A DNA stretch of 64,000 nt from Saccharothrix violaceirubra. Its GTDB lineage: Bacteria; Actinomycetota; Actinomycetes; Mycobacteriales; Pseudonocardiaceae. Of the stretch, positions 1 through 64,000 are shown piece by piece. The stretch spans positions 5,766,001-5,830,000 of the forward strand of contig NZ_JACHJS010000001.1 in assembly GCF_014203755.1 (NCBI RefSeq), in the 5' to 3' direction. The notes beneath the pieces were generated by a model that searched no databases, was not told the DNA's origin, and was given only the letters and a program-made list of their open reading frames with translations. The translations under genes and the position numbers were made by a program. How positions within the stretch are numbered: position 1 is the stretch's first letter; each line of letters opens with the position of its first letter.

Positions 1-398
1 TTCGCGTGGTCCAGCTCCTCCTGGAGCTGCCCCATCTCCTCCATCAGCTCGTCGGAGTAGTCGACGGCCATCTTCTCGGCGATCTCGTTGAAGCGGTCCA
101 GCTTCACCTTGATCTCGCCGAGCCCCTCCTGGACGTTGCCCAGGACGGTCTTCTCCTCGTTGAGCGGAGGCTCCTGCTGGAGGATGCCGACCGTGTGACC
201 GGGCGACAGGTACGCCTCACCGTTGCCCGGCGTGTCCAGGCCGGCCATGATCTTCAGCACGCTCGACTTGCCGGCGCCGTTGGGACCGACAACGCCGATC
301 TTCGCACCGGGGAGGAACATGATGGTGACGTCATCGAGGATGACCTTGTCCCCGTGCGCCTTGCGCACCTTCTTCATGGTGTAGATGAACTCGGCCAT
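1..398 (-). CDS. ettA: Energy-dependent translational throttle protein EttA (5' part)
   Basis: The ATG is at 398 on the minus strand and the gene runs off the left edge, so only about 132 N-terminal residues are visible. The translation opens MAEFIYTMKKVRKAHGDK and carries a Walker A motif, GPNGAGKS, near residue 40, then the typical QQEPPLNEEKTV segment. ABC-F proteins of the EttA type bind the ribosomal E site and gate entry into elongation according to the ATP/ADP ratio. They are cytosolic and have no membrane partner. A TACGAT hexamer lies 7 nt before the ATG with no Shine-Dalgarno, which suggests a leaderless mRNA. The second ABC domain is outside the window. The family call is confident. 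Confidence 0.93.
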   Translation of the reverse strand, partial: MAEFIYTMKKVRKAHGDKVILDDVTIMFLPGAKIGVVGPNGAGKSSVLKIMAGLDTPGNGEAYLSPGHTVGILQQEPPLNEEKTVLGNVQEGLGEIKVKLDRFNEIAEKMAVDYSDELMEEMGQLQEELDHA

Positions 399-739
399 GC
401 CCGCGATCGTAGAGCGGTGCCGATCGGGTCAGAACCTCGGTCGTCGGCTGGCGTCCCGCGAGCGCCGCGTCGTTGACGCGATCGAGTGACGCTCGCTTTC
501 CCGGCCGCGTCGCCCGGTGTCCCGGTGCGGTGCCGTGACCAGGTTCGTCCCGGTCGACGCGCACGTTCGCGGCGCTGTGAACCCCTCACCCGTCCGTGGC
601 TCCCGACGGCGCCGGACCACGACCTCCCTCCCTCATGCCTCGTGATGTGCTGCCGACGACTGCGCTGTCGACCCGCGCCGCATTCTGCGCGACGGACCGA
701 CTCGTGAACCCTTTTCCGGTACGGGATGCCCCGATCGGC
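399..739. other. Intergenic region between ettA and ssb
   Basis: No convincing gene lies in these 341 bases; the open frames on either strand are short and arginine/proline rich. The ettA promoter hexamer TACGAT is at 406-411 (minus). A 16-base word, CCGATCGGGTCAGAAC (420-435), recurs with one mismatch at 731-746, over the 3' end of ssb. I see no hairpin followed by a T tract. Confidence 0.5.
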
Positions 740-1222
740 TCAGAACGGAACTTCGGCGTCCGCCTCCGGTGGTGACGCCCGGTCGACGGCCGCCGCCGAT
801 GCCGGGTCCGAACGCGGGACGTCCGCCTCCGTCCGGGGCAGGTCGGCTCCGGAGCGGTGCCGCTGCGCACGCACCTCGGCCGTGCACCAGGTCAGGTCGG
901 GCCCGACCGAGTGCGCGTCGATGTCGACGAACTGCCGCGCGATCCCGTCGAGGTCGCGGTCGGCGATCCTGAGCACGCCGGTCACCACCACGGGATCGCC
1001 CTTGTTGAGGGACATGTGGACGTTGTCGGCGAGTTTGCGCCAACAGGTGACGTTGAGGAAGAGCTGCCGACCGTCTTCCCACACCTCGGTCTCCCGGTTG
1101 TACCGACGCTCCCGCGAGTACATCCGGAAGGAGGCGCGACTGAGCCCGGTGTCGGCCGTCGTGTGAGTGACCACGCTGGACACCTTGCCGACCAGTGTGA
1201 CCCTCGTTTCGTTGTACGCCAT
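740..1222 (-). CDS. ssb: Single-stranded DNA-binding protein (SSB paralogue)
   Basis: 160 aa from the ATG at 1222, which gives the conserved opening MAYNETRVTLVGKV; an upstream in-frame extension of 33 codons is not SSB-like. The OB-fold is visible to about residue 115, including the FLNVTCWRKLADNVHMSLNKGDPVVVTG core. A low-complexity tail follows and ends in DAEVPF, a variant of the acidic tip (usually DDDIPF) that binds partner proteins. It should coat single-stranded DNA in replication, repair or recombination. Its position next to ettA rather than with rpsF/rpsR/rplI marks it as the second actinobacterial SSB, not the ribosomal-cluster copy. This paralogue role is inferred from context only. 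Confidence 0.88.
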   Translation of the reverse strand: MAYNETRVTLVGKVSSVVTHTTADTGLSRASFRMYSRERRYNRETEVWEDGRQLFLNVTCWRKLADNVHMSLNKGDPVVVTGVLRIADRDLDGIARQFVDIDAHSVGPDLTWCTAEVRAQRHRSGADLPRTEADVPRSDPASAAAVDRASPPEADAEVPF

Positions 1223-1305
1223 GGGACAGAGCATCGCCGTCCCGTGACCCGGGTTCCAGTGACCCCTTCGAAACTGTGGACAACTCGACCCCCTGTGGAC
1301 AACGA

Positions 1306-1347
1306 ATGAGTGAGCCCTCACTCATTGACTGAGTGAGGGCTCACTCA
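1306..1347 (+). promoter_or_regulatory. Double palindromic TetR operator around the -35 of tetR
   Basis: Two palindromes lie side by side. ATGAGTGAGCCCTCACTCAT (1306-1325) has 9-bp arms around CC; TGAGTGAGGGCTCACTCA (1330-1347) has 8-bp arms around GG. The core 1307-1324 and the second site are exact reverse complements, so together they also form an 18-bp inverted repeat with a 5-nt spacer. The spacer supplies the start of a TTGACT -35 (1325-1330). Seventeen bases on is TACGCT (1348-1353), and the tetR ATG follows at 1360. The arrangement predicts autorepression of the tetR-exporter operon by two repressor dimers flanking the -35. Confidence 0.85.
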
Positions 1348-1359
1348 TACGCTTTCCCC

Positions 1360-1974
1360 ATGCCCGAGGAGACCGTCAAACGCCGCAGAGCACCCGCGAT
1401 GAGCACCGAAGACCGTCGTCAGGCGATCATCGACGCCACCGTCCCGCTCCTGTTCGAGCACGGCGCCAAAGTCACCACCAGCCAGATCGCCCGGGCGTCC
1501 GGCATCGCGGAAGGCACGGTCTTCCGGGCGTTCAAGGACAAGCAGGAACTGATCAAGGCGTGCGTCCGGGCCGCCCTGGGCGTCGAGGACGAACTCGGCA
1601 GGCTGCGCCAGGCCCGACTCGTCCCGACCCTCCATGCCCGCCTGGCCCTGGGCATCGCCGCGGTCGCCGACTACCTCGACCGCATGTGGCGGCTCATGGG
1701 CGCCCTCGGCGAATCCGGCTACGACGCCGGCGCCGACCGCAGGCACGACGACGGCCCGCCGAAGGAGATGCTCCGGATCTCCGCCCACCTGGCCGCCCTG
1801 TTCGAACCGGACGCCGACGCGCTGCGCGTCGACCCGGAACTCGCCGCCCGGCTGCTGCTCGGGCTGGTGTTCACCAACCGCATGCGGGGCGCGGGCTTCG
1901 GCGACACCGCCGCCGACGGCGACGGCCTGGTCGACGTGTTCCTGCACGGTGTACTGAGGGGAGCAGAGCGATGA
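1360..1974 (+). CDS. TetR-family repressor of the adjacent ABC exporter
   Basis: 204 aa starting MPEETVKRRR. The TetR_N helix-turn-helix is at about residues 18-63, with the TTSQIARASGIAEGTVFRAFKDKQEL recognition region split over two helices. The C-terminal ligand domain is typical of regulators that sit with DrrAB-like drug exporters. The ATG at 1360 was chosen because the predicted transcript starts there (TACGCT 6 nt upstream), making the mRNA leaderless; a start 9 codons upstream would lie inside the operator. The stop overlaps the start of the ATPase gene by 4 bp, so the regulator and transporter share one operon. The inducing ligand cannot be read from sequence. Confidence 0.9.
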   Translation: MPEETVKRRRAPAMSTEDRRQAIIDATVPLLFEHGAKVTTSQIARASGIAEGTVFRAFKDKQELIKACVRAALGVEDELGRLRQARLVPTLHARLALGIAAVADYLDRMWRLMGALGESGYDAGADRRHDDGPPKEMLRISAHLAALFEPDADALRVDPELAARLLLGLVFTNRMRGAGFGDTAADGDGLVDVFLHGVLRGAER

Positions 1975-2900
1975 CCGACCTGATGATCGAGGCGCACGGC
2001 GTCGTCAAGGCGTTCGGTGCGCACAAAGCACTCGACGGCGTGGATCTCGCGGTGCCCAGAGGCACCGTGACGGGCCTGCTCGGCCACAACGGCGCGGGCA
2101 AGACCACGCTCGTCAACGTCCTCACGACCATGCTCCCGCCCGACGGCGGTCGGGCGCGGGTCGCCGGGTTCGACGTCGTCACCCAGGGCCACGACGTGCG
2201 CGGACGCATCGGCCTGACCGGCCAGTTCGCCTCGGTCGACGAGTCGATGTCCGGCCGGGACAACCTCGTCCTGATCGCCCGGCTGCTCGGCGCCGGCGTC
2301 CGCGAAGCGCGCGGGCGGGCCGCGGAGCTGCTGGAGCTGTTCGACCTGAGCGACGCGGCCAAGCGGGCCGCCCGCACCTACTCGGGCGGTATGCGCCGCC
2401 GTCTTGACCTGGCCGCGAGCCTGGTCGGCAGCCCCGAGGTGATCTTCCTGGACGAGCCGACCACGGGCCTGGACCCGGCCGGCCGGCTCGGGCTCTGGGA
2501 GATCGTCGAGGGCCTGGTCAAGGAGGGGTCCACGGTCCTGCTCACGACCCAGTACCTGGAGGAGGCCGACCGCCTGGCCGACTCGATCACCGTGCTCTCG
2601 CAGGGCCGCGTGGTCGCGTCCGGCACCAGCGCGGAACTGAAGGACCGGGTCGGCCGCCGCACGGTCACGGTCACGCTCGCCGACCACGCCGACGTGCCGG
2701 CCGCGTGCGGCGCCCTGGAACACGCGGGCCTCGAACCCGTCGCCGCCGACAACACGCTCACCGCGCCGGTCACGTCGTCCCGCGCGCTCGCCGTCGTCGT
2801 CCGCGCGCTCGACGAGGTCGGCCTGGAGGCGTCCGAACTCGCGTTGGGCGAACCGACCCTCGACGACGTCTACCTCACCCTTTCCCGGCACGCGGCCTGA
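1971..2900 (+). CDS. ABC exporter ATP-binding protein, DrrA type
   Basis: 309 aa. Walker A is GHNGAGKT (residues 38-45), the Q-loop glutamine is near 86, the signature YSGGM is at 137-141 and Walker B is VIFLDE at 157-162, followed by the PTTGLDP D-loop. The C-terminal domain after residue 220 is that of daunorubicin-resistance ATPases. It hydrolyses ATP at the inner face of the membrane to drive the permease encoded next, probably exporting a hydrophobic drug or lipid. Its ATG overlaps the tetR stop (ATGA), indicating translational coupling. The much longer open frame upstream is the shadow of tetR. Confidence 0.93.
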   Translation: MTDLMIEAHGVVKAFGAHKALDGVDLAVPRGTVTGLLGHNGAGKTTLVNVLTTMLPPDGGRARVAGFDVVTQGHDVRGRIGLTGQFASVDESMSGRDNLVLIARLLGAGVREARGRAAELLELFDLSDAAKRAARTYSGGMRRRLDLAASLVGSPEVIFLDEPTTGLDPAGRLGLWEIVEGLVKEGSTVLLTTQYLEEADRLADSITVLSQGRVVASGTSAELKDRVGRRTVTVTLADHADVPAACGALEHAGLEPVAADNTLTAPVTSSRALAVVVRALDEVGLEASELALGEPTLDDVYLTLSRHAA

Positions 2901-2914
2901 ACAGGAGCCACCCC

Positions 2915-3712
2915 ATGACCACCTTCGCCGTGCGCCGCGACGGGGCCTCCCCCGTGACCCAGGTGCTCGTCCTCACCCAACGCTCGCTGCGCGCCCTCGT
3001 CGGCGACCCGCGCATGGTCGTCTTCAGCATCCTCCAGCCGCTGGTGATGCTGGTGCTGTTCAGCCAGATCTTCGCGAACATGGCCAACTCCCCCGGCTTC
3101 CCCGCCGGGGTGTCCTACATCGACTTCCTGATGCCCGCGATCCTGGTCAACACGGCCATGCAGGCGGCGTTGCAGCAGGGCGTCGGCCTGGTCACGGACA
3201 TGAAGAACGGCGTGCTGGCCCGGTTCCGCTCGCTGCCGGTGCGGCCCGGGGCCGTGCTGGTCGCCCGCAGCCTGTCCGACCTGGTCCGCACCGCCGCGCA
3301 ACTGGCGTTGATGGTCGTGCTCGCGCTGGCCGTGTTCGGGTTCCGGCCGGCGGGCGGCGTCGTGGGCGTGCTCGCCGCGTTCGGCCTCGCGCTGGCAGTG
3401 GGCTGGGGCCTGGGCTGGGTGTTCCTGGCCGTCGCCGCGTGGCTGCGCAACGCCGAGCTGATGCAGACGGTCGGGTTCCTGGCCATGTTCCCGTTGATGT
3501 TCGCGTCCAGCGCGTACGTGCCGATCAACACCCTGCCGGGGTGGCTCCAGGCGGTGGCGAACGTCAACCCGCTCACCCACGCGGTCGACGCGGCCCGCAC
3601 GCTCGCGCTCGGCCAACCGGTCACCGGCGCGGTCGCGGCGCTGACCGGTGCCGCCGCGCTGGCGCTCGGCGGGTGGTTGCTCGCGGTGCGCGGCTTCCGG
3701 CGTCCGCTCTAA
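2915..3712 (+). CDS. ABC-2 type exporter permease, DrrB type
   Basis: 265 aa with about six membrane segments. The QPLVMLVLFSQIF start and the ANVNPLTHAVDAAR motif near the C-terminus are typical of DrrB-like ABC-2 permeases. An AGGAG ribosome site precedes the ATG by 7 nt. It forms the transmembrane half of the TetR-controlled exporter. The stop overlaps the convergent CtaG gene by 4 bp, leaving no room for a separate terminator. Substrate unknown; resistance to an amphipathic drug is the usual role of the family. Confidence 0.92.
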   Translation: MTTFAVRRDGASPVTQVLVLTQRSLRALVGDPRMVVFSILQPLVMLVLFSQIFANMANSPGFPAGVSYIDFLMPAILVNTAMQAALQQGVGLVTDMKNGVLARFRSLPVRPGAVLVARSLSDLVRTAAQLALMVVLALAVFGFRPAGGVVGVLAAFGLALAVGWGLGWVFLAVAAWLRNAELMQTVGFLAMFPLMFASSAYVPINTLPGWLQAVANVNPLTHAVDAARTLALGQPVTGAVAALTGAAALALGGWLLAVRGFRRPL

Positions 3713-5664
3713 TCCTGCTTGCCGGACATCTTGCGCAGCATCGCGTTGTACGCGGCAAGATCAGCGTCCCCGTCCGCATCGGCCCGTCGGTCCGCCCGGC
3801 GGGCCTCGCGGTCGTCGGAGCGGGCCCACTGGACCAGCAGCGCCACCATCACCACGATCAGCGGCACCTCGCCGGCCGCCCACGCGATGCCACCACCGAG
3901 CCGTTGGTCCTCCAGCAGTGGACCGACCCACGGCAACGACAGCCCGCGGTAGAAGTCGTCGCCGATGACCGTCTGCGAACTCATCAGCGTGATGCCGAAG
4001 AACGCGTGGAACGGAATCGACGCGAACAGCAACCCGAGACGGCCCAACGGAGGCAGCCGGTTGGGCGCCGGGTCCACGCCGATCACCGGCCAGTAGAAGA
4101 CGTAGCCGGCCAGGAGGAAGTGCGCGTTCATGGCCAGGTGCGCCCAGTGGTGCTTCAACGCCACGTCGAACAGGCCCGAGAAGTACAGGCCGTAGAACGA
4201 GCCCACGAACAGCGCGAGCGCCACGAACGGGTTCGTCAGCAGCTTCGCCACCGGCGAGTGCACCAACGCGAGCAACCACTCGCGCGGACCCGGCGGGTTG
4301 TCCTTGCCCGCCGTCGGCAACGCCCGCAAGGCCAACGTCACCGGCCCGCCCAGCACCAGCAGCACGGGGACGAGCATGGACAGCAGCATGTGCGTTTCCA
4401 TGTGCACGCTGAACATCGCGGGCGCGTACCGGCCCAGGCCCGACGACGTCGCGAACAGCAGCGTCAGGCAGCCCGCCACCCACGCCACGGTCCGTCCGAC
4501 CGGCCACGCGTCGCCGCGCTTGCGCAACCGGCGCACGCCCAGCAGGTACAGGACGGCCAGCAGGAGCGCGGCCGTGCCGAAGACCAGGTCGAACCGCCAG
4601 TCGAAGAGCAGCCGTTCCAGCGTGGGCGCGCCGTTCAGGTCGTAGCCGATGCGCAGTTCGACGGTGCTCGGGAACGTGCGGCCCTCGGGCGGCGGCGCCG
4701 TCCGGCTCAGCCCGGCGGCGAGGCCGATCGTGAGGAACATGAGCAGCACCTCGACGCCGGCGAGCCGCAGCAACGCCCGTTTGGTGCCGTGCTCGACGAC
4801 CGCGCGCACGCCCTTCTCACGCTGGAAGTACCCGAAGACGAACAACACCAGCAACGCGACCGTCTTGCCCACGACGAGCCAGCCGTAGTTGCTGCTGAAG
4901 AGCTTGTCGATCGGAAGGCGCACGTAGGCGTTGATCACGCCCGACAGGCCCATGACGATCCAGCACACCAGCGCGAGCCGCGAGAACCGCGTGGCGGCCA
5001 GGTCCAGCCGCACGCCACCGCGTCGCCCGTGCGCCAACAGCGCGATCAGGCCGCCGACCCACAGGGCCGCCGCGACCAGGTGGAACAGCAGGCTGTTCGT
5101 GGCGACGTCGTGCGAGCCGCCGCCCGACGAGTGCCCGGTCACCGCGACCGGGAACAGGGCGAACACCGACACGAGGAACAAGACCGCGGTCCAGCCCCAC
5201 GAGAGCGTCAGCCGACAGCCCAGCGCGAGCAGCGCCACGACCACCGCGGTGATCATCCACGCCCGGGTCTGCTCGGCCAGACCCGCGAACTGGAAGATCA
5301 ACTGGAGGTCGAGCAGTTCGGTGACCGGCTGGTTCAACGCCTCGGCCACGGTGAACGGCACGGCGAGCACGGCACCCAGCGTCCACACCAGCGCCGACCA
5401 CGCCGCCGTACGCAACGCCGCGTAGCCGTCGGCCGCCAGCCGTCCGGACGGTTTGGGCGGGGTGAGGAACGCGGCCAGGAGCAGGGACCCGATCGTCACG
5501 ACGGCGGCCGACTCGGTCAGCACGCGGACGACGATCAGCCCGGACTTGTCGCCCTCGGTGCCGGCCGCGATCGCCGCGGCCAGGGCAGCCGCGATCGTCG
5601 CGCCCACGGCCAGCAGGGGGACCAGACCGGTGCGCAGGGTGCGGGCTTGCGCTTCGGTGGACAC
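3709..5664 (-). CDS. CopD-CtaG fusion: copper import/cytochrome oxidase copper assembly membrane protein
   Basis: 651 aa, with roughly 14-16 membrane segments. The N-terminal half is CopD-like (copper resistance D, including the NSLLFHLVAAALWVGGL segment with its histidine). The C-terminal half is the Caa3_CtaG domain with METHMLLSML, HHWAHLAMNAHFLLAGY and FHAFFGITLM, whose histidines and methionines are probable copper ligands. It is expected to move or hand copper to the CuB site of cytochrome c oxidase. The fusion is common in actinobacteria. GTG at 5664 was taken as start. The gene is divergent from the lipoprotein at 5723 and convergent with the permease. Confidence 0.9.
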   Translation of the reverse strand: MSTEAQARTLRTGLVPLLAVGATIAAALAAAIAAGTEGDKSGLIVVRVLTESAAVVTIGSLLLAAFLTPPKPSGRLAADGYAALRTAAWSALVWTLGAVLAVPFTVAEALNQPVTELLDLQLIFQFAGLAEQTRAWMITAVVVALLALGCRLTLSWGWTAVLFLVSVFALFPVAVTGHSSGGGSHDVATNSLLFHLVAAALWVGGLIALLAHGRRGGVRLDLAATRFSRLALVCWIVMGLSGVINAYVRLPIDKLFSSNYGWLVVGKTVALLVLFVFGYFQREKGVRAVVEHGTKRALLRLAGVEVLLMFLTIGLAAGLSRTAPPPEGRTFPSTVELRIGYDLNGAPTLERLLFDWRFDLVFGTAALLLAVLYLLGVRRLRKRGDAWPVGRTVAWVAGCLTLLFATSSGLGRYAPAMFSVHMETHMLLSMLVPVLLVLGGPVTLALRALPTAGKDNPPGPREWLLALVHSPVAKLLTNPFVALALFVGSFYGLYFSGLFDVALKHHWAHLAMNAHFLLAGYVFYWPVIGVDPAPNRLPPLGRLGLLFASIPFHAFFGITLMSSQTVIGDDFYRGLSLPWVGPLLEDQRLGGGIAWAAGEVPLIVVMVALLVQWARSDDREARRADRRADADGDADLAAYNAMLRKMSGKQD

Positions 5665-5708
5665 ACCTTGACTTTAGGCGGGACGGCAACGCCGACGATC
5701 GCACCCAC

Positions 5709-5714
5709 TACCGT
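5709..5714 (+). promoter_or_regulatory. Leaderless -10 hexamer for the DUF3558-type lipoprotein
   Basis: TACCGT is followed by 8 nt and the GTG at 5723, with no ribosome-binding site. The hexamer and spacing match the leaderless TAnnnT pattern seen before many genes in this window. No convincing -35 is visible. Confidence 0.5.
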
Positions 5715-5722
5715 TGCGCCTC

Positions 5723-6304
5723 GTGAACCGCATTCGCATGTGGCTCGCGGTCGCCCTGGCCGCTTCGGCGCTCACCGGCTGCGCGTACAGCATCAACGGG
5801 ACCCCGGTGCCGATGGCCGGTGGCGAGGCCGCCACGTCGGCGTCCACCACCTCGTCCTCGTCGGGCGGCGCGCCCAAGATCGCCAAGCAGCGCACGGTGG
5901 CCGGCGTCGACCCGTGCAAGCTGCTCACCGCCGACGACCTCAAGCCGATCGGGAAGCTGACCAAGGACCCCGCGCGCAAGGACGACGTGATCCAGGAGTC
6001 GTGCCAGTACGTCGTCGACGACGGCTCGGCGGGCGGGCGCAGCGTCGTGACCGCGCTCTACCAGCAGTACGAGCAGGTCAGGGCACGTCAGGGCAAGGGG
6101 CACGAAGAGGTCGTCGACGGGCACTCGGCATGGGTGTACTGCGATGCGGGCAGCGGCGACATGGCGTGCACGGCGACCATCGCGGTGAACAAGAACCGCA
6201 GCGTCCTCGTGGCGATGACCACCAAGACCGGGGTCGCCGATCAGGTGCTGGCGACCATGCAGCCGCTCATGAAGGCCGTACTGAGCCGGATGCCTCTGGC
6301 GTGA
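5723..6304 (+). CDS. DUF3558-like secreted lipoprotein
   Basis: 193 aa. The N-terminus MNRIRMWLAVALAASALTGC is a lipoprotein signal with lipobox LTGC, so Cys20 should be lipidated and the protein anchored outside the membrane. A Ser/Thr linker follows, then a globular domain with DPCKLLTADDLKPIG, SCQY and a C-terminal MQPLM segment, as in the actinobacterial DUF3558 lipoproteins. Function of the family is unknown. GTG 5723 was preferred over TTG 5714 because of the charged start and the promoter hexamer covering 5714. The 3' end overlaps the convergent MFS gene by 38 bp. Confidence 0.8.
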   Translation: MNRIRMWLAVALAASALTGCAYSINGTPVPMAGGEAATSASTTSSSSGGAPKIAKQRTVAGVDPCKLLTADDLKPIGKLTKDPARKDDVIQESCQYVVDDGSAGGRSVVTALYQQYEQVRARQGKGHEEVVDGHSAWVYCDAGSGDMACTATIAVNKNRSVLVAMTTKTGVADQVLATMQPLMKAVLSRMPLA

Positions 6305-7457
6305 GTTCGCGGCGGCGCGCACGTGCCGCCAGCAGGGACGTGGGGATCATCAGGGCGATCACGACCGCCACGAAGGCGAGCGACACGCTCAGCGAACTCT
6401 GGTGGGCGATCGTGCCGACGAGCGGCGGCCCGGCCAGGAAGCCGGTGTAGGCCACGGTCGTGACCAGGCCGAGTTCGCGTTCGCCGCCGGTGCCGTCGGC
6501 CCGGCGGCCCGCCTCGCCGGCCAGTTCCATGACGACCGGGAAGCCGAACGCCAGGCCCAGGCCCGCGAGCGTGAACCCGACGAAACCGACCAGGGGCACG
6601 GGCACCGCGACCGCGAGCGTGACGCCCGCGGCGGCGAGGACCCCGCCGCCGGCGAGCAGGCGGTACGGGCCGACGCGGCGTTGCACGGGCTCGCCGACCA
6701 GGCGCGCGATGGCCATCGCGATCGAGAAACACGCGTAGACCGCGGCGGCCGTGCCCTCGGACACGGCGCGTTCGCGGACGAAGAAGAGGGCGGACCAGTC
6801 GGCGGACGCGCCTTCCGCGATCGCCGAGCACAACGCGATGCCCGCGAGCAGCCAGAGCACCGGGCGCTTGACGACGGAGCGTTGGTCGCCGTGCTCCTCG
6901 GTCCTGGGCGGCCGGCCGCCGGGCAGCGTGCGGGCCATGAGGACGACGGTGATCAGGCAGACGACCGTGGCGATCAGGAAGTGGCGTTCCGGCGACAGGC
7001 CGTTGGACGCGGCCACGGCGGCACCCACCGAGCCGAACAGGCCGCCGACGCTGAACCCGGCGTGGAACTGGGGCATGAGCGGGCGGTCGAGGCGGCGGAT
7101 CACGGAGACCGCGGACAGGTTCATCGACACGTCCAGCGCGGCGATCGCGGAGCCGAGGCCGACCAGGGCGACGCCGAGCTGGACCGGGTCGGACACCAGG
7201 CCGAGCACGGGCAGCAGCAGGGCGCCGAGCGTGCCGCTGATCAGGACGACCAGCCGTGCGCCGATCATGGCGCACGCGCGGGCCGCGAACGGCGCGGTGG
7301 CCGCGAGGCCGATGCTGGCGCCGAGCAGGGACAGGCCGAGCGTGCCCTCGTCCGCGCCGACCTGGGCGGCGAGGGCGGGCACGCGGGACGCCCACGTGCC
7401 GAACACGGCGCCGTTGAGCAGGAAGGCGGCGAAGACGGCGGCACGGGGCGACAGCAT
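6267..7457 (-). CDS. Major facilitator superfamily transporter
   Basis: 396 aa with twelve predicted membrane segments. The first helix holds the LLNGAVFGTWASRVPAL pattern and the central cytoplasmic loop is charged (GGRPPRTEEHGDQR). It resembles the fucose/YbjJ-like MFS permeases often called inner-membrane protein YbjJ. The ATG at 7457 was chosen; an upstream extension would cross the presumed LacI operator at 7471-7484. The LacI-type regulator is divergent, so a sugar or metabolite substrate sensed by that repressor is likely but not proven. Confidence 0.85.
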   Translation of the reverse strand: MLSPRAAVFAAFLLNGAVFGTWASRVPALAAQVGADEGTLGLSLLGASIGLAATAPFAARACAMIGARLVVLISGTLGALLLPVLGLVSDPVQLGVALVGLGSAIAALDVSMNLSAVSVIRRLDRPLMPQFHAGFSVGGLFGSVGAAVAASNGLSPERHFLIATVVCLITVVLMARTLPGGRPPRTEEHGDQRSVVKRPVLWLLAGIALCSAIAEGASADWSALFFVRERAVSEGTAAAVYACFSIAMAIARLVGEPVQRRVGPYRLLAGGGVLAAAGVTLAVAVPVPLVGFVGFTLAGLGLAFGFPVVMELAGEAGRRADGTGGERELGLVTTVAYTGFLAGPPLVGTIAHQSSLSVSLAFVAVVIALMIPTSLLAARARRRELTPEASGSVRPS

Positions 7458-7470
7458 GGGGCGAGTGTGA

Positions 7471-7484
7471 CTAAAGCGCTTCAG
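7471..7484. promoter_or_regulatory. LacI-type operator between MFS and lacI-family gene
   Basis: CTAAAGCGCTTCAG is a 14-bp palindrome with one mismatched pair and a central CG step, the usual form of LacI-family sites. It lies between divergent start codons at 7457 and 7519 and can control both. Confidence 0.75.
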
Positions 7485-7518
7485 AACGTCCAACCCGAAT
7501 GGTCGTTACGCTGCTCAC

Positions 7519-8574
7519 GTGGACCGTCCCCGGAAGCCGACGCTGGACACTGTCGCCAGTGCCGTCGGCGTGTCCCGGGCCACGGTCTCCAACGCCTACA
7601 ACCGGCCCGACCAGCTTTCCGCCGCGTTGCGCGAACGCATCCTCGCCGCGGCGCAGGCCCTCGGCTACGCCGGGCCGGACCCGGTCGCGCGCAGCCTGGC
7701 GACCCGGCACAGCGCGGCCGTGGGGTTCATGCTCGGGCACCGGCTGTCGGCGTCCTTCTCCGACCAGGCGCTGTCCGTGGTGCTCGACGGACTGGCCTCC
7801 ACCGTGGACGGGCACGACCACTGCCTCGTGCTGATGCCGGGCCACGACCGGGGCGGACCGCGGCCGTCGACGGTGTCGCGGGCGCAGGCGGATGTCGTGG
7901 TGGCGTACTCGTTGCCGGACGATGCACCGGCGTTGGCCGCCGTGCGGGCGCGCGGACTGCCGCTCGTGGTGATCGACCAGCCCGTGCTGCCGGACACGGC
8001 GCGCGTGGAGGTGGACGACTACGCGGGCGCGCGGATGGCCGCGGAGCACGTCGTGGCGCGGGGACATCGGCGGGTGGCGGTGTTGACGTTCGCGTTGCGG
8101 CCGGATGGGCGGAACGGCCTGGTGAGCCCGGTCCGCCGCGGCTCGGCCTCCTTCCGAGTGACCCGCGACAGGGTGAACGGGTATCTGGACGTGCTCGGCG
8201 ACGTGCCCGTGTGGGAGTGCGCCGACAGCACGCGCGAACTGGCGCGGACCGGGGCGCGCGAACTGCTGTCCCCGTCGCCCACCCGGCCGACGGCCGTGGT
8301 CTGCACGTCCGACGAGCTGGCGTTCGGTGCGATCCAGGCGGCGCGGGACCTGGGACTGCGCGTGCCGGAGGACGTGTCGGTGGTGGGCTTCGACGACATT
8401 CCCGCCGCCCAGCACGCCGACCCACCACTGACTACGATCCGTCAACCCCTGGCCGAAAAAGGGCGCCGAGCGGGTGAACTAGCCTTGCGTCTGCTCGACG
8501 GAGGCAGACCCGGCGAGCCGAGCAGAGTGGCACTGGGCCTCGTGGAGCGCGAGTCGACCACCGCCGTGAAGTGA
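7519..8574 (+). CDS. LacI-family transcriptional regulator
   Basis: 351 aa. The LacI helix-turn-helix is at residues 8-30 (TLDTVASAVGVSRATVSNAYNRP) followed by the hinge helix, which includes PDPVARSLATR. The periplasmic-binding-protein-like sensor domain has the expected VVCTSDELAFGAI and GFDDIPAA motifs. GTG 7519 is preceded at 6 nt by TACGCT, the same -10 hexamer as tetR, suggesting a leaderless transcript. It is divergent from the MFS gene across the operator at 7471-7484, so it probably represses both itself and the transporter. Confidence 0.92.
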   Translation: MDRPRKPTLDTVASAVGVSRATVSNAYNRPDQLSAALRERILAAAQALGYAGPDPVARSLATRHSAAVGFMLGHRLSASFSDQALSVVLDGLASTVDGHDHCLVLMPGHDRGGPRPSTVSRAQADVVVAYSLPDDAPALAAVRARGLPLVVIDQPVLPDTARVEVDDYAGARMAAEHVVARGHRRVAVLTFALRPDGRNGLVSPVRRGSASFRVTRDRVNGYLDVLGDVPVWECADSTRELARTGARELLSPSPTRPTAVVCTSDELAFGAIQAARDLGLRVPEDVSVVGFDDIPAAQHADPPLTTIRQPLAEKGRRAGELALRLLDGGRPGEPSRVALGLVERESTTAVK

Positions 8575-8697
8575 TACACGTCACTTTCGGCCCGTCATGA
8601 AGACTTCTCGCCTCCGAACCGGAAACGACGAACGCCTTCCGGACGATGTGTCCGATGGGGCGGCTACCCCGCTACAGCGCGTGGTCACCGTCCGCAT

Positions 8698-8770
8698 GCC
8701 TCCGTAGCTCAGTGGAGAGAGCGAGGGACTTCTAATCCCGAGGTCGCAGGTTCGAATCCTGCCGGGGGCG
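8698..8770 (+). tRNA. tRNA-Arg (anticodon UCU)
   Basis: A full cloverleaf can be drawn. The acceptor pair is GCCTCCG/CGGGGGC, the D stem GCTC/GAGC, the anticodon loop CTTCTAA with anticodon TCT (8731-8733 region), and the T arm GCAGG-TTCGAAT-CCTGC, with discriminator G. The outermost anticodon-stem pair is an A/G mismatch. No CCA is encoded. It decodes AGA, a rare codon in this GC-rich genome. Its 3' end abuts a decayed integrase gene, marking it as a former integration site. Confidence 0.95.
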
Positions 8771-8776
8771 CTCTGC

Positions 8777-9080
8777 CTACGAGCCCCTGACCTGCATGTA
8801 CAGGTCAGGGGCTTTGTGCTGTTCCGAGCCTCCAGCGTTGCCCCCGACCGCCATGCGGATCATGTAGACATCCCGGGTCATGCCGATCCGGTCATGTCCG
8901 AGGTAGTCCGTGATCTCCCTGGCCGACAGGCCCGCCTCGTCCAGCGCGGTCGCGACGACGTGAGGCAGGCGTGCGGGTGGAGCCCCTCCCCACTCTGTTC
9001 CCGCGAGGTTTCGCAGGTTCCTCCGCGTGCTGTCGGGGTCCCGCGACTACCGACGGGAACGCCCACTCCGGGGTCGCCAA
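8777..9080 (-). pseudogene. Decayed tyrosine recombinase (integrase) remnant
   Basis: Pieces of the C-terminal catalytic domain of an actinobacterial integrase can be read on the minus strand in three frames. WAFPSVV comes from about 9060. GEGLHPHA comes from about 8975. A longer piece runs from about 8968 to the stop at 8777: PHVVATALDEAGLSA, EITDYLGHDRIGMTRD, then VYM, which carries the box II histidine and the nucleophile tyrosine. At least two frameshifts separate the pieces and no N-terminal half is present, so the gene is dead. Its 3' end points at the tRNA-Arg 3' end, the usual layout of pSAM2-like integrative elements. The rest of any element has been lost. Confidence 0.75.
8782..8816 (+). 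terminator. Hairpin terminator after tRNA-Arg
   Basis: AGCCCCTGACCTG (8782-8794) pairs perfectly with CAGGTCAGGGGCT (8801-8813) across a 6-nt loop, followed by TTTGT. It ends the tRNA transcript 12 nt after the mature 3' end and also overlaps the last codons of the integrase remnant on the other strand. Confidence 0.85.
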
Positions 9081-9256
9081 CCCTGTACGCCGGGCCGCCC
9101 TTCGATCCGAAGATCGCCGGGCCGTCGGCCCCTCGGCCCGGTCTCCGGTCAGGTGGTCGAGCTGCGGTGTTGTCGCTGAACACGCCCACCCGTCGGATGT
9201 CTATTCCGCATCCAAGTGCGTCACCCGGACCGACACCCGGCCGTACGATCATCCGC

Positions 9257-9820
9257 GTGGTGGATGGGCTGGACGGTCTTCGTTGGCAGGTTCACGAAAA
9301 GCGCAGGGTCTACGAAAGCGACTGGGTCAATGTCGACCTGGTGAAGGTCGAGCCGCCCAAGACAGAGCCTTTCGAACACCATGTCATCAAGCTCCATCAC
9401 GTGGCGGTCGCGCTGCTGATCAACGAGAACGAAGAAGTCCTCACCCTGTGGCGGTACCGATTCGCGGTCGACCAGTGGGGCTACGAGTTGATCGGTGGGT
9501 TGGTCGAGGAAGGCGAGGACCCCGCCGAGACCGCAGCACGTGAAGCTGTGGAGGAAACCGGGTGGCGTCCGGTCGGCGAGCCTGAACATCTGGGGACCTT
9601 CCAGCCGTTGCCGGGCATCGTGGACGCACCGGTGAACGCCTACATCTGGCGGCACGCGGACAAGGTCGGCGAGCCCACCGACGGTGAGGAGGCCGCGCGG
9701 ATCGAGTGGATTCCGGTCGATCGGATTCTCGAACTGGTCATGCGCGGCGAGGTGCTGGGTTCGGGAGCGATCGTGCCGGTGTTGTTCTACCTGGCGTCAC
9801 GGGGTGCGGGGAGCCGGTAG
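9257..9820 (+). CDS. NUDIX hydrolase, ADP-ribose pyrophosphatase-like
   Basis: 187 aa. The NUDIX box spans residues 81-103: GLVEEGEDPAETAAREAVEE followed by TGW, with all metal-binding Glu residues in place. The layout (N-terminal beta strand region, VALLINENEEVLTLWRYR before the box, P-G-I after it) resembles ADP-ribose or nucleotide-sugar pyrophosphatases, which clear reactive nucleotide diphosphates. TACGAT lies 7 nt before GTG 9257, so the mRNA is probably leaderless. The long upstream frame extends over the integrase remnant and is not coding. Exact substrate is not determined. Confidence 0.87.
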   Translation: MVDGLDGLRWQVHEKRRVYESDWVNVDLVKVEPPKTEPFEHHVIKLHHVAVALLINENEEVLTLWRYRFAVDQWGYELIGGLVEEGEDPAETAAREAVEETGWRPVGEPEHLGTFQPLPGIVDAPVNAYIWRHADKVGEPTDGEEAARIEWIPVDRILELVMRGEVLGSGAIVPVLFYLASRGAGSR

Positions 9821-9887
9821 TTCCAGGTTCGTGAGGCGTTGTTCGCGGCGTCCTGGGCATCCGACCGATGGACCGGCAGGTCCCGGT

Positions 9888-10544
9888 TCAGTGCCGCACC
9901 CGGCCGGTGTCGTGGGCCCACATCGCGATCTCGACCCTGTTCCTGGCGCCGATTTTGGTCAGCAGGCTGGCGACGTGGGTCTTGGCGGTCGTCAAGCCGA
10001 TGAACAGCTCGTCGGCGATCTCGGCGTTCGTTCGACCACGGGCGACCAGTGCCAGCACCTGCTCCTCGCGTTCGGTGAGCGGCTCGACCGGTTGGGGTTG
10101 TCGGCTCGGCGGTTGCGCGGCGGCGAGGGTGGCCAGCAGTCGCCGGGTGATGTTCGGAGCGATCAGGGCATCGCCGACGGCGGCGGCGTGGACCGCCTGG
10201 ACGAGCAGCTCGGGCCCGGCGTCCTTGAGCAGAAAGCCCCGGGCACCGGCCCGGAGCGCGCCGTGGACGTACTCGTCGAGGTCGAATGTCGTGATCACCA
10301 CCACCGCGATCGGGTCCGGGACGCCTCGGCCCGCGAGGAGCCGGGTCACCTCGATGCCGTCGAGCCCGGGCATCCGGATGTCGACCAGGCACACGTCGGG
10401 ACGGAGCCGATGCGCCAGCTCTACGGCGGCGTGGCCGTCGGCGGCCTGGCCGACGACCTCGATGTCGGGCCGCGCGTCGAGGATCATCGACAGGCCGGTG
10501 CGCACCAGGTCCTGATCATCGGCCACCAGCACGCGCACCCTCAT
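9888..10544 (-). CDS. NarL/FixJ-family response regulator
   Basis: 218 aa. The receiver domain begins MRVRVLVADDQDLVRTG with the acidic pocket DD near residue 10 and the phosphoacceptor Asp in CLVDIRMPG near 54; the switch Thr and Lys (VVVITTF, FLLKD) are present. The LuxR-type helix-turn-helix is at about residues 150-210 (LTEREEQVLALVARGRTNAEIAD). The start overlaps the kinase stop by 4 bp, so kinase and regulator are co-translated. Target genes are not evident; the neighbours at 11842 and upstream lack an obvious shared operator. Confidence 0.93.
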   Translation of the reverse strand: MRVRVLVADDQDLVRTGLSMILDARPDIEVVGQAADGHAAVELAHRLRPDVCLVDIRMPGLDGIEVTRLLAGRGVPDPIAVVVITTFDLDEYVHGALRAGARGFLLKDAGPELLVQAVHAAAVGDALIAPNITRRLLATLAAAQPPSRQPQPVEPLTEREEQVLALVARGRTNAEIADELFIGLTTAKTHVASLLTKIGARNRVEIAMWAHDTGRVRH

Positions 10545-11683
10545 CGGCCCACCTTGGTCGGCAGTTCGGCCTCGACCGTCCACCCGCCCTCGGGCACCGG
10601 CCCGGCACGCAGTGTGCCGCCGAGAAGCTGCACGCGCTCGGTCATCCCCAGCAGCCCGAAGCCGTGGTCCACCGACCTTCCCGGGTCGATCTGTCCGTCG
10701 TCGGTCACGCGTAGTCGCAGTCTTCCCGCGCGCTCGACGACCCGGATCTCCACGCGCGAGGCGTTGCGGGCGTGCCGCAGGGCGTTGGTCAGCGCTTCTT
10801 GCGCCAGCCGGTAGACCGCCGTGTCGACCTGGAGCGGAAGGTCGCCCAGGTCGTCCGGCAACTCCACGTCGACGACCGGCGTCGGGTCGCGACGGGCGAG
10901 GGCCCCCAGGTCGGCGACGCCGGGTCGGCTCGCGTACTCCGCCGGCGCACCGTCTCGCAGCACCCGGACCATCGCCCGCATCTCCGCGAGCGTCCGCGCC
11001 GCTTCCCCTTCGATGACCGCCAACGTCTCGAGCGCCGCTTCGGGTCGCCGGCCGGCGATCGCCCGGCCCGCTTGCGCCTGCACGACGATCGCCGAGACGT
11101 GGTGGGCGACGATGTCGTGCAACTCGCGCGCGAGGCCGACCCGCTCCTGGCCGCGGATCTGGTCCACCGCCCGGCGCCGGCTCTCGGCGCGGTAGCGGAA
11201 CGCCGCTCCGCCCGTCGCCGCCGCCGCCAGTACGGCCAACCCGCCGAAGAGCTCGGTCGGCCCGGTGTAGTCGGTCACGATGCCGAACACCGCGGCGACC
11301 GCCACGATCGCCAGCCCGATCGTGATCTCACGCCCCGAGCCCCAACGGACCAGCGCGTAGACGAACACCAGGAGGTAGACCATCGTGTCCAGGCCCACGC
11401 TCTGGACCCCGCTCAGCAGGCTCGCCAGTCCCAAGGCCGTCGCGGTGCCGAAGGCCACCACGACACAGGTCAACGGGTGGGTACGCCGCCACAGCAGCAC
11501 CGGGGCGAGTCCGGCCGCCACGATCGTCGCGAACGGCCGCCAGGCGACGTCGTCCCGCAGGACTCCCTCGAACAGCGCGGTCACCATCAACACCCCGACC
11601 AAGACCCAGTCGCGCGACACCCGTTCGGGAGCGTCCGTGGCGCGGGGCTCGGCCCACAACGAACTCAGGGCGTTGGTGATCAC
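10541..11683 (-). CDS. Sensor histidine kinase, HisKA_3 (DesK/NarX-like) type
   Basis: 380 aa. Four to six N-terminal membrane helices carry no obvious extracellular domain. They are followed by the dimerisation/phosphoacceptor helix ELHDIVAHHVSAIVVQA (His near 192) and an HATPase_c domain with N-box QEALTNALRHA and G-box DHGFGLLGM. It phosphorylates the response regulator encoded by the overlapping downstream gene. GTG 11683 is preceded at 6 nt by TAGGCT (minus 11695-11690), a leaderless promoter pattern. The signal is unknown; intramembrane sensing of cell-envelope stress is typical of this class. Confidence 0.93.
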   Translation of the reverse strand: MITNALSSLWAEPRATDAPERVSRDWVLVGVLMVTALFEGVLRDDVAWRPFATIVAAGLAPVLLWRRTHPLTCVVVAFGTATALGLASLLSGVQSVGLDTMVYLLVFVYALVRWGSGREITIGLAIVAVAAVFGIVTDYTGPTELFGGLAVLAAAATGGAAFRYRAESRRRAVDQIRGQERVGLARELHDIVAHHVSAIVVQAQAGRAIAGRRPEAALETLAVIEGEAARTLAEMRAMVRVLRDGAPAEYASRPGVADLGALARRDPTPVVDVELPDDLGDLPLQVDTAVYRLAQEALTNALRHARNASRVEIRVVERAGRLRLRVTDDGQIDPGRSVDHGFGLLGMTERVQLLGGTLRAGPVPEGGWTVEAELPTKVGR

Positions 11684-11841
11684 GCGCCCAGCCTAGGGAC
11701 CGCCAAGGCGTTGGGGACCGATCGAAAGAACGAGACGCCTCTCCTCCCGACGGCCGGGCGGTCCGGCCTCGACGCCGATGTGCACGCCGCCGGGCCCGGT
11801 GATCGTGGACCCACCGATCCGCACCACGAACGGAGTCCACG

Positions 11842-12306
11842 ATGAGAACGACCCTGGAGGACCAGCGCGTGCCGGTGAGAGCCAAGCTCGCCGCGGCGTG
11901 GACGAGCTTCATGTTCCTGTACGCCTACGTGGACATCATCGCCTTCTTCAAGCCCGGTGTCGTCGACGACATCCTGGTCGGCGTCGTCTGGGAGTTCGAC
12001 GTCAGCCAGGGGTTGTTGATCGTCTTCCTCTCGCTCATGGCGATCCCGATCGCCATGGTCGTGCTGTCGATGACGCTGCCCGCCCGGGCGAACCGCATCA
12101 CGAACCTCGTCGTGGCCTCGGTACAGGTCCCCTACGCGGCATTCAACCTGGTGGGCGAATCCTGGACGTACTTCTACGGCCTCGGCTTCGCACTGGAAGT
12201 GATCGTTCTCGCCCTCATCCTGCGGTACGCCTGGACCTGGCCCCGCACCGCGCCGTCGGCGACCGTGGCAACCAGTCCGGACCGTGACACCGTTCGCGCC
12301 CGGTAG
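11842..12306 (+). CDS. DUF6326-like four-helix membrane protein
   Basis: 154 aa with four hydrophobic segments and a short charged N-terminus (MRTTLEDQRVPVRAKLAAAW). The pattern MFLYAYVDIIAFFKPG and the later WTYFYGLGFALEV match small actinobacterial integral membrane proteins grouped as DUF6326. Function unknown. A GGAG lies 8 nt before the ATG. It stands alone, divergent from the histidine kinase. Confidence 0.75.
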   Translation: MRTTLEDQRVPVRAKLAAAWTSFMFLYAYVDIIAFFKPGVVDDILVGVVWEFDVSQGLLIVFLSLMAIPIAMVVLSMTLPARANRITNLVVASVQVPYAAFNLVGESWTYFYGLGFALEVIVLALILRYAWTWPRTAPSATVATSPDRDTVRAR

Positions 12307-12459
12307 TGAACGTGAATTCAGGGCGCCGGTAGTTCGGGGCGCCGGCGGGACGATCGCAAGACATCGGTGGACGGCGCACAGACCGACTCGAGACTGCCCG
12401 ACGACGTCCCGACGCGGCAACGCGACGAGGTCGTCGACCTGGTCGTGGACGAGGAGCGG

Positions 12460-13080
12460 TCAGGCGCCGAACGCGGTGGCGGAGGCGTGCTGGTGCGCCA
12501 GCAGGCGCAGGGAGTTGAGCACGACGCCGCCGAGCGCGGTGCCGACGACGGCGGCCTCCACGACGTCCTGGTCCTCCCGACCCACCACCGCGCCGACTTC
12601 GGCCTCGGCGACGCGTTGTCCGGCGTCGGCCAGGGTGTCCAGGATCGTGGCGTAGTCGTGGTGCCCCAGCCGGTCGAGGGTGGCCAGGGCGTCGACCAGC
12701 ACGGTGGCCGGCGGCGAGTCGAGGTCGACGTGCCAGCCGCGCCCGGCGACCAGGGTCCGCACGCGGTCGCGGGCCTTGTCCGCGACCGTCTCGGCGGACT
12801 GCTCGACGGGCGTCACGAGGTGGTTCTGCATGGTGGCGAGCACGGTGAACAGCGCTTCGCGGGAGTCGAGCGACCGGAGCACCTCGCGCGCGGCGGCGAT
12901 GCTCAGGCCGCCGACCTCGATCAGCGCGCGGACCAGTGTCAGCCGTCGGACGTGGGTTTCGTCGTAGCTGGTCTGGTTGACGCTCAGGCGTTCGCCGGGG
13001 TGGGCCAGCCCCTCCCGGAGGTAGTACTTGATCGTGGGCATGGGCATGCCGGTACGCCGGCTCAGTTCCGCGATCCGCAT
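12460..13080 (-). CDS. MerR-family transcriptional regulator
   Basis: 206 aa. The N-terminal winged helix is clear: MRIAELSRRTGMPMPTIKYY, then LREGLAHPGERLSVNQTSYDETHVRRL (residues 1-47). The C-terminal 150 residues are helical and contain no Cys cluster, so this is not a metal or redox sensor of the MerR/SoxR kind; a ligand-binding domain is likelier. A GAGAGGAG ribosome site precedes the ATG. It is divergent from the membrane protein at 13187, with a 26-bp palindrome between them that is probably its operator. Confidence 0.9.
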   Translation of the reverse strand: MRIAELSRRTGMPMPTIKYYLREGLAHPGERLSVNQTSYDETHVRRLTLVRALIEVGGLSIAAAREVLRSLDSREALFTVLATMQNHLVTPVEQSAETVADKARDRVRTLVAGRGWHVDLDSPPATVLVDALATLDRLGHHDYATILDTLADAGQRVAEAEVGAVVGREDQDVVEAAVVGTALGGVVLNSLRLLAHQHASATAFGA

Positions 13081-13138
13081 CGGACTCCTCTCGGCCGGAC
13101 GGGAAAACCGGGCTTGATCGTGGGACCTCCATCAGTGA

Positions 13139-13164
13139 TAGTACAACTATCGATAGTTGAACTA
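13139..13164. promoter_or_regulatory. 26-bp palindromic operator for the MerR-like regulator
   Basis: Twelve of thirteen base pairs are complementary; the core CAACTATCGATAGTTG (13144-13159) is perfect and the TAGT/ACTA outer arms extend it past one A/A mismatch. It is AT-rich against a GC-rich background and sits 22 bp before the membrane-protein ATG and 59 bp before the merR ATG. The size fits a MerR dimer site. Confidence 0.82.
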
Positions 13165-13186
13165 ACACTCGCGGAGGAACCGTCCC

Positions 13187-14182
13187 ATGGCCGTGCTCGA
13201 CGCACCACCCGCCGCGACTACCGGTGTGCGCGCCGCGGTGGTCCGGTGGCACCGACCCCTGATCGTCTACACCGCGTCGATGGTGCTCGTGGCCGTCGCC
13301 TCGGCGGTCGGCATCCTGGTCGACGACCGCCAACTGCTCGGCGAATCCGTCTGGTTCAAGCCGTTCAAGTTCGGCGTCTCGCTGGCCGTCTACGGCCCGA
13401 CGCTGGCCTGGTTGATCTCTCTGGCGACCCGGGGCGGACGGGTGCTCTGGTGGATGGGCACGGTCACCGCCGCCATGGGCGTCGGCGAGACGGTGCTGCT
13501 GCTGGTGCAGGTCGTGCGCGGCGTACCCAGCCACTTCAACGCCGCCACGCCGTTCGACACCGCGGTGTTCGCCGTGATGGGCCTCATGATCACGGTGTTC
13601 TGGAGCGCCAACCTGGTCGTGGCCGTCGTCGTGCTGCGGCAGCGCTTCGCCGACCGCCCGGTCCGCTGGGCCCTGCGACTCGGCCTGCTCATCGCCCTGG
13701 CGGGCATGGCGGCGGCCTTCTTCATGACGACCCCCACCCCCGACCAGATGGAGGCGTTGCGCGCCGGGGAGTCGGTGCGCATGATCGGCGCGCATTCCGT
13801 CGGCACCTCGGACGGATCGCCCGGAATGCCCCTCACCCACTGGAGCACCGTGGGCGGGGACCTGCGCGTCCCGCACTTCTTCGGCATCCACGCGCTCCAG
13901 GTGGTGCCGGCGGTGGCGCTGGCGCCGGCCTGGTTCGCCCGACGCACGGGTCGGCTCGCCACTGGACGCACGAGTCGGCTCGCCTCCGAAACAACACGCA
14001 CCCGGCTCACCGTGGTCGCCGCACTGTCGTACGCGGGCGTGTTCGTCCTGGTGCTCTGGCAGGCGCTGCGCGGACAACCGCTCGTCCACCCGGACACGAC
14101 GACGCTGGTCGCAGCCGGGGCACTGGCCGCCGTCACCGGCATCGGCATCGGCATCGCACTGCGGACCACCGCGCACGACTGA
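13187..14182 (+). CDS. Conserved multi-pass membrane protein under MerR control
   Basis: 331 aa with about eight hydrophobic segments. Recognisable conserved patches are ESVWFKPFKFGVSL, SHFNAATPFDTAVF and LRVPHFFGIHALQVVP, the last with two histidines in or near a membrane helix. I do not recognise a named family beyond uncharacterised actinobacterial membrane proteins. A strong GGAGG precedes the ATG by 11 nt. The palindrome directly upstream and the divergent MerR gene suggest ligand-induced expression, so a role in tolerance or transport is possible but unproven. Confidence 0.78.
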   Translation: MAVLDAPPAATTGVRAAVVRWHRPLIVYTASMVLVAVASAVGILVDDRQLLGESVWFKPFKFGVSLAVYGPTLAWLISLATRGGRVLWWMGTVTAAMGVGETVLLLVQVVRGVPSHFNAATPFDTAVFAVMGLMITVFWSANLVVAVVVLRQRFADRPVRWALRLGLLIALAGMAAAFFMTTPTPDQMEALRAGESVRMIGAHSVGTSDGSPGMPLTHWSTVGGDLRVPHFFGIHALQVVPAVALAPAWFARRTGRLATGRTSRLASETTRTRLTVVAALSYAGVFVLVLWQALRGQPLVHPDTTTLVAAGALAAVTGIGIGIALRTTAHD

Positions 14183-14194
14183 GGTGCCGGAAAC

Positions 14195-14236
14195 GGGACT
14201 TGCCGGAGCGCGGATGCCTGTGCCCCGGCAAGTCCC
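14195..14236 (+). terminator. Hairpin after the membrane-protein gene
   Basis: GGGACTTGCCGG (14195-14206) and CCGGCAAGTCCC (14225-14236) form a perfect 12-bp stem with an 18-nt loop, 12 nt after the stop codon. No T tract follows, as is common in actinobacteria. Confidence 0.65.
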
Positions 14237-14620
14237 CCGATGCCCCTTGCCACTCCCCTCACCCGGAACTCCCCCTGGCACACCTGCGTCGCGTCAACAG
14301 GCCCGACCCGCCGCGTGCGGTGGACAACGGTTCCGACATCGTCGTGACCGGATCCGCCAAGGCGGCGCCCCCGCATCAACACCCGGAACACCAGGAGGTC
14401 CGACGCCCAGCGCGGCCTGCCGGGCAGGTCGGCGGCGCGCGACACCGCGGACGCCACCGCGACGGGATCGGACACGTCGCGTACACCGGGCAACGACGGC
14501 CACGGCGGCCATGTGGCGCGCAGGTGGAGTTCGATCAGGGTGCGCATCGGCGCGCCGAGTTCGGCGAGACGTGCGCCGTCTGCCCGCCTCGCGCGCAGAA
14601 ACCCTTGTCCGGAAAGAAAG
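14237..14620. other. Unassigned region; possible gene fragment on the minus strand
   Basis: No complete gene is evident. On the minus strand, a frame beginning with ATG at 14547 reads MRTLIELHLRATWPPWPSLP, then GVRDVSDPVAVASAVSRAAD and WASDLLVFRVLMRGRR, which looks protein-like. It has no ribosome site and then runs on through the hairpin into the antisense of the membrane gene. It could be a decayed 3' piece of a lost gene downstream of heme oxygenase. I do not recognise the family. Confidence 0.3.
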
Positions 14621-15259
14621 TCAGCAGTAGACGGAGGACAGGTCCTCGAACACCGCGCGGTTGAGCCGGAAGGCCACGTTGGCCTCCTCGACCAGCTCGT
14701 CCCGCTCGCCCTCGCGCCACGGCGCGGCGTCGAGCAGGGCGCGGTAGTGGTCGCGGAACGGCTTGGGCTTGGCGACCTGGTCGAAGACGTAGAAGCGGAC
14801 GCCGTCGTCCTCGAAGCCGTAGATGTCGCGCATCCTGCGGTGGATGACCTGACCGCCGGAGAGGTCGCCCAGGTAGCGGGTGTAGTGGTGGGCGACGAAC
14901 GCGCCCCGACTGGTGAAGCACACCTCGTGGAGCCGGTCCATGTAGGCCCGCGTCGCGGGCAACGGCTCGACCCGCCAGTCCGCGCCGAGCAGGTACGCGA
15001 GGTCCCGCGCCAGGGCGTCACGGCGCAGCAGGCCGTCGATCACGAACGCGCCGACGACCGGGTCGTCCCGCCACGTCTCACCGGCGTTCTCCAGCACGTC
15101 GTAAAAGAGGTAGGTCTGGCCGAGCAGCCCGGCGTACGCCTCGCGCCCCAGCCGTCCGCCCAACAGCGCCTCGACGAACACGGACCGTTCGGCCCGCTCG
15201 TGCTCGTCCCGCGTGCCTGACCGCAGCCGCGCCGCGAAGCCCTCGTCCACCGCAGTCAT
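14621..15259 (-). CDS. Heme oxygenase, biliverdin-producing
   Basis: 212 aa, the normal size of HmuO/HO-1 type enzymes. The proximal heme-ligand region LRSGTRDEHERAE (His20) and the distal-helix motif YLGDLSGGQVI are intact, as are FYVFDQV and the C-terminal EANVAFRLN. It opens heme to biliverdin, CO and ferrous iron using electrons from a reductase, to recover iron from host or environmental heme. A DtxR/IdeR box lies 14-32 nt upstream of the ATG, so iron repression is predicted. No heme transporter gene is adjacent. Confidence 0.95.
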   Translation of the reverse strand: MTAVDEGFAARLRSGTRDEHERAERSVFVEALLGGRLGREAYAGLLGQTYLFYDVLENAGETWRDDPVVGAFVIDGLLRRDALARDLAYLLGADWRVEPLPATRAYMDRLHEVCFTSRGAFVAHHYTRYLGDLSGGQVIHRRMRDIYGFEDDGVRFYVFDQVAKPKPFRDHYRALLDAAPWREGERDELVEEANVAFRLNRAVFEDLSSVYC

Positions 15260-15272
15260 CGCCCACCATTCT

Positions 15273-15291
15273 TAAGGGTTGCCTAACCTAA
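15273..15291 (-). promoter_or_regulatory. DtxR/IdeR iron box upstream of heme oxygenase
   Basis: TAAGGGTTGCCTAACCTAA matches the 19-bp consensus TTAGGTTAGSCTAACCTAA at 16 positions. A further partial repeat AACCTAAG (15291-15298) extends it. In other actinobacteria Fe(II)-loaded DtxR/IdeR/DmdR binds such boxes and represses iron-acquisition genes, which fits the gene downstream. Confidence 0.85.
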
Positions 15292-15415
15292 ACCTAAGTC
15301 AGACTTACGGGCGAAACCAGCGCGATTTTCCGGACGGATCCGGCACGGTGTGTGACAAAGAATGATCTTCTTGCCCCGTCACGGGCATCATCGGCCGCCT
15401 CTTAGGCTGACACGC

Positions 15416-15805
15416 ATGATTTTCTACACGGATGCCGAGAGCCGGACCCTGCGCACGGCGGTCTTCGGCGTGATGCTGCTGGTCTCCCACGCCGACCCCG
15501 GTCCCGTGATCGAGGAACGCCACGCCGGGCTGCGGGCGCTGACCAACCTCTCCGCGGAGCTGCGCGGCGTCCTGCACGCGTCGCGCGTGGACCTCTCCGG
15601 CGTCGCCGAGGCCGACCTGGAGACCCTGGTCCTGGATGCGCTCCGTGACGCGGTGAAGATCCTCGCCGCGAAGGCGCCCACCGAGGCGGCGACCTTCCCC
15701 GCCGCCGTCGAGGCGATCTGCCACGAGGTCGCCGCGGCCGACGGCGTGGTGGCCGAGGTCGAGACCGCCGTCATCGCGAAGGTCAGAGCCGCCCTGGCCG
15801 GGTGA
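15416..15805 (+). CDS. TerB-like tellurite-resistance fold protein
   Basis: 129 aa, all helical, beginning MIFYTDAESRTLRTAVFGVM. The C-terminal half has the TerB/DjlA-like acidic pattern ICHEVAAADGVVAEVETAVI, which in the family coordinates metal between helices. TerB-like proteins are associated with envelope stress and tellurite resistance, but isolated copies have no established role. TAGGCT lies 7 nt before the ATG (leaderless pattern). The mannosyltransferase gene follows after 15 bp in the same direction. Confidence 0.65.
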   Translation: MIFYTDAESRTLRTAVFGVMLLVSHADPGPVIEERHAGLRALTNLSAELRGVLHASRVDLSGVAEADLETLVLDALRDAVKILAAKAPTEAATFPAAVEAICHEVAAADGVVAEVETAVIAKVRAALAG

Positions 15806-15820
15806 CGGTACCGTTCGGGC

Positions 15821-16534
15821 ATGCCCAAGGTCGTGGTCGTCGTACCCACGTACAACGAGCGTGAGAACCTGCCCGTGCTCGTCGGGCAGCTCCTCGCGCT
15901 CGACGTGCACGTGCTGGTCGTGGACGACAACTCACCCGACGGCACCGGCGAGGTGGCGGACAAACTGGTCGCCGACGCGCCGGGCCGCGTCGGCGTCCTG
16001 CACCGGACCGCGAAGGACGGGTTGGGGCGGGCTTACGTGGCAGGGATGACCCGGGCGTTGGACGAGGGCGCGGACGTGGTGATCCAGATGGACGCGGATC
16101 TGTCGCACCCCGTTTCCGTCATTCCGCTGATGGTGTCCACGGTGCTCGAATCGGACGTGGTGCTGGGGTCCCGATATGTCACCGGCGGGTCCACGGCGGC
16201 CGAATGGCCCTGGCATCGGAAGGCTTTGTCCGCCTGGGCGAATTTCTACGTCAACGCGGTGCTGCGGTTGGGGGTTCGGGACGCGACCGCGGGGTTCAAG
16301 GCCTGGCGGGCTTCCGCGTTGCGGGCCATCGATCTCGGGTCGGTGCGGAGCAACGGGTACTCGTTCCAGGTGGAGATGAACCACCGGGCGGTCCGGGCGG
16401 GGCTGCGGATCGCGGAGGTGCCGATCCGGTTCGAGGAGCGGACGGAGGGGGCGTCGAAGATGAGCCTGGGGGTGCAGGTGGAGTCGGCGCTCACGCCGTG
16501 GAAGTTGTTGCTTGGACGCGGCAAGTCGAAGTGA
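15821..16534 (+). CDS. ppm1: Polyprenol-phosphate mannose synthase, catalytic domain (GT2)
   Basis: 237 aa. The GT2 nucleotide-binding motif VVDDNSPDGTGE, the DxD-type motif QMDADLSHP and the later GSRYVTGG and DATAGFKAWR match dolichol/polyprenol monophosphomannose synthases. It transfers mannose from GDP-mannose to polyprenyl phosphate on the inner membrane face, supplying lipid-linked donor for lipoglycans and protein O-mannosylation. It lacks the acyltransferase/Lnt domain fused to some mycobacterial versions. TACCGT lies 6 nt upstream of the ATG (leaderless pattern). Codon use turns strikingly G/T-rich from about codon 65 onward. Confidence 0.9.
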   Translation: MPKVVVVVPTYNERENLPVLVGQLLALDVHVLVVDDNSPDGTGEVADKLVADAPGRVGVLHRTAKDGLGRAYVAGMTRALDEGADVVIQMDADLSHPVSVIPLMVSTVLESDVVLGSRYVTGGSTAAEWPWHRKALSAWANFYVNAVLRLGVRDATAGFKAWRASALRAIDLGSVRSNGYSFQVEMNHRAVRAGLRIAEVPIRFEERTEGASKMSLGVQVESALTPWKLLLGRGKSK

Positions 16535-16856
16535 CTTTTGGTGATGTTCGGGCAGCCGGGAGTCTGCGGCGGAGAGCTTTGAAGCGGCGCTCGCCGCTGG
16601 GCAGGCCGCCAAGGGGAAGGCAAGTGCTCGTGTTCTCCCCGCATGGCCTGCCAGAGGCAACCACACGCGGAGAACACGGGCTCTCGGTGTGGGCCGGCGC
16701 CCCCGGCTTGGGCGGTGGGCGGGACCCGACTTGAGCGGTGCGGGGCCTCTGGCCGGGTGGCTGTGAGCGCGCCTGGGTGCGTGGTCCTGCTTGGGCGGCC
16801 GTGGTTCCACCGTGGAGGTAGCCTCCGAACGTTGCTCACGTTCAGGAGGCTTTGCG
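16535..16856. other. Intergenic region after ppm1 with long inverted repeat
   Basis: No gene is seen in 322 bp. GTGTTCTCC (16630-16638) and GGAGAACAC (16669-16677) form a stem that extends outward to 12 bp with one G-T pair (16627-16680), enclosing a 30-nt loop; it may be a terminator. The plus strand is strongly G-rich. AGGAGG at 16844-16849 is the ribosome site of the next gene. Confidence 0.55.
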
Positions 16857-17351
16857 GTGGCGGTTGGTGGCAAGGGTGTCGATGCGGAGCGGCTTGATCG
16901 TGAAGCGCGGGAGTTGTTCCGGCAGTTGACGCCGGCGCCGGTGACCGGGCACGACAAGGACGGGCGGCCGTTGAGCATTCCGCCGGGTGAACGTCTCGCG
17001 GAGATCGGGCGGCGGGCGCGGTTCATCGCGGTGAGTGACGCGTTGGCGCGTGCGGTGGTGGTGATTCTGGGGCGGGAAGGCGTGCCCGCTGCTGTCGGGC
17101 ATGTGCAGGTCGACCCCGCGGCTTCCGGGGACGAGCAGGTTTTGGGACTGTTGCTCGATGTCGGCGGGGTTGCCTCGGTGGTTCCGTTGCGGCCCGGTGA
17201 TCCGTTGTTGCGGGGGTATGCGGCGGTCGACGGGGTGATCGATCTGGTCGGGCGCGAGCTTGCCTTTTCCGTCGATCTCGTGGCCGAGGACGACGGGTGG
17301 GTGGGTGCCGAGGCGGTGGCGGCGGGGTTGTTGCGTGCACGCACAGGTTGA
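16857..17351 (+). CDS. Hypothetical protein
   Basis: 164 aa from GTG 16857, chosen for the AGGAGG placed 7 nt upstream. The sequence opens MAVGGKGVDAERLDREARELF and contains a middle segment RARFIAVSDALARAVVVILGREGVPAA and a hydrophobic beta-rich second half. There is no signal peptide or clear membrane span. I do not recognise a family. It belongs to the same G/T-rich patch as the end of ppm1 and the two genes that follow. Confidence 0.6.
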   Translation: MAVGGKGVDAERLDREARELFRQLTPAPVTGHDKDGRPLSIPPGERLAEIGRRARFIAVSDALARAVVVILGREGVPAAVGHVQVDPAASGDEQVLGLLLDVGGVASVVPLRPGDPLLRGYAAVDGVIDLVGRELAFSVDLVAEDDGWVGAEAVAAGLLRARTG

Positions 17352-17441
17352 TGCGGTAACGCAACTGATTCGCTAAGGTGCGGTGTGCCGCGCGGGTCCG
17401 GAGCGGGCCTGCCCGACGATCACCGAGGGGTGGATCTGTCG

Positions 17442-17669
17442 ATGTCGTACACGCTGGTTCTCCGCACTGCCGAGTTCGACCGGGCGGTTGTCGCGGCCGG
17501 GTACTCGTCGGTCGACGACTTCGCCGGCCGGGTCGGACTGCCGGTCGAGGAGGTCGGTGTCGTCCGGGGTGGTGGTGAACCCTCCACGGAGTTCATCGCG
17601 GAGGCCCTGGTCGCGTTGGCTCCGGTGACGTTCGCGAATCTGTTCGAGATCGTGGATCGACCTTTGTAG
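17442..17669 (+). CDS. Small HTH-like protein
   Basis: 75 aa (MSYTLVLRTAEFDRAVVAAG) with a predicted helical arrangement YSSVDDFAGRVGLPVEEVGVV that resembles a phage or Xre-type DNA-binding domain followed by a short helix pair. The ATG at 17442 has GAGGGG about 11 nt upstream. An alternative is GTG 17385, in frame, 5 nt after a TAAGGT hexamer, adding 19 residues. Function unknown. Its TAG stop supplies part of the promoter hexamer of the next gene. Confidence 0.55.
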   Translation: MSYTLVLRTAEFDRAVVAAGYSSVDDFAGRVGLPVEEVGVVRGGGEPSTEFIAEALVALAPVTFANLFEIVDRPL

Positions 17670-17679
17670 TGTCGGGGCG

Positions 17680-18573
17680 ATGGGCCGATTGCACGATGAC
17701 GAGTTCGCTGTCGACGCCGCACTTGTGCGAAGCCTTGTGCGGCACCGTTTTCCCGGGTTCGCCGACGTCGAGCCGGTGCCCGTGTCGTCCTCGGGTACCG
17801 ACAACTTCCTGTTCCGGCTCGGGGACGGACTGGTGGTCCGGGTGCCTCGGACGCCGGCCGCGGCCCGGCTGATCGACCTGGAGAACCGGTGGTTGCCGGT
17901 GCTCGCGGCGCGGCTTCCCGTCCCCTTGCCCGTTCCGGTGGGGGTCGGGGAGCCGTCCGACGACTTTCCCTGGCCCTGGGCGGTGTCGCGGTGGATCGAC
18001 GGGGTCAATCCGGTCGACGACCTCGACGATCCGGCGGGACTCGGGCGGGATCTCGCCCGGTTCGTGGCGGCGTTGCGGCGGGTTCCGGTCGACGGTGGGC
18101 CGCGCGGGATGCGGTCCGGGGCGTTGAGCGGTCGTGACGGTGACGTGCGGGCGGCGATCGCGCGGCTTCGCGGCGATGACGGGGTCGACGTGTCCGCCGT
18201 GTCCGCCGTGTCCGCTTTGTGGGACAAGGCGATGTCGTTGCCCGTGTGGGACGGGCCGGACATGTGGGCACACGGGGACCTTTCGCCCGGCAACGTGCTG
18301 GTGCGGGACGGGCGGTTGGCGGCCGTGCTCGACTTCGGGCTCATGGGGATCGGGGACCCGACCGTCGACCTCGTCGTGGCGTGGAACCTGCTTCCCGCGC
18401 CGGGGCGTGCCGCCTTCCGGGACGTGCTGGGTGTCGGCGACGACGACTGGGCGCGTGGGCGGGCGTGGGCGTTGTCCATCGCGTTGATCCAGTTGCCCTA
18501 TTACCGGGACACCAATCCGGTTCTCGTCGCGAACTCGCGGCACGTGATCCGCCAGGTCCTCGCGGAGGGATGA
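17680..18573 (+). CDS. Aminoglycoside/choline-kinase-like phosphotransferase
   Basis: 297 aa. The APH fold is shown by the N-lobe GTDNFLFRLGDGLVVRVPR, the catalytic loop HGDLSPGNVLV (His, Asp and Asn in place, near residues 205-215) and the metal-binding LDFGLMGIGDP. It should transfer phosphate from ATP to a small molecule hydroxyl. It may inactivate an antibiotic, but most solitary copies in actinomycetes have unknown substrates. TAGTGT 7 nt before the ATG overlaps the upstream stop codon (leaderless pattern). A short in-frame repeat encodes VSAVSAVSA near residue 170. Confidence 0.85.
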   Translation: MGRLHDDEFAVDAALVRSLVRHRFPGFADVEPVPVSSSGTDNFLFRLGDGLVVRVPRTPAAARLIDLENRWLPVLAARLPVPLPVPVGVGEPSDDFPWPWAVSRWIDGVNPVDDLDDPAGLGRDLARFVAALRRVPVDGGPRGMRSGALSGRDGDVRAAIARLRGDDGVDVSAVSAVSALWDKAMSLPVWDGPDMWAHGDLSPGNVLVRDGRLAAVLDFGLMGIGDPTVDLVVAWNLLPAPGRAAFRDVLGVGDDDWARGRAWALSIALIQLPYYRDTNPVLVANSRHVIRQVLAEG

Positions 18574-18695
18574 ATTCGACCCCTGTATATATTCCATGCC
18601 GCTCGTCCGGTGAACGTGACCCGAACGGCCCCGTTGTGGGCCGGTCGGGGCGCGGAGGATGGACTCATGTCCACCGCCGCCGGAATACGGCGCCC

Positions 18696-19511
18696 ATGAC
18701 GGCACTCGTCGACGGCGCCGATTACGCGAGATTGCTGACCATCGTCGAACAACGGGCCGGCCGGTACGCCGAGGACCTCGAGAGCGTCCTCGCGCGGGCC
18801 GGGTTGCGCGGCGAGGAATCGCGACTGCTCGACGAATTCGAGCAGTGCGTGTCCGGTGTGCTCGACCACTACCCGGCGCGGCGCCGGCGGGCGTCGCACG
18901 AACTGCTCTTCCGGCCGTTCTACGAAACCCGCCAGGAATCCGTCGACAGCGAACGCCGCCGCACGCTGCTCGTCGCGCTGATGGCCGCCGAGGTCGAGGC
19001 CCAGGGGCCGCTGCGGCTGACCATGGCACAGAACAAGGACCTGGCCGAGATCCTCGAACGGCTGGGTGTCGACTGCGCGGCCGAAGGGCTGTGGCTGCAC
19101 GCCGCCGAGGCGTTCGAACGCGCCGCCGAGACCCACCTGCTCACCAACGACCACGCCGCCCGCGACCGGTGCCTCTTCCTCCAGACGCGGGCACGACACC
19201 GGATCGAGCAGCGGCCCGCACGCCGCGCCTTCCTCGCGTTCTCGGCCGTCACCTGCGGCTACGGCTACCGGCCCTACCGGCTGCTGTGGTGGGTGCTCGT
19301 CCAACTCGTCGCGTTCTGGCTCACGCTCTGGCTGGTCACCGACGCCCTCACGCCGTACAACCTCTACCTCGCGGCCGTGAACTACCTCAACCCGGCGGGC
19401 ACCGAACAGGCGTCCGGTGCGGTCAAGGCCGTGCTCGTGGTGGAGAGCTACTCGGGTGCCTTGTCGCTCAACGTGTTCTTCGCCCTGCTCGTCCGCCGCT
19501 GGTTCCGCTAG
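18696..19511 (+). CDS. Membrane protein with helical cytosolic domain and channel-like C-terminus
   Basis: 271 aa. Residues 1-175 are soluble and helical, without a recognised motif. A hydrophobic helix at about 195-215 and a second at about 245-267 follow. The second, VVESYSGALSLNVFFALLVR, resembles the end of a two-helix ion-channel pore domain, though no TVGYG selectivity filter is present. The ATG at 18696 is the first in frame. It is convergent with the SCO2521-family gene and the two share a CTAG at 19508-19511 that serves as TAG stop on both strands. A functional link is a guess from position. Confidence 0.6.
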   Translation: MTALVDGADYARLLTIVEQRAGRYAEDLESVLARAGLRGEESRLLDEFEQCVSGVLDHYPARRRRASHELLFRPFYETRQESVDSERRRTLLVALMAAEVEAQGPLRLTMAQNKDLAEILERLGVDCAAEGLWLHAAEAFERAAETHLLTNDHAARDRCLFLQTRARHRIEQRPARRAFLAFSAVTCGYGYRPYRLLWWVLVQLVAFWLTLWLVTDALTPYNLYLAAVNYLNPAGTEQASGAVKAVLVVESYSGALSLNVFFALLVRRWFR

Positions 19512-20467
19512 ACCAGCCGGGACTCCTGCCACGCGGACAACGTCGTGATCGACACCTGGTCCCGCATCCACGCCACGTTCTGGTGCCACGCCGTGCTGAA
19601 ACCCGGCTCGCGCTCCAGGTCGTCCCACAGCGGCCGGAGCACCGGGTCGACGTGCTTGCCGGGCAACCACAACCGCACCAGCAGGCTCAACGCCGCCCCG
19701 AGCACGCGCATCGGGTCGGCACCCACATCCACGTCCCGTTCGGCTTCCTCGACCACCGCACCCAACGTCGTGTACAGCCAGTCGTGCAACGCCAGGTCCT
19801 CGCAGAACACCACCGCGGCGGACGCGGCCTCCGGCGGCACGACCAGGTCCACGGTGCGCTGCACGTCGTCGTCGATGTGCAGGTGCACCGACGGCCGCAC
19901 GTCCGGTTCGACGACGGCGTTCCACCGCAGCCGCGTCGGCCGGGCGCGCAGTCGGGTCCGGTGGTCGAGCTGCGGCCGGCCCTGCACCGCGGCCAGCAGC
20001 CGCTGGCACACCGAGCCGAGGTCCAACGTCTCCGGCACGCGCACCGCCCGCTTGCTGCCGCGCACCACCTGCTCGGGCACCGAGTTGCCGAGCACGTCGA
20101 GCACGCCGCGCCGGCGCGCGTAGTGCGACCACGCCCGGCGTTCGCGGTACTCGACCCACTCGCAGCTCGTGCGCGCGGACGCCTGGAGCACCATGCCGCC
20201 GACCACCACGGCGTGCGAGGCGACCGTGCCGATGCCCCGTGCCCGCGCCTGCGGTTCGGTGGCCAACGCGCAGTCCACGCCCACCACCGAGTCCGGGGAC
20301 ACGGTCCGGTTGATCGGCCGGTCGGTCGCCACGACCTGGCGTCCCGGCCGCAACGACAGCAGGTCGACCACGGACTTGCGGGGCAACGGCAGCGAGGTGT
20401 GCAGCAGGCTTGTGCGCACCTCGCCGAGGATCACCACCCCAGGACTCACCACCCCGGGACTCACCAT
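19508..20467 (-). CDS. SCO2521 family protein
   Basis: 319 aa, last gene of the SCO2524-2523-2522-2521 cassette. After a short N-terminus the sequence has LGEVRTSLL, a central VDLVVPP, and a helical C-terminus with WLPGKHVDPVLRPLWDDLE. No catalytic motif is visible. The start is uncertain: a 15-bp tandem duplication (GTGAGTCCYGGGGTG twice) after ATG 20467 encodes SPGVVSPGVV, and the GTG at 20434 (MVILGEVRTS with numbering from there) may be the ancestral start. The upstream gene overlaps it by 7 bp. Family assignment is from recognised sequence style and gene order. Confidence 0.75.
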   Translation of the reverse strand: MVSPGVVSPGVVILGEVRTSLLHTSLPLPRKSVVDLLSLRPGRQVVATDRPINRTVSPDSVVGVDCALATEPQARARGIGTVASHAVVVGGMVLQASARTSCEWVEYRERRAWSHYARRRGVLDVLGNSVPEQVVRGSKRAVRVPETLDLGSVCQRLLAAVQGRPQLDHRTRLRARPTRLRWNAVVEPDVRPSVHLHIDDDVQRTVDLVVPPEAASAAVVFCEDLALHDWLYTTLGAVVEEAERDVDVGADPMRVLGAALSLLVRLWLPGKHVDPVLRPLWDDLEREPGFSTAWHQNVAWMRDQVSITTLSAWQESRLV

Positions 20468-21468
20468 CTCGGCCCGGCCACGGGCGCGTCGATGAACACG
20501 TGCGACAACCGGGCGCCGAGCTGCGCGGGCACGAACACGCCCTCGCGTTGCGCCCGGTCCACGGTCTGCGCGATCACCGCCTCGTCCACGTCGAGGTGGT
20601 TGAGGATCACGTTGGTCGCGTGCTCGATGCCCAGGTAGCTCTGCGGCAGGATCGACGTCGTCCGGTACGCGGCGAACGGTGCCGGGTGCTCGGTCAACTG
20701 GATCACCGCGGGCAGGTCGGCCCACCGCTTGGGCCACGGGCCCGACCAGCGGCGCGGCTGCGCGACCGGCTCACCCTCGTGCCGCAACGCGCCCAGTCGC
20801 ATCAACTGCCACACCGCCGCCAGGAACGGGCACGACCACAGCCGCCGCTGACCGGGCGTGCCGTCGACGACCTCGGTGCGGTCCCGCCACAGCTCGACGT
20901 CGAGGAAGATCGAGTGGTTGCGCTTGCCGAACTCCACGGCGGGACGCCACTCCTCGCGCGGCATCATCGCCTGGCGGCCGGTGTGGTCGGCCGGCGAGCG
21001 CTCGCCGTTGCACAGCCACCCCGAGTCCTGCACCGGCGGGCGCGACCCGTTCGAGCCGACGGGCGGCTCGGGCAGCAGCATCGCGGCGGTCAGCTCGGCC
21101 AGCGGCACCCGGTCGGCCTCGGAGCAGCCCGCCTCCCGGGCCAGGTAGTCGATGCGCACGCCGTACTCCTCGGCGATCGACAGCACCCGGTCGACCACCT
21201 CCTCGGGCGCGGTGTCGGACCGGAAGTAGTCGTCGACCAGGAAGCACGTGCTCAGCCGCGGCCGGACGCCGTCGAGGTCGGCGGCCAGCGCCGACCGCGT
21301 CGCCTCCAGCCACGGCGCCACCTTGCGGAACTGGGTGCGGACGCGGTCGTCGCCCCCGGCCAGGTCCTCCATGTAGAAGTGCCCCACCTCGACCGAGAGG
21401 TGGGCCAGGGCCAGGTGCCGCGGCTCCGGCCGCGAACTCGCCTCGCTGTACACGGGGGTCGACGTCAC
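20461..21468 (-). CDS. SCO2522 family protein
   Basis: 335 aa from GTG 21468, which overlaps the upstream stop as GTGA and has GGAGGGG just before it. The N-terminal region HLALAHLSVEVGHFYMEDL and LSTCFLVDDYFRSD, then SYLGIEHATNVILNHLD near the C-terminus, are the recognisable features. The protein is soluble, with no membrane span or known catalytic motif. An acidic VDDYF and several conserved-looking His residues could form an active site, but that is speculation. It always travels, as far as I know, with the variant P-loop protein encoded immediately upstream. Confidence 0.77.
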   Translation of the reverse strand: MTSTPVYSEASSRPEPRHLALAHLSVEVGHFYMEDLAGGDDRVRTQFRKVAPWLEATRSALAADLDGVRPRLSTCFLVDDYFRSDTAPEEVVDRVLSIAEEYGVRIDYLAREAGCSEADRVPLAELTAAMLLPEPPVGSNGSRPPVQDSGWLCNGERSPADHTGRQAMMPREEWRPAVEFGKRNHSIFLDVELWRDRTEVVDGTPGQRRLWSCPFLAAVWQLMRLGALRHEGEPVAQPRRWSGPWPKRWADLPAVIQLTEHPAPFAAYRTTSILPQSYLGIEHATNVILNHLDVDEAVIAQTVDRAQREGVFVPAQLGARLSHVFIDAPVAGPRW

Positions 21469-22373
21469 ATCCCCTCCCACACCGCGTCGTCGGTCAGCCG
21501 GGTCGCCAGGTCGCGGAACGCCTCGACGGTCCCCGGGTTCGCGATCCGGGCCGAGACGTCGGACTCGGCGATGAGCTGCTCACGCCATTGCAGCACCGGT
21601 TCGACCGGCGTGGTGCCCAGGATCCGGCTGCGGCCGAGTTTGTTGTCCACGGCGAGCTTGCGCAGCTCCTCGTCGCACGCGTGCAGCCACGTGGCCTGGG
21701 CGGCGGTCTGGCCGGGGTTGTACTCCTTGAGGTTGGGCACGGCCACGCGCACGAACCGGGTCGCGTCCAGCAGCGCCTCCGGGTCGTGGCCGGCGCTGCG
21801 GCCGACCGACAGCAGGCCGCGGTCGCCGTAGACCAGGCCGTTGGCGGCCACGATGTGCTGCCGCGTCCAGCGGTGGAACACCAGCCAGCGGGCGGTGATC
21901 GCGCGCAACGCCGGGTGCGCGGTCGCAATCAGCGCCATGGTCAGCGCGTGCGAGCGGCCCGCGCTCAGGTCGACGACGCACACGTCGAACTCGCTGTCCA
22001 ACCGCGTGAACAGCTCGACGCAGCGCTGTTCGATCTCGTCGGAGGTGGCGAACTCGGCGCCGCCCCGGTCGCCGGGGAACAGCACCAGGCGGCCGGACCG
22101 GGCGTTGGCGCCGCGCAGGTCCGCGCGCGAGGTGTGGTGCCACACGTCGATGCCGCGCGGTTCGGAGATGCCGTCGGTGAAGTACGAGTGCAGGCCGTCG
22201 TGCTCGACGCCGCGTTCGGCGCGCGGGATCTCGAACACCGCGCCGGAGGTCGGCGAGCCGAAGTCGAAGTCCAGGTAGGCCACGTGCGAGCGTTGCGCGA
22301 GGTGGAACGCGATGTTGCAACTGGTCACCGAACGACCGGTGCCGCCCTTGTCGGACGAGGCGAAGACGAGCAC
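21465..22373 (-). CDS. SCO2523 family variant P-loop ATPase (MinD/ParA-like)
   Basis: 302 aa. The N-terminus MLVFASSDKGGTGRSVTSCN is a deviant Walker A of the ParA/MinD type in which the second lysine is Arg (DKGGTGRS, residues 8-15). LDFDFGSPTSGAVF is the Walker A' / switch region and VCVVDLSAGRSHALTM the Walker B side. Such proteins form ATP-dependent dimers that position cargo or partners. Here the Arg substitution suggests altered nucleotide handling. GTG 22373 overlaps the SCO2524 stop by one base (TAGTG), and its own stop overlaps SCO2522, so the set is tightly coupled. Confidence 0.85.
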   Translation of the reverse strand: MLVFASSDKGGTGRSVTSCNIAFHLAQRSHVAYLDFDFGSPTSGAVFEIPRAERGVEHDGLHSYFTDGISEPRGIDVWHHTSRADLRGANARSGRLVLFPGDRGGAEFATSDEIEQRCVELFTRLDSEFDVCVVDLSAGRSHALTMALIATAHPALRAITARWLVFHRWTRQHIVAANGLVYGDRGLLSVGRSAGHDPEALLDATRFVRVAVPNLKEYNPGQTAAQATWLHACDEELRKLAVDNKLGRSRILGTTPVEPVLQWREQLIAESDVSARIANPGTVEAFRDLATRLTDDAVWEGM

Positions 22374-24244
22374 TAGACACCCCTCGACGCGTCGTTCTGG
22401 GCCACGTCCATCTCGTCCAGGCTCAGCAGCGCGGCCAGCGCCAGCGCGTTGGCCGTGCCGGGCCGTTCGGTGACGACCTCGCGGGCCCGGCTGAGCCGGC
22501 GCTCGATCATGGTCAGCTCGGCGCTGCGCGCGGACGTGTCGTCCGAGTCGGAGTTGAGCAGCAGCCGGTTGAGCAGGTGTTCGGCCTCGTGCAGGGCGTC
22601 CTCGGCGCGGGCGCGCATGGACGCGCTGCGCAGCGGGCGTTCCTCGAACGTGCGGGCGCCGGTGATCAACGCCTCGACCACGCGCTCGGTCATGTACCAG
22701 GACGGGCGCCGCTCGACCGCCTCGGCACCGTCCCCGAACAGCACCGCGGCCGGGTTGTCCCACAGTCCGGGGGCGTCGCCGTCGCGGATGCGCCGCCGTT
22801 CCAGGTGGTCCATGGTCGTCTCGGCCAGGCGCATCAGCCGGTCGCGGGCGTTGCGGTTGACCGACAGCGCGGCGGCCTGGAGGCACCGCTTGAGCAGCAG
22901 CGGCGCGAAGTCGCGGGCGTACCAGTAGAGCTGCGGGCCGATGTCGGCCGAGCCGCCCAACGTCATCCGCACGCCGGGCACGTGCATCGCCACCGACGGG
23001 TCGTCCTGGGTGACGCGGCGGGTGATGCGACCGCGTTGGGCCAGCGCTTCGAAGACGGCGACCGCGCGGTTGAGGTCGTCGTCGGTGGCCTGGCGGGCCT
23101 CGAGGTCCTGCACCAGCACGGCGGAGACCAGCAGCGAGTAGTAGTCCGACTCCTCGCCGTCGGACGTGCGCCACGGGATGTCCTCCAGCGGCCAGGTCTT
23201 GCCGAACCGCGCGATCGTGGACCAGTAGCGCTGGGTCAGGTCCCAGCGGATCTGCAACGCCTCGGTGAGCCGGCGCTGCTCGTCGTCGAGCAGGTTCAGC
23301 TCGCGGGTGCGTGCCGACCTGAGGTCGTTGATGCCGTCGAGCGCGACCACGGTGGAGTACAGGTAGGGCCGCGAGTGGGCGACGCCCTGGACGGAGCCGA
23401 TCGTGGGCTGTCGGTCGAAGGCGCTGCGTTCGAGGTCGAGTTCGACCGGGGTGGCGTCGCGGACGATGCTCCAGCCCCAGCCGATCTCGAACAGCCGGCT
23501 CTCCTCCTCCAGGGTGCGGTCCGTGCTCACACCCACGCGTACGTCGTCGAGCAGTCGGGTGCGCACGCGCTGCAGGCGTTCGCGCAGCCGGTTGACCACG
23601 ACCGGGTCCGGGTCGTCGCCCTGGTTGACCATGGCGAGCATCGCGCTGCGCACAGGCGCGTCGCGGTCGTCGAGACCGACGGTGTTGACCACGAACGACC
23701 GCAGCAGACCGATCTGGGCCGCGGTCAGCCGGCGGCTCAGCGCGGCCTGGATGGTCTCGATCCGGCTCACCAGCGCGGGCCGGCGTGCGGCGTGCGGCTT
23801 GTAGACGTTCAGGAAGCCCAGTGCGGCAAGGCAGAGCGTGAGCGACAACGAGTACGAGTCGACCAGGCCGAGCGCGAGTTGTCGCTCGGTCGGCGGTTCG
23901 TCGCCGTCGGTGCCCAGATACCCACCGCCGCCGAAGTACGGCTCGCCGTCGCGGGTGTGCCGTTCCAGGTACTCCTCGACCAGTTCGACGACGCGGAACG
24001 GGACGACCCGCGGCTCGCCGAGGCGTTCGAGGGCCTTGGCCGCGTCCTCGGCGATCACGTCGGGTTGTTCCAGCGCGAGCGCCGACACCTCGGTGGCCGG
24101 GTAGAGCAGGCAGATGAGCTGCTCGGCGTCGCTGAGCGAATTCGAGTCCTCCCGGCCGCCCCACTGCCAGGCACCGTCGCGATAGGAGGACTTGACGACC
24201 GACCGCCAGATGTCCAGGATCTGCCGCCTCGGCTGAATTCTCAT
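22373..24244 (-). CDS. SCO2524 family protein
   Basis: 623 aa, opening MRIQPRRQILDIWRSVVKSS. The sequence is predominantly alpha-helical with no signal peptide. Notable stretches are LICLLYPATEVSALALEQPD, the SDYYSLLVSAVLVQDLEA region and a C-terminal helical bundle rich in Arg/Glu. No catalytic motif is recognised; it may be a scaffold or sensor for the P-loop protein. ATG 24244 matches the usual family opening; an in-frame extension upstream lacks a ribosome site. A TACGGT hexamer at 24303-24298 (minus) is a possible -10 for the cassette, giving a leader of roughly 45 nt. Confidence 0.8.
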   Translation of the reverse strand: MRIQPRRQILDIWRSVVKSSYRDGAWQWGGREDSNSLSDAEQLICLLYPATEVSALALEQPDVIAEDAAKALERLGEPRVVPFRVVELVEEYLERHTRDGEPYFGGGGYLGTDGDEPPTERQLALGLVDSYSLSLTLCLAALGFLNVYKPHAARRPALVSRIETIQAALSRRLTAAQIGLLRSFVVNTVGLDDRDAPVRSAMLAMVNQGDDPDPVVVNRLRERLQRVRTRLLDDVRVGVSTDRTLEEESRLFEIGWGWSIVRDATPVELDLERSAFDRQPTIGSVQGVAHSRPYLYSTVVALDGINDLRSARTRELNLLDDEQRRLTEALQIRWDLTQRYWSTIARFGKTWPLEDIPWRTSDGEESDYYSLLVSAVLVQDLEARQATDDDLNRAVAVFEALAQRGRITRRVTQDDPSVAMHVPGVRMTLGGSADIGPQLYWYARDFAPLLLKRCLQAAALSVNRNARDRLMRLAETTMDHLERRRIRDGDAPGLWDNPAAVLFGDGAEAVERRPSWYMTERVVEALITGARTFEERPLRSASMRARAEDALHEAEHLLNRLLLNSDSDDTSARSAELTMIERRLSRAREVVTERPGTANALALAALLSLDEMDVAQNDASRGV

Positions 24245-24447
24245 GGCCGCCATCCCGAAGGTCGCAACCCGCGCGAATGCGTCACGCGGCGTGGCGAACC
24301 GTAGCACGGCGGACGGCTTTCCGGGCCGCCATTCCAGCCGGTACGGCATGGTTTGTCCACGCGGGTCGCACCCCATGTCGAGCATTCCGCACAATTGCCG
24401 ACAAGGGACTCCCGAATGGAATTCCCAGTGAAAAGGAATAGGGCCGT

Positions 24448-25632
24448 TCAACAGCGACAACTCCACGGTTCCGACACGCCCGAACGACCTATGGTCACCA
24501 GTGCGGCGTGGGTGAGGAACGCCTCGCGCTTGCGCCGCTCGTCGACGACCCCGCACCGGCAGGCGACCGCGGCCGACGGCGGTTCGTCGTAGGCCATGCC
24601 CATGTAGCCGGGCGGGATGCCGAGGCCCTTCGCGATGTGGGCGAGCGTGTCGTACGCGTCGACCCGGCGGCCGTCGAGGACCTGCTCGACCTCGCCGCCG
24701 GTCTGGCCGGTCAACGCGGCGATGCGGGTGACCGGCACGCCGTGGTGGCGCAGCAGCCGGTACACCGTGCCGATGTCGCGGGACGCGAGCGCGTCGCGCA
24801 TGTCGTCGTGCTCCCACACGTCCGGGAGGTCCACTTCGGACTCCGGCCGCACCGCCCGCTCCGGCACCGCCGGGCCGGGCGCGGTGCTCGCGACCCACTG
24901 CGTCCACGCCCACTCCGGTTCGCCGTGGCACGGCGTGCCGTCGGTGGACAACGCCATGGCACGCACGGTTTCGCGGTAGCCGTGCGCCACGGCCGTCGCA
25001 CCGGGGATCGCGCACACCGAGCCCGTCAGGATGGCCGCGATCGACTCGCCCGGCGGACCGCCGCGCCAGTACAGCTCGAGTGCGTTCCCGGCGGGAACGC
25101 AGTGCAACCACAAGGCGCCGCGCCACAACGGCAACCGGCGCAGCACACCGCTCATCAACGCGACCGGCCCGCCGGGCGCCGTGGTCACCTCGCGCTCGTC
25201 GAGGTCCTCGCTCAACGCGAGGTCGACCCGCACCCCGGCGGCGACGGCCTGCCGCCACCGTTCCCGCGTCACGCCGAGCAACCGCACCTGCCCGTGCGCG
25301 GAACGCAGGTCGAGGTGATCACGGCCGGGAAAGGCCCGCAGCCCGGCCACCCCGCGCACCCGCCCGCCCACGATCGTCGGCAGGGCTTCGGCGAGCAGCC
25401 CGTCGAGCCCCGCGTCGTGGACATGCAGACCCGTCGCCCGCGGATCCGGCTGGACCCGGTGCACCAGGGCGGTGGGGCGCAACGGGTGGCCGCGTCGACG
25501 CAGACCCGCCATCGCCCGGTTCACCGCGAGCAGCAACGCGGCCTCCAGCCGATCCTGCCCCGCCGCCGCGGCGGCGGGCACGAGCGGACCGACGTCGGCG
25601 ATACCACCACTGCCCCGTTGTCTGCGCACCAT
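24448..25632 (-). CDS. HTH-domain protein upstream of the SCO2521-2524 cassette, truncated C-terminus
   Basis: 394 aa. Residues 1-270 are an unrecognised alpha/beta domain (LVHRVQPDPRATGLHVHDAG, LHCVPAGNALELYWRG). Residues 285-345 form an Xre-type helix-turn-helix: DIGTVYRLLRHHGVPVTRI, then GEVEQVLDGRRVDAYDTLAHI and GLGIPPGYMGMAYDE. The end, RRKREAFLTHAALVTIG, looks like the start of the linker that in larger HTH-TPR proteins leads into a repeat domain, but the frame stops after CRC. So the protein may be a truncated relative. ATG 25632 has no strong ribosome site. It is codirectional with the cassette, 203 bp upstream of SCO2524, and is a candidate regulator. Confidence 0.65.
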   Translation of the reverse strand: MVRRQRGSGGIADVGPLVPAAAAAGQDRLEAALLLAVNRAMAGLRRRGHPLRPTALVHRVQPDPRATGLHVHDAGLDGLLAEALPTIVGGRVRGVAGLRAFPGRDHLDLRSAHGQVRLLGVTRERWRQAVAAGVRVDLALSEDLDEREVTTAPGGPVALMSGVLRRLPLWRGALWLHCVPAGNALELYWRGGPPGESIAAILTGSVCAIPGATAVAHGYRETVRAMALSTDGTPCHGEPEWAWTQWVASTAPGPAVPERAVRPESEVDLPDVWEHDDMRDALASRDIGTVYRLLRHHGVPVTRIAALTGQTGGEVEQVLDGRRVDAYDTLAHIAKGLGIPPGYMGMAYDEPPSAAVACRCGVVDERRKREAFLTHAALVTIGRSGVSEPWSCRC

Positions 25633-26177
25633 GTTCGGGGTCTCGCCGGTGCACCGACAGCGTTTCTCCAAGATGCTGGACACCAATCCGGCCCTCCGGT
25701 CGACGTCGCCCGGACCGACGCCACCGCGTTCACGGACCGAAACGCGGAAGAGGCAGTGACAGCGGTGCGCGAACCGCGCTCTGGAGGCACCCGCTCCGTC
25801 CGGGTCAGGAGGAGCCTCGGCGGCAGCCGCAACTGCCGGTGCCGAAGCTACCGAAACAGCGCTGCGGATCGCGATCACACGAACGTGGGATTCAGCGCCA
25901 CCAACCCGGACACCGGACACCGACCCCACCGCCCCCTTGCCCCTCGCACACGCCTCCGACCTGCACCTTCGGCACCCTTCGCCCCGGTCGCACCGGCGAC
26001 ACGAAGGCCACCCCCGGCTCGACCCGGCCACCGACCACCCGACCACCCGCCCACACCGCCCCGGCCGGACCGAAAAATCCGAAGATTCCCAGGTCAGAAC
26101 CCGTTCGGGGGCCGGAAACTGTCGGCGTGCGCCGGTAGAATTCGAACAGAGGTTCGACAAGCGGAGGGGAGCCCGTC
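25633..26177. other. Intergenic region between divergent HTH and unknown genes
   Basis: 545 bp with no convincing gene; open frames here are arginine- or proline-rich shadows. From about 25900 to 26090 the plus strand is very C-rich and G-poor. Promoters for both flanking genes should lie here; TAGAAT at 26136-26141 precedes the GTG at 26178 by 36 nt, with GGAAAC at 26114-26119 as a possible ECF-type -35. No palindromic operator stands out. Confidence 0.5.
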
Positions 26178-26798
26178 GTGGAGCCGATCAGCGTCACCGC
26201 ACTGTCCTTCACCGAGTACGCGATGAGCGGTCAGCGGGGCCGGATCAGCATCGTCACCGAGCAGCGGAGCATCTACCTGGCCACCGACCCGTGGCCGTGC
26301 GGGTTCTACAACCCGATGCGCAACGCGATGCGCCGTGCCGCCAACTCGACCGACCCGGACGCCGAACTGGACCGGGCCGTGGAGTCGGCGCACCTCAACG
26401 GCCAGGAACGGGCGTTCCTGGAGCTGCGCGAGGGCTTCATGCCCTGGCTGAGGACGACCCGGGCCACCGGCGTACCGGTCGCCCCGACCCGCTGGCGGGC
26501 GGGCGACCTGGTGCTGAAGGTCCGCCCCCACCTGGGCCTGCGGCTGCCGGACGGTTCACTGGGCGCGGTCCTGGTGTACATGAAGGAGGCCCCGATGTCG
26601 CAGGAGGCGGCGAACGTCGGGCTGCGCATCCTGGAGCAGACGATGACCGACACCCTGCCGGGCGCCACGGCTTTGGTGCTGGACGCCCGCCGAGGCCGCG
26701 CGTTCCGGATGGCCAAGCGCACCAACCGCACGAAGCTGGACGCCCTGATCGCGGCCGAGGCCGCCGGATACGTGGTGCACTGGCGCATGAGCGCCTGA
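26178..26798 (+). CDS. Hypothetical protein
   Basis: 206 aa from GTG 26178, which has a strong GGAGGGGAG ribosome site 8 nt upstream. The sequence opens MEPISVTALSFTEYAMSGQRGR and includes WPCGFYNPMRNAMRRAAN and a duplicated-looking acidic/basic alternation. It has no membrane span or signal peptide. Around residue 105, WRAGDLVLKVRPHLGLRLPDG is beta-rich, and the C-terminus ends VHWRMSA. I do not recognise the family. It is a single gene between the HTH gene (divergent) and the amidohydrolase (convergent) and ends 99 bp before a 20-bp perfect hairpin. Confidence 0.7.
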   Translation: MEPISVTALSFTEYAMSGQRGRISIVTEQRSIYLATDPWPCGFYNPMRNAMRRAANSTDPDAELDRAVESAHLNGQERAFLELREGFMPWLRTTRATGVPVAPTRWRAGDLVLKVRPHLGLRLPDGSLGAVLVYMKEAPMSQEAANVGLRILEQTMTDTLPGATALVLDARRGRAFRMAKRTNRTKLDALIAAEAAGYVVHWRMSA

Positions 26799-26896
26799 CG
26801 TCGAAAGAGCCAACGGCCGGACGCGCAGTGGGGACCGCGCCCGCCGACAGGGGCCTGAACGAGCCACAAACCAGCGGTACCTGGGGGCTGGACACA

Positions 26897-26938
26897 CCGG
26901 CTTCCGGCCGCGGGACCAGTCCCGCGGCCGGAAGCCGG
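26897..26938. terminator. Perfect 20-bp inverted repeat between convergent genes
   Basis: CCGGCTTCCGGCCGCGGGAC (26897-26916) is exactly complementary to 26919-26938 across only CA. The resulting 42-nt GC-rich dyad lies between the stop of the plus-strand gene (26798) and the stop of the minus-strand amidohydrolase (27109). A bidirectional terminator is the simplest reading; no T tract is present on either side. The rest of 26799-27108 holds only the 45-bp repeat. Confidence 0.75.
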
Positions 26939-27021
26939 AAGCCGGGCAAGCGACCGCACACGACGGCGAAGGCCAAGACCCGGCGGTTCGGCGACCGGGC
27001 CAACAAGGCAGCGCGGTCAAC

Positions 27022-27066
27022 GGTGCCCGAGTGCACATTTCGCAGTGTCCGAACACACAACTCGCG
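27022..27066 (-). repeat. 45-bp intergenic repeat, copy A
   Basis: Read on the minus strand this segment is 41/45 identical to 32409-32453. Shared words are CGCGAGTTGTG, GACACTGCGAAAT, TGCACTC and GGCACC. It lies 43 bp beyond the amidohydrolase stop and reads in the same direction as that gene. Nothing in it looks like a coding sequence or a known operator. Confidence 0.85.
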
Positions 27067-27108
27067 GTGCCGAGTGCGTGCTTACGACACATCCCCAAAG
27101 AAAAAGAG

Positions 27109-28677
27109 TCAACCAAAAAGACCGTGAGGATCGAAAACGGCCCGACCCCCCACCACGGTGGCCAAAACCGGCACATCAGCAATCCGCCCGGCAGTCCGCG
27201 GATCATCCCCCAACACCACAAAGTCCCCCAACTTCCCCGAAACCAGACTCCCCAACTCACCCTCCATGTGACACGCATACGCACCACGCGTCGTATAGGA
27301 CAGCAGAGCCTCCGCCACGGAAACCCCTTCCCCCACCCCGATCACCCGCCCCGAAGACGAAGCCCGATCGACCATGAACTGGATCCCCCGCAACGGATTC
27401 CCATCAGCCACCGGCCGATCCGAACTACCCACCAACGTCAACCCGTGATCGAGGAACGACCGTCCCCGATACAGCCAGTCCTCCCGATCCGCCCCCATGA
27501 TCGCGGCATAGTCGTCGCCGTACGCATACAAGAACGCAGGCTGCACCACCGGAATCACGCCCAACTCCGCCATCGACACCAACTGATCCGGCCGCGTGAG
27601 ACCGGCGTGCTCGATGCGATGCCGGGCATCCGGCCGAGGACACACGGCCTGAGCCTCCGCCAACGCCGCCAAAGCGAAGTCCACGGCCCGATCACCGATG
27701 GCGTGCACGGCCAACTGCCACCCCGCACGGTGCCCGTCGACGATCGCGTCCCGCAGGTCGTCCTCGGTGTCGGCCAACATCCCCGACCCGGCCATCCCCA
27801 CATAGGGCCTGGTCAACGCCGCGGTCCTGGCCATCATCCCGCCATCGGTCCACACCTTGAGCGCACCGATCGACAACCGGGAATCGCCCAGACCCGTCCG
27901 CAACCCCAGCGGCAACGCCCGGCGCACGAGATCGGACGGATGCGCCCGGACGACAGCCAACTCCGTCGCGGAGACCATCAACTGCACCCGGATCGGCAGG
28001 TCCGCCCGCTGGTACGCGGCCACCTCCAACGGCGTGCTCCCGATCAGCCCACCCCCGACCCCCGCCTCGGCGGCCAGCACGATCCCTTGGCGCAGACACT
28101 CCCGCACGCCCGCCTCGATGTCCGCCGTCACCTCGTCCAACGGGTACGGCAGCCGCAAGGCCCGCACCGCGTTGTGCCCGGCTTCGGCCAGAAACCCGGT
28201 AAGTCCGTCGGCATCGCGCTGCGCCTGGGCGAGGACCGCCTCGGGCAGTCCGACCAGCAGGTCGCCGCTCACGACGCAGGCGTGGCCCGACAGGTCCTGG
28301 ACGAACACCTTGGTGCCCACCGTGTCCAGGTCGCGCGCGGTCAGCGGCCGGTCCAGGGTCCGGTGGTCGTAGCCGGCGGCCTCGAGCCAGCCGGCCTTCC
28401 TGGGCACGGTGCGCAGGAGGTCGAGGATCTCGGCGACGGTCGCGCAGTGCGTGACCGACACGGTCCGCGCCGCGCGGCCCGCCCAGGCGAGGTGGTTGTG
28501 CGGGTCCACGAAGCCGGGCAGGACGGTGGCGCCGTCCAGTCCGACCACCCGGCGGGCCGGGAGATCCGTGTCCAGTTCGACGATTCGGCCCTGCCACACG
28601 CCGATCGACCGTGCCGACGGGGTGTTCGGGTCCATGGTCAGTACTTGGGCGTCGACCAGCTTCAGGTCCAGGATCAC
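27109..28677 (-). CDS. Amidohydrolase-3 family metal-dependent hydrolase (YtcJ-like)
   Basis: 522 aa. The metal-binding HxH occurs in FVDPHNHLAWAG near residue 59, further ligands in WQLAVHAIGDRAVD and RIEHAGL, and the late Asp in SSDRPVADGNPL. The family hydrolyses amides, formamides or related bonds with one or two zinc ions; YtcJ-type members have poorly known substrates. TAGCCT lies 7 nt before GTG 28677 (leaderless pattern), and the divergent formyltransferase starts 77 bp away. The 3' half (27109-27900) has unusually G/T-rich codons. A formamide-type substrate would be an attractive link to the formyltransferase but is only speculation. Confidence 0.88.
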   Translation of the reverse strand: MILDLKLVDAQVLTMDPNTPSARSIGVWQGRIVELDTDLPARRVVGLDGATVLPGFVDPHNHLAWAGRAARTVSVTHCATVAEILDLLRTVPRKAGWLEAAGYDHRTLDRPLTARDLDTVGTKVFVQDLSGHACVVSGDLLVGLPEAVLAQAQRDADGLTGFLAEAGHNAVRALRLPYPLDEVTADIEAGVRECLRQGIVLAAEAGVGGGLIGSTPLEVAAYQRADLPIRVQLMVSATELAVVRAHPSDLVRRALPLGLRTGLGDSRLSIGALKVWTDGGMMARTAALTRPYVGMAGSGMLADTEDDLRDAIVDGHRAGWQLAVHAIGDRAVDFALAALAEAQAVCPRPDARHRIEHAGLTRPDQLVSMAELGVIPVVQPAFLYAYGDDYAAIMGADREDWLYRGRSFLDHGLTLVGSSDRPVADGNPLRGIQFMVDRASSSGRVIGVGEGVSVAEALLSYTTRGAYACHMEGELGSLVSGKLGDFVVLGDDPRTAGRIADVPVLATVVGGRAVFDPHGLFG

Positions 28678-28708
28678 CCTGCCCAGGCTAGCCAGGACGA
28701 GTCTGGGT

Positions 28709-28736
28709 TAGGGTTGGGTAACTTAGGCAAGCCTAT
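28709..28736. promoter_or_regulatory. Two overlapping DtxR/IdeR-like iron boxes
   Basis: Two 19-mers offset by 9 bp resemble TTAGGTTAGSCTAACCTAA: 28709-28727 (TTAGGGTTGGGTAACTTAG, 14/19) and 28718-28736 (GTAACTTAGGCAAGCCTAT, 13/19). The 9-10 bp offset is the one at which two DtxR/IdeR dimers bind opposite faces of DNA. They lie 19 bp before the formyltransferase ATG and 32 bp from the divergent amidohydrolase start. Confidence 0.72.
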
Positions 28737-28754
28737 GCAAGGAGGGGTCCGGGG

Positions 28755-29702
28755 ATGCGGGTCGTCATGTTCGGCTACCAGACGTGGGGGCACCGCACGC
28801 TCCAAGCGCTGCTGGACTCCGAGCACGAAGTGGTCATGGTGGTCACGCACCCCAAGAGCGACCACGCCTACGAGCGGATCTGGAGCGACTCCGTGGCCGA
28901 CCTCGCGGCCGAGCACGGGGTCGAGACGCTGGTCCGCGAACGGCCCGACGACGAGGAACTGCTCCGGCGGCTCAAGGAGGTCGCACCGGACGTCATCGTC
29001 GCCACGAACTGGCGGACCTGGATCCCGCCGCACGTCTTCACGCTGCCCCGCTACGGCACGCTCAACGTGCACGACTCGCTCCTGCCCGCCTACGCCGGGT
29101 TCTCGCCGCTGATCTGGGCCTTGATCAACGACGAGAAGGAGGTCGGCGTCACCGCGCACATGATGGACGAGACGCTCGACGCCGGTGACATCGTGCTCCA
29201 GCGCGCCGTCCCGGTCGGCCCGCGCGACACGACCGCCGACCTGTTCGCCAAGACCCTCGCGCTGTTCGGGCCGATCACGGTCGACGGCCTGGCCGAGATC
29301 GCCAAGGGTCGTACGGACTTCGTCAAGCAGGACCGGTCCAAGGCGAGCTTCTTCCACAAGCGCTCCGAGACCGACCTGCTCATCGACTGGACGTGGGAGG
29401 CCGACGAACTCGACCGGCTGGTGCGGGCGCAGTGCGCGCCGTACCCGCACGCGTTCACATTCCACCGGGGACGGCGGCTGGAGATCGTCGAAGCCGAGGT
29501 GTCCCAGGCGAAGTACGGCGGCACGCCCGGCCGCATCTTCTACCGCGAGGGCGACGGCGTGGCGATCGTCGCGGGCGCATCGGCCCGGCGCGGGCGGAAC
29601 CCCGGGTTGCTGGTGAAGAAGGTGCGCACGGACGACGGCACCGAACTGGGCGCCGCCGAGTACTTCACGCACATGGGCGGGTACCTCACGGGCCGGCCGT
29701 GA
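28755..29702 (+). CDS. Formyltransferase, methionyl-tRNA formyltransferase-like, siderophore type
   Basis: 315 aa. The N-terminal Rossmann-like formyl_trans_N domain has VMFGYQTWGHRTLQALL and the catalytic loop NVHDSLLPAY with TAHMMDETLDAGDIV; a formyl_trans_C domain follows from about residue 200. It lacks the usual Fmt N-terminus and sits alone, away from def/fmt. The sequence and the iron boxes upstream point to a 10-formyl-THF-dependent enzyme of the CchA type, which formylates N5-hydroxyornithine for hydroxamate siderophores. An AAGGAGGGG site precedes the ATG. No NRPS or monooxygenase gene is nearby, so the siderophore locus, if any, is elsewhere. Confidence 0.8.
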   Translation: MRVVMFGYQTWGHRTLQALLDSEHEVVMVVTHPKSDHAYERIWSDSVADLAAEHGVETLVRERPDDEELLRRLKEVAPDVIVATNWRTWIPPHVFTLPRYGTLNVHDSLLPAYAGFSPLIWALINDEKEVGVTAHMMDETLDAGDIVLQRAVPVGPRDTTADLFAKTLALFGPITVDGLAEIAKGRTDFVKQDRSKASFFHKRSETDLLIDWTWEADELDRLVRAQCAPYPHAFTFHRGRRLEIVEAEVSQAKYGGTPGRIFYREGDGVAIVAGASARRGRNPGLLVKKVRTDDGTELGAAEYFTHMGGYLTGRP

Positions 29703-30621
29703 GCCGGACCTTCCGGCCGCACACCACGAGCAGCACGAGGAAGAGCACGACCAGCACGCCGTGGGCGAGCAGGAACGGTGGCGCGGGGACCACCAGGAAC
29801 CAGCCCAGCCAGGCGTAGGTGAGCAGGGCGCCGGCCGCCGTACCGAAGCGGTGGCCGGCACGCCACCTCGTGCTGTTGGCGAACCACACCAGCGCGGACG
29901 CGATCACCACGATCATGACGACGTCGACGGCGAACGCGGTCCACGAGTCCTCCATGCCGGAGAACACGCTCGTCGCCACGAACGACCCGATGCCCAGGAG
30001 CACCGGGTGCGGCACCCACCGGTCGCGCCGGGATCCGGTGCGCGGCAGGCGGAACGCGATCGTGGTGAGCAGGGCCGCGACCAGGATCGCGCTGCCGAGT
30101 TGAGCGGGTGACGCGAGGAAACCCTCCTTCCGGTACATGAACCGGAACACCGCCGCGGAACCGGCCACGAACACCACGCCCACCGCGATCAGACCGCGCA
30201 CGCCCAGCCACGGCGTGGTGCGCCGACTCCACGCCGACGACTCGACCAGGACGATGGGCGTGCCGATGCTCCACACGGCATGGCCGACCGGGAAGGACAA
30301 CGCCTTCAGGGCGCTGATACCCAGCGCGGGGATCGGTGTCGTGGCCTGGAAGTCGTGACCCTCGAAGTCCGGGTTGAACATCGACTGGTCGATCACGCCC
30401 GCCAGCAGCACACCGAACGCCGCGCCCAGCAGGAGCATCGTGGGCAGGCCGCGTCCGGTGCGGCGGGCCAGTTCGCGGCAGAGCAGGGCGGCGCCGCCGT
30501 ACATCGGGACCAGGAAGACCAGCGCGGGCAACGCCACGATCGGGACGTTGCCGAGCAGGAACTCCCCCACCAGCGGTGCGAGGAACATCAGGGCGAGACA
30601 GGCGCGCAGGTCGCGGAACAC
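29686..30621 (-). CDS. Multi-pass membrane protein of unknown function
   Basis: 311 aa with eight to nine hydrophobic segments, starting MFRDLRACLALMFLAPLVGEFLLGNVP from GTG 30621. The loop IDQSMFNPDFEGHDF is the most distinctive polar stretch. No transporter signature is recognised. TAACGT lies 7 nt before the GTG (leaderless pattern). Its 3' end overlaps the convergent formyltransferase by 17 bp. It follows the response-regulator gene on the same strand but a hairpin lies between them. Confidence 0.72.
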   Translation of the reverse strand: MFRDLRACLALMFLAPLVGEFLLGNVPIVALPALVFLVPMYGGAALLCRELARRTGRGLPTMLLLGAAFGVLLAGVIDQSMFNPDFEGHDFQATTPIPALGISALKALSFPVGHAVWSIGTPIVLVESSAWSRRTTPWLGVRGLIAVGVVFVAGSAAVFRFMYRKEGFLASPAQLGSAILVAALLTTIAFRLPRTGSRRDRWVPHPVLLGIGSFVATSVFSGMEDSWTAFAVDVVMIVVIASALVWFANSTRWRAGHRFGTAAGALLTYAWLGWFLVVPAPPFLLAHGVLVVLFLVLLVVCGRKVRLTAGP

Positions 30622-30675
30622 GGTGGGAACGTTAGGAATCCCGTGTTCCCGGCACATCCGTCACGGGACCTGGAT

Positions 30676-30703
30676 CGGGTCTCCTCCTTGCGGAGGATCC
30701 CGC
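30676..30703 (-). terminator. Hairpin after the second response regulator
   Basis: TCCTCC (30682-30687) pairs with GGAGGA (30692-30697) over a TTGC loop and the flanks GGG/CCC extend it. It lies just past the regulator stop at 30710 and before the next minus-strand promoter at 30634-30629. Confidence 0.5.
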
Positions 30704-30709
30704 CCGGTC

Positions 30710-31360
30710 TCAGGAGGATCTCGGCCGGACCAACCCCACGTCGTAGGCGAACACCACGGCCTGGACCCGGTCGCGCAGACCCAACTTGCGCAGCAGGGCC
30801 GAGACGTGGGACTTGACCGTGGTCTCGGACAGGAACAGCCGGTCGGCGATCTCGGCGTTGGACAGGGCGAGCGCGACCAGGCGCAGCACCTCGGTCTCGC
30901 GTCCGGTCAGCACGTCCAGGGCTTGCGGCGACGGCGGCGGCAGGGCACCCACGAAGCGGTCCAGCAACCGGCGGGTGACCTGCGGTGCCAGCAGGGCGTC
31001 GCCGCGTGCCACGACCCGGACCGCGTCGACCAGCTCGGCCGGGCGGACGTCCTTGAGCAGGAAACCGCTCGCGCCGGCACGCAACGCGGCGTAGACGGAG
31101 TCGTCGACGTCGTAGGTCGTGAGGACGAGCACGCGGGCGTCGGTCTCGGCCACGATCCGGGCGGTCGCCTCCAGCCCGTCCATCACCGGCATGCGGACGT
31201 CCATCAGCACGACGTCGGGGCGGGTCGCGCGGGCCAGGGCCACGGCCTCCCGGCCGTCCGCCGCCTCGCCGACCACCTCGATGTCGTCCCGGCTCTCCAG
31301 GATCATGCGGAAACCGCCGCGCACCAACGCCTGGTCGTCGGCCGGCAGGACCCTGATCAC
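30710..31360 (-). CDS. NarL/FixJ-family response regulator
   Basis: 216 aa starting at GTG 31360 (MIRVLPADDQALVRGGFRM). The receiver has the acidic DD pair, the phosphoacceptor Asp in VLMDVRMPVMDG and the FLLKD lysine. The LuxR helix-turn-helix is at about residues 148-205 (LTGRETEVLRLVALALSNAEIAD). It overlaps the histidine-kinase stop by 4 bp. It is about half identical by eye to the regulator at 9888-10544, so the two systems are paralogous. No target operator could be assigned. Confidence 0.93.
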   Translation of the reverse strand: MIRVLPADDQALVRGGFRMILESRDDIEVVGEAADGREAVALARATRPDVVLMDVRMPVMDGLEATARIVAETDARVLVLTTYDVDDSVYAALRAGASGFLLKDVRPAELVDAVRVVARGDALLAPQVTRRLLDRFVGALPPPSPQALDVLTGRETEVLRLVALALSNAEIADRLFLSETTVKSHVSALLRKLGLRDRVQAVVFAYDVGLVRPRSS

Positions 31361-32367
31361 GACGCCGCCAGCGGAAGCCGGGCCGTCACGTGGAACCCGC
31401 CCGAGGTGCCGGGACCGGCGGTGACCGTGCCGCCGAGCAGCCCGGCCCGCTCCTTCATGCCGGTGATGCCGCGCCCCAGGCCGACGCCGCCCCGGCCGTC
31501 GTCGCGGACCTCGATCACGAGTTCGGCCGCGTCGCCGGACACGGTCACGTCCACCGCGGTCGCGTCGGCGTGCCGGAGCGTGTTGGTCAGGGCCTCCTGG
31601 ACGATCCGGTAGGCGGTCGCGTCCACGTCGGCGGGGAGGTGGGGGTGCCGGGCGGTGACGGAGACCCGGAGGCCGGCGGTGCGCAGCGGGTCCACCAGGT
31701 CGGTCAGGCGGGACAGGCCGCGGGGGTCGGGCCGCACGTCGGCGAGCAGGGTGCGCAGGTCGTCGAGCGTGGCGCGGGCCGCGGAGTCGATGGCGCGCAA
31801 CGCTTCCCGGGCGCGGGCGGGGTCGTGGTCGAAGACGTCGTCGGCGGCCAATGCCTGGACGACCACCACGGCGAGACTGTGGGCGATCACGTCGTGCAGG
31901 TCTCTCGCGATGCGTGCCTGTTCCTCGCTCACGGCTCGTTTCGCGGCTTCTTCCATGGCGGTGCGGCGGTTTCTCGCCACTTCGCCGAAGGTCCAGGGGA
32001 GTACGGCCACGACCATGAGGAAGACGGTTTCCTCCGTGGTCATCGTGAGGCGGTTCAGGGCGATGACGGCTTCTGTCGCCGCCAGGGCCGGGAGCGACAC
32101 CCACGGGGGTTTTCGTGCGGTGAGGGTGGCTACGGCGATGAGGGCGGCGTAGGGGAGGGCGGTTCTCGGTGCCAGGAGTTGGATTCCGGCGCCGAGGAAC
32201 AGGGTGGCGGCGGTGACCGCGATCGGGTGGTTCCGGCGGTAGTACAGGGTGAGGGCGGCGGCCAGGGCCAGGGGTGGGGCCGCGGGGTGGGTGGCGGCGA
32301 CGCCTGCCGTCAGGAGTCCCAGGGTCGGGGGGAGGGACAGGTCGGCGTAGCGGGGCAACCGGCGCAC
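31357..32367 (-). CDS. Sensor histidine kinase, HisKA_3 type
   Basis: 336 aa. About four N-terminal membrane helices are followed by the phosphoacceptor helix ARDLHDVIAHSLAVVVVQA and an HATPase_c domain with VQEALTNTLRHADA and GRGITGMKERAGLLGG. It partners the overlapping response regulator. CATAAT lies 6 nt before GTG 32367, a near-match to the leaderless promoter pattern. The first 150 codons fall in a patch where the plus strand is G-rich, so this coding strand is C-rich and T-poor at wobble sites. The 45-bp repeat copy B lies 42 bp upstream of the start. Confidence 0.92.
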   Translation of the reverse strand: MRRLPRYADLSLPPTLGLLTAGVAATHPAAPPLALAAALTLYYRRNHPIAVTAATLFLGAGIQLLAPRTALPYAALIAVATLTARKPPWVSLPALAATEAVIALNRLTMTTEETVFLMVVAVLPWTFGEVARNRRTAMEEAAKRAVSEEQARIARDLHDVIAHSLAVVVVQALAADDVFDHDPARAREALRAIDSAARATLDDLRTLLADVRPDPRGLSRLTDLVDPLRTAGLRVSVTARHPHLPADVDATAYRIVQEALTNTLRHADATAVDVTVSGDAAELVIEVRDDGRGGVGLGRGITGMKERAGLLGGTVTAGPGTSGGFHVTARLPLAAS

Positions 32368-32408
32368 GTCCGGATTATGTCCTGTGCGGGCTCATGCGTT
32401 CCCGAACA

Positions 32409-32453
32409 CGCGAGTTGTGCGTTCAGACACTGCGAAATATGCACTCAGGCACC
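32409..32453 (+). repeat. 45-bp intergenic repeat, copy B
   Basis: 41/45 identical to the reverse complement of 27022-27066. The four differences are all transitions. The similarity fades on both sides apart from a GACCG word shortly downstream. It lies between the start of the kinase gene and the stop of the coiled-coil gene, both on the minus strand. Confidence 0.85.
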
Positions 32454-32497
32454 CTCGACCGGGTGGTCTTGGGTGCCTGTCGCCGGATGGAGTGCCG

Positions 32498-33298
32498 TTA
32501 CGGGCGGAGGGCGGCGAGTTGGGCGTTCAGGTCCGTGTACGTGTTGTAGCGCCGCACCCACGCGGACGAGCCCGAGGCCGGCGAAGGGGGGTCTCCGAGC
32601 GGGGTCACGGGTGAGCGCACGCCGTATTCCAGTCGGTACGCGACGAGGCCGATCGCGGCGCGCAGCCACGGGGTCGGGTCGGGGGTCGAGACTTCGCCCA
32701 GGCCGATCGTGAACCACACCGGCGGGCGGCGGTAGGAGCCCAGGGTGTACTCCACGCGGCGGCGGGCGGCGTCGCGGATTTCCTGGCGGGCCTTCTCGCC
32801 GGCGATGACGGCTTCCCGTCGCCAGCTCTCCTCGCCGGCGATGGCGTCCGACTGCAGGCGCGCGGCGGCCTGGGCGGCCGACGGGGTGCGGACCTCGATC
32901 TGCCACTCCAGGTTGTTGACCTCGTGGTCGATCGTGTCGCGCTCGAAGCGGGTGATGCGGCCGGCGGCCAGTTTGCGCTGGCCGGCCTCCTGGCGTTCGC
33001 GCAGCGAGTCGAACTCGGCGACCTCTTGGCGCAGTTCCACGCGCACCGAGTCGGCGAGCAGTTCCTGCTCGGCGTCCCACGCCGAGCGCAACGCGGCCAC
33101 GGTGTCGCGGACCTGGTCGTCGATCTCGTCGAGGTCCTCGTCGCCCGACCAGCCGGTGCCGGAGAGGCGTCGTTCGAGCACCAGGACACGCTCGCTCACC
33201 CGGTGCAGTTCCAGGGTGAGGCGCTCCGTGGTCGCGAGGAGTTCCGCGACCTTGGGCTCGACTACGTCGAGCCGCTCCTTCTCCGTTGGGTCGGCCAC
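32498..33298 (-). CDS. Coiled-coil protein of unknown function
   Basis: 266 aa from GTG 33298 (MADPTEKERLDVVEPKVAEL). Residues 10-130 are heptad-rich and charged, predicting a long coiled coil (LLATTERLTLELHRVSERVL, then ELLADSVRVELRQEVAEFDSL). The C-terminal 120 residues are more mixed, with YTLGSYRRPPVWFTIGLGEV and a final WVRRYNTYTDLNAQLAAL. There is no signal peptide or membrane span. I do not recognise a family. An in-frame extension of 31 residues upstream is not protein-like. It is divergent from the CYTH-CHAD gene. Confidence 0.65.
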   Translation of the reverse strand: MADPTEKERLDVVEPKVAELLATTERLTLELHRVSERVLVLERRLSGTGWSGDEDLDEIDDQVRDTVAALRSAWDAEQELLADSVRVELRQEVAEFDSLRERQEAGQRKLAAGRITRFERDTIDHEVNNLEWQIEVRTPSAAQAAARLQSDAIAGEESWRREAVIAGEKARQEIRDAARRRVEYTLGSYRRPPVWFTIGLGEVSTPDPTPWLRAAIGLVAYRLEYGVRSPVTPLGDPPSPASGSSAWVRRYNTYTDLNAQLAALRP

Positions 33299-33451
33299 GG
33301 CTACCAAGCAGAACCGTTCCGAAAGGTTCAGTCCAGTGGTAGCACCGCAACACCACGCCATTGGCCGGGAACAACCGCCCGGCAGGGGCAATCACCGGAT
33401 CACCCAAAGTCACCTAGTGTGAACGGCAGGCCAACAGTGTATGCCTGAAAG

Positions 33452-34942
33452 ATGTCCACCCCGAAGACCGCCACCTCCGCGCACGAAACCGAACGCAAGT
33501 ACGAGGCCCCGGACGGCACCTCCCTCCCGGAACTGGCCGACCTGCCCGGCGTGGCCGCCGCGGCGGGTCCCGAGCAGCAGCGACTCGAAGCCGTCTACTA
33601 CGACACGACAGACCTCCGCCTCGCCCGCGCCGGGCTGACACTGCGCCGCCGAACAGGCGGCGACGACGCCGGCTGGCACCTCAAGCTGCCGATCGGCGTG
33701 GACACCCGCGAGGAGGTCCGACTACCACCGGGCCGGGCCGCCAAGCACCCGCCCCGGCAGCTCGGTTCGCTGGTCCAGGTGCACGCCCGCGGCTCGGCGC
33801 TGGCGCCGGTCGCCCGCATCCGCACGACCCGGCGCCGCTGGCAACTCGTCGACGAGCGCGGCCGGTTGCTCGCCGAGGTCGTCGAGGACCTGGTGTCGGC
33901 GCAGTCCGCGCTGGACGGGTCGGCGGTCGACTCGTGGCGCGAGGTCGAGGTCGAGTTGGGCGAACGCGGCGACACGGCACTGCTGGACCGGGTCGAGGAG
34001 CGACTGCGGGAGGCGGGCATCCTGCGGTCGACGTCGTCGGCCAAGCTGACCCGGCTGCTGGCCGACCGGATCGCGCCCGCGCCCCGGGCCGGGTCCGGGT
34101 CGTCGGCCGGCGACCTGATCGTGTCCTACCTGCGCGAACAGGCCGACGCGATCAAGCACTGGGACCCGCGCGTGCGGCGGTCCGAGGACGACGCCGTGCA
34201 CCAGCTCCGGGTGGCCACGCGGCGGGCGCGCAGCGCGCTCCAGGCGTACGGCGAGGTCGTGGACCGGGAGCGCACACGGGCGTTGACCGACGAGCTGAAG
34301 TGGCTGGCCGGGGTGCTCGGCGAGGCCCGCGACCTGGAGGTCCTCCAGGCCCGGTTCGCGGGCGCGGTCGCCGAACTGGACGACGCGTTGGTGCTCGGCC
34401 CGGTGTCGGCCCAACTGACCCGGCACTTCGCCCCGTTGGAGACGGCCGCGCACGAGGCCTCGGTCGCCGCGTTGGACAGCCCGCGCTACTTCGCCCTGCT
34501 GGACGCCATCGACGCGGTGATCGCGGACCCGCCGACGACCGCCCTGGCCCGGAAGAAGGCGGCCAAGGTGCTGCCGGAGTCGATCAAGGCGACGCACCGC
34601 CGGCTGGCCCGGCGGGTCGCCGCCGCGCACGACGACGAAGGTCTGCACGAGGCGCGCAAGGCGGCCAAGCGGCTGCGGTACACGATCGAGGTGGCGGAAC
34701 CGCTGCTGGGCAAACGGGCCAGGAAGTACCGCACGCTGGTCAAGCACGTGCAGACGCTGCTGGGCGACCACCAGGACGCCTGCGTCGCCCGGCCGGTGCT
34801 GCGCGAACTCGGCGCCAAGGCGCACCTCGACGGCGAGAACGGCTTCACGTTCGGCCTGCTGCACGGTCTGGAGGCCTACCGGGCCCACCGGTACGAGACG
34901 GCGTTCCGGGCGCTGTGGCCGAAGCTGGCGAAGTTCCGGTAA
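33452..34942 (+). CDS. CYTH and CHAD domain protein
   Basis: 496 aa. The CYTH tunnel domain (residues 10-200) has the ExExK metal/phosphate motif as ETERK (12-16) and the basic-residue-rich strand WHLKLPIGVDTREEVRLPPG. The CHAD domain (about 222-490) is helical and histidine/arginine-rich (HQLRVATRRARSALQAY, HEARKAAKRLRYTIE) and binds polyphosphate in characterised examples. Together they suggest a triphosphate tunnel enzyme or polyphosphate-granule protein. TATGCC 6 nt before the ATG is a near-match to the leaderless pattern. The TAA stop touches the promoter of the hexosaminidase gene. Confidence 0.92.
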   Translation: MSTPKTATSAHETERKYEAPDGTSLPELADLPGVAAAAGPEQQRLEAVYYDTTDLRLARAGLTLRRRTGGDDAGWHLKLPIGVDTREEVRLPPGRAAKHPPRQLGSLVQVHARGSALAPVARIRTTRRRWQLVDERGRLLAEVVEDLVSAQSALDGSAVDSWREVEVELGERGDTALLDRVEERLREAGILRSTSSAKLTRLLADRIAPAPRAGSGSSAGDLIVSYLREQADAIKHWDPRVRRSEDDAVHQLRVATRRARSALQAYGEVVDRERTRALTDELKWLAGVLGEARDLEVLQARFAGAVAELDDALVLGPVSAQLTRHFAPLETAAHEASVAALDSPRYFALLDAIDAVIADPPTTALARKKAAKVLPESIKATHRRLARRVAAAHDDEGLHEARKAAKRLRYTIEVAEPLLGKRARKYRTLVKHVQTLLGDHQDACVARPVLRELGAKAHLDGENGFTFGLLHGLEAYRAHRYETAFRALWPKLAKFR

Positions 34943-34943
34943 T

Positions 34944-34983
34944 TGGTCCAGACCTTGACACCCCCCGGTGCGGCTGAAACGGT
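34944..34983 (+). promoter_or_regulatory. DasR-like site and promoter of the hexosaminidase gene
   Basis: TGGTCCAGACCT (34944-34955) equals the 12-bp element of Streptomyces chitinase promoters and closely resembles the DasR-responsive element TGGTCTAGACCA. It overlaps by one base a consensus -35, TTGACA (34955-34960), with AACGGT 17 bp on as a weak -10. Control by GlcNAc-linked DasR-type repression is predicted. Confidence 0.82.
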
Positions 34984-35050
34984 GATCGGACCGCCGCCCG
35001 GAAGCGTCGTCGGGCGGCACGGACGCCGTCCCACCAGCACCGGAGATGCC

Positions 35051-36526
35051 GTGCAGCACATCGTGCCCGCCCCAGTCACCGTCAAACCGCGCCCCGGCAC
35101 GACCTTCACCCTCGGCGCCGACACCACCGTCCACACCCACCCCGGCTCACCCGAGGCGCGGCGGGTGGGCGAGTACCTCGCGGGCGTGCTGCGCCCGTCG
35201 ACCGGGTACCGGCTGCCGGTCGTGCCCGGCGCGTCCGGTCGGGACATCTCGCTGGTGCTGACCGGCGCCGACCCGGCCGTCGGCGAGGAGGGCTACCAGC
35301 TCGACGTGACCACGCGAGGCGTGATCATCCGGGCGCGCACGGCCGCCGGGCTGTTCGCGGGCGTGCAGACGTTCCGCCAGCTCCTGCCCGCCAAGGCCGA
35401 GTCGGGCACGAAGCAGGACGGGCCGTGGACCGTGCCCGGCGGCAGCGTCGTCGACCACCCGCGTTACGCGCACCGGGGCGCGATGCTCGACGTGGCCCGG
35501 CACTTCTTCCCGCCGGACGAGGTCAAGCGGTACATCGACCGGATCGCCGCGTACAAGATCAACAAGCTGCACCTGCACCTGACCGACGACCAGGGCTGGC
35601 GACTGGAGATCAAGAGCCGGCCGAACCTCACGGCGGCCGGGTCCACGACCCAGGTCGGCGGCGGCACGGGCGGCTTCTACACCCAGGACGAGTACCGGGA
35701 CCTCGTCGAGTACGCGGCCGAGCGGTTCATCACGGTGATCCCCGAGATCGACCTGCCCGGCCACACCAACGCCGCGCTCGTGGCGTACCCGGAGCTGAAC
35801 GAGGACGGCATCGCCCGCGAGCCCTACACCGGCATCGACGTGGGCTTCAGCTCGGTGGCGATCCACAAGGACGAGACCTACGAGTTCCTCGACGACGTGC
35901 TGCGCGAGGTCGCCGCGCTCACGCCGGGCGAGTTCATCCACATCGGCGGTGACGAGGCCCTCAAGACCACCGACGAGGACTACCTGGCGTTCATGGGCCG
36001 ACTGCTGCCCCTGGTCGCCAAGTACGGCAAGAAGGCGTTGGGCTGGCACGAGTTCCTCAAGGCCACGCCGGACGCCTCGGCCGTGGCGCAGTGGTGGGGC
36101 ACCGAGCCCAAGGCGCCGGAACTGGTCGAGGCGGCCAAGCGCGGCAACAAGGTGATCCTCTCCCCCGCCACCAAGTCCTACCTGGACATGAAGTACCGGG
36201 AGGACACCGAACTCGGCCTCAAGTGGGCCGGTTTCGTCGAGGTCGAGCAGTCCTACAGCTGGGACCCGGGCGCCTTCGTCGCCGACCTGCCGGCGGACGC
36301 GGTCCTCGGCGTCGAAGCTCCACTGTGGACGGAGACGGTCGAGGACCGCGCGGCGTTGGAGTACCTGGTGTACCCGCGCCTGGCGGGCATCGCGGAACTG
36401 GCGTGGTCGCCCGCGTCCGCGTTGGGCTGGGACGGCTACAAGGAACGCCTCGCCGCACAGGCACCGCGCTGGCGTGCCCAGGGCATCGCGTTCTACGAAT
36501 CACCCCAGGTCGCCTGGAAGCGTTAG
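35051..36526 (+). CDS. Family 20 beta-N-acetylhexosaminidase
   Basis: 491 aa. The GH20b domain occupies residues 1-130 and the TIM barrel follows, with HLHLTDDQGWRLEIK, the catalytic Asp-Glu pair in HIGGDEA (Asp301, Glu302) and the WWGTEP tryptophans. It removes terminal GlcNAc from chitooligosaccharides or peptidoglycan fragments by substrate-assisted catalysis. No signal peptide is visible, so it probably acts in the cytosol on imported chitobiose. GTG 35051 was chosen because the open frame's first codon (34943) lies upstream of the promoter. The 3' end overlaps DUF779 by 27 bp. Confidence 0.92.
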   Translation: MQHIVPAPVTVKPRPGTTFTLGADTTVHTHPGSPEARRVGEYLAGVLRPSTGYRLPVVPGASGRDISLVLTGADPAVGEEGYQLDVTTRGVIIRARTAAGLFAGVQTFRQLLPAKAESGTKQDGPWTVPGGSVVDHPRYAHRGAMLDVARHFFPPDEVKRYIDRIAAYKINKLHLHLTDDQGWRLEIKSRPNLTAAGSTTQVGGGTGGFYTQDEYRDLVEYAAERFITVIPEIDLPGHTNAALVAYPELNEDGIAREPYTGIDVGFSSVAIHKDETYEFLDDVLREVAALTPGEFIHIGGDEALKTTDEDYLAFMGRLLPLVAKYGKKALGWHEFLKATPDASAVAQWWGTEPKAPELVEAAKRGNKVILSPATKSYLDMKYREDTELGLKWAGFVEVEQSYSWDPGAFVADLPADAVLGVEAPLWTETVEDRAALEYLVYPRLAGIAELAWSPASALGWDGYKERLAAQAPRWRAQGIAFYESPQVAWKR

Positions 36527-36870
36527 TTCCTCGTCGGTCAGCAGTCGGGAGCGGGTCAGGAACCGGACGCCCGACGGGGCCTCCAGCGAGAAACCCGCTC
36601 CCCGGCCCGGCACCACGTCGATCGTGAGGTGGGTGTGCCGCCAGTACTCGAACTGCGCGGCCGACATCCACACCGGCACCGGCCTGCCGTCCACGACCAG
36701 GTCGCCCAGGTGCACGTCGGACGCCCCGGTCCGGAACTCGCCGACCGGGAAGCACATCGGCGCGCTGCCGTCGCAGCAGCCGCCGGACTGGTGGAACATC
36801 ACGTCGCCGTGCTCGGCCCGCAGGCCGCGGATCACCTCCGCGGCCTCGGGCGTCACGTCCACCCTCGGCA

Positions 36871-36871
<1 letters not shown>
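36500..36871 (-). CDS. DUF779 domain protein, aldehyde dehydrogenase partner
   Basis: 123 aa (MPRVDVTPEAAEVIRGLRAE) with the conserved HQSGGCCDGSAPMCFP, whose cysteines may bind metal. DUF779 proteins are small companions of NAD-dependent aldehyde/acetaldehyde dehydrogenases; their biochemical role is not established. The ATG overlaps the dehydrogenase stop by one base (TGATG), so the two are translated together. Confidence 0.9.
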
Positions 36872-38394
<1,523 letters not shown>

Positions 38395-38443
38395 GTCACG
38401 CCTCCGCGTCGTCGCTTCGCCGGCGCCCATGGTGGCGCGGGTC

Positions 38444-38463
38444 ACGTTGCACGGACGTTGCAC
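38444..38463. promoter_or_regulatory. Direct repeat ACGTTGCAC between aldehyde dehydrogenase and its activator
   Basis: ACGTTGCAC occurs at 38444-38452 and 38455-38463, an 11-bp period that places both copies on one DNA face. They sit 50-69 bp upstream of the dehydrogenase start and 32 bp before the activator ATG, as an activator binding site would. Confidence 0.65.
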
Positions 38464-38494
38464 CCGATCGGACGAACGATGTGCTTGCCGTCAC

Positions 38495-39877
38495 ATGGCG
38501 GACTTGACCATCCTGGGGTCCATGCCCCCACAACCGCGCCCGGTGATCGCCGAGTCCTGGCGGCGGTCCCTGGCCGCGCGGGTCGACCCGGACCGGCCCG
38601 AGGCACCGGTCGTGCTCGCGCCCGACGAGGTGGCCCACGTCCGGCACGCGCACCCGCTGGCGGCCGTGCTGCCGGTGCTGCGGGAGACGCTGGCCGAGGC
38701 GATCACGCAGTCCGCGCACGTGATGATCGTGACCGACGCCGACGGCCGGGTGCTCTGGTGCGAGGGCGCGTCGGCAATGCGCGACCTGGCCGAACGCGCC
38801 CGGCTCACCGAGGGCGCCCGGTGGAGCGAGGACGTCGTGGGCACGAACGCCATGGGCACCGCGCTCGCTCTGGGCCGACCCGTGACCGTGCACTCGGCCG
38901 AGCACCTGGTGCGCGCCTATCACGGCTGGACGTGCACGGCGAGTCCCGTGCGCGACCCCGACGGCCACGTGCTCGGCGCGGTCGACGTGAGCGGCCCGCT
39001 GACCAGCCTGCACCCGGCCATGGCCGCGCTGGTGTCGGCGTCCGCCCGGCTGGCCGAACACGGACTGCGGCTGCGCCGGGACGCCGCCGACGAACGCCTG
39101 CGCGCGGCCAACCTGCACCACCTGCTGAGCCTGCGCGGCGAGCCCGGCGCCCTGCTCGGCCCGACCGGTCGCGTGCTGGCCGCCGAACCGCACGGCCTGT
39201 TCGGCGACCGCCTCGACCCGTCCGGTCCGGTGGTGACGCGCGACGGGCGCGAGGCCGTCGTGGAGAGGTTGGCCGAGGGCTATCTGGTGCGCCTGCCCCG
39301 GCCGGCCAGGACCCGTCCGGTGCTGACGTTGCGGCTGCTCGGCGACCCCGAGGGCGACCTCGACGGCTACCCGCTCGTGCTCTCGCCCCGGCACGCCGAT
39401 GTGCTCGCCGCGCTGTGCCTACGCCCGCACGGGGCGACGGCCGAACGCCTCGCGCTCCTGCTCTACGGCGAACGCGGCAACCCCACGACCGTCCGCGCCG
39501 AGCTGCACCGGCTGCGCGCCCAGCTCGGCGGCGTGCTGTCGGCCCGGCCGTACCGGCTGCACGCGCGGGTGCGCGCCGACTTCCTGACCGTGCGCGACGC
39601 GGTGCGCGCGGGCGACGTCGACCGGGTCGCCGGGGTGTACCGGGCCCCGCTGCTGCCCGCCTCCGAGGCGCCGGTCGTGGTCGCCGAACGCGAGGACCTC
39701 GCCGCCGCCGTGCGCCGGACCGTGCTCGACCGGGGCGGTGCCGAGGCGGTGTGGGCGTTGGCCGCCACCACCGAGGACGACGTCGAACTGCTCGACCGGC
39801 TGGTGCGCGTGCTGGACCGGGACGATCCGCGCCGGGACGTCGTCGCCGCCCGCCTGCGGCGAGCCCTTCGGGACTGA
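38495..39877 (+). CDS. AcoR-like GAF-domain transcriptional activator lacking an AAA+ domain
   Basis: 460 aa from ATG 38495. After ESWRRSL near residue 20, a GAF sensor domain spans about 60-200 (MIVTDADGRVLWCEGAS, then WSEDVVGTNAMGTALAL). The C-terminal half holds a winged-helix-like SPRHADVLAALCLRPHGATA segment and a helical tail. The sigma-54-contacting AAA+ domain of classical AcoR is absent, as in other actinobacterial members. It is divergent from the aldehyde dehydrogenase operon and probably activates it in response to an aldehyde or alcohol. ATG 38522 is an alternative start. Confidence 0.85.
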   Translation: MADLTILGSMPPQPRPVIAESWRRSLAARVDPDRPEAPVVLAPDEVAHVRHAHPLAAVLPVLRETLAEAITQSAHVMIVTDADGRVLWCEGASAMRDLAERARLTEGARWSEDVVGTNAMGTALALGRPVTVHSAEHLVRAYHGWTCTASPVRDPDGHVLGAVDVSGPLTSLHPAMAALVSASARLAEHGLRLRRDAADERLRAANLHHLLSLRGEPGALLGPTGRVLAAEPHGLFGDRLDPSGPVVTRDGREAVVERLAEGYLVRLPRPARTRPVLTLRLLGDPEGDLDGYPLVLSPRHADVLAALCLRPHGATAERLALLLYGERGNPTTVRAELHRLRAQLGGVLSARPYRLHARVRADFLTVRDAVRAGDVDRVAGVYRAPLLPASEAPVVVAEREDLAAAVRRTVLDRGGAEAVWALAATTEDDVELLDRLVRVLDRDDPRRDVVAARLRRALRD

Positions 39878-40060
39878 GAGCCCGAAATCCGTAGGCACGA
39901 CACCGTCGTCCGGCACTACCGTGCCGGCGGATCGAGTCGTCCCACCGAAAGCGGGCCGTTGTACACCGCGTGAGAACTCCCAGGCACTGAAAGCGCCGCG
40001 CCGAGTGCGCCGCGCTCGCTTCCCGCTGCGGATTTCCCACGGAACCGGGGTGTACTCACC

Positions 40061-40609
40061 GTGCTCGAAAACTGGGTGGTCCTGCCCACCCGCCTGCCGC
40101 TGATCGTCCGCCGTTGCCACCTGTGCGCCGCCGAGCGCTTCCGGGCCGACGGCAAGTTCCGGGTCAACGCCAACCACAAACTCCTCGACGCCTGGCTCCT
40201 CGCGCTGTGCACCGGGTGCGGGGACACCGTGAAGCTCACGGTCGTGGAACGGACGAACGTGCGTTCGCTGCGTCCCGGACTGCTGGAACGGTTGCACGAC
40301 AACGATCCCGGCCTCGCGGCCGAACTGCTCCAGGACCCGGGCTTCCGGCACCGCAACCACGTCGCCGCCGACTGGGACGGCGCCTGGCGGCTCGACACCG
40401 GCGACGCGGACCGCGCCGACCGGGAGGTGCTCGACGTGTCCGTCCACTTCGCCGCCCGGATACCGGTGCGGCCGGTCCGGCTGATCGCCGAAGGTCTCGG
40501 CCTGTCGCGGACCGAGGTGAAGCGGCTGATCGAGGGCGGCGAACTGTTCTCGGCGGTCCGGTTGAGCGGCTCGCTCTCCGGTGACTTCGCCTTCACTCTC
40601 AAGCGCTGA
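40061..40609 (+). CDS. DUF1062 family protein
   Basis: 182 aa. Two CxxC-type pairs, RRCHLC near residue 19 and LCTGCGD near 50, suggest a zinc knuckle. The rest is RFRVNANHK-like beta sheet plus a helical C-terminus with GLGLSRTEVKRLIEGGEL, which resembles an S4-like RNA-binding motif. The family is uncharacterised. GTG 40061 lacks a good ribosome site. The preceding 183 bp after the GAF regulator holds nothing recognisable. It is followed by a strong hairpin. Confidence 0.82.
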   Translation: MLENWVVLPTRLPLIVRRCHLCAAERFRADGKFRVNANHKLLDAWLLALCTGCGDTVKLTVVERTNVRSLRPGLLERLHDNDPGLAAELLQDPGFRHRNHVAADWDGAWRLDTGDADRADREVLDVSVHFAARIPVRPVRLIAEGLGLSRTEVKRLIEGGELFSAVRLSGSLSGDFAFTLKR

Positions 40610-40614
40610 ATCCC

Positions 40615-40645
40615 GCCGGTGCCCGTCCGCCGGGCGGGCACCGGC
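40615..40645 (+). terminator. Hairpin terminator after DUF1062
   Basis: GCCGGTGCCCG (40615-40625) and CGGGCACCGGC (40635-40645) form a perfect 11-bp stem with a 9-nt loop, 6 nt after the stop codon. It ends four bases before the TAGCCT promoter hexamer of the next gene. Confidence 0.8.
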
Positions 40646-40661
40646 GACTAGCCTTGATCGT

Positions 40662-41261
40662 ATGGGGTTCTTCGCACCGGGTGACGTGGCGCTGCGCCGT
40701 GAGGTCCTGCACGGCAAACCGTGGTTGGTGACGCCGACGCGGGTGATCGTCGACGAGCCCGACCTGCTCGTCGTGTTCGTCGTGCCCGGCACGCACTTCG
40801 GCTTCCCGACCCACCACCGGCCGCACCCGTGGCAGGTCAAGGGCAGCACGCACTGGCGTGGCAACGGCAAGCTCCAACTGCACCGCCCCGGCGACGCGTA
40901 CTCCGTCGACCTGTTCTGGGGCGGCGAGGAGCGCCGGTTCGAAGGCTGGTACCTCAACCTCCAGGACCCGTTCCGGCGCACGCCGTTCGGGTTCGACACG
41001 CTCGACCACGAACTCGACTACTGGGTCCTGCCCGACGGCGCGTGGGAGGACAAGGACCGGGTCGAGTTCGAGGCCCAGGTCGTCGACGGCAAGTACACCG
41101 CCGAGCAGGGCGCCGAGATCCGCGCGGTCGGCGTGGCCATCGAGGAGATGCTGAACGCCCGCACGCAGTGGTGGGCCCCGGAGTGGGCGGAGTTCGAACC
41201 CGACCCGTCCTGGCCCGTCCCGGTGCTGCCCGCGGGCTGGCAGGACCTGCCGCTGCCGTGA
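40662..41261 (+). CDS. DUF402 domain protein
   Basis: 199 aa. The DUF402 barrel is recognised by VVFVVPGTHFGFPTHH, the VDLFWGGEERRFEGWYLNLQDPF core and the acidic LDHELDYWVLPDGAWEDKD. Relatives (FomD-like, nucleoside di/triphosphatases) hydrolyse a phosphoanhydride using metal bound by such acidic residues, so a nucleotide phosphatase role is plausible. TAGCCT lies 7 nt before the ATG (leaderless pattern). Its stop overlaps the start of the kinase-like gene as GTGA, suggesting a joint function in nucleotide metabolism. Confidence 0.82.
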   Translation: MGFFAPGDVALRREVLHGKPWLVTPTRVIVDEPDLLVVFVVPGTHFGFPTHHRPHPWQVKGSTHWRGNGKLQLHRPGDAYSVDLFWGGEERRFEGWYLNLQDPFRRTPFGFDTLDHELDYWVLPDGAWEDKDRVEFEAQVVDGKYTAEQGAEIRAVGVAIEEMLNARTQWWAPEWAEFEPDPSWPVPVLPAGWQDLPLP

Positions 41262-41869
41262 ACGTCCGGTCGCTGACCCCGGCCGGGCTGGTCGCCGACC
41301 TGGTCGGCCGGATCGACGCGCTGCCCCGCGACGGGTTCGCGCGGGCGCTGGTGGACGGTGCCACCGCCGCCCGGCCCGACCACCTCGCCGACGCCCTGGT
41401 CGAGCCGCTGCGCGCGCTGGGCCGCCCGGTGCTGAGGGTGTCGACGGGCGACTTCCTGCGGCCGGCGTCGCTGCGGTTCGAGCACGGCCGCGAGGACCCC
41501 GACTCGTTCCGCGACGGGTGGCTGGACGTGGACGGGCTGGTCCGCGAGGCGTTGGCACCGCTGGACCCCGGCGGGAACGGACGCGTGCTGCCGTCGTTGT
41601 GGAACGCGGCCACGGACCGGGCCACGCGCGCGGACTACCTGACACTGCCGCCCGGCGGCGTGCTCGTCGTGGCCGGCCCGCTGCTGCTGGACAAGTGGCT
41701 GCCCGCGGAGCTGACCGTGCACCTGTGGCTGTCCCCCGCCGCGTTGGCCCGCCGCACGCCCGACGACGAACGGTGGACATTGCCCGCCTACGCCGACTAC
41801 ACGCCCGAAGCCGACGTGACAGTGCGGTACGACCACCCCGACCGGCCCGCGCTCGTGGGTACAGTGTGA
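41258..41869 (+). CDS. Uridine kinase-like protein lacking the Walker A lysine
   Basis: 203 aa. The fold markers of the actinobacterial uridine-kinase-like family are present: GRPVLRVSTGDFLRPASLRF, PDSFRDGWLDVDGL, VLVVAGPLLLDKW and the late HLWLSPAALARRTPDDERW. Where kinases have GxxGxGK[ST], this protein reads VDGATAARPDHLADAL, so the phosphate-binding lysine is missing. It is therefore probably not an active ATP kinase, or it binds nucleotide differently. GTG 41258 is coupled to DUF402 by a 4-bp overlap. Confidence 0.75.
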   Translation: MNVRSLTPAGLVADLVGRIDALPRDGFARALVDGATAARPDHLADALVEPLRALGRPVLRVSTGDFLRPASLRFEHGREDPDSFRDGWLDVDGLVREALAPLDPGGNGRVLPSLWNAATDRATRADYLTLPPGGVLVVAGPLLLDKWLPAELTVHLWLSPAALARRTPDDERWTLPAYADYTPEADVTVRYDHPDRPALVGTV

Positions 41870-41871
41870 GC

Positions 41872-42144
41872 ATGGCCCGGTTGCAGCTGTTCCTCGCGCT
41901 GTACCTGCCTGTGCTGTTCACGCTCACCCTCGTCGACCAGCCGGCCGGCCTGATCGTCGCCGCGACGGCCGTGTTGTTGCTGTTGGTCGTCGCCGCACCG
42001 GTCGTGCGGTCCGCGCCCGCGTGGGTGCGTTCGCTTTCCTTGCGCGGCAAGTCCTTGCGCACGGCGTTCCTCAGGCTGCGCGATCCCGACGCGGCCGGTC
42101 GTCCCCGTCCCCGAGCACCCGGACAGCGGTTCGCCACCGCTTAG
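41872..42144 (+). CDS. DUF6412-like small membrane protein
   Basis: 90 aa, two adjacent transmembrane helices (LQLFLALYLPVLFTLTLV and LIVAATAVLLLLVVAAPVV) and a basic cytosolic tail. It resembles DUF6412 proteins found next to yidC paralogues in actinobacteria. TACAGT lies 6 nt before the ATG (leaderless pattern), only 3 nt after the previous stop. Probably works with, or is inserted by, the YidC encoded downstream; this is inferred from position. Confidence 0.72.
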   Translation: MARLQLFLALYLPVLFTLTLVDQPAGLIVAATAVLLLLVVAAPVVRSAPAWVRSLSLRGKSLRTAFLRLRDPDAAGRPRPRAPGQRFATA

Positions 42145-42176
42145 TCCCGTTCGCTCGACTCCGACGGAGTACACCC

Positions 42177-42845
42177 TTGTTCGAGAGTTTCGGTTCCCTG
42201 CTGTCCTCGTTCGCCCCGCCCGCCCTCGCCATCGTGGGTCTGGTCGTGGTCGTCCGCCTCCTCATGCACCCGCTGTCCCGGGCGGCGGTGCGCGCCGAGA
42301 AGGCCCGCGCCGCGCTCGCACCCGACGTCCGCGCCCTCCAGGAGAAGTACGGGAAGGACCCGGTCGAGCTCCAGAAGAAGACGATGGAGCTGTACAAGGA
42401 GAACGGCACGTCGCTGTTCGCCGGGTGCCTGCCCATGCTCGTGCAGGCACCGTTCTTCTTCTTCATGTACCGCCTGGTCACGACGCCCAGCCCGCTGCTG
42501 CACGACACGCTGCTCGGCGTGCCGCTCGACTCGCACTGGCTGGGCACGTGGGCGCACACGCCCGTGTTCCTGGGCCTGTTCGCCCTGCTCACCGCCGTCG
42601 CGTTCGGTACCTCGCGGTGGCAGGCCGCGATGGCCGCGCGTTCCGGTGGACCCCGGCCGCCGTTCGCCAAGGTGCTGCGGCTGCTGCCGTTCGGCACCGT
42701 GGTGATGGCCGCGTTCCTGCCGCTGGCGGCCGGGATCTACCTGCTCACGACGACTACCTGGACGGTGACGGAGCGAGCTTGGCTGTACCGCGCAATTCCG
42801 ACCCCGCCTCGTGCAGGTGCTCCAGCACGTAGCGGTAAGAGGTGA
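42177..42845 (+). CDS. YidC/Oxa1/Alb3-family membrane insertase paralogue
   Basis: 222 aa with four to five membrane helices. The conserved core includes LLMHPLSRAAVRAEKARAAL, ALQEKYGKDPVELQKKTMEL and GCLPMLVQAPFFFFMYRLV. It inserts and folds membrane proteins. It is not at the rpmH-rnpA-jag locus, so this is the second copy. The start is TTG 42177, with GGAG 7 nt upstream; that GGAG is also the 3' arm of a small hairpin (ACTCCG-A-CGGAGT, 42158-42170). The last 92 bp overlap the convergent desaturase gene. Confidence 0.87.
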   Translation: MFESFGSLLSSFAPPALAIVGLVVVVRLLMHPLSRAAVRAEKARAALAPDVRALQEKYGKDPVELQKKTMELYKENGTSLFAGCLPMLVQAPFFFFMYRLVTTPSPLLHDTLLGVPLDSHWLGTWAHTPVFLGLFALLTAVAFGTSRWQAAMAARSGGPRPPFAKVLRLLPFGTVVMAAFLPLAAGIYLLTTTTWTVTERAWLYRAIPTPPRAGAPARSGKR

Positions 42846-43797
42846 ACAGGCCGCACTCGGCGTAGGAGATCGAGTAGCGGTCGCAGTAGTCGCGGACCAG
42901 CACCTGCGCCCGGCGCAGGTGCGGGCGCGGCATGTTCGGGAACAGGTGGTGCTCGATCTGGTAGTTGAGCCCGCCGAGGAGGAAGTCGGTGAACCACCCG
43001 CCGGTCACGTTGCGCGACGTCAGCACCTGCTTGCGCAGGAAGTCGAGCCCGTGGCCGGCGGACAGCACGGGCATGCCCTTGTGGTTGGGCGCGAACGAGC
43101 AGCCCATGTACACGCCGAACAGGCCCTGGTGCACGGCGATGAACGCGAGCGCCTTGCCCGGCGACATGACCGTGAAGACGATGCCGAAGTACGCGACGAA
43201 GTGGACGGCGAGCAACGCCAGCTCCAGCCGCCAGCCCTTGACCTCGCGGCGCGCGGCGGCGGCCGTGCTGATCACGTGCAGGCTGAAGCCTTCGAGCAGC
43301 AGCAGCGGGAAGAACAGTGCGGCCTGGTGGCTCACGACCCAGCGGAAGAACCCGCGCTTGCGCTGCGCCTGCTCGGCGCTGAACGCCAGCACGGCGATGT
43401 CGACGTCCGGGTCCTCGTCCTCGTGGTTGGGGTTGGCGTGGTGCCGGTTGTGCTTGCCGATCCACCAGCCGTAGCCGACGCCGATCAGCAGGTTGCCCAG
43501 CAGCACGCCGGCGGTGTCGTTGGCCCGTCGGCCCGCGAACGCCTGGCGGTGGCCGGAGTCGTGGCCCAGGAACGCGATCTGCGTGTAGACCACGGCGAGT
43601 ACGGCCGCGAGCCCGAGCTGCCACCACGAGTCGCCGACCAGCACGACCGCGGCGACCGACAGCGCGAGCGCACCGACGGCCGCGACCAGGCACATCACGT
43701 AGAAACGCACCCGCCGATCGAGCAGTCCCTCCGCTTTGACCATGCGGGACAACTCGGCGAAATCACTACCGCGTCGGCCGGACGCTTCGAGGTTCAC
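42754..43797 (-). CDS. Fatty acid desaturase, acyl-CoA delta-6/DesA3-like
   Basis: 347 aa. The three histidine clusters of membrane desaturases are present: HDSGH near residue 79, HNRHH near 115 (followed by HANPNHEDEDPDVD) and QIEHHLFP near 280. Four membrane helices fit between them. It introduces a double bond into an acyl chain with a di-iron centre and electrons from a reductase/ferredoxin. TAAGCT 7 nt before GTG 43797 is a leaderless promoter pattern. The adjacent YidC gene runs antisense through its last 30 codons. Confidence 0.93.
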   Translation of the reverse strand: MNLEASGRRGSDFAELSRMVKAEGLLDRRVRFYVMCLVAAVGALALSVAAVVLVGDSWWQLGLAAVLAVVYTQIAFLGHDSGHRQAFAGRRANDTAGVLLGNLLIGVGYGWWIGKHNRHHANPNHEDEDPDVDIAVLAFSAEQAQRKRGFFRWVVSHQAALFFPLLLLEGFSLHVISTAAAARREVKGWRLELALLAVHFVAYFGIVFTVMSPGKALAFIAVHQGLFGVYMGCSFAPNHKGMPVLSAGHGLDFLRKQVLTSRNVTGGWFTDFLLGGLNYQIEHHLFPNMPRPHLRRAQVLVRDYCDRYSISYAECGLFTSYRYVLEHLHEAGSELRGTAKLAPSPSR

Positions 43798-43830
43798 GCG
43801 GCGCAGCTTAAAGTGCGCCGGATGTCCGAA

Positions 43831-45372
43831 TCAGGGCAGTCTGAGTTGTAGTTGGGCGAACAGCCGGAACAACGGGTCGTCGAGGTCGAATCCGCCGACC
43901 TCCCCGGCCCGCCGGACCCGGTACCGCAGCGTGTTCGGGTGGACGTGCAGCACGGCCGCCGCCGCCCGCACGTCGCCGAACGCGTCCAGGTAGGCCAGCA
44001 GCGACCGGGCCAGTTCGGGTTCCAGCCCGGCCAGGCGTGGATCGCGCACGCGCGGGTGCGCGGCCAGCAGCGCGAGCGTCTCGCCGACGAGCACGCGCGA
44101 CCGCACGTCGGCGAGCGTGGCGACCTCGACGTCCAGGTCGCGGGCCATGGCGTCGAGCACCCGGTCGGCCTCGTCGCGGGAGATCGTCACGTCGTCCACG
44201 GTGGGCACGGTCGACCCGATCGCGCCCTGCACCCGCAGGCCGGTGTGGCGGCGGGCGGCCGTGACGATCTCGGTGGTGAGCGCGTGCAGCGGCGCGGTCG
44301 GGGGCAGGTCGGGCAGCAGCACGTAGGTGCGCCCGCCGGAGCGGCTGACCAGGGCGCTGCGCCGGTACGCGGCGGCGTGCACGGAGATCAGCCCGGTCAT
44401 CTCGGCCCGCAGCAGCTCGTGCTCGGACCGGTCGGCGCCCTCGTGGCCGCGCAGCGCGAACACGACGACCGCGGCGGGTTTTCCCGGGTCGGCGCCGATC
44501 TGGCCGGCCACGGTCGCCGCGTCGGTGCGACCGTCGAGCAGCGCGGCGAGCAGGTTCTCCCGGAACACCGCGGTGGGCTCGCGCTGCTGTACCAGCGTGA
44601 GCGCGGTGACGCGGGCGGCACCGAGCAGGGCGCGTTCGGCCTGTTCGGCGAGCGGCGCGGCGCCCTCCTGCACCCAGATCGCGCCGAGCGGCCGGTCGCC
44701 CGCGTGCACGCCGACCGCGAGCCGGCGGCGGATGCCCAGGTCGGGGCGTTCGTCGATGCGCACGACCTCCTCGCCGGCGCGCAGCCGCCGGTACACGCCC
44801 CACTCGCGCAGCATCTCCAGGTACGGCTCGGGCCCCTGGCGGCCCAGGATGGACAGCCGGCGCAGCTCGTCGACGTCGTCGCTGGACCGGGAGTAGGCGA
44901 GCACGCGGGACGCGGTGTCCTCGATGCTGACGATGCCGCCGGTGAGCGCGGCAATCGTTTGCGCCAACGCGAACAGGTCGCCGAGCACCTCGCCCGATCC
45001 GGGGTCGCCGCCCAGCCCGTCACGGGCCAGCACGCCCCGGGCGAGCGCCTCGACGTGGTCCCAGCGGGCCTGCGGCCGGACGGCCAGCAGCGCCACCCCG
45101 ACGTCGGCCGCGACCTGGCGCAGCATCGGGTTCGGACTGTCCACTTTGACCGCGACCGCCGCCGCACCCGCCGCACCCGCCGCCCTGACCAGCGGCAACG
45201 CCGCCCGCCCGCGCGCGCCGATGATCAGCACCAGGTCGCCGGGCCGCACGTCCGGCGGGTCGTCCGGGTCCAGGATGACCACGTCGCCGACGTGCGCCTC
45301 CAGACCGTGCGGCGCGACCTGCACCTCGGCCAGCGGGTCGCCCAACGCGATCAGAACCTGGCGCAGGCTCAT
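43831..45372 (-). CDS. PucR-family regulator of proline catabolism
   Basis: 513 aa. The N-terminal PucR domain is residues 1-120 (MSLRQVLIALGDPLAEVQV), a middle GGDEF-like/CdaR region follows, and the C-terminal PucR helix-turn-helix is AAAVLHVHPNTLRYRVRRA then FDLDDPLFRLFAQLQLRL. Its divergence from pruA and proline dehydrogenase, and the presence of such regulators at actinobacterial proline loci, argue that it activates them in response to proline. ATG 45372 was chosen over an upstream frame. A weak dyad at 45433-45450 may be its site. Confidence 0.88.
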   Translation of the reverse strand: MSLRQVLIALGDPLAEVQVAPHGLEAHVGDVVILDPDDPPDVRPGDLVLIIGARGRAALPLVRAAGAAGAAAVAVKVDSPNPMLRQVAADVGVALLAVRPQARWDHVEALARGVLARDGLGGDPGSGEVLGDLFALAQTIAALTGGIVSIEDTASRVLAYSRSSDDVDELRRLSILGRQGPEPYLEMLREWGVYRRLRAGEEVVRIDERPDLGIRRRLAVGVHAGDRPLGAIWVQEGAAPLAEQAERALLGAARVTALTLVQQREPTAVFRENLLAALLDGRTDAATVAGQIGADPGKPAAVVVFALRGHEGADRSEHELLRAEMTGLISVHAAAYRRSALVSRSGGRTYVLLPDLPPTAPLHALTTEIVTAARRHTGLRVQGAIGSTVPTVDDVTISRDEADRVLDAMARDLDVEVATLADVRSRVLVGETLALLAAHPRVRDPRLAGLEPELARSLLAYLDAFGDVRAAAAVLHVHPNTLRYRVRRAGEVGGFDLDDPLFRLFAQLQLRLP

Positions 45373-45432
45373 CTTTTGTCCATTCTCACAACGGCGGACG
45401 CGCAAGCCTAGACGCGTGCACAACAGGTCGCA

Positions 45433-45450
45433 CCGTGGGTAGTCCTACGG
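45433..45450. promoter_or_regulatory. Imperfect dyad in the pucR-pruA intergenic region
   Basis: CCGTGGGTAGTCCTACGG is symmetric at 12 of 18 positions and lies 37 bp before the pruA start. It is the only dyad between the divergent genes and so a candidate PucR operator, but the evidence is weak. Confidence 0.35.
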
Positions 45451-45486
45451 TTATCTGAACAAAACCTGTGGCGAAGGAGCCTGATT

Positions 45487-47112
<1,626 letters not shown>

Positions 47113-47114
47113 CC

Positions 47115-48038
47115 ATGCTCCGCTCGACCCTGCTCGCCGCGTCGAGATCCGGCGCCGTCCGCGGACTCGTCGAACGCACGCCGCTGACCCGGCCGGTCGT
47201 CAAGCGCTTCATCTCCGGCGACGACACGGCCGCGGCCGTCGCCACCACCGGCGAGGTGCTGGCCGACGGCCGGTACGTGACGCTGGACCACCTCGGCGAG
47301 GACACCCGCGACGCCGAGCAGGCGTCGGGGACCGTCGAGGCGTACGAGGTGCTGCTGCGCCGCCTCGCCGAGGTCGGGTACGCCGACCGCGCCGAGGTGT
47401 CGGTCAAGCTGTCGGCCGTCGGCCAGTTCCTGCCCAAGGACGGCGAGAAGATCGCGCTGGAGAACGCCCGGCGCATCTGCGTCGCGGCGGACGCGGCGGG
47501 CACCACGGTCACCCTGGACATGGAGGACCACACCACCACGGACTCGACGCTGGACATCCTGCGCGAGCTGCGGGTGGACTTCCCCCGGGTGGGCGCCGTG
47601 CTCCAGGCGTACCTCAAGCGCACCGAGCAGGACTGCCGCGACCTGGCGCACGCCGGGTCGCGGGTCCGGCTGTGCAAGGGCGCGTACAAGGAGCCCGCCG
47701 CGGTCGCGTTCCAGGACAAGACCGAGGTGGACCGGTCGTACGTGCGGTGCCTGAAGGTGCTCATGGCCGGCGCGGGCTACCCGATGGTGGCCTCGCACGA
47801 CCCGCGCCTGATCGCCATCGCGCACGACCTGGCCGCGCACCGGGCGCCGGACACCTACGAGTACCAGATGCTGTTCGGCATCCGGCCCGAGGAGCAGCGC
47901 CGGCTGGCCGCCGAGGGCAACCGGATGCGCGTCTACGTCCCGTACGGCGACGAGTGGTACGGCTACTTCATGCGCCGGCTCGCCGAACGCCCGGCCAACG
48001 TGGCGTTCTTCCTGCGGGCGCTGATCACCCGGGGCTAG
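47115..48038 (+). CDS. putB: Proline dehydrogenase (monofunctional)
   Basis: 307 aa. The PRODH barrel is recognised by EVSVKLSAVGQFL, TLDMEDHTTTDSTLDILREL, RLCKGAYKEP and the C-terminal MRVYVPYGDEWYGYFMRRLAERP, whose Tyr/Arg residues bind FAD and proline. It oxidises proline to P5C at the membrane, passing electrons to quinone via FAD. The ATG follows the pruA stop by 2 bp, giving tight coupling. It converges on the P-loop protein at 48060. Confidence 0.94.
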   Translation: MLRSTLLAASRSGAVRGLVERTPLTRPVVKRFISGDDTAAAVATTGEVLADGRYVTLDHLGEDTRDAEQASGTVEAYEVLLRRLAEVGYADRAEVSVKLSAVGQFLPKDGEKIALENARRICVAADAAGTTVTLDMEDHTTTDSTLDILRELRVDFPRVGAVLQAYLKRTEQDCRDLAHAGSRVRLCKGAYKEPAAVAFQDKTEVDRSYVRCLKVLMAGAGYPMVASHDPRLIAIAHDLAAHRAPDTYEYQMLFGIRPEEQRRLAAEGNRMRVYVPYGDEWYGYFMRRLAERPANVAFFLRALITRG

Positions 48039-48059
48039 CCGGCCCACCCCGGGGCCGAC

Positions 48060-50384
48060 TCACTCGGCGGGCCAGTCCCGCACGACCAACGCCTGCATCC
48101 GGGCGCGCGCCGACTCCTGGTCGGGGTGCGCCCGGATGACCGTCTCGGCGGCGTGCACCGCGTCCTCGAACCGGTCCCGCGAGGCGTTGGCCGCGCGCAG
48201 CACCATGACCGCCCGGTGCGCCACCTCCATGGCGCCGTCGAGCCGGCCGCCGTGCCGGGCGCACAGCCGGGCGTAGCAGGACAGCGCGTCGGCGTACCGG
48301 GGCTCGGTGGTCAACTCGTCGGCGGTGCGCATCCCGTGCCACAGCAGCACGGCCATCCGCGCGGCGGCCAGCCCCTCGGGTGTGGCGCCGCGCAGCATGG
48401 CCGTGCGCAGGACCGCCTCGGCGTAGGCCGGACCGTCGTCGAGTTCCCGACGCACGTCCACCTCCAGGTCGGCCAGTTCCGACGCCCGGCGCGGGTCGAC
48501 CGGCACCAGTTCGACGGACTGGTCGCGCAACGCGTCGGCGAGGTCGGCGTTGAGCGCCTCGCGCGGGAAGTCCAACTCCCGCAACAGGTCCACGGCGTCC
48601 TCGGCGGCCAGGTAGCGGTCGGGTCCGGTCAGGACGGTCACCAGCTCCACCAGCGCGGCGGCCAGCGCCGGGCGGCCGGCCGGGTCCTCGGCGGCGAGCT
48701 TGCGGCGCAGCAGCACGACCTCGTCGGCGGCCTTGCGCGCCTCGTCCGACCGGTCCGCGCGCAGCAGCAGCACGGACGCGGCGGCGAGCGCCGACGCCAG
48801 CTCGGTCTCGAACACGCGCGGGTTCGCGTCGGCCAGCCGGCGCAGCACGCCGGACGCCTCCTCCAGCACCACGATCGCGTCGTCGGGCCGGCCGTGCTCG
48901 GCCAGCGCCGCGGCGATCGCGACCAGCGTGCGGGCGAACTCCGGTTCATAGCGCGGATCGGACTCGGCCGACGATCGCCAGTGCACCATCGCCAGGTGCG
49001 CGGCGTGCGTGGCGTCGCGGTCGCGGTCCAGGTCGAACAGCCGGATCGCCAGGTGGTGCGCCGCCTTGGCGAAGTCGATGCGGAACAGCGCGCCGTTGGC
49101 GTCGACCAGGTCCTCGTAGAGGTGCGCGGCCTCGTCGACGGCGTGCAGCGCGTCCTCCCGGCGGCCGGTGGCGGCGTAGCGGACGCCCACCTGCTCCAAC
49201 GCGGCGGCCAGTCGGGGCAGGTAGTCGGGGTCGCCGTCGGTCAGGTCGCGGTAGATCTCGACGGCCTCCTCGGCGGTGGCCAGCGCGCGTCCGGTCGCCT
49301 TGACCGCGACCAGCCGCAGCCCCAGGTCGCCCAACGCGTCGGCGAGACCGCCCCGGTGCTCGGCCGGGTCGGCCTCGGCGAGTTCGCGGTAGAGCGCGAC
49401 CTCCTCGGTCGCGGCCTCCAGCGCCTCCTCCTTGAGCGACGCGAGCGCGGCGCGGGCGCTGAGCATCCCGTACAGCTCGGCCAGTTCCGGTGTCTCGGCG
49501 GTGCGCGCGCCCTCGTGCAGCAGGGTGCGGGTGAGCATCGCGGGCAGCGGGTCGCGGTGGAAGCGCGGATCGTCGAACACGTGCCGGGCCACGGCCCGCG
49601 CGGGGGCGGGCGAGTCGGCGACCACGCGCAGGGCCGCGCTCGACGCCGTGGCCGCGAGCGCGGGTTCGGCGGTGAACAGCTCCTCGGCTCTTCGCAGCAC
49701 GTGCGGCCACCGCCGGGCGGCGCGGGCCAGGGTCTCCAGCGCGGCGGGCGAGCGCTCCGGCGCGATCCGGTCGTCGAGCAGCGTCACGGCCAGCGCGTCC
49801 TCGGCCTGGCGGCGGGTCGCGGGCGGCATCGGGTCGACGCTGCCCAGCCAGCGGACCAGCTCGACCCGGTCGGTCTCGGCGCGGCCGTGCACGGCGGCGA
49901 GCGCGGCCAGGTGCAGGTCGTGGAACGTCTCGGCCGCGGGCGTCGGCGCGTCCGGCACCGGCAGGGCGAAGCGGTGCGCGAACCGCAGGCAGGCATCGGT
50001 GTACGACGCCTCGTGCTCGCGCGGACACGGAGTGAGTTCGAGGTCGGCCGTGTCGAAGCCCAGGTCCTCGGCGCGCTGCCGGATCGCCGACCACCACCAG
50101 CCCGCCGTGCGGGCCAGCAGGACCACGGCGCCGTCGGTGAACCTGGCCAGGAGGTCGTGCCAGGGCAGGAGATCCGCGTCGTCGAGCACGGTGACGTCGT
50201 CGAGGCGGGCGACCAGTCGGGTCTTGCCGACGCCCGCGCGACCGTGCAGCAGCATCAGGCGTCGCCCGCCGTGCTCGTCGCGCCAGCCGCGCAGGGCGGC
50301 CAGTTCCGCCGATCGACCGCGCAGGGGCACGACCTCGTGCCGCGGGTCGAGCAGTTGTCCCGGGGAAAACCGTTCCACGCGCAC
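48060..50384 (-). CDS. P-loop ATPase with helical-repeat (TPR-like) domain
   Basis: 774 aa from GTG 50384. An N-terminal NTPase domain has Walker A GRAGVGKTRL near residue 40 and VTVLDDADLLPW as the Walker B region. From about 220 to the end are degenerate TPR-like helical repeats (GRALATAEEAVEIYRDL, GRREDALHAVDEAAHLYEDL, GRPDDAIVVLEEASGVLRRL). There is no obvious DNA-binding domain, so it resembles a STAND/NACHT-like sensor ATPase without its effector. The open frame extends 216 codons upstream but lacks protein-like character. Function unknown. Confidence 0.75.
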   Translation of the reverse strand: MRVERFSPGQLLDPRHEVVPLRGRSAELAALRGWRDEHGGRRLMLLHGRAGVGKTRLVARLDDVTVLDDADLLPWHDLLARFTDGAVVLLARTAGWWWSAIRQRAEDLGFDTADLELTPCPREHEASYTDACLRFAHRFALPVPDAPTPAAETFHDLHLAALAAVHGRAETDRVELVRWLGSVDPMPPATRRQAEDALAVTLLDDRIAPERSPAALETLARAARRWPHVLRRAEELFTAEPALAATASSAALRVVADSPAPARAVARHVFDDPRFHRDPLPAMLTRTLLHEGARTAETPELAELYGMLSARAALASLKEEALEAATEEVALYRELAEADPAEHRGGLADALGDLGLRLVAVKATGRALATAEEAVEIYRDLTDGDPDYLPRLAAALEQVGVRYAATGRREDALHAVDEAAHLYEDLVDANGALFRIDFAKAAHHLAIRLFDLDRDRDATHAAHLAMVHWRSSAESDPRYEPEFARTLVAIAAALAEHGRPDDAIVVLEEASGVLRRLADANPRVFETELASALAAASVLLLRADRSDEARKAADEVVLLRRKLAAEDPAGRPALAAALVELVTVLTGPDRYLAAEDAVDLLRELDFPREALNADLADALRDQSVELVPVDPRRASELADLEVDVRRELDDGPAYAEAVLRTAMLRGATPEGLAAARMAVLLWHGMRTADELTTEPRYADALSCYARLCARHGGRLDGAMEVAHRAVMVLRAANASRDRFEDAVHAAETVIRAHPDQESARARMQALVVRDWPAE

Positions 50385-50480
50385 ATAGTGCACGTTTGAC
50401 CGTGCCACGAACGGGTGTCCCCGCCTGTTTTCCGCCCGGGACCGCCGGAACTGTCGGACCCCCGGAGCACAATCGGCCCC

Positions 50481-52142
50481 GTGCTCGTCGCCCTGGTACC
50501 CGGGACGGAGAACGCCGGCGCGTTCCGGACGCTCTCCGACGCCGGCGTGCCCGAGGGCGATCCGGTGTGGACGTCCGACCTGGCGGGTGCGGTCGCCGGG
50601 CTGGAACGGGAGCACTCGCCGCGGTGGGTGTGGGCGTCGACCGCGCGGGTGTACCCGGACCTGCTGGCGCGTGGCGTGCGGGTGGGGCGCTGCCACGACC
50701 TGGAGCACGCCGAGGGGTTGCTGCTGGCGTTCACGGGCCGGCACGCGCAGCCGCGCGGGCTGGGCGCGGCCGTGGCCCGGCTCGACGGTCTGCCCGTGCC
50801 CGCCGACCAGGGTCCGCCGCGCAAGGAGGCGCAACCGACCCTGTTCGAGCCGGAACCCGAACCGCTGCCCGGCGGGGTGTCCGGGATCGACGCGGTGGTG
50901 CGGGTGCACGCGGCGCAGCAGGCGGACCGGCACGCCGAGCGGTTGCGGCTGCTGACGGCGGCCGAGTCGGCGAGCGCGTTGACGGCGGCCGAGATGACGT
51001 TCCACGGGCTGCCGTGGCGTGCCGACGTGCACGTGGAGCTGCTGGAGCGGTTACTGGGTCCGCGCCCGGTGCCGGGTGCGCGGCCGGAGAAGCTCGCGGT
51101 GCTGGCGGACCGGATCACGGCGGCGTTCGGCGGGCGCGCGGTGAACCCGGACCACCCGCCGGGGGTGGTCCGGGCGTTCGCGCGCGAGGGCGTGGAGATC
51201 CCGTCGACCCGAGCGTGGGTGCTCAAGCAGGTCGACCACCCGGCCGTGGAGCCGTTGCTGGCGTACAAGGAGCTGTCCCGGCTGTGGGTGGCGCACGGCT
51301 GGTCCTGGCTGGACGCGTGGGTGTCGGACGGGCGGTTCCGGCCGGACTACGTGGTGGGCGGCGTGGTGTCCGGGCGGTGGGCGACGCGGGGCGGTGCGGC
51401 GTTGCAGATCCCGCGCGTGCTGCGGACGGCCGTGCGGGCGGATCCGGGCTGGAAGCTCGTGGCCGCCGACGCGGCGCAGCTCGAGCCGCGCGTGCTGGCG
51501 GCGTTGTCGGGCGACCGGCGCCTGGTGGAGGTGTCGGGCGCGGGCGACCTGTACACCGGGTTGGCGGTGGACGCGTTCGACGGCGACCGGGACCGGGCGA
51601 AGATCGCCATGCTGTCGGCGATGTACGGCGGCACGAGCGGCGAGGCCGGTCCGCTGCTGGCCGTGCTGCGCCGGCGTTTCCCCGAGGCCGTCGGCTACGT
51701 GGAGGCGGCGGCGCTGTCCGGCGAGCAGGGGCGTGCCGTGCGGTCGCGGTTGGGCCGGACGTCGCCGCCGCCGTCGGAGGCGTGGCGCGACGCGGTCGGC
51801 AACGCGGACGGGACCGAGGAGTCGGCGCGCAGGTCGCGTCGGGTGTCCCGGGAGTGGGGTCGCTTCACGCGCAACTTCGTCGTGCAGGCCAGCGCGGCGG
51901 ATTGGACGGCGGTCCTGCTGGGCACCCTGCGGCGGCGGCTGCACGACGTGGCACCGGCGGCGCACCTGGTGTTCTTCCAGCACGACGAGGTCCTGGTCCA
52001 CAGCCCGGAGGCCGACGCCGAGGCGGTGTGCCGACTGGTGACCGAGTCCGCCGCCGAGGCGACGGCGCTGGTGTTCGGCGACACCGGGGTCGTGTTCCCG
52101 ATCGAGGCGACGGCGGTCGACGGCTACGCGGAGGCGAAATGA
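50481..52142 (+). CDS. Short family-A DNA polymerase with degenerate exonuclease domain
   Basis: 553 aa. Polymerase motifs are intact: motif A AADAAQLEPRVLAALSGD, motif B RDRAKIAMLSAMYGG and motif C FFQHDEVLVHSP. The N-terminal 130 residues take the place of a 3'-5' exonuclease domain but I see no D-x-E motif, so proofreading is probably lost. This is the extra actinobacterial protein often annotated as bifunctional exonuclease/polymerase, distinct from polA. A repair role is likely. CACAAT lies 7 nt before GTG 50481. Its stop overlaps the AraC-like gene (ATGA). Confidence 0.88.
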   Translation: MLVALVPGTENAGAFRTLSDAGVPEGDPVWTSDLAGAVAGLEREHSPRWVWASTARVYPDLLARGVRVGRCHDLEHAEGLLLAFTGRHAQPRGLGAAVARLDGLPVPADQGPPRKEAQPTLFEPEPEPLPGGVSGIDAVVRVHAAQQADRHAERLRLLTAAESASALTAAEMTFHGLPWRADVHVELLERLLGPRPVPGARPEKLAVLADRITAAFGGRAVNPDHPPGVVRAFAREGVEIPSTRAWVLKQVDHPAVEPLLAYKELSRLWVAHGWSWLDAWVSDGRFRPDYVVGGVVSGRWATRGGAALQIPRVLRTAVRADPGWKLVAADAAQLEPRVLAALSGDRRLVEVSGAGDLYTGLAVDAFDGDRDRAKIAMLSAMYGGTSGEAGPLLAVLRRRFPEAVGYVEAAALSGEQGRAVRSRLGRTSPPPSEAWRDAVGNADGTEESARRSRRVSREWGRFTRNFVVQASAADWTAVLLGTLRRRLHDVAPAAHLVFFQHDEVLVHSPEADAEAVCRLVTESAAEATALVFGDTGVVFPIEATAVDGYAEAK

Positions 52143-52816
52143 GCTACGCCGAGCGGCCGTTGGCGGGCTTCGCGTGCGCGTGGCACCGCACCACGACCAC
52201 ACCCGGTTCGAGCCTGGTCCTCCCCGACGGCCACACCGACGTCATCTACTCGACCGCCACCGGCGAGGTCTTCGTGGCGGGTCCGGACACCGTCGCCCAG
52301 GTGACGCCGACGTCCCCGGGAACCCTGTACGGCCTGCGCTTCCCGCCGGGGGTGGGGCCGGCGGCGTTCGGCGTGCCCGCGTCGGAACTGCTGAACCTAC
52401 GCGTGCCGCTGGACCTCCTGTGGCCGGACGCGGAACGCCTGGCGGACGCACTGGGTCGGGCCGAGGACCCGGCCCTCGTCCTGGCCGCGGCGGCGACCCG
52501 CCGGTTGCGTGCGTCCCCACCGGACCCGTTGGTAGCGGCGATCGCGGCGGCCACCTCCGTGGCGGACCTGGTGGCGTCGACCGGGGTCGGTGAGCGCCAA
52601 CTGCGCCGCCGCGCCGTGACCGCGTTCGGCTACCCGCCGAAGACGCTGCACCGCATCCTGCGCTTCCACCGGGCGGTACGACTCGCGTGGCAGGGCCGGC
52701 CGTTCGCCGAGATCGCGGCGACCGCCGGCTACGCCGACCAACCCCACCTGTCCAGGGAGGTCAGGGAGTTCGCGGGCGTGACGCTGGGCGGCCTGCTGCG
52801 TCAGACCCGACCGTAG
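52139..52816 (+). CDS. AraC-family transcriptional regulator
   Basis: 225 aa. The N-terminal half resembles DUF6597-type sensor domains (SLVLPDGHTDVIYSTATGEV), and the C-terminal AraC helix-turn-helix pair spans about 145-225 (STGVGERQLRRRAVTAFGY, FAEIAATAGYADQPHLSREV). The ATG overlaps the polymerase stop by 4 bp, so the two are co-translated, which hints at joint regulation or a role in a DNA-damage response similar to Ada-like regulators. That link is inferred. Its 3' end overlaps the convergent gene by 16 bp. Confidence 0.88.
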   Translation: MSYAERPLAGFACAWHRTTTTPGSSLVLPDGHTDVIYSTATGEVFVAGPDTVAQVTPTSPGTLYGLRFPPGVGPAAFGVPASELLNLRVPLDLLWPDAERLADALGRAEDPALVLAAAATRRLRASPPDPLVAAIAAATSVADLVASTGVGERQLRRRAVTAFGYPPKTLHRILRFHRAVRLAWQGRPFAEIAATAGYADQPHLSREVREFAGVTLGGLLRQTRP

Positions 52817-53661
52817 GCGCGCAGGGTGGCCAGCGCGTCGACCGTCACGATGCCCCGCCACTCGAACTCGGTGATCGGCGTCCACACCGCCCAGGGAAAG
52901 GTCCAACCGCCGTCGTCCTGCCGCGCGGCGACCAGCCGATCGAGCGCGGCACCCATCTCCCCGTCGGAGAACCACTGCCGCGCGAGACAATCGGGCCGCG
53001 GCGCGTAATGGGTGGCGGTGTGCGTCTCCCCCACCGCGTACCCGTCGTGCACGGCACCGTCACCGAGATCCACCAGGCCCCGCTGCCGCACCAACTCCCC
53101 CAACCTCGCCGAAGCCACCCCGGCCCGGGGCCGGTCGGGAACGTGGTCGAGGAACCGGGCGCACGCGTTGACCTCGTACGGATGGGATTCGTCAAGCGCC
53201 TCGATGCGTTCCCAGCAGAATTCGGTGGCGAGGTCCAACCACCGACCACGCGCACCCACACGGTGGAAAAAGCTGGAGAGCAAAGCGGTCATCAACAGAT
53301 CACCCTCCTCACCCACGACCCACCAGGGCGCACGAGGATGGTCGAGCGACGAGGGCAGCGCATTGGGCACCCCACCGTCACCGCAGGCAACAGAGGAGAC
53401 AAACGCCAACGCCCCGTCGACAGCCCCCAGGTGACCGACATCGGCCAACAAACTCAGCGCGGTATAGGTGGGCAACGGCTGGCTGGAGGGCCCCCGCCCA
53501 TCAGGCTCGAGCCCGTGGCCGAAACCCCCGTCGGGATTACGATAAACGGAAACCCCGTCCACGACGGCCCCCGCGTCACCCCCGAAGAACAACCATTGAA
53601 ACCTCCGAACCTCCAAAACACGAGCACGAACCCACAGGAATTCCCAGGCATCTCCAATCAC
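52801..53661 (-). CDS. Terpene cyclase/prenyltransferase-fold protein of unknown function
   Basis: 286 aa. The repeated NPDGGFGHGLEPDG / RQDDGGWTFPW motifs are QW-like repeats of the alpha/alpha-toroid fold seen in squalene cyclases and protein prenyltransferases. Key catalytic residues such as DxDD are absent, so it is likely a structural or binding relative. TAGGGT lies 6 nt before GTG 53661 (leaderless pattern). The 5' third of the gene is G/T-rich on the coding strand. The gene converges on the AraC regulator. Confidence 0.72.
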   Translation of the reverse strand: MIGDAWEFLWVRARVLEVRRFQWLFFGGDAGAVVDGVSVYRNPDGGFGHGLEPDGRGPSSQPLPTYTALSLLADVGHLGAVDGALAFVSSVACGDGGVPNALPSSLDHPRAPWWVVGEEGDLLMTALLSSFFHRVGARGRWLDLATEFCWERIEALDESHPYEVNACARFLDHVPDRPRAGVASARLGELVRQRGLVDLGDGAVHDGYAVGETHTATHYAPRPDCLARQWFSDGEMGAALDRLVAARQDDGGWTFPWAVWTPITEFEWRGIVTVDALATLRAYGRV

Positions 53662-53952
53662 CTCCCGACCCTAACCCCGCCCGGCCCCCGAGGTCTTGAA
53701 CAAATCGGCCACACCACCCGACGGCACCTCATCACCGACCCCGGAAGGAAAACGATCACCGGCCGTGCCCACACCGCGGAGCGTCCGTCATCGGGACCGA
53801 AGGTCCCCCGCGCTCGCGTCTTCACCTCCAGGACCTGCACCAACCCCTGCCCCGAGGTGCCGACCTGGACGAAGATGACCGAACGCCGTAACTCGATCGT
53901 GTCGTTATGCCATCATCGTGGCGCAGTCGTGACGGTCGAGGGGAGCAGCGCT
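53662..53952. other. Intergenic region before the type VII-like cassette
   Basis: 291 bp between divergent genes without a convincing coding frame. The TAGGGT hexamer for the minus-strand gene is at 53673-53668. GAGGGGAG at 53938-53945 is the ribosome site for the plus-strand gene. No operator-like dyad stands out; the plus strand is C-rich up to about 53780. Confidence 0.45.
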
Positions 53953-54354
53953 GTGTACGAGGCGGACGGCGGTGGAGGCAAGGTCGACTTCGTGGCCGAG
54001 ACGGTGACCGGCGGCGCCGGCGGCAGCTCGCTCGTCGGGTCCCAGACGAAGTTCAGCGTCGACCCCACCCAAGCGCACAAGTTGATCGACGGACTGAGGA
54101 AGGCGTTGGACAAGCTCACGCAGCTCGACGCCCACCGTGAACAACTTGAAACTACCAATGCCCCCGGCAAGGACATCTACAGCGGTTTCGCAGCCATGGC
54201 GATCCGCAAGGCGGCCGGAACCGATGTCGGCGGATACGCGTGGGCCAACGCGCAGGCACGTGCCGCGCTCACCAAGACGATCGAGAACATCGAGGCGGCA
54301 TTGAAGCAGTACCAGGGCACGGAAGAGAACGCAGAGCAGGGACTGAAGGGCTGA
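53953..54354 (+). CDS. Small alpha-helical protein of a type VII-like cassette
   Basis: 133 aa from GTG 53953, chosen for GAGGGGAG 7 nt upstream. A glycine-rich N-terminus (MYEADGGGGKVDFVAETVTG) is followed by two long amphipathic helices, with ALTKTIENIEAALKQYQGTE at the end, like an ESX/WXG-type helical hairpin but without a WxG. It is the first gene of a codirectional set with a lipoprotein, a WXG/Pro-rich protein and EspG. Probably a secreted or chaperoned component; inferred from context. Confidence 0.65.
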   Translation: MYEADGGGGKVDFVAETVTGGAGGSSLVGSQTKFSVDPTQAHKLIDGLRKALDKLTQLDAHREQLETTNAPGKDIYSGFAAMAIRKAAGTDVGGYAWANAQARAALTKTIENIEAALKQYQGTEENAEQGLKG

Positions 54355-54359
54355 CTCAC

Positions 54360-54962
54360 GTGAACCGGACGTTCAAGGTCGCACTCGCCGCAGGTGCAGC
54401 GACCGTCGCGCTCGCCGCGTGCACGAACTCTTCGACAGACGGCACCCCGACTCCCGCCACGAACGGCGTCGCCTCTCAGACGAAGTCGTCCTCCACCACG
54501 AGTGGAAAGCCCTCGAACGGCGACGACCTGAATATTTCTCGATTCGCGGACAAGCCCTGCGATCTCATCAAACCCGACCAGTTGACCGCCCTGGGAAATT
54601 TCCGGCCCGGAGAATCAAGCTCGGCCCCCCTGGGCCCAGGATGTTCCTGGTTCGGGGTGGACGCCTTGAAAGACACCACATTCTTCGTGACCCTTGTAAC
54701 CAAGGGCGACAACCTGGAATCCATGGCGGAGAACGCCAAGTCCTTTCCGATCTTCAAAAGGACGACGATCGCGGGTCGCGAGGCGTACAGCGCCGATCGC
54801 ACCGACGGCAAGGCATCGTGCAGCACCGCCGTGAGCACCTCGGCCAAGGACGCGATCTTCGTCCAGGGACGGCCGCCCGCCAACGGCACCGGGACCGCGG
54901 ACAAGTCCTGCCAGGCATCGGAAAAGGTGGCGGCGATCGTCATCGGGAACTTGAAGGGGTGA
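54360..54962 (+). CDS. DUF3558 lipoprotein
   Basis: 200 aa. MNRTFKVALAAGAATVALAAC is a lipoprotein signal with lipobox LAAC (Cys21). A Ser/Thr-rich linker follows, then the DUF3558 core: KPCDLIKPDQLTALGNF, GCSWFG and the C-terminal SCQASEKVAAIVIGNLK. It is anchored outside the membrane. Its codon use is noticeably less GC-rich than its neighbours. It shares family with the lipoprotein at 5723. GTG 54360 lies 5 bp after the previous stop, so it is in the same operon. Confidence 0.82.
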   Translation: MNRTFKVALAAGAATVALAACTNSSTDGTPTPATNGVASQTKSSSTTSGKPSNGDDLNISRFADKPCDLIKPDQLTALGNFRPGESSSAPLGPGCSWFGVDALKDTTFFVTLVTKGDNLESMAENAKSFPIFKRTTIAGREAYSADRTDGKASCSTAVSTSAKDAIFVQGRPPANGTGTADKSCQASEKVAAIVIGNLKG

Positions 54963-54968
54963 CGACCA

Positions 54969-56351
54969 GTGGCGCCTAACGGCTCCGGTGTGGATATGGA
55001 CATGTCGGGGTTCGCGCTGATCACCATGGGGATCGGGGCGGACAAGATCTACGGGTGGTTCAAGGACGGGCGGGGGCCGGAGAGCACCACCGATCCCGGT
55101 TACGAGGCTTGGGGCACGATCGCTTCCGGGCACGGCGAGGTCGGCGATCTGATCAACCAGGCCGTCCGGGATTCGGGCGCTTCCTGGGAGGGCACGGCGG
55201 CCGACCAGGCACGTGCCAACACCACGCCGCTCGCCAGCTGGTCCGACACCGCCTCCGACAGCGCGCAGAAGGCGTCCTTCAGCACGGCCAAGATCAGCGG
55301 CTCGTTCCGGCACGCCCGCGACTCCGTGGAACAGCCCGTCGACGTTCCGGACAAGCCCTGGTACAACGACGCGGTCCCGTGGGACACCGACTACGACGAC
55401 GCGGTCGACCAGAGCAAAGAGGTCAACAACCGCAACATGCAGGTGCTGAGCAGCTACGGCTCCGAGGCCAACAACGCCAGCTCCGAACTGCCGACCTTCC
55501 AGTCCCCCACCGAGGTCGGCGCCAACGTCGACCAGGACGACTCCAAGGTCGACAAGCCCAACGACTGGAACGGCCACGACTCCAGCGTCGGCACGGGCGA
55601 CACCGGCACGGGACGCAACGGCAACAGCTCGACCGGCACGACGGGCACCTCGTGGTCCCCGCCCCCGACCCCCACCGGAACGGGCACGGGCACCGGAACG
55701 GGCACGGGGATCGACGGCGGCGGGTCCACGACCAACCCCAGCAACGACGGCGGTGACGGCACCCGTCGTCCCTGGACGCCCGACCCGACCCCGATCCCGC
55801 CGCCGAACGACCCGCGCAACCCCAACAACCCGAACCTGCCCGGCGGCTACGACCCGAGGCAGCCGTACGACCCGCGCAACCCCAACGACCCGCGCAACCC
55901 GAACAACCCCAACAACCGCCCGCCCGGCGTGCGGCCCCCCGGCACGGGCGGCCTCAACCCGCTCACGGGACGCGGTGGCGGTCCGGGCGGTGGCCCTGGC
56001 GGCGGACCCGGCGGGCTCGGCGGCCTGAAGGCACCCGGTCTCGGCGGCGGGCCCGGCGGCTTCGGCCCCGGCGCGGGCGGTCTGGGTCCCGGTGGCGCGG
56101 CGGGTTCGCTCTCGCCCGGCGACCGCTCCGGCGTCGGCGGCTTCGGCTCGAACGCGGGTGGCGGCGCCTACGGCGGTGCGGCCGGCGGTCGTGGCGCGGC
56201 GGGTGCCGCGGGCATGGGCGGCATGGGCGGTGGCGCCGGACAGGGTCAGGGCGAGGAGGACAAGGAGCACAAGTCCGCGTCCTACCTCCAGGAGACCGAG
56301 GACATCTTCGGCGACGGCACCATGGTGGCCCCGCCCGTCATCGGCGAATAG
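54969..56351 (+). CDS. WXG/PPE-like protein with Pro/Gly-rich low-complexity domain
   Basis: 460 aa. The N-terminal 190 residues are helical and include SWEGTAADQARAN (WxG-like turn), typical of ESX-type substrates in Pseudonocardiaceae. Residues 200-300 are Gly/Thr and Pro/Asn repeats (TPTGTGTGTGTGTG, then NPNNPN and DPRNPNDPRNPNN). The next 110 residues are Gly-rich. The conserved C-terminal tail YLQETEDIFGDGTMVAPPVIGE follows. The DNA carries matching short tandem repeats near 55680-55712 and 55805-55915. Probably secreted by a type VII system encoded elsewhere, with the EspG-like partner next door. Confidence 0.75.
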   Translation: MAPNGSGVDMDMSGFALITMGIGADKIYGWFKDGRGPESTTDPGYEAWGTIASGHGEVGDLINQAVRDSGASWEGTAADQARANTTPLASWSDTASDSAQKASFSTAKISGSFRHARDSVEQPVDVPDKPWYNDAVPWDTDYDDAVDQSKEVNNRNMQVLSSYGSEANNASSELPTFQSPTEVGANVDQDDSKVDKPNDWNGHDSSVGTGDTGTGRNGNSSTGTTGTSWSPPPTPTGTGTGTGTGTGIDGGGSTTNPSNDGGDGTRRPWTPDPTPIPPPNDPRNPNNPNLPGGYDPRQPYDPRNPNDPRNPNNPNNRPPGVRPPGTGGLNPLTGRGGGPGGGPGGGPGGLGGLKAPGLGGGPGGFGPGAGGLGPGGAAGSLSPGDRSGVGGFGSNAGGGAYGGAAGGRGAAGAAGMGGMGGGAGQGQGEEDKEHKSASYLQETEDIFGDGTMVAPPVIGE

Positions 56352-56366
56352 CAGCAGGGAGAAAAA

Positions 56367-57164
56367 GTGCTCCGGACCAGGGTCGCGATCCCGGTCGTCG
56401 CGCTCTACAACGCTTGGCAGTCGGTCGGTCTCGGCTCGCCGCACAACGCGCTCGTGACGGCGGTCGAGTTCGACGAGGACCGCCTCGCCGAGGGTGACGT
56501 CGGCGGCCTCGCCGACCTCGCCCGTGACGGCTGGGCCGACCTGGAACGCCTCGGCCTCGCCCGGGGCCGCCAGGTGCACGCCGACCTCGCGCGGTCGCTG
56601 CGGCTGATCGCCGAGGCCGGCACGGAGTACTACGCCTTCTTCAACGCGGGCGAGGACGACACCCGCAGCGCCCTGGTCGTCCAGTCGGGCGACGACGCGC
56701 TGCGGGTCGTCCTGCGCCAGGACAAGCACTTCGTCGTCGAGCCGGTGCGTCCCGAGGACGCCGCGCAGTCGCTGGTCTCCGCGCTGCCCGAGGTCCGACC
56801 GGGACGGGGCGGCGTGATCTCGCTGCCCGAGGACGCGCTCAGCGGCAGGCAGCCGCGACGCGACGCGGACGAGGGCGGCGGGTCGTTCCTCCAGCAGAGC
56901 CGACCGACCGGCGGTCACACGCAGGAGACGCAACTGGTCCGCAAGCTGCTGGCCGAGCAGCGCACGGGCGGCGGTCAGCTCTACGCCGCCCGGCGCGACC
57001 GGCAGGGCCGCAAGCAGCGTTGCGCGACGCCGTTGACCTACTTCGACACGGTCACCGGCCGCTACCTGTCGGCGAAGACGCGCGGCGGCGACGGCACGCC
57101 GTGGATCACGGTGCAGCCGGCGGACTTCACCACGCTCCAGAACCGCCTGCGCCAGCTCGCCTGA
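56367..57164 (+). CDS. ESX secretion-associated protein EspG
   Basis: 265 aa. The EspG fold is suggested by AIPVVALYNAWQSVGLGSPH at the start, the beta-rich YYAFFNAGEDDTRSALVVQSGDDALRVVL centre and the C-terminal LQNRLRQLA. EspG proteins are cytosolic chaperones for PE/PPE-type type VII substrates. A GGGAG precedes GTG 56367 by 10 nt. It closes the four-gene cassette and overlaps the convergent oxidase by 38 bp. No EccC/EccD genes are in the window, so the secretion machine must be elsewhere. Confidence 0.78.
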   Translation: MLRTRVAIPVVALYNAWQSVGLGSPHNALVTAVEFDEDRLAEGDVGGLADLARDGWADLERLGLARGRQVHADLARSLRLIAEAGTEYYAFFNAGEDDTRSALVVQSGDDALRVVLRQDKHFVVEPVRPEDAAQSLVSALPEVRPGRGGVISLPEDALSGRQPRRDADEGGGSFLQQSRPTGGHTQETQLVRKLLAEQRTGGGQLYAARRDRQGRKQRCATPLTYFDTVTGRYLSAKTRGGDGTPWITVQPADFTTLQNRLRQLA

Positions 57165-58311
57165 GCGCGTCACGGGACAGTTCGGCCGGGCTGCGGTGGC
57201 CGGACAGCCCGAGCGTGAGGTCGAAGTCGGCGAGGAGGCCGCGCAGCACGTGGCGCACGCCCACCTGCCCGTCGTGCGCGAGGCCGTAGGCGAACGGCCG
57301 TCCGATCAGGACGGCCTTGGCACCGAGCGCGAGCGCCTTCACGACGTCCGCGCCGGTGCGCACGCCCGAGTCGAACAGCACCTCGACGTGGTCGCCGACC
57401 GCGTCGGCGATGTCGGGCAGCACGTCCAGGGACGCGACCGCGCCGTCGACCTGGCGTCCGCCGTGGTTGGACACGACGATGCCGGACACGCCGGCGTCCA
57501 CGGCCTTGCGCGCGTCGTCGACGTGCTGGATTCCTTTGAGGACGATCGGGCCGTCCCAGTGCTCGCGCAGGAAGTCCAGTCGGTCCCACGACCGGTCGGT
57601 GCCGGTGAACAGCCGCACCCACCGGGAGATCGCCACCGGCAGGTCGTCCTCGGGCGCGCGGTCGAGGCCGGCGCGGAACGCCGGGTCGGAGAACGGGATC
57701 GCGGTGCCGACACCGCGCAGGAACGGCAGGTAGGCGCGGTCGAGGTCGTGTGGTCGCCACGCCAACGTCCACGCGTCCAGCGTGACCACGAGCACGCCGT
57801 ACCCCGCCGCGCGGGCCCGGGACAGCAGGCTCACGCACACGTCCGGGTCGTCGGGCCAGTAGAGCTGGAACCACCGCGCACCGTCACCGGCCGCCTCGGC
57901 GACCTCCTCGATCGTGTGGGACGCGGCCGTGGACAGCACGAACGGCACGCCCAGTTCCGCGGCGGCCCGAGCCGTGGCCAACTCCCCGTCCGGGTGCAGG
58001 ATCGACTGCACCCCGATCGGGGCGAGCAGCACGGGCGCGGGCATCTCGGTGCCCAGCACGGTCACGCCGAGGTGGCGCGTGGTGGCGTCGGTGAGCATCC
58101 GCGGCACGATCCGCCAGTCGTCGAACGCCGCCCGGTTGGCCCGGTCGGTGGCGCCCGACCCGGCCGCACCCGCCACGTACCAGTAGGGCCCCGGTCCCAG
58201 GAGTTCCCTGGCCGACGCCGCCAGCCCCGCCGGGTCGGTGGTGAACGGCGGCACGACGCCCGAGAGACCCTGGAGGTAGATCTCGCTCTGGTACGCGGCG
58301 AACTCCGTCAT
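57127..58311 (-). CDS. FMN-dependent alpha-hydroxy-acid oxidase (lactate 2-monooxygenase-like)
   Basis: 394 aa. The FMN-binding TIM barrel is shown by VLLAPIGVQSILHPDGELA, the substrate-binding FQLYWPDDPDV, the catalytic SNHGGRQVDGAV (His) and the FMN-phosphate loop LIGRPFAYGLAHDG. The enzyme oxidises L-lactate or a similar 2-hydroxy acid; the lactate monooxygenase subgroup releases acetate and CO2. GGAGGG lies before the ATG, which is 14 bp after the Clp-N gene. It is the last gene of the SecDF operon and its 3' end overlaps EspG. Confidence 0.9.
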   Translation of the reverse strand: MTEFAAYQSEIYLQGLSGVVPPFTTDPAGLAASARELLGPGPYWYVAGAAGSGATDRANRAAFDDWRIVPRMLTDATTRHLGVTVLGTEMPAPVLLAPIGVQSILHPDGELATARAAAELGVPFVLSTAASHTIEEVAEAAGDGARWFQLYWPDDPDVCVSLLSRARAAGYGVLVVTLDAWTLAWRPHDLDRAYLPFLRGVGTAIPFSDPAFRAGLDRAPEDDLPVAISRWVRLFTGTDRSWDRLDFLREHWDGPIVLKGIQHVDDARKAVDAGVSGIVVSNHGGRQVDGAVASLDVLPDIADAVGDHVEVLFDSGVRTGADVVKALALGAKAVLIGRPFAYGLAHDGQVGVRHVLRGLLADFDLTLGLSGHRSPAELSRDALRRAGAGGSGAW

Positions 58312-58325
58312 CGGTCACCCTCCGG

Positions 58326-58808
58326 CTAGATCACCTGGTCATGCTCACCCAGGGCCGCACACGCCGCAAGCTGCTGGTCCACCTCCGCGCGGACCCGGAC
58401 GAGGTCCAGGCCGCGCGGGTCGAGGCGGAGCAGGCCCAGCAGCAGGTGACCGGTGCCGATGCGGTCGAACGCCTCGGCCCTGGCGTGCGACAGGACGGTC
58501 TGCGCGGCGGCCGACAGGGGACGCGCGAGCAGGGTCCGCCACTCGCGGACGACCGCCTCCACCGACAGCCCGTCGGTGGGGCGGCGGGCTTCGGGCAGCG
58601 ACGCGCCGATGTCCAGGCGCACCTGTTCGAGGTCGACGCCCAGACTGACCAACGTCCGGTAGGCGGACCCCTCGCCTTCGGCGAGCAGGCCGAGCCAGAG
58701 GTGTCCCAGCTCGACCTCCGCACCGCCGTGGTCGCGCGCGGAGGTCAGCGCGAACGCCAAGGCGGTGGTCAACCGCGACGAGAAACGCTCGTCCCACTGC
58801 AACTGCAT
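58326..58808 (-). CDS. Clp N-terminal domain protein without ATPase domains
   Basis: 160 aa. Two Clp_N repeats are visible: LTTALAFALTSARDHGGAEV with HLWLGLLAEGEGSAYRTLVS, and AQTVLSHARAEAFDRIGTGH with LLLGLLRLDP. No AAA+ module follows. Stand-alone Clp-N proteins may act as adaptors for ClpCP or as decoys. It is the third gene in the secDF operon, 14 bp after the antiporter stop. Partner unknown. Confidence 0.82.
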   Translation of the reverse strand: MQLQWDERFSSRLTTALAFALTSARDHGGAEVELGHLWLGLLAEGEGSAYRTLVSLGVDLEQVRLDIGASLPEARRPTDGLSVEAVVREWRTLLARPLSAAAQTVLSHARAEAFDRIGTGHLLLGLLRLDPRGLDLVRVRAEVDQQLAACAALGEHDQVI

Positions 58809-58822
58809 GCCCCCACTCTGCT

Positions 58823-59992
58823 CTACCCGGTCGAACCGCGCGGCAGCAGCCAGGCCAGTCTCCTCGACCGGAGGACGGCCGGCGGTCCGATCACGGCCAG
58901 GAGCAGCACGTATCCGGCCACGAACGGGGCCACCCGCGAGTCGAGCCCGGCGGCCACGGCCATGGCGGCGAGCACGAGCGAGAACTCGCCCCGGGTCAGC
59001 ACGGTCAGCCCGATGTCCACGGCCTGCTGCCGGTCGTACGAGTGCAGCCGCGCGGCGACCAGCCCGGCGCCGAGGTTGAGCACGATCGTGACGACGACGG
59101 CGGCGAGGATCGGCAGCCACACCGTGCCCACGGCGCCGAGGTCGATGCTCAACCCGAAGATGAAGAAGAACAGCGCTCCGAACGCGTCGCGCAACGGCAG
59201 CACGAGCTTGTGCACCCGCTTGGCCACGCCGGACCCGCCGAGCACGGTGCCGACCATGAACGCGCCGATCGCGTCGGACACGCCCAGTTCGTGCGCCACG
59301 GCCGCGCCGGTCACCGCCACGCCGACGAAGCACACCACCAGCAGTTCGTCGTCGGCGGAGGAGAAGAACCGGGTCACGATCCGGCCGCCCCACCGGGCGA
59401 TCGAGCCGAGGACCAGCAGGAACGCGAACGCCTTGCCGAAGTCCAGCAGCGCCTGGACGCCGGACGTGCCGCCGAGCACGGGCTGGAGCACGGCCAGGTA
59501 CAGCGCCAGGAACACGTCCTCGATCACGATGATCCCCATGACCAGCCGTGATTCCGGGTCGCGCAGGCGGTTCGCCTCGACCAGGAGCTTGGTCACGATC
59601 GCCGAGGACGAGATCCCGATGGCGCCCGCGATCACCAGTGCTTCGCGCGTGCCCCAGTCCAACGCGAACCCGAACGCGAGCCCGCCACCGATGTTGAGCA
59701 CGAGGTAGGCGCCGCCCGCCAGTGCCAGCCGTCGACCGCCGGACACCAGGTCGTCCAGGGAGAACTCGAGTCCGAGGTAGAACAGCAGGAACACCAGGCC
59801 GAGACCGGCGAGCACGCCCATCTCCCCCGGGTCGTCGACCAGAGCGATGCCGGGGGTGTTGGGCCCGAACACGATGCCCGCGACCATGAACAGCGGGATG
59901 GTGGGCAGTCCGATGCGGACGCCGGCGCGGGCGATGACGCCGGCGGCCAGGAACGCGCCGCCGACGGCGAGCAGGGCGTGACCGGTGCTCAT
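58823..59992 (-). CDS. CPA2-family monovalent cation:proton antiporter
   Basis: 389 aa with about twelve membrane helices. The conserved GLEFSLDDLVSGG, FGFALDWGTREALVIAGAIG and the ISSSAIVTKLLVE helix are CPA2 (KefB/KhtU-like) markers. No C-terminal TrkA-N or TrkA-C domain is fused, so gating may depend on another subunit. It should exchange K+ or Na+ for H+ across the membrane. Its ATG overlaps the secDF stop by 4 bp (59989-59992), and Clp-N follows. Confidence 0.9.
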   Translation of the reverse strand: MSTGHALLAVGGAFLAAGVIARAGVRIGLPTIPLFMVAGIVFGPNTPGIALVDDPGEMGVLAGLGLVFLLFYLGLEFSLDDLVSGGRRLALAGGAYLVLNIGGGLAFGFALDWGTREALVIAGAIGISSSAIVTKLLVEANRLRDPESRLVMGIIVIEDVFLALYLAVLQPVLGGTSGVQALLDFGKAFAFLLVLGSIARWGGRIVTRFFSSADDELLVVCFVGVAVTGAAVAHELGVSDAIGAFMVGTVLGGSGVAKRVHKLVLPLRDAFGALFFFIFGLSIDLGAVGTVWLPILAAVVVTIVLNLGAGLVAARLHSYDRQQAVDIGLTVLTRGEFSLVLAAMAVAAGLDSRVAPFVAGYVLLLAVIGPPAVLRSRRLAWLLPRGSTG

Positions 59993-62154
59993 CGGCGGCT
60001 CCCCAGGGCGATGGCGACGGGCGCGGCGGTGACCACGGTGGACACCGTGCCCGCGATCAGGCCCACGAGCAGGGCGGTGGCGAAGTCGGCCAGCGACCCG
60101 TCACCGAGGACCAGCAGGGCGGCGAGGACGAAGAGCACGCCGATGCCCGTGTTCACGGTGCGCGGCACGGTCTGCAACACCGCCGTGCCGACCACGGACG
60201 CGTAGGTCCGCCCCTTCCCGGCGGGCCGGGTCAGTTCGCGCACCCGGTCGAACACCACCACCGAGTCGTTGACCGAGTACCCGATCACGGTGAGCAGCGC
60301 GGCCAGGAACACGCCGTCGGCGGTCTTGCCCAACCACGCGAACACGCCGAGCAGCACGACCACGTCGGACACGAGCGCGGCGACCGTGGCCACGCCGAGC
60401 CGCCAGTCGAACCGCACGGCCAGGTACGCCAACTGCGCCAGGACCGCGATCAGCAACGCGATCACCGCGTCCCGCCGCAGTTCCGAGCCGAGGCTCGGTC
60501 CGATCAGCTCGTCGCGGACCTGCTCGGCGCCGCCACTGGCCCGCGCCACCACGTCGTCGACACGGGCCGCGGCGGCTTCGTCGACCGGCCCGAGTCGCAC
60601 GGACACCCCGTCGTCGCCGGACGCGGCCACGACCGCGTCGCCGAAGCCCGCCTCGGCCAGGCCGGTCCGCACGGCGCCGACGTCGACGCGGGTCACGGTG
60701 TAGTCGAGCATCCGCCCGCCGGTGAACTCCACGCCGAGGTCGAGTCCGCGCACCACGAGCCCGCCCAGCGCGATCACGACGACGGCCGCCGCGACCACGA
60801 GCCAGTGCGAAGGCCGGCGGTACAGCTCGATGCCGCGCGCGGTCAGCCACGTGCGCACCCGGCCCAACGAGTGCAGGCCGCTCCACGCGGGCTTGCGCTC
60901 CAGCACCGGCATGATCAACGTAAGCAGTACCCGCGTGAGCACCAACGCGCTGAACAACGACGCCAGCACGCCGATCGACAGCGTCACGCCGAAGCCCTTG
61001 ACCGGTCCGACCGCGAGCCAGAACAGCAGGCCGGCCGCGAGCAGCGTGGTGATGTTGGAGTCGGCGACCGCGCTCACCGCGCCCTTGAAGCCCTGGTCGA
61101 CCGAACGCCCGAGCCGTCGACGACGGGCGAACTCCTCCCTGGCCCGTTCGAACACCAGCACGTTCGCGTCCACGGCCATGCCGATGGCCAGCACGAACCC
61201 GGCCAGGCCGGGCAGGGTCAGAGTCGCGCCGATCAGCAGCAGCGCCGCGTAGGACACGGCCGCGTACCCGGCCAGGGCCAGAACCGCGACGAGTCCGGCC
61301 AGCCGGTAGGCGAACACCAGGAACGCGCCGGTGAGCAGGACGCCGATCACGGCCGCGCGGCTCGACGCCTCGATCGCCTCGGCACCGAGCGTCGGGCCGA
61401 CGGTCCGCTGCTCGACGACCTCGACCGGCACGGGCAGCGCGCCGGAGCGGATGACCAGGGCGAGTTCGGCGGCCTCGGCCTGCCCGAACCGGCCGGTGAT
61501 CCGGGTCGAGTCGCCGATCATGCCGGTGCCGCAGCCCACCGACGGGTCGACCTGGGGTGCGGAGACCACCTTGTCGTCGAGCACGAACGCGACCCGCCGA
61601 CGTGGATCGCCGGGCTGGTGGCAGGCGGCGGCACCGGTCACCTGCTGCCACTGGCCGGGCGCGTCGCCCTGGAAGTCCACGCCGACCTGGCGGCCGACGC
61701 CGTCGGGGTTGGGCGACTCGCGGGCGTCCTTGATCCCGTCGCCGGTCAGCACGGCCTCGCCCAGTGCCACGCCGTCGCCCTCGGGCGTGGGCACGTCGCC
61801 CGGCCCGGTCACCGGGCGGACGGTGAGCTGGGCGGTGCGGCCGAGGACGGCGATCGCCTCGGCCGGGTCCTGCACGCCGGGCAGTTCGACGACGATCCGG
61901 TGGTCGCCGGACCGGGCGAGCACGGGTTCGGCCACGCCGAGTTCGTCGACGCGTCTGCGCAACACCTCCAGGGCCCGGTCGGTGGCGTCGGACGAGGCTT
62001 CGGTAGGTGTTTCGAGCACGAGTCGGGTGCCGCCACGCAGGTCTAGGCCCAGGCGTGGCGTGCTGGTCAGAAGCAGGAAGGCGGACGCGGCGAGCACGCC
62101 CAGGGACAGCAGTCCCCGGACGACGAGTTCTCGCCGCGCGGAAGAGCGCGGCAT
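59989..62154 (-). CDS. secDF: SecD-SecF fusion protein translocase subunit
   Basis: 721 aa. The SecD half starts after one membrane helix with LGLDLRGGTRLVLETP, has a P1-like periplasmic domain and the SecD/F export domains (LRRRVDELGVAEPVLARSGD, VLAIGMAVDANVLVFERAREE). The SecF half begins near residue 455 with LGVEFTGGRMLDYTV and ends with VIGYSVNDSVVVFDRVRE. Twelve membrane helices are expected. It uses proton motive force to pull exported proteins out of SecYEG. Actinobacteria also keep separate secD and secF near yajC, so this is a paralogue. GGAGGG precedes the ATG. Confidence 0.93.
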   Translation of the reverse strand: MPRSSARRELVVRGLLSLGVLAASAFLLLTSTPRLGLDLRGGTRLVLETPTEASSDATDRALEVLRRRVDELGVAEPVLARSGDHRIVVELPGVQDPAEAIAVLGRTAQLTVRPVTGPGDVPTPEGDGVALGEAVLTGDGIKDARESPNPDGVGRQVGVDFQGDAPGQWQQVTGAAACHQPGDPRRRVAFVLDDKVVSAPQVDPSVGCGTGMIGDSTRITGRFGQAEAAELALVIRSGALPVPVEVVEQRTVGPTLGAEAIEASSRAAVIGVLLTGAFLVFAYRLAGLVAVLALAGYAAVSYAALLLIGATLTLPGLAGFVLAIGMAVDANVLVFERAREEFARRRRLGRSVDQGFKGAVSAVADSNITTLLAAGLLFWLAVGPVKGFGVTLSIGVLASLFSALVLTRVLLTLIMPVLERKPAWSGLHSLGRVRTWLTARGIELYRRPSHWLVVAAAVVVIALGGLVVRGLDLGVEFTGGRMLDYTVTRVDVGAVRTGLAEAGFGDAVVAASGDDGVSVRLGPVDEAAAARVDDVVARASGGAEQVRDELIGPSLGSELRRDAVIALLIAVLAQLAYLAVRFDWRLGVATVAALVSDVVVLLGVFAWLGKTADGVFLAALLTVIGYSVNDSVVVFDRVRELTRPAGKGRTYASVVGTAVLQTVPRTVNTGIGVLFVLAALLVLGDGSLADFATALLVGLIAGTVSTVVTAAPVAIALGSRR

Positions 62155-62192
62155 GGTGAAGGGACCCTCCGGTCAGAAGGACGGGCGTGGTG

Positions 62193-62525
62193 TCAGGAAC
62201 CGGAGGTCGGGGGTGGTGCGCGATCGCCGAAGGTGGACCGCGCGGCCTCGTCGGGCGCGGCGTGGGCGGGGTCGACGACGTCCGCGCGCACCGGCCGGTC
62301 GGGCGTGACGTGGACCGGGGGGTGGACGCCGTCGAGCGGCCGGCCGAGGTCGGGGTGCCGCTGCTGGAGGGGGTGGGCGGTGGTCCGGGTCGTGGTGCCC
62401 GGCACGTGCGCGACCTCGACGGCCGCGGAGACGCCGACCGCGTCGACGTGGGCGGTGGCGGCGGTTCCGGGCACGACGAAAGTCGCGATCAGCACCACGA
62501 TCGCGAGCAGTGCGCGCCAGGCCAT
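62193..62525 (-). CDS. Small exported hypothetical protein
   Basis: 110 aa. MAWRALLAIVVLIATFVVPGTAATA is a Sec signal peptide with a probable cleavage near residue 25. The mature part is hydrophilic and Pro/His/Asp-rich (TTAHPLQQRHPDLGRPLDG) without recognised motif. It lies 38 bp upstream of secDF on the same strand and could be cotranscribed. Possibly a secreted metal-binding peptide because of its histidines, but nothing proves it. Confidence 0.6.
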   Translation of the reverse strand: MAWRALLAIVVLIATFVVPGTAATAHVDAVGVSAAVEVAHVPGTTTRTTAHPLQQRHPDLGRPLDGVHPPVHVTPDRPVRADVVDPAHAAPDEAARSTFGDRAPPPTSGS

Positions 62526-62547
62526 CCAGCCTCCTTCCCGGACCAGT

Positions 62548-63519
62548 TTACCGGCCGAGCAGGACGACCACCCCGCCCGCGACCGCGCACAGCCACCCCA
62601 CGACCAGCGGTTGCATGGTCGTGGCGCCCAGGAACAGGGCCGCGGCCCAGCCGGAGAACGCCGCGATCGAGATGCCCGCGGCGACCAGCGCGGCGAGCAC
62701 GATGGGCCGCCGGCGCAGCAGCCTGACCAGCGCCCGGCGGCCGACGGCGCGTGCGCGCAACAACGTCAGCGCGGTCACCAGGAGCGCGGCCACCACGACC
62801 CCGACGGCGACCCAGGCCAGCGGCGGTGTCGGTCGGGGCAGGCCGGCGAGCAGCAGCAGCAGGCCGCCCGCGACGAGCAGCCCGGTGACGCGGGAGAGCA
62901 CGGGCCACGCGCGCTTCTCGGCTTCGGCGAGCACGGCACCGGTCGGGACGGCCAGGCCGCGCCGCCGCCGCACGAGCGCGAGGTCGGCGTGCGCGCCCTG
63001 GTCGGCCGGGTCGAGGCGCACCGCCGCGTGGTAGGCCCGTTCGGCGGTCCCCCAATCGTGCACACGCGACGCGGCGTCACCAAGAACCTGGAAGGCCCGG
63101 GGCTGGGCCGGCGCCAGCCTGGTCGCCTCGCGGGCCGCGTCGAGCGCCTCCGGCCGACCCGACGCGGTGAGCACCTCGGCGAGCACGACCCGACACCGCC
63201 AGTCGTCCGGCGAACGGCCCACGCACGCACGGGCCGCGACCGCCGCCTCCGCGTGCCGGCCCAGGTCGCTCAGCGCCAGCGCGGCCAGCCGCTGGGCCCA
63301 TGCCGGGTGGCCGCCGAGCGTGAGCGCACGGCGTGCGGCGGCCAGCGCGGAGTCGGCTTCGCCCACGTCCAGGTGGGCGGCGGCGAGCCGGCACCAGCCC
63401 TCGGCGTACTGCGGATCGCGGACGAGGGCGGGCCGCAGCAGGCCGATCGCCCGGCGGGCGTGCCCGCGTGCGGCGAGGTCGGCGGCACGAACCACGACGG
63501 CGTCGATCGAATCGGACAT
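62548..63519 (-). CDS. Membrane protein with N-terminal tetratricopeptide repeats
   Basis: 323 aa. Residues 5-190 hold about five TPRs (HARRAIGLLRPALVRDPQYA, GEADSALAAARRALTLGGHP, ALDAAREATRLAPAQPRAFQ, GTAERAYHAAVRLDPADQGA). Four membrane helices follow from about residue 205 to the end. It is probably a protein-interaction hub on the cytosolic face. GGAGG precedes the ATG by 6 nt. It is followed after 22 bp by the exported-protein gene and then secDF, so all may be one operon. Confidence 0.78.
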   Translation of the reverse strand: MSDSIDAVVVRAADLAARGHARRAIGLLRPALVRDPQYAEGWCRLAAAHLDVGEADSALAAARRALTLGGHPAWAQRLAALALSDLGRHAEAAVAARACVGRSPDDWRCRVVLAEVLTASGRPEALDAAREATRLAPAQPRAFQVLGDAASRVHDWGTAERAYHAAVRLDPADQGAHADLALVRRRRGLAVPTGAVLAEAEKRAWPVLSRVTGLLVAGGLLLLLAGLPRPTPPLAWVAVGVVVAALLVTALTLLRARAVGRRALVRLLRRRPIVLAALVAAGISIAAFSGWAAALFLGATTMQPLVVGWLCAVAGGVVVLLGR

Positions 63520-63615
63520 GACACCCTCCGTGCGGTAACCCGCGCACAGTGTGACAGCGCCCCGCCGGTCCGCCGGCCGAGCGCCGGACGACCATGATCA
63601 ACGAAATGGTCACAA

Positions 63616-63653
63616 TCACCTGAGAATTTGCCCGCTCTCACCCGCTCAGGTGA
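63616..63653. promoter_or_regulatory. 9-bp inverted repeat between divergent genes
   Basis: TCACCTGAG (63616-63624) and CTCAGGTGA (63645-63653) are exact reverse complements separated by 20 bp. They lie between the divergent starts at 63519 and 63812 in a locally AT-richer stretch. A repressor site with two half-sites, or a hairpin in a 5' leader, are both possible. Confidence 0.45.
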
Positions 63654-63811
63654 CTAGCTGGGCACGGAGCGTGCGACGCTAGCGTCCGCTCGGACACGGG
63701 TCGTCCGACGTTTCGGCGTCATGACCGCCCGCCGGCCGCGTCGCACCACCGCGCACGCGTCCGGAATCGGGTCCGGGTACCGCGTCGACGCCGCCGGAGA
63801 GGTAGGGGTTC

Positions 63812-64000
63812 GTGGCCCAAAGCAAGGAATGGCAGATCTCCTGCCGCGACATCGCGTCCCGCCGCAGGGACATGACCGTGTTCGTCAGCCAGGGTCACGT
63901 GGTCGTGACCGTGCCGCCGGGCGAGGCGGCCGTGCTGACGCCGCTGGAAGTCGGCCGACTGCGGGCCGCGTTGCGCGACGCGGTGGTCACCGCGTCCGAC
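63812..64000 (+). CDS. Small conserved hypothetical protein (may continue past the window)
   Basis: 63 codons are visible from GTG 63812, with GGAGAGG 10-16 nt upstream. The sequence MAQSKEWQISCRDIASRRRD then VFVSQGHVVVTVPPGEAAVL, LEVGRLRAALRDAVV is a compact alpha/beta protein like small conserved actinobacterial proteins with no assigned function. The stop codon is not in the window, so length is unknown. Confidence 0.6.
   Translation, partial: MAQSKEWQISCRDIASRRRDMTVFVSQGHVVVTVPPGEAAVLTPLEVGRLRAALRDAVVTASD

Follow-up and report, generated by a model that had tools for sequence, protein, structure and literature searches.

What belongs to the SCO2524-2523-2522-2521 cassette of Saccharothrix violaceirubra, and what might its products do together? 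The cassette lies within a stretch of 64,000 nucleotides, referred to here as the window. The features needed to follow the argument are these:

8698-8771, plus strand: tRNA-Arg(TCT), at the edge of the species-specific block (8772-24492) in which the cassette lies
18696-19511, plus strand: M, the convergent membrane-protein gene; 271 aa; channel-like C-terminus, with LNPxG where a TVGYG filter would be expected
19508-19511, no strand: CTAG, in which SCO2521 and M both have their stop codons
19508-20437, minus strand: SCO2521-family gene; NF040565, 310.5 bits against a cut-off of 150; 309 aa
20461-21468, minus strand: SCO2522-family gene; NF040566, 423.8 bits against a cut-off of 200; 335 aa
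21465-22373, minus strand: SCO2523-family gene; NF040564, 450.8 bits against a cut-off of 200; 302 aa; P-loop DKGGTGRS
22373-24244, minus strand: SCO2524-family gene, the first gene of the core; NF040567, 757.9 bits against a cut-off of 300; 623 aa
24448-25632, minus strand: gene of an HTH protein, in the flank and outside the system

The initial annotation of this locus described four genes on the minus strand, ordered 2524>2523>2522>2521, followed by a convergent membrane gene that shares a CTAG stop with the last of them. Both observations are correct. All four core proteins are members of NCBIfam equivalog families, and with scores of 310-758 bits against cut-offs of 150-300 we can rule out chance as a source of these assignments. 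The statement that the three proteins other than the ATPase have no recognised domain is therefore outdated: each belongs to a curated family, and SCO2522 is in addition associated with PF28097 and with a predicted fold. The NCBIfam models for SCO2521 to SCO2525 (the last being NF040568) name neither a function nor a membrane partner. Overlaps of 1 to 7 bp had been taken as a sign of strict co-translation. SCO2524 (alternative start: ATG 24253) and SCO2523 do overlap by 1 bp (base 22373), and SCO2523 and SCO2522 by 4 bp if the latter starts at GTG 21468, or by 16 bp with the alternative GTG 21480. The 7-bp overlap between SCO2522 and SCO2521 exists only if SCO2521 starts at ATG 20467; with GTG 20437, the start favoured by coding bias, the two genes are separated by a 23-bp gap. 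Because the spacing at all three core junctions varies among other loci, with overlaps at some and gaps that reach tens or hundreds of base pairs at others, a variation to which uncertain gene calls contribute, the word "strict" is too strong. The spacing between SCO2521 and M ranges from -4 to 438 bp elsewhere.

A scan of a genome collection with two short patterns returned 351 species-level loci, Streptomyces among them, and the best 80 of these by similarity to the window's SCO2522, with flanks of up to 10 kb, served as the locus set. Using profiles built for this analysis, we found all four core genes in 81 of 81 loci (the 80 and the window), in a sample so rich in Nocardia and Streptomyces that the counts are not independent events. 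The genes lie on one strand in the order 2524>2523>2522>2521 at 78 of the 81 loci; at three, SCO2521 is inverted and located beyond the membrane-protein gene c5 introduced below. Among 100 genomes of the host's family, SCO2521, SCO2522, SCO2523 and SCO2524 each occur in six, and these are the same six (G000, G203, G208, G219, G257 and G290); six more contain only weak matches to the SCO2523 profile that fall below the cut-off. In a sample of the phylum, SCO2522 was present in 4 of 198 genomes. In none of the samples were the four families found apart, which bears out the earlier suggestion that they occur together. Since SCO2522 has no match in either the plasmid or the phage collection, we can dismiss the idea that the cassette is plasmid or phage cargo.

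The HTH gene fared differently. It is present upstream of the cassette as annotated, but its linkage did not hold: none of the 80 other loci carries it, and a congener that lacks the cassette (G285) contains an ortholog (62%) in a region syntenic with positions 24493-35346 of the window. On these grounds we rejected the gene as a component. In two further congeners (G218 and G256) the flank is shared from position 26096 onward, but the HTH gene finds no counterpart there at the DNA level, so that this gene is itself variable. The window's copy of the cassette lies within a species-specific block at an apparent integration hot spot, a reading that draws on congener synteny, on copies of the tRNA end and on differing inserts. 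In G285, a copy of the 3′ end of tRNA-Arg is found about 300 bp from the HTH ortholog; in the window, 15.7 kb lie between tRNA-Arg and the HTH gene. Between the tRNA-Arg flank and the copy of the tRNA 3′ end, G285 and G256 hold inserts that differ from each other, and G218 also has the end copy, its left flank being outside the compared stretch. Beside the window's tRNA-Arg we detected an integrase remnant (PF00589, 4.4e-4, under the cut-off), and no second copy of the tRNA-Arg end within the window. Among the matches listed for region 9200-18600 in three congeners, hits are scattered and none lies near this flank.

At 78 of the 81 loci the cassette has a fifth component, a small membrane protein, which comes in two types, M and c5, that exclude each other. 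M is present at 37 loci, c5 at 41, both at none and neither at three (L084, L086 and L089), the absence at L089 being weak evidence since this locus is a 7-kb contig. Five further genomes fit the pattern (G290, G208, G128 and G023 with c5; G219 with M), and among the six cassette genomes of the host's family four have M and two have c5. Of the two flanking genes that the initial annotation had associated with the cassette, it is thus the membrane gene, as M or as an unrelated membrane protein, that recurs at other copies. In the clade of the window, M does belong to the system as proposed: it is carried by the window and by all of the six loci (L031-L036) whose SCO2522 is most similar to the window's, although few other neighbours recur among them. 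At these loci 70 neighbour families are singletons, and only the core, M, SCO2525 and the generic clusters 11 and 14 are found in at least two of them. Strong matches to M are confined to cassette genomes (4 of 100 in the host's family), next to ten weak local matches in other family genomes to the membrane-proximal part.

The type of partner agrees with the phylogeny of the cassette itself. On a tree built from the concatenated sequences of the core (80 rows with all four proteins from 82 candidates; a "quick" tree under LG+G4 that raised long-branch warnings), the M side comprises 38 rows, two of them partner-less, and the c5 side 42, with SH-aLRT support of 100 for the split. The partner label changes twice, by one M/c5 swap and one loss of M, so that the M/c5 pattern represents a single event rather than many. 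Since the host's family holds both types, the type of a cassette is not tied to the organism's family there, and the cassette keeps its own membrane gene.

M and c5 cannot be merged into one family, as their profiles show no similarity (HHalign probability 0.3%). M has one strong transmembrane segment and a hydrophobic C-terminus ending in FFALLVRRWFR. Hydropathy predicts two segments in 15 of 23 M proteins and one in eight, among them that of the window; for c5, two are predicted in 7 of 22, one in 14 and none in one. The selectivity filter of 2TM potassium channels is TxGYG. M appears to resemble these channels (Ion_trans_2, PF07885) in its C-terminal layout but lacks this filter in all 23 members, and the alignment places an LNPxG motif at the pore-loop position, where most members have LNPx. 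No scanned member exceeds the Pfam cut-off for Ion_trans_2: one relative falls just below it (1.4e-4), 3 of 23 match at E values up to 0.1 and the M of the window does not match. DUF6879 was detected in 20 of 22 c5 proteins at E values up to 0.1.

MinD/ParA ATPases contain a deviant Walker A motif with two lysines (KGGxxK[ST]), of which the signature lysine is accompanied by a D-x-D motif in switch I. As noted before, the P-loop of the window's SCO2523 reads DKGGTGRS, with Arg14 in place of the second lysine. Because KGG[TA]GR[ST] is found in 85 of 86 SCO2523 segments, the remaining one being unreadable, we can eliminate the possibility that the arginine is a peculiarity of this copy; it is a trait of the family, and the two-lysine motif is missing from every readable copy. 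The signature lysine is conserved in 79 of 79 sequences and D-x-D in 78 of 79. SCO2523 shares the N-terminal P-loop region of MinD/ParA (SIMIBI) ATPases, differs from them by this arginine and scores under the cut-offs of MinD, ParA, CbiA and NF047398, a model of KGGVGR variants that it matches weakly (6e-10).

The predicted model of SCO2522 (pLDDT 85.3) appears to resemble the fold of class I aminoacyl-tRNA synthetases (aaRS) by VIA-align, with invariant polar residues near strand ends; Foldseek hits are weak (best E 0.0094). Class I aaRS are characterized by the motifs HIGH and KMSKS. Unlike CysRS, ArgRS, MetRS and MshC, SCO2522 contains neither (0 of 67 sequences each), and E-x-G-H is present in 67 of 67. 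Comparison with CysRS (a profile built from 24 of 30 proteins) or ArgRS revealed no profile similarity, which leaves homology to aaRS without support from this method. PF28097 is carried by the 120 SCO2522 relatives listed, and in the Pfam scan this model gave no match on the SCO2522 of the window. The model of SCO2521 (pLDDT 94.6) found no clear match in fold searches. With this synthetase-like prediction, the orphan system has a testable shape for the first time. If it is true, SCO2522 would add another synthetase fold in a different use, comparable to MshC and to the cyclodipeptide synthases, in which such a fold has also been put to other use.

SCO2525, an NNMT/PNMT-like methyltransferase, is encoded directly upstream of SCO2524 at 44 of the 81 loci. 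Four of the 100 host-family genomes contain it, all four among the six cassette genomes, and its presence changes five times on the core tree. SCO2525 is an accessory gene, found only with the cassette yet dispensable; the genome of the window has none. A GNAT gene is linked at 65 of 81 loci, and neither SCO2525 nor GNAT stands beside the cassette in the window. The available part of PMC11472566 assigns the operon sco2521-sco2526 to the HupS regulon and states that normal growth requires SCO2525; the accessible text of PMC6344877 ascribes a morphogenetic role to this protein, and PMC3017869 and PMC6344877, as far as their text was available, cite Gehring 2004 for it. SCO2521 is named in PMC11472566; searches of the open-access literature for SCO2522, SCO2523 and SCO2524 by name, or for a mechanism of the cassette, returned nothing.

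How might these proteins work together? We tentatively favor the idea, at a probability of about 0.36, that the cassette encodes a membrane-docked, nucleotide-switched enzyme complex, with a mechanism that we infer as follows. SCO2521-2524 would form an obligate cytosolic core docked at the membrane. The MinD/ParA-like SCO2523 with its arginine variant may serve as a nucleotide-dependent assembly switch, and the earlier proposal of this ATPase as putative organizer of a membrane complex is plausible. SCO2522 may perform nucleotide or aminoacyl chemistry, as its class I aaRS-like fold with strand-end invariants and without HIGH/KMSKS would suggest, and SCO2524 and SCO2521 could contribute as scaffold or as partner subunits. 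Dock and output would fall to the membrane partner, either as a channel-like pore (M) or as a transmembrane anchor with DUF6879 (c5). A role in the control of growth, development or stress would be likelier than phage defence.

This complex is suggested by the strict co-occurrence of the core (the same 6 of 100 genomes, 81 of 81 loci), by a membrane partner that is nearly always present, is never doubled and meets expectation in five additional genomes, and by the single M/c5 swap on the core tree in spite of a host family that holds both types. The confinement of SCO2525 to cassette genomes, the conserved signature lysine and D-x-D of SCO2523 and the model fold of SCO2522 point the same way, as do the HupS-regulon operon and the growth and morphogenetic roles of SCO2525 in the accessible portions of PMC11472566 and PMC6344877. 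Against it stand the missing profile support and weak Foldseek hits for the aaRS likeness, the three loci without either partner (L089 again being a short contig), the single swap on which the M/c5 pattern rests and the single clear transmembrane segment in 8 of 23 M and 14 of 22 c5 proteins, with none in one c5. Furthermore, the phenotype is that of SCO2525, which the genome of the window lacks. A shared output of M and c5, two different proteins, is a guess. Distinctly unlikely is the more specific idea of an undescribed type of membrane signaling, in which the aaRS-like SCO2522, devoid of adenylation motifs, would make or read a nucleotide or aminoacyl signal. The MinD-like switch would bind and scarcely hydrolyse ATP and control the aaRS-like protein, and the signal would gate a pore with a degenerate K+ filter in one clade or the TM-DUF6879 protein in the other. 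A regular membrane partner, a predicted SCO2522 fold and a general arginine P-loop open this orphan cassette to concrete experiments. The two short patterns by themselves place the core in 351 species-level loci, Streptomyces included, and an operon neighbor, SCO2525, is tied to growth and development.

The cassette could instead be an NTP-dependent conflict system for immunity or cell death, with a core that detects invasion and a membrane protein that acts as a pore-forming or other membrane effector. We consider this rather doubtful. Inactive MinD/ParA-like domains, with which SCO2523 may be compared, and EACC1-caspase pairs are described for such systems in the available text of Kaur et al. 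2020 (PMC7159879), in the main text of which "SCO25" was not found. The likeness consists of a caspase-FtsK gene that adjoins the cassette at 6 of 81 loci, all from one Nocardia group; the cassette's own proteins match no caspase, MoxR, vWA or STAND domain. The patchy distribution (6 of 100) and a window copy that is part of a species-specific block where tRNA-Arg marks an integration site would suit a conflict system. The lack of plasmid or phage matches would not, nor would a membrane partner that was swapped once rather than often, or the recurrent surroundings of Streptomyces-like loci (families 13, 15, 16 and others at 17-21 of 33), which resemble a settled locus. The tie of SCO2525 to growth and development, as given in the accessible parts of PMC11472566 and PMC6344877, also argues against this function. 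Because the PADLOC 2023 defence families match none of five of the six proteins examined, and SCO2523 only weakly over a 40-residue stretch (2.3e-4), we can exclude that the cassette is a defence system already described there.

A biosynthetic or modification operon is unlikely as well. SCO2522 would activate or transfer an aminoacyl or nucleotide group, SCO2525 would methylate and GNAT acetylate the product, which could be a small molecule, a lipid or derived from tRNA, and the membrane protein would pass or anchor it. This scheme would accommodate the model fold of SCO2522, the linkage of SCO2525 (44 of 81) and GNAT (65 of 81) and the SCO2525 phenotype in the available portions of PMC11472566 and PMC6344877. 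It is at odds with the dispensability of both accessory enzymes, neither of which accompanies the cassette in the window, and with the missing HIGH and KMSKS motifs; a pathway would also be an unusual setting for a MinD-like partner and for an obligate helical protein. Improbable, finally, is a function in polarity or positioning, by which SCO2523 would move the other proteins, or gather them in clusters, along membrane or nucleoid in the manner of MinD/ParA. ParB-, MinC- or MinE-like families were not noticed among the recurring neighbors listed, and the arginine in every readable P-loop makes fast ATP cycling doubtful. Consistent with positioning are the membership of SCO2523 in the MinD/ParA superfamily with its signature lysine and D-x-D retained, and the growth habit of the hosts, which are mostly filamentous actinobacteria.

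The C-terminal third (about residues 263-384) of the HTH protein encoded at window positions 24448-25632 matches a protein present in 93 of the 100 genomes of the host's family. The HTH protein therefore appears to be a paralogue, differing at its N-terminus, of a regulator that occurs widely. Two observations of local resemblance to M, the channel-like protein convergent with SCO2521, hint at a wider membrane module. One is a stretch resembling CGYGYRPYR of M in a protein from a cassette locus of another genome:

L106:14694-15284, another small membrane protein, with the stretch SGYGLRAWR

The other is that larger proteins give weak, local matches to M.

Among the best 80 of 351 cassette loci by SCO2522 similarity, L051, L071, L079 and L088 contain additional copies or pieces of cassette genes close to the first cassette, and duplication may therefore take place in Nocardia. 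Six Nocardia loci (L047, L050, L072, L084, L086 and L089) have a large gene for a caspase-FtsK multi-ATPase after the cassette, beside SCO2521; in five of the six, a small gene of the 122-aa type precedes this large gene.

Outside the cassette, the window contains a tRNA gene and two gene pairs:

8698-8999, tRNA-Arg(TCT), then a decayed integrase end (PF00589, 4.4e-4, below the cut-off)
9888-11683, first regulator/kinase-like gene pair
30710-32367, second regulator/kinase-like gene pair

Because congeners carry different inserts at the same tRNA-Arg(TCT), this site looks like an integration hot spot. Both regulator/kinase-like pairs sort into the same clusters of cassette-neighbour proteins, the generic families 11 and 14.
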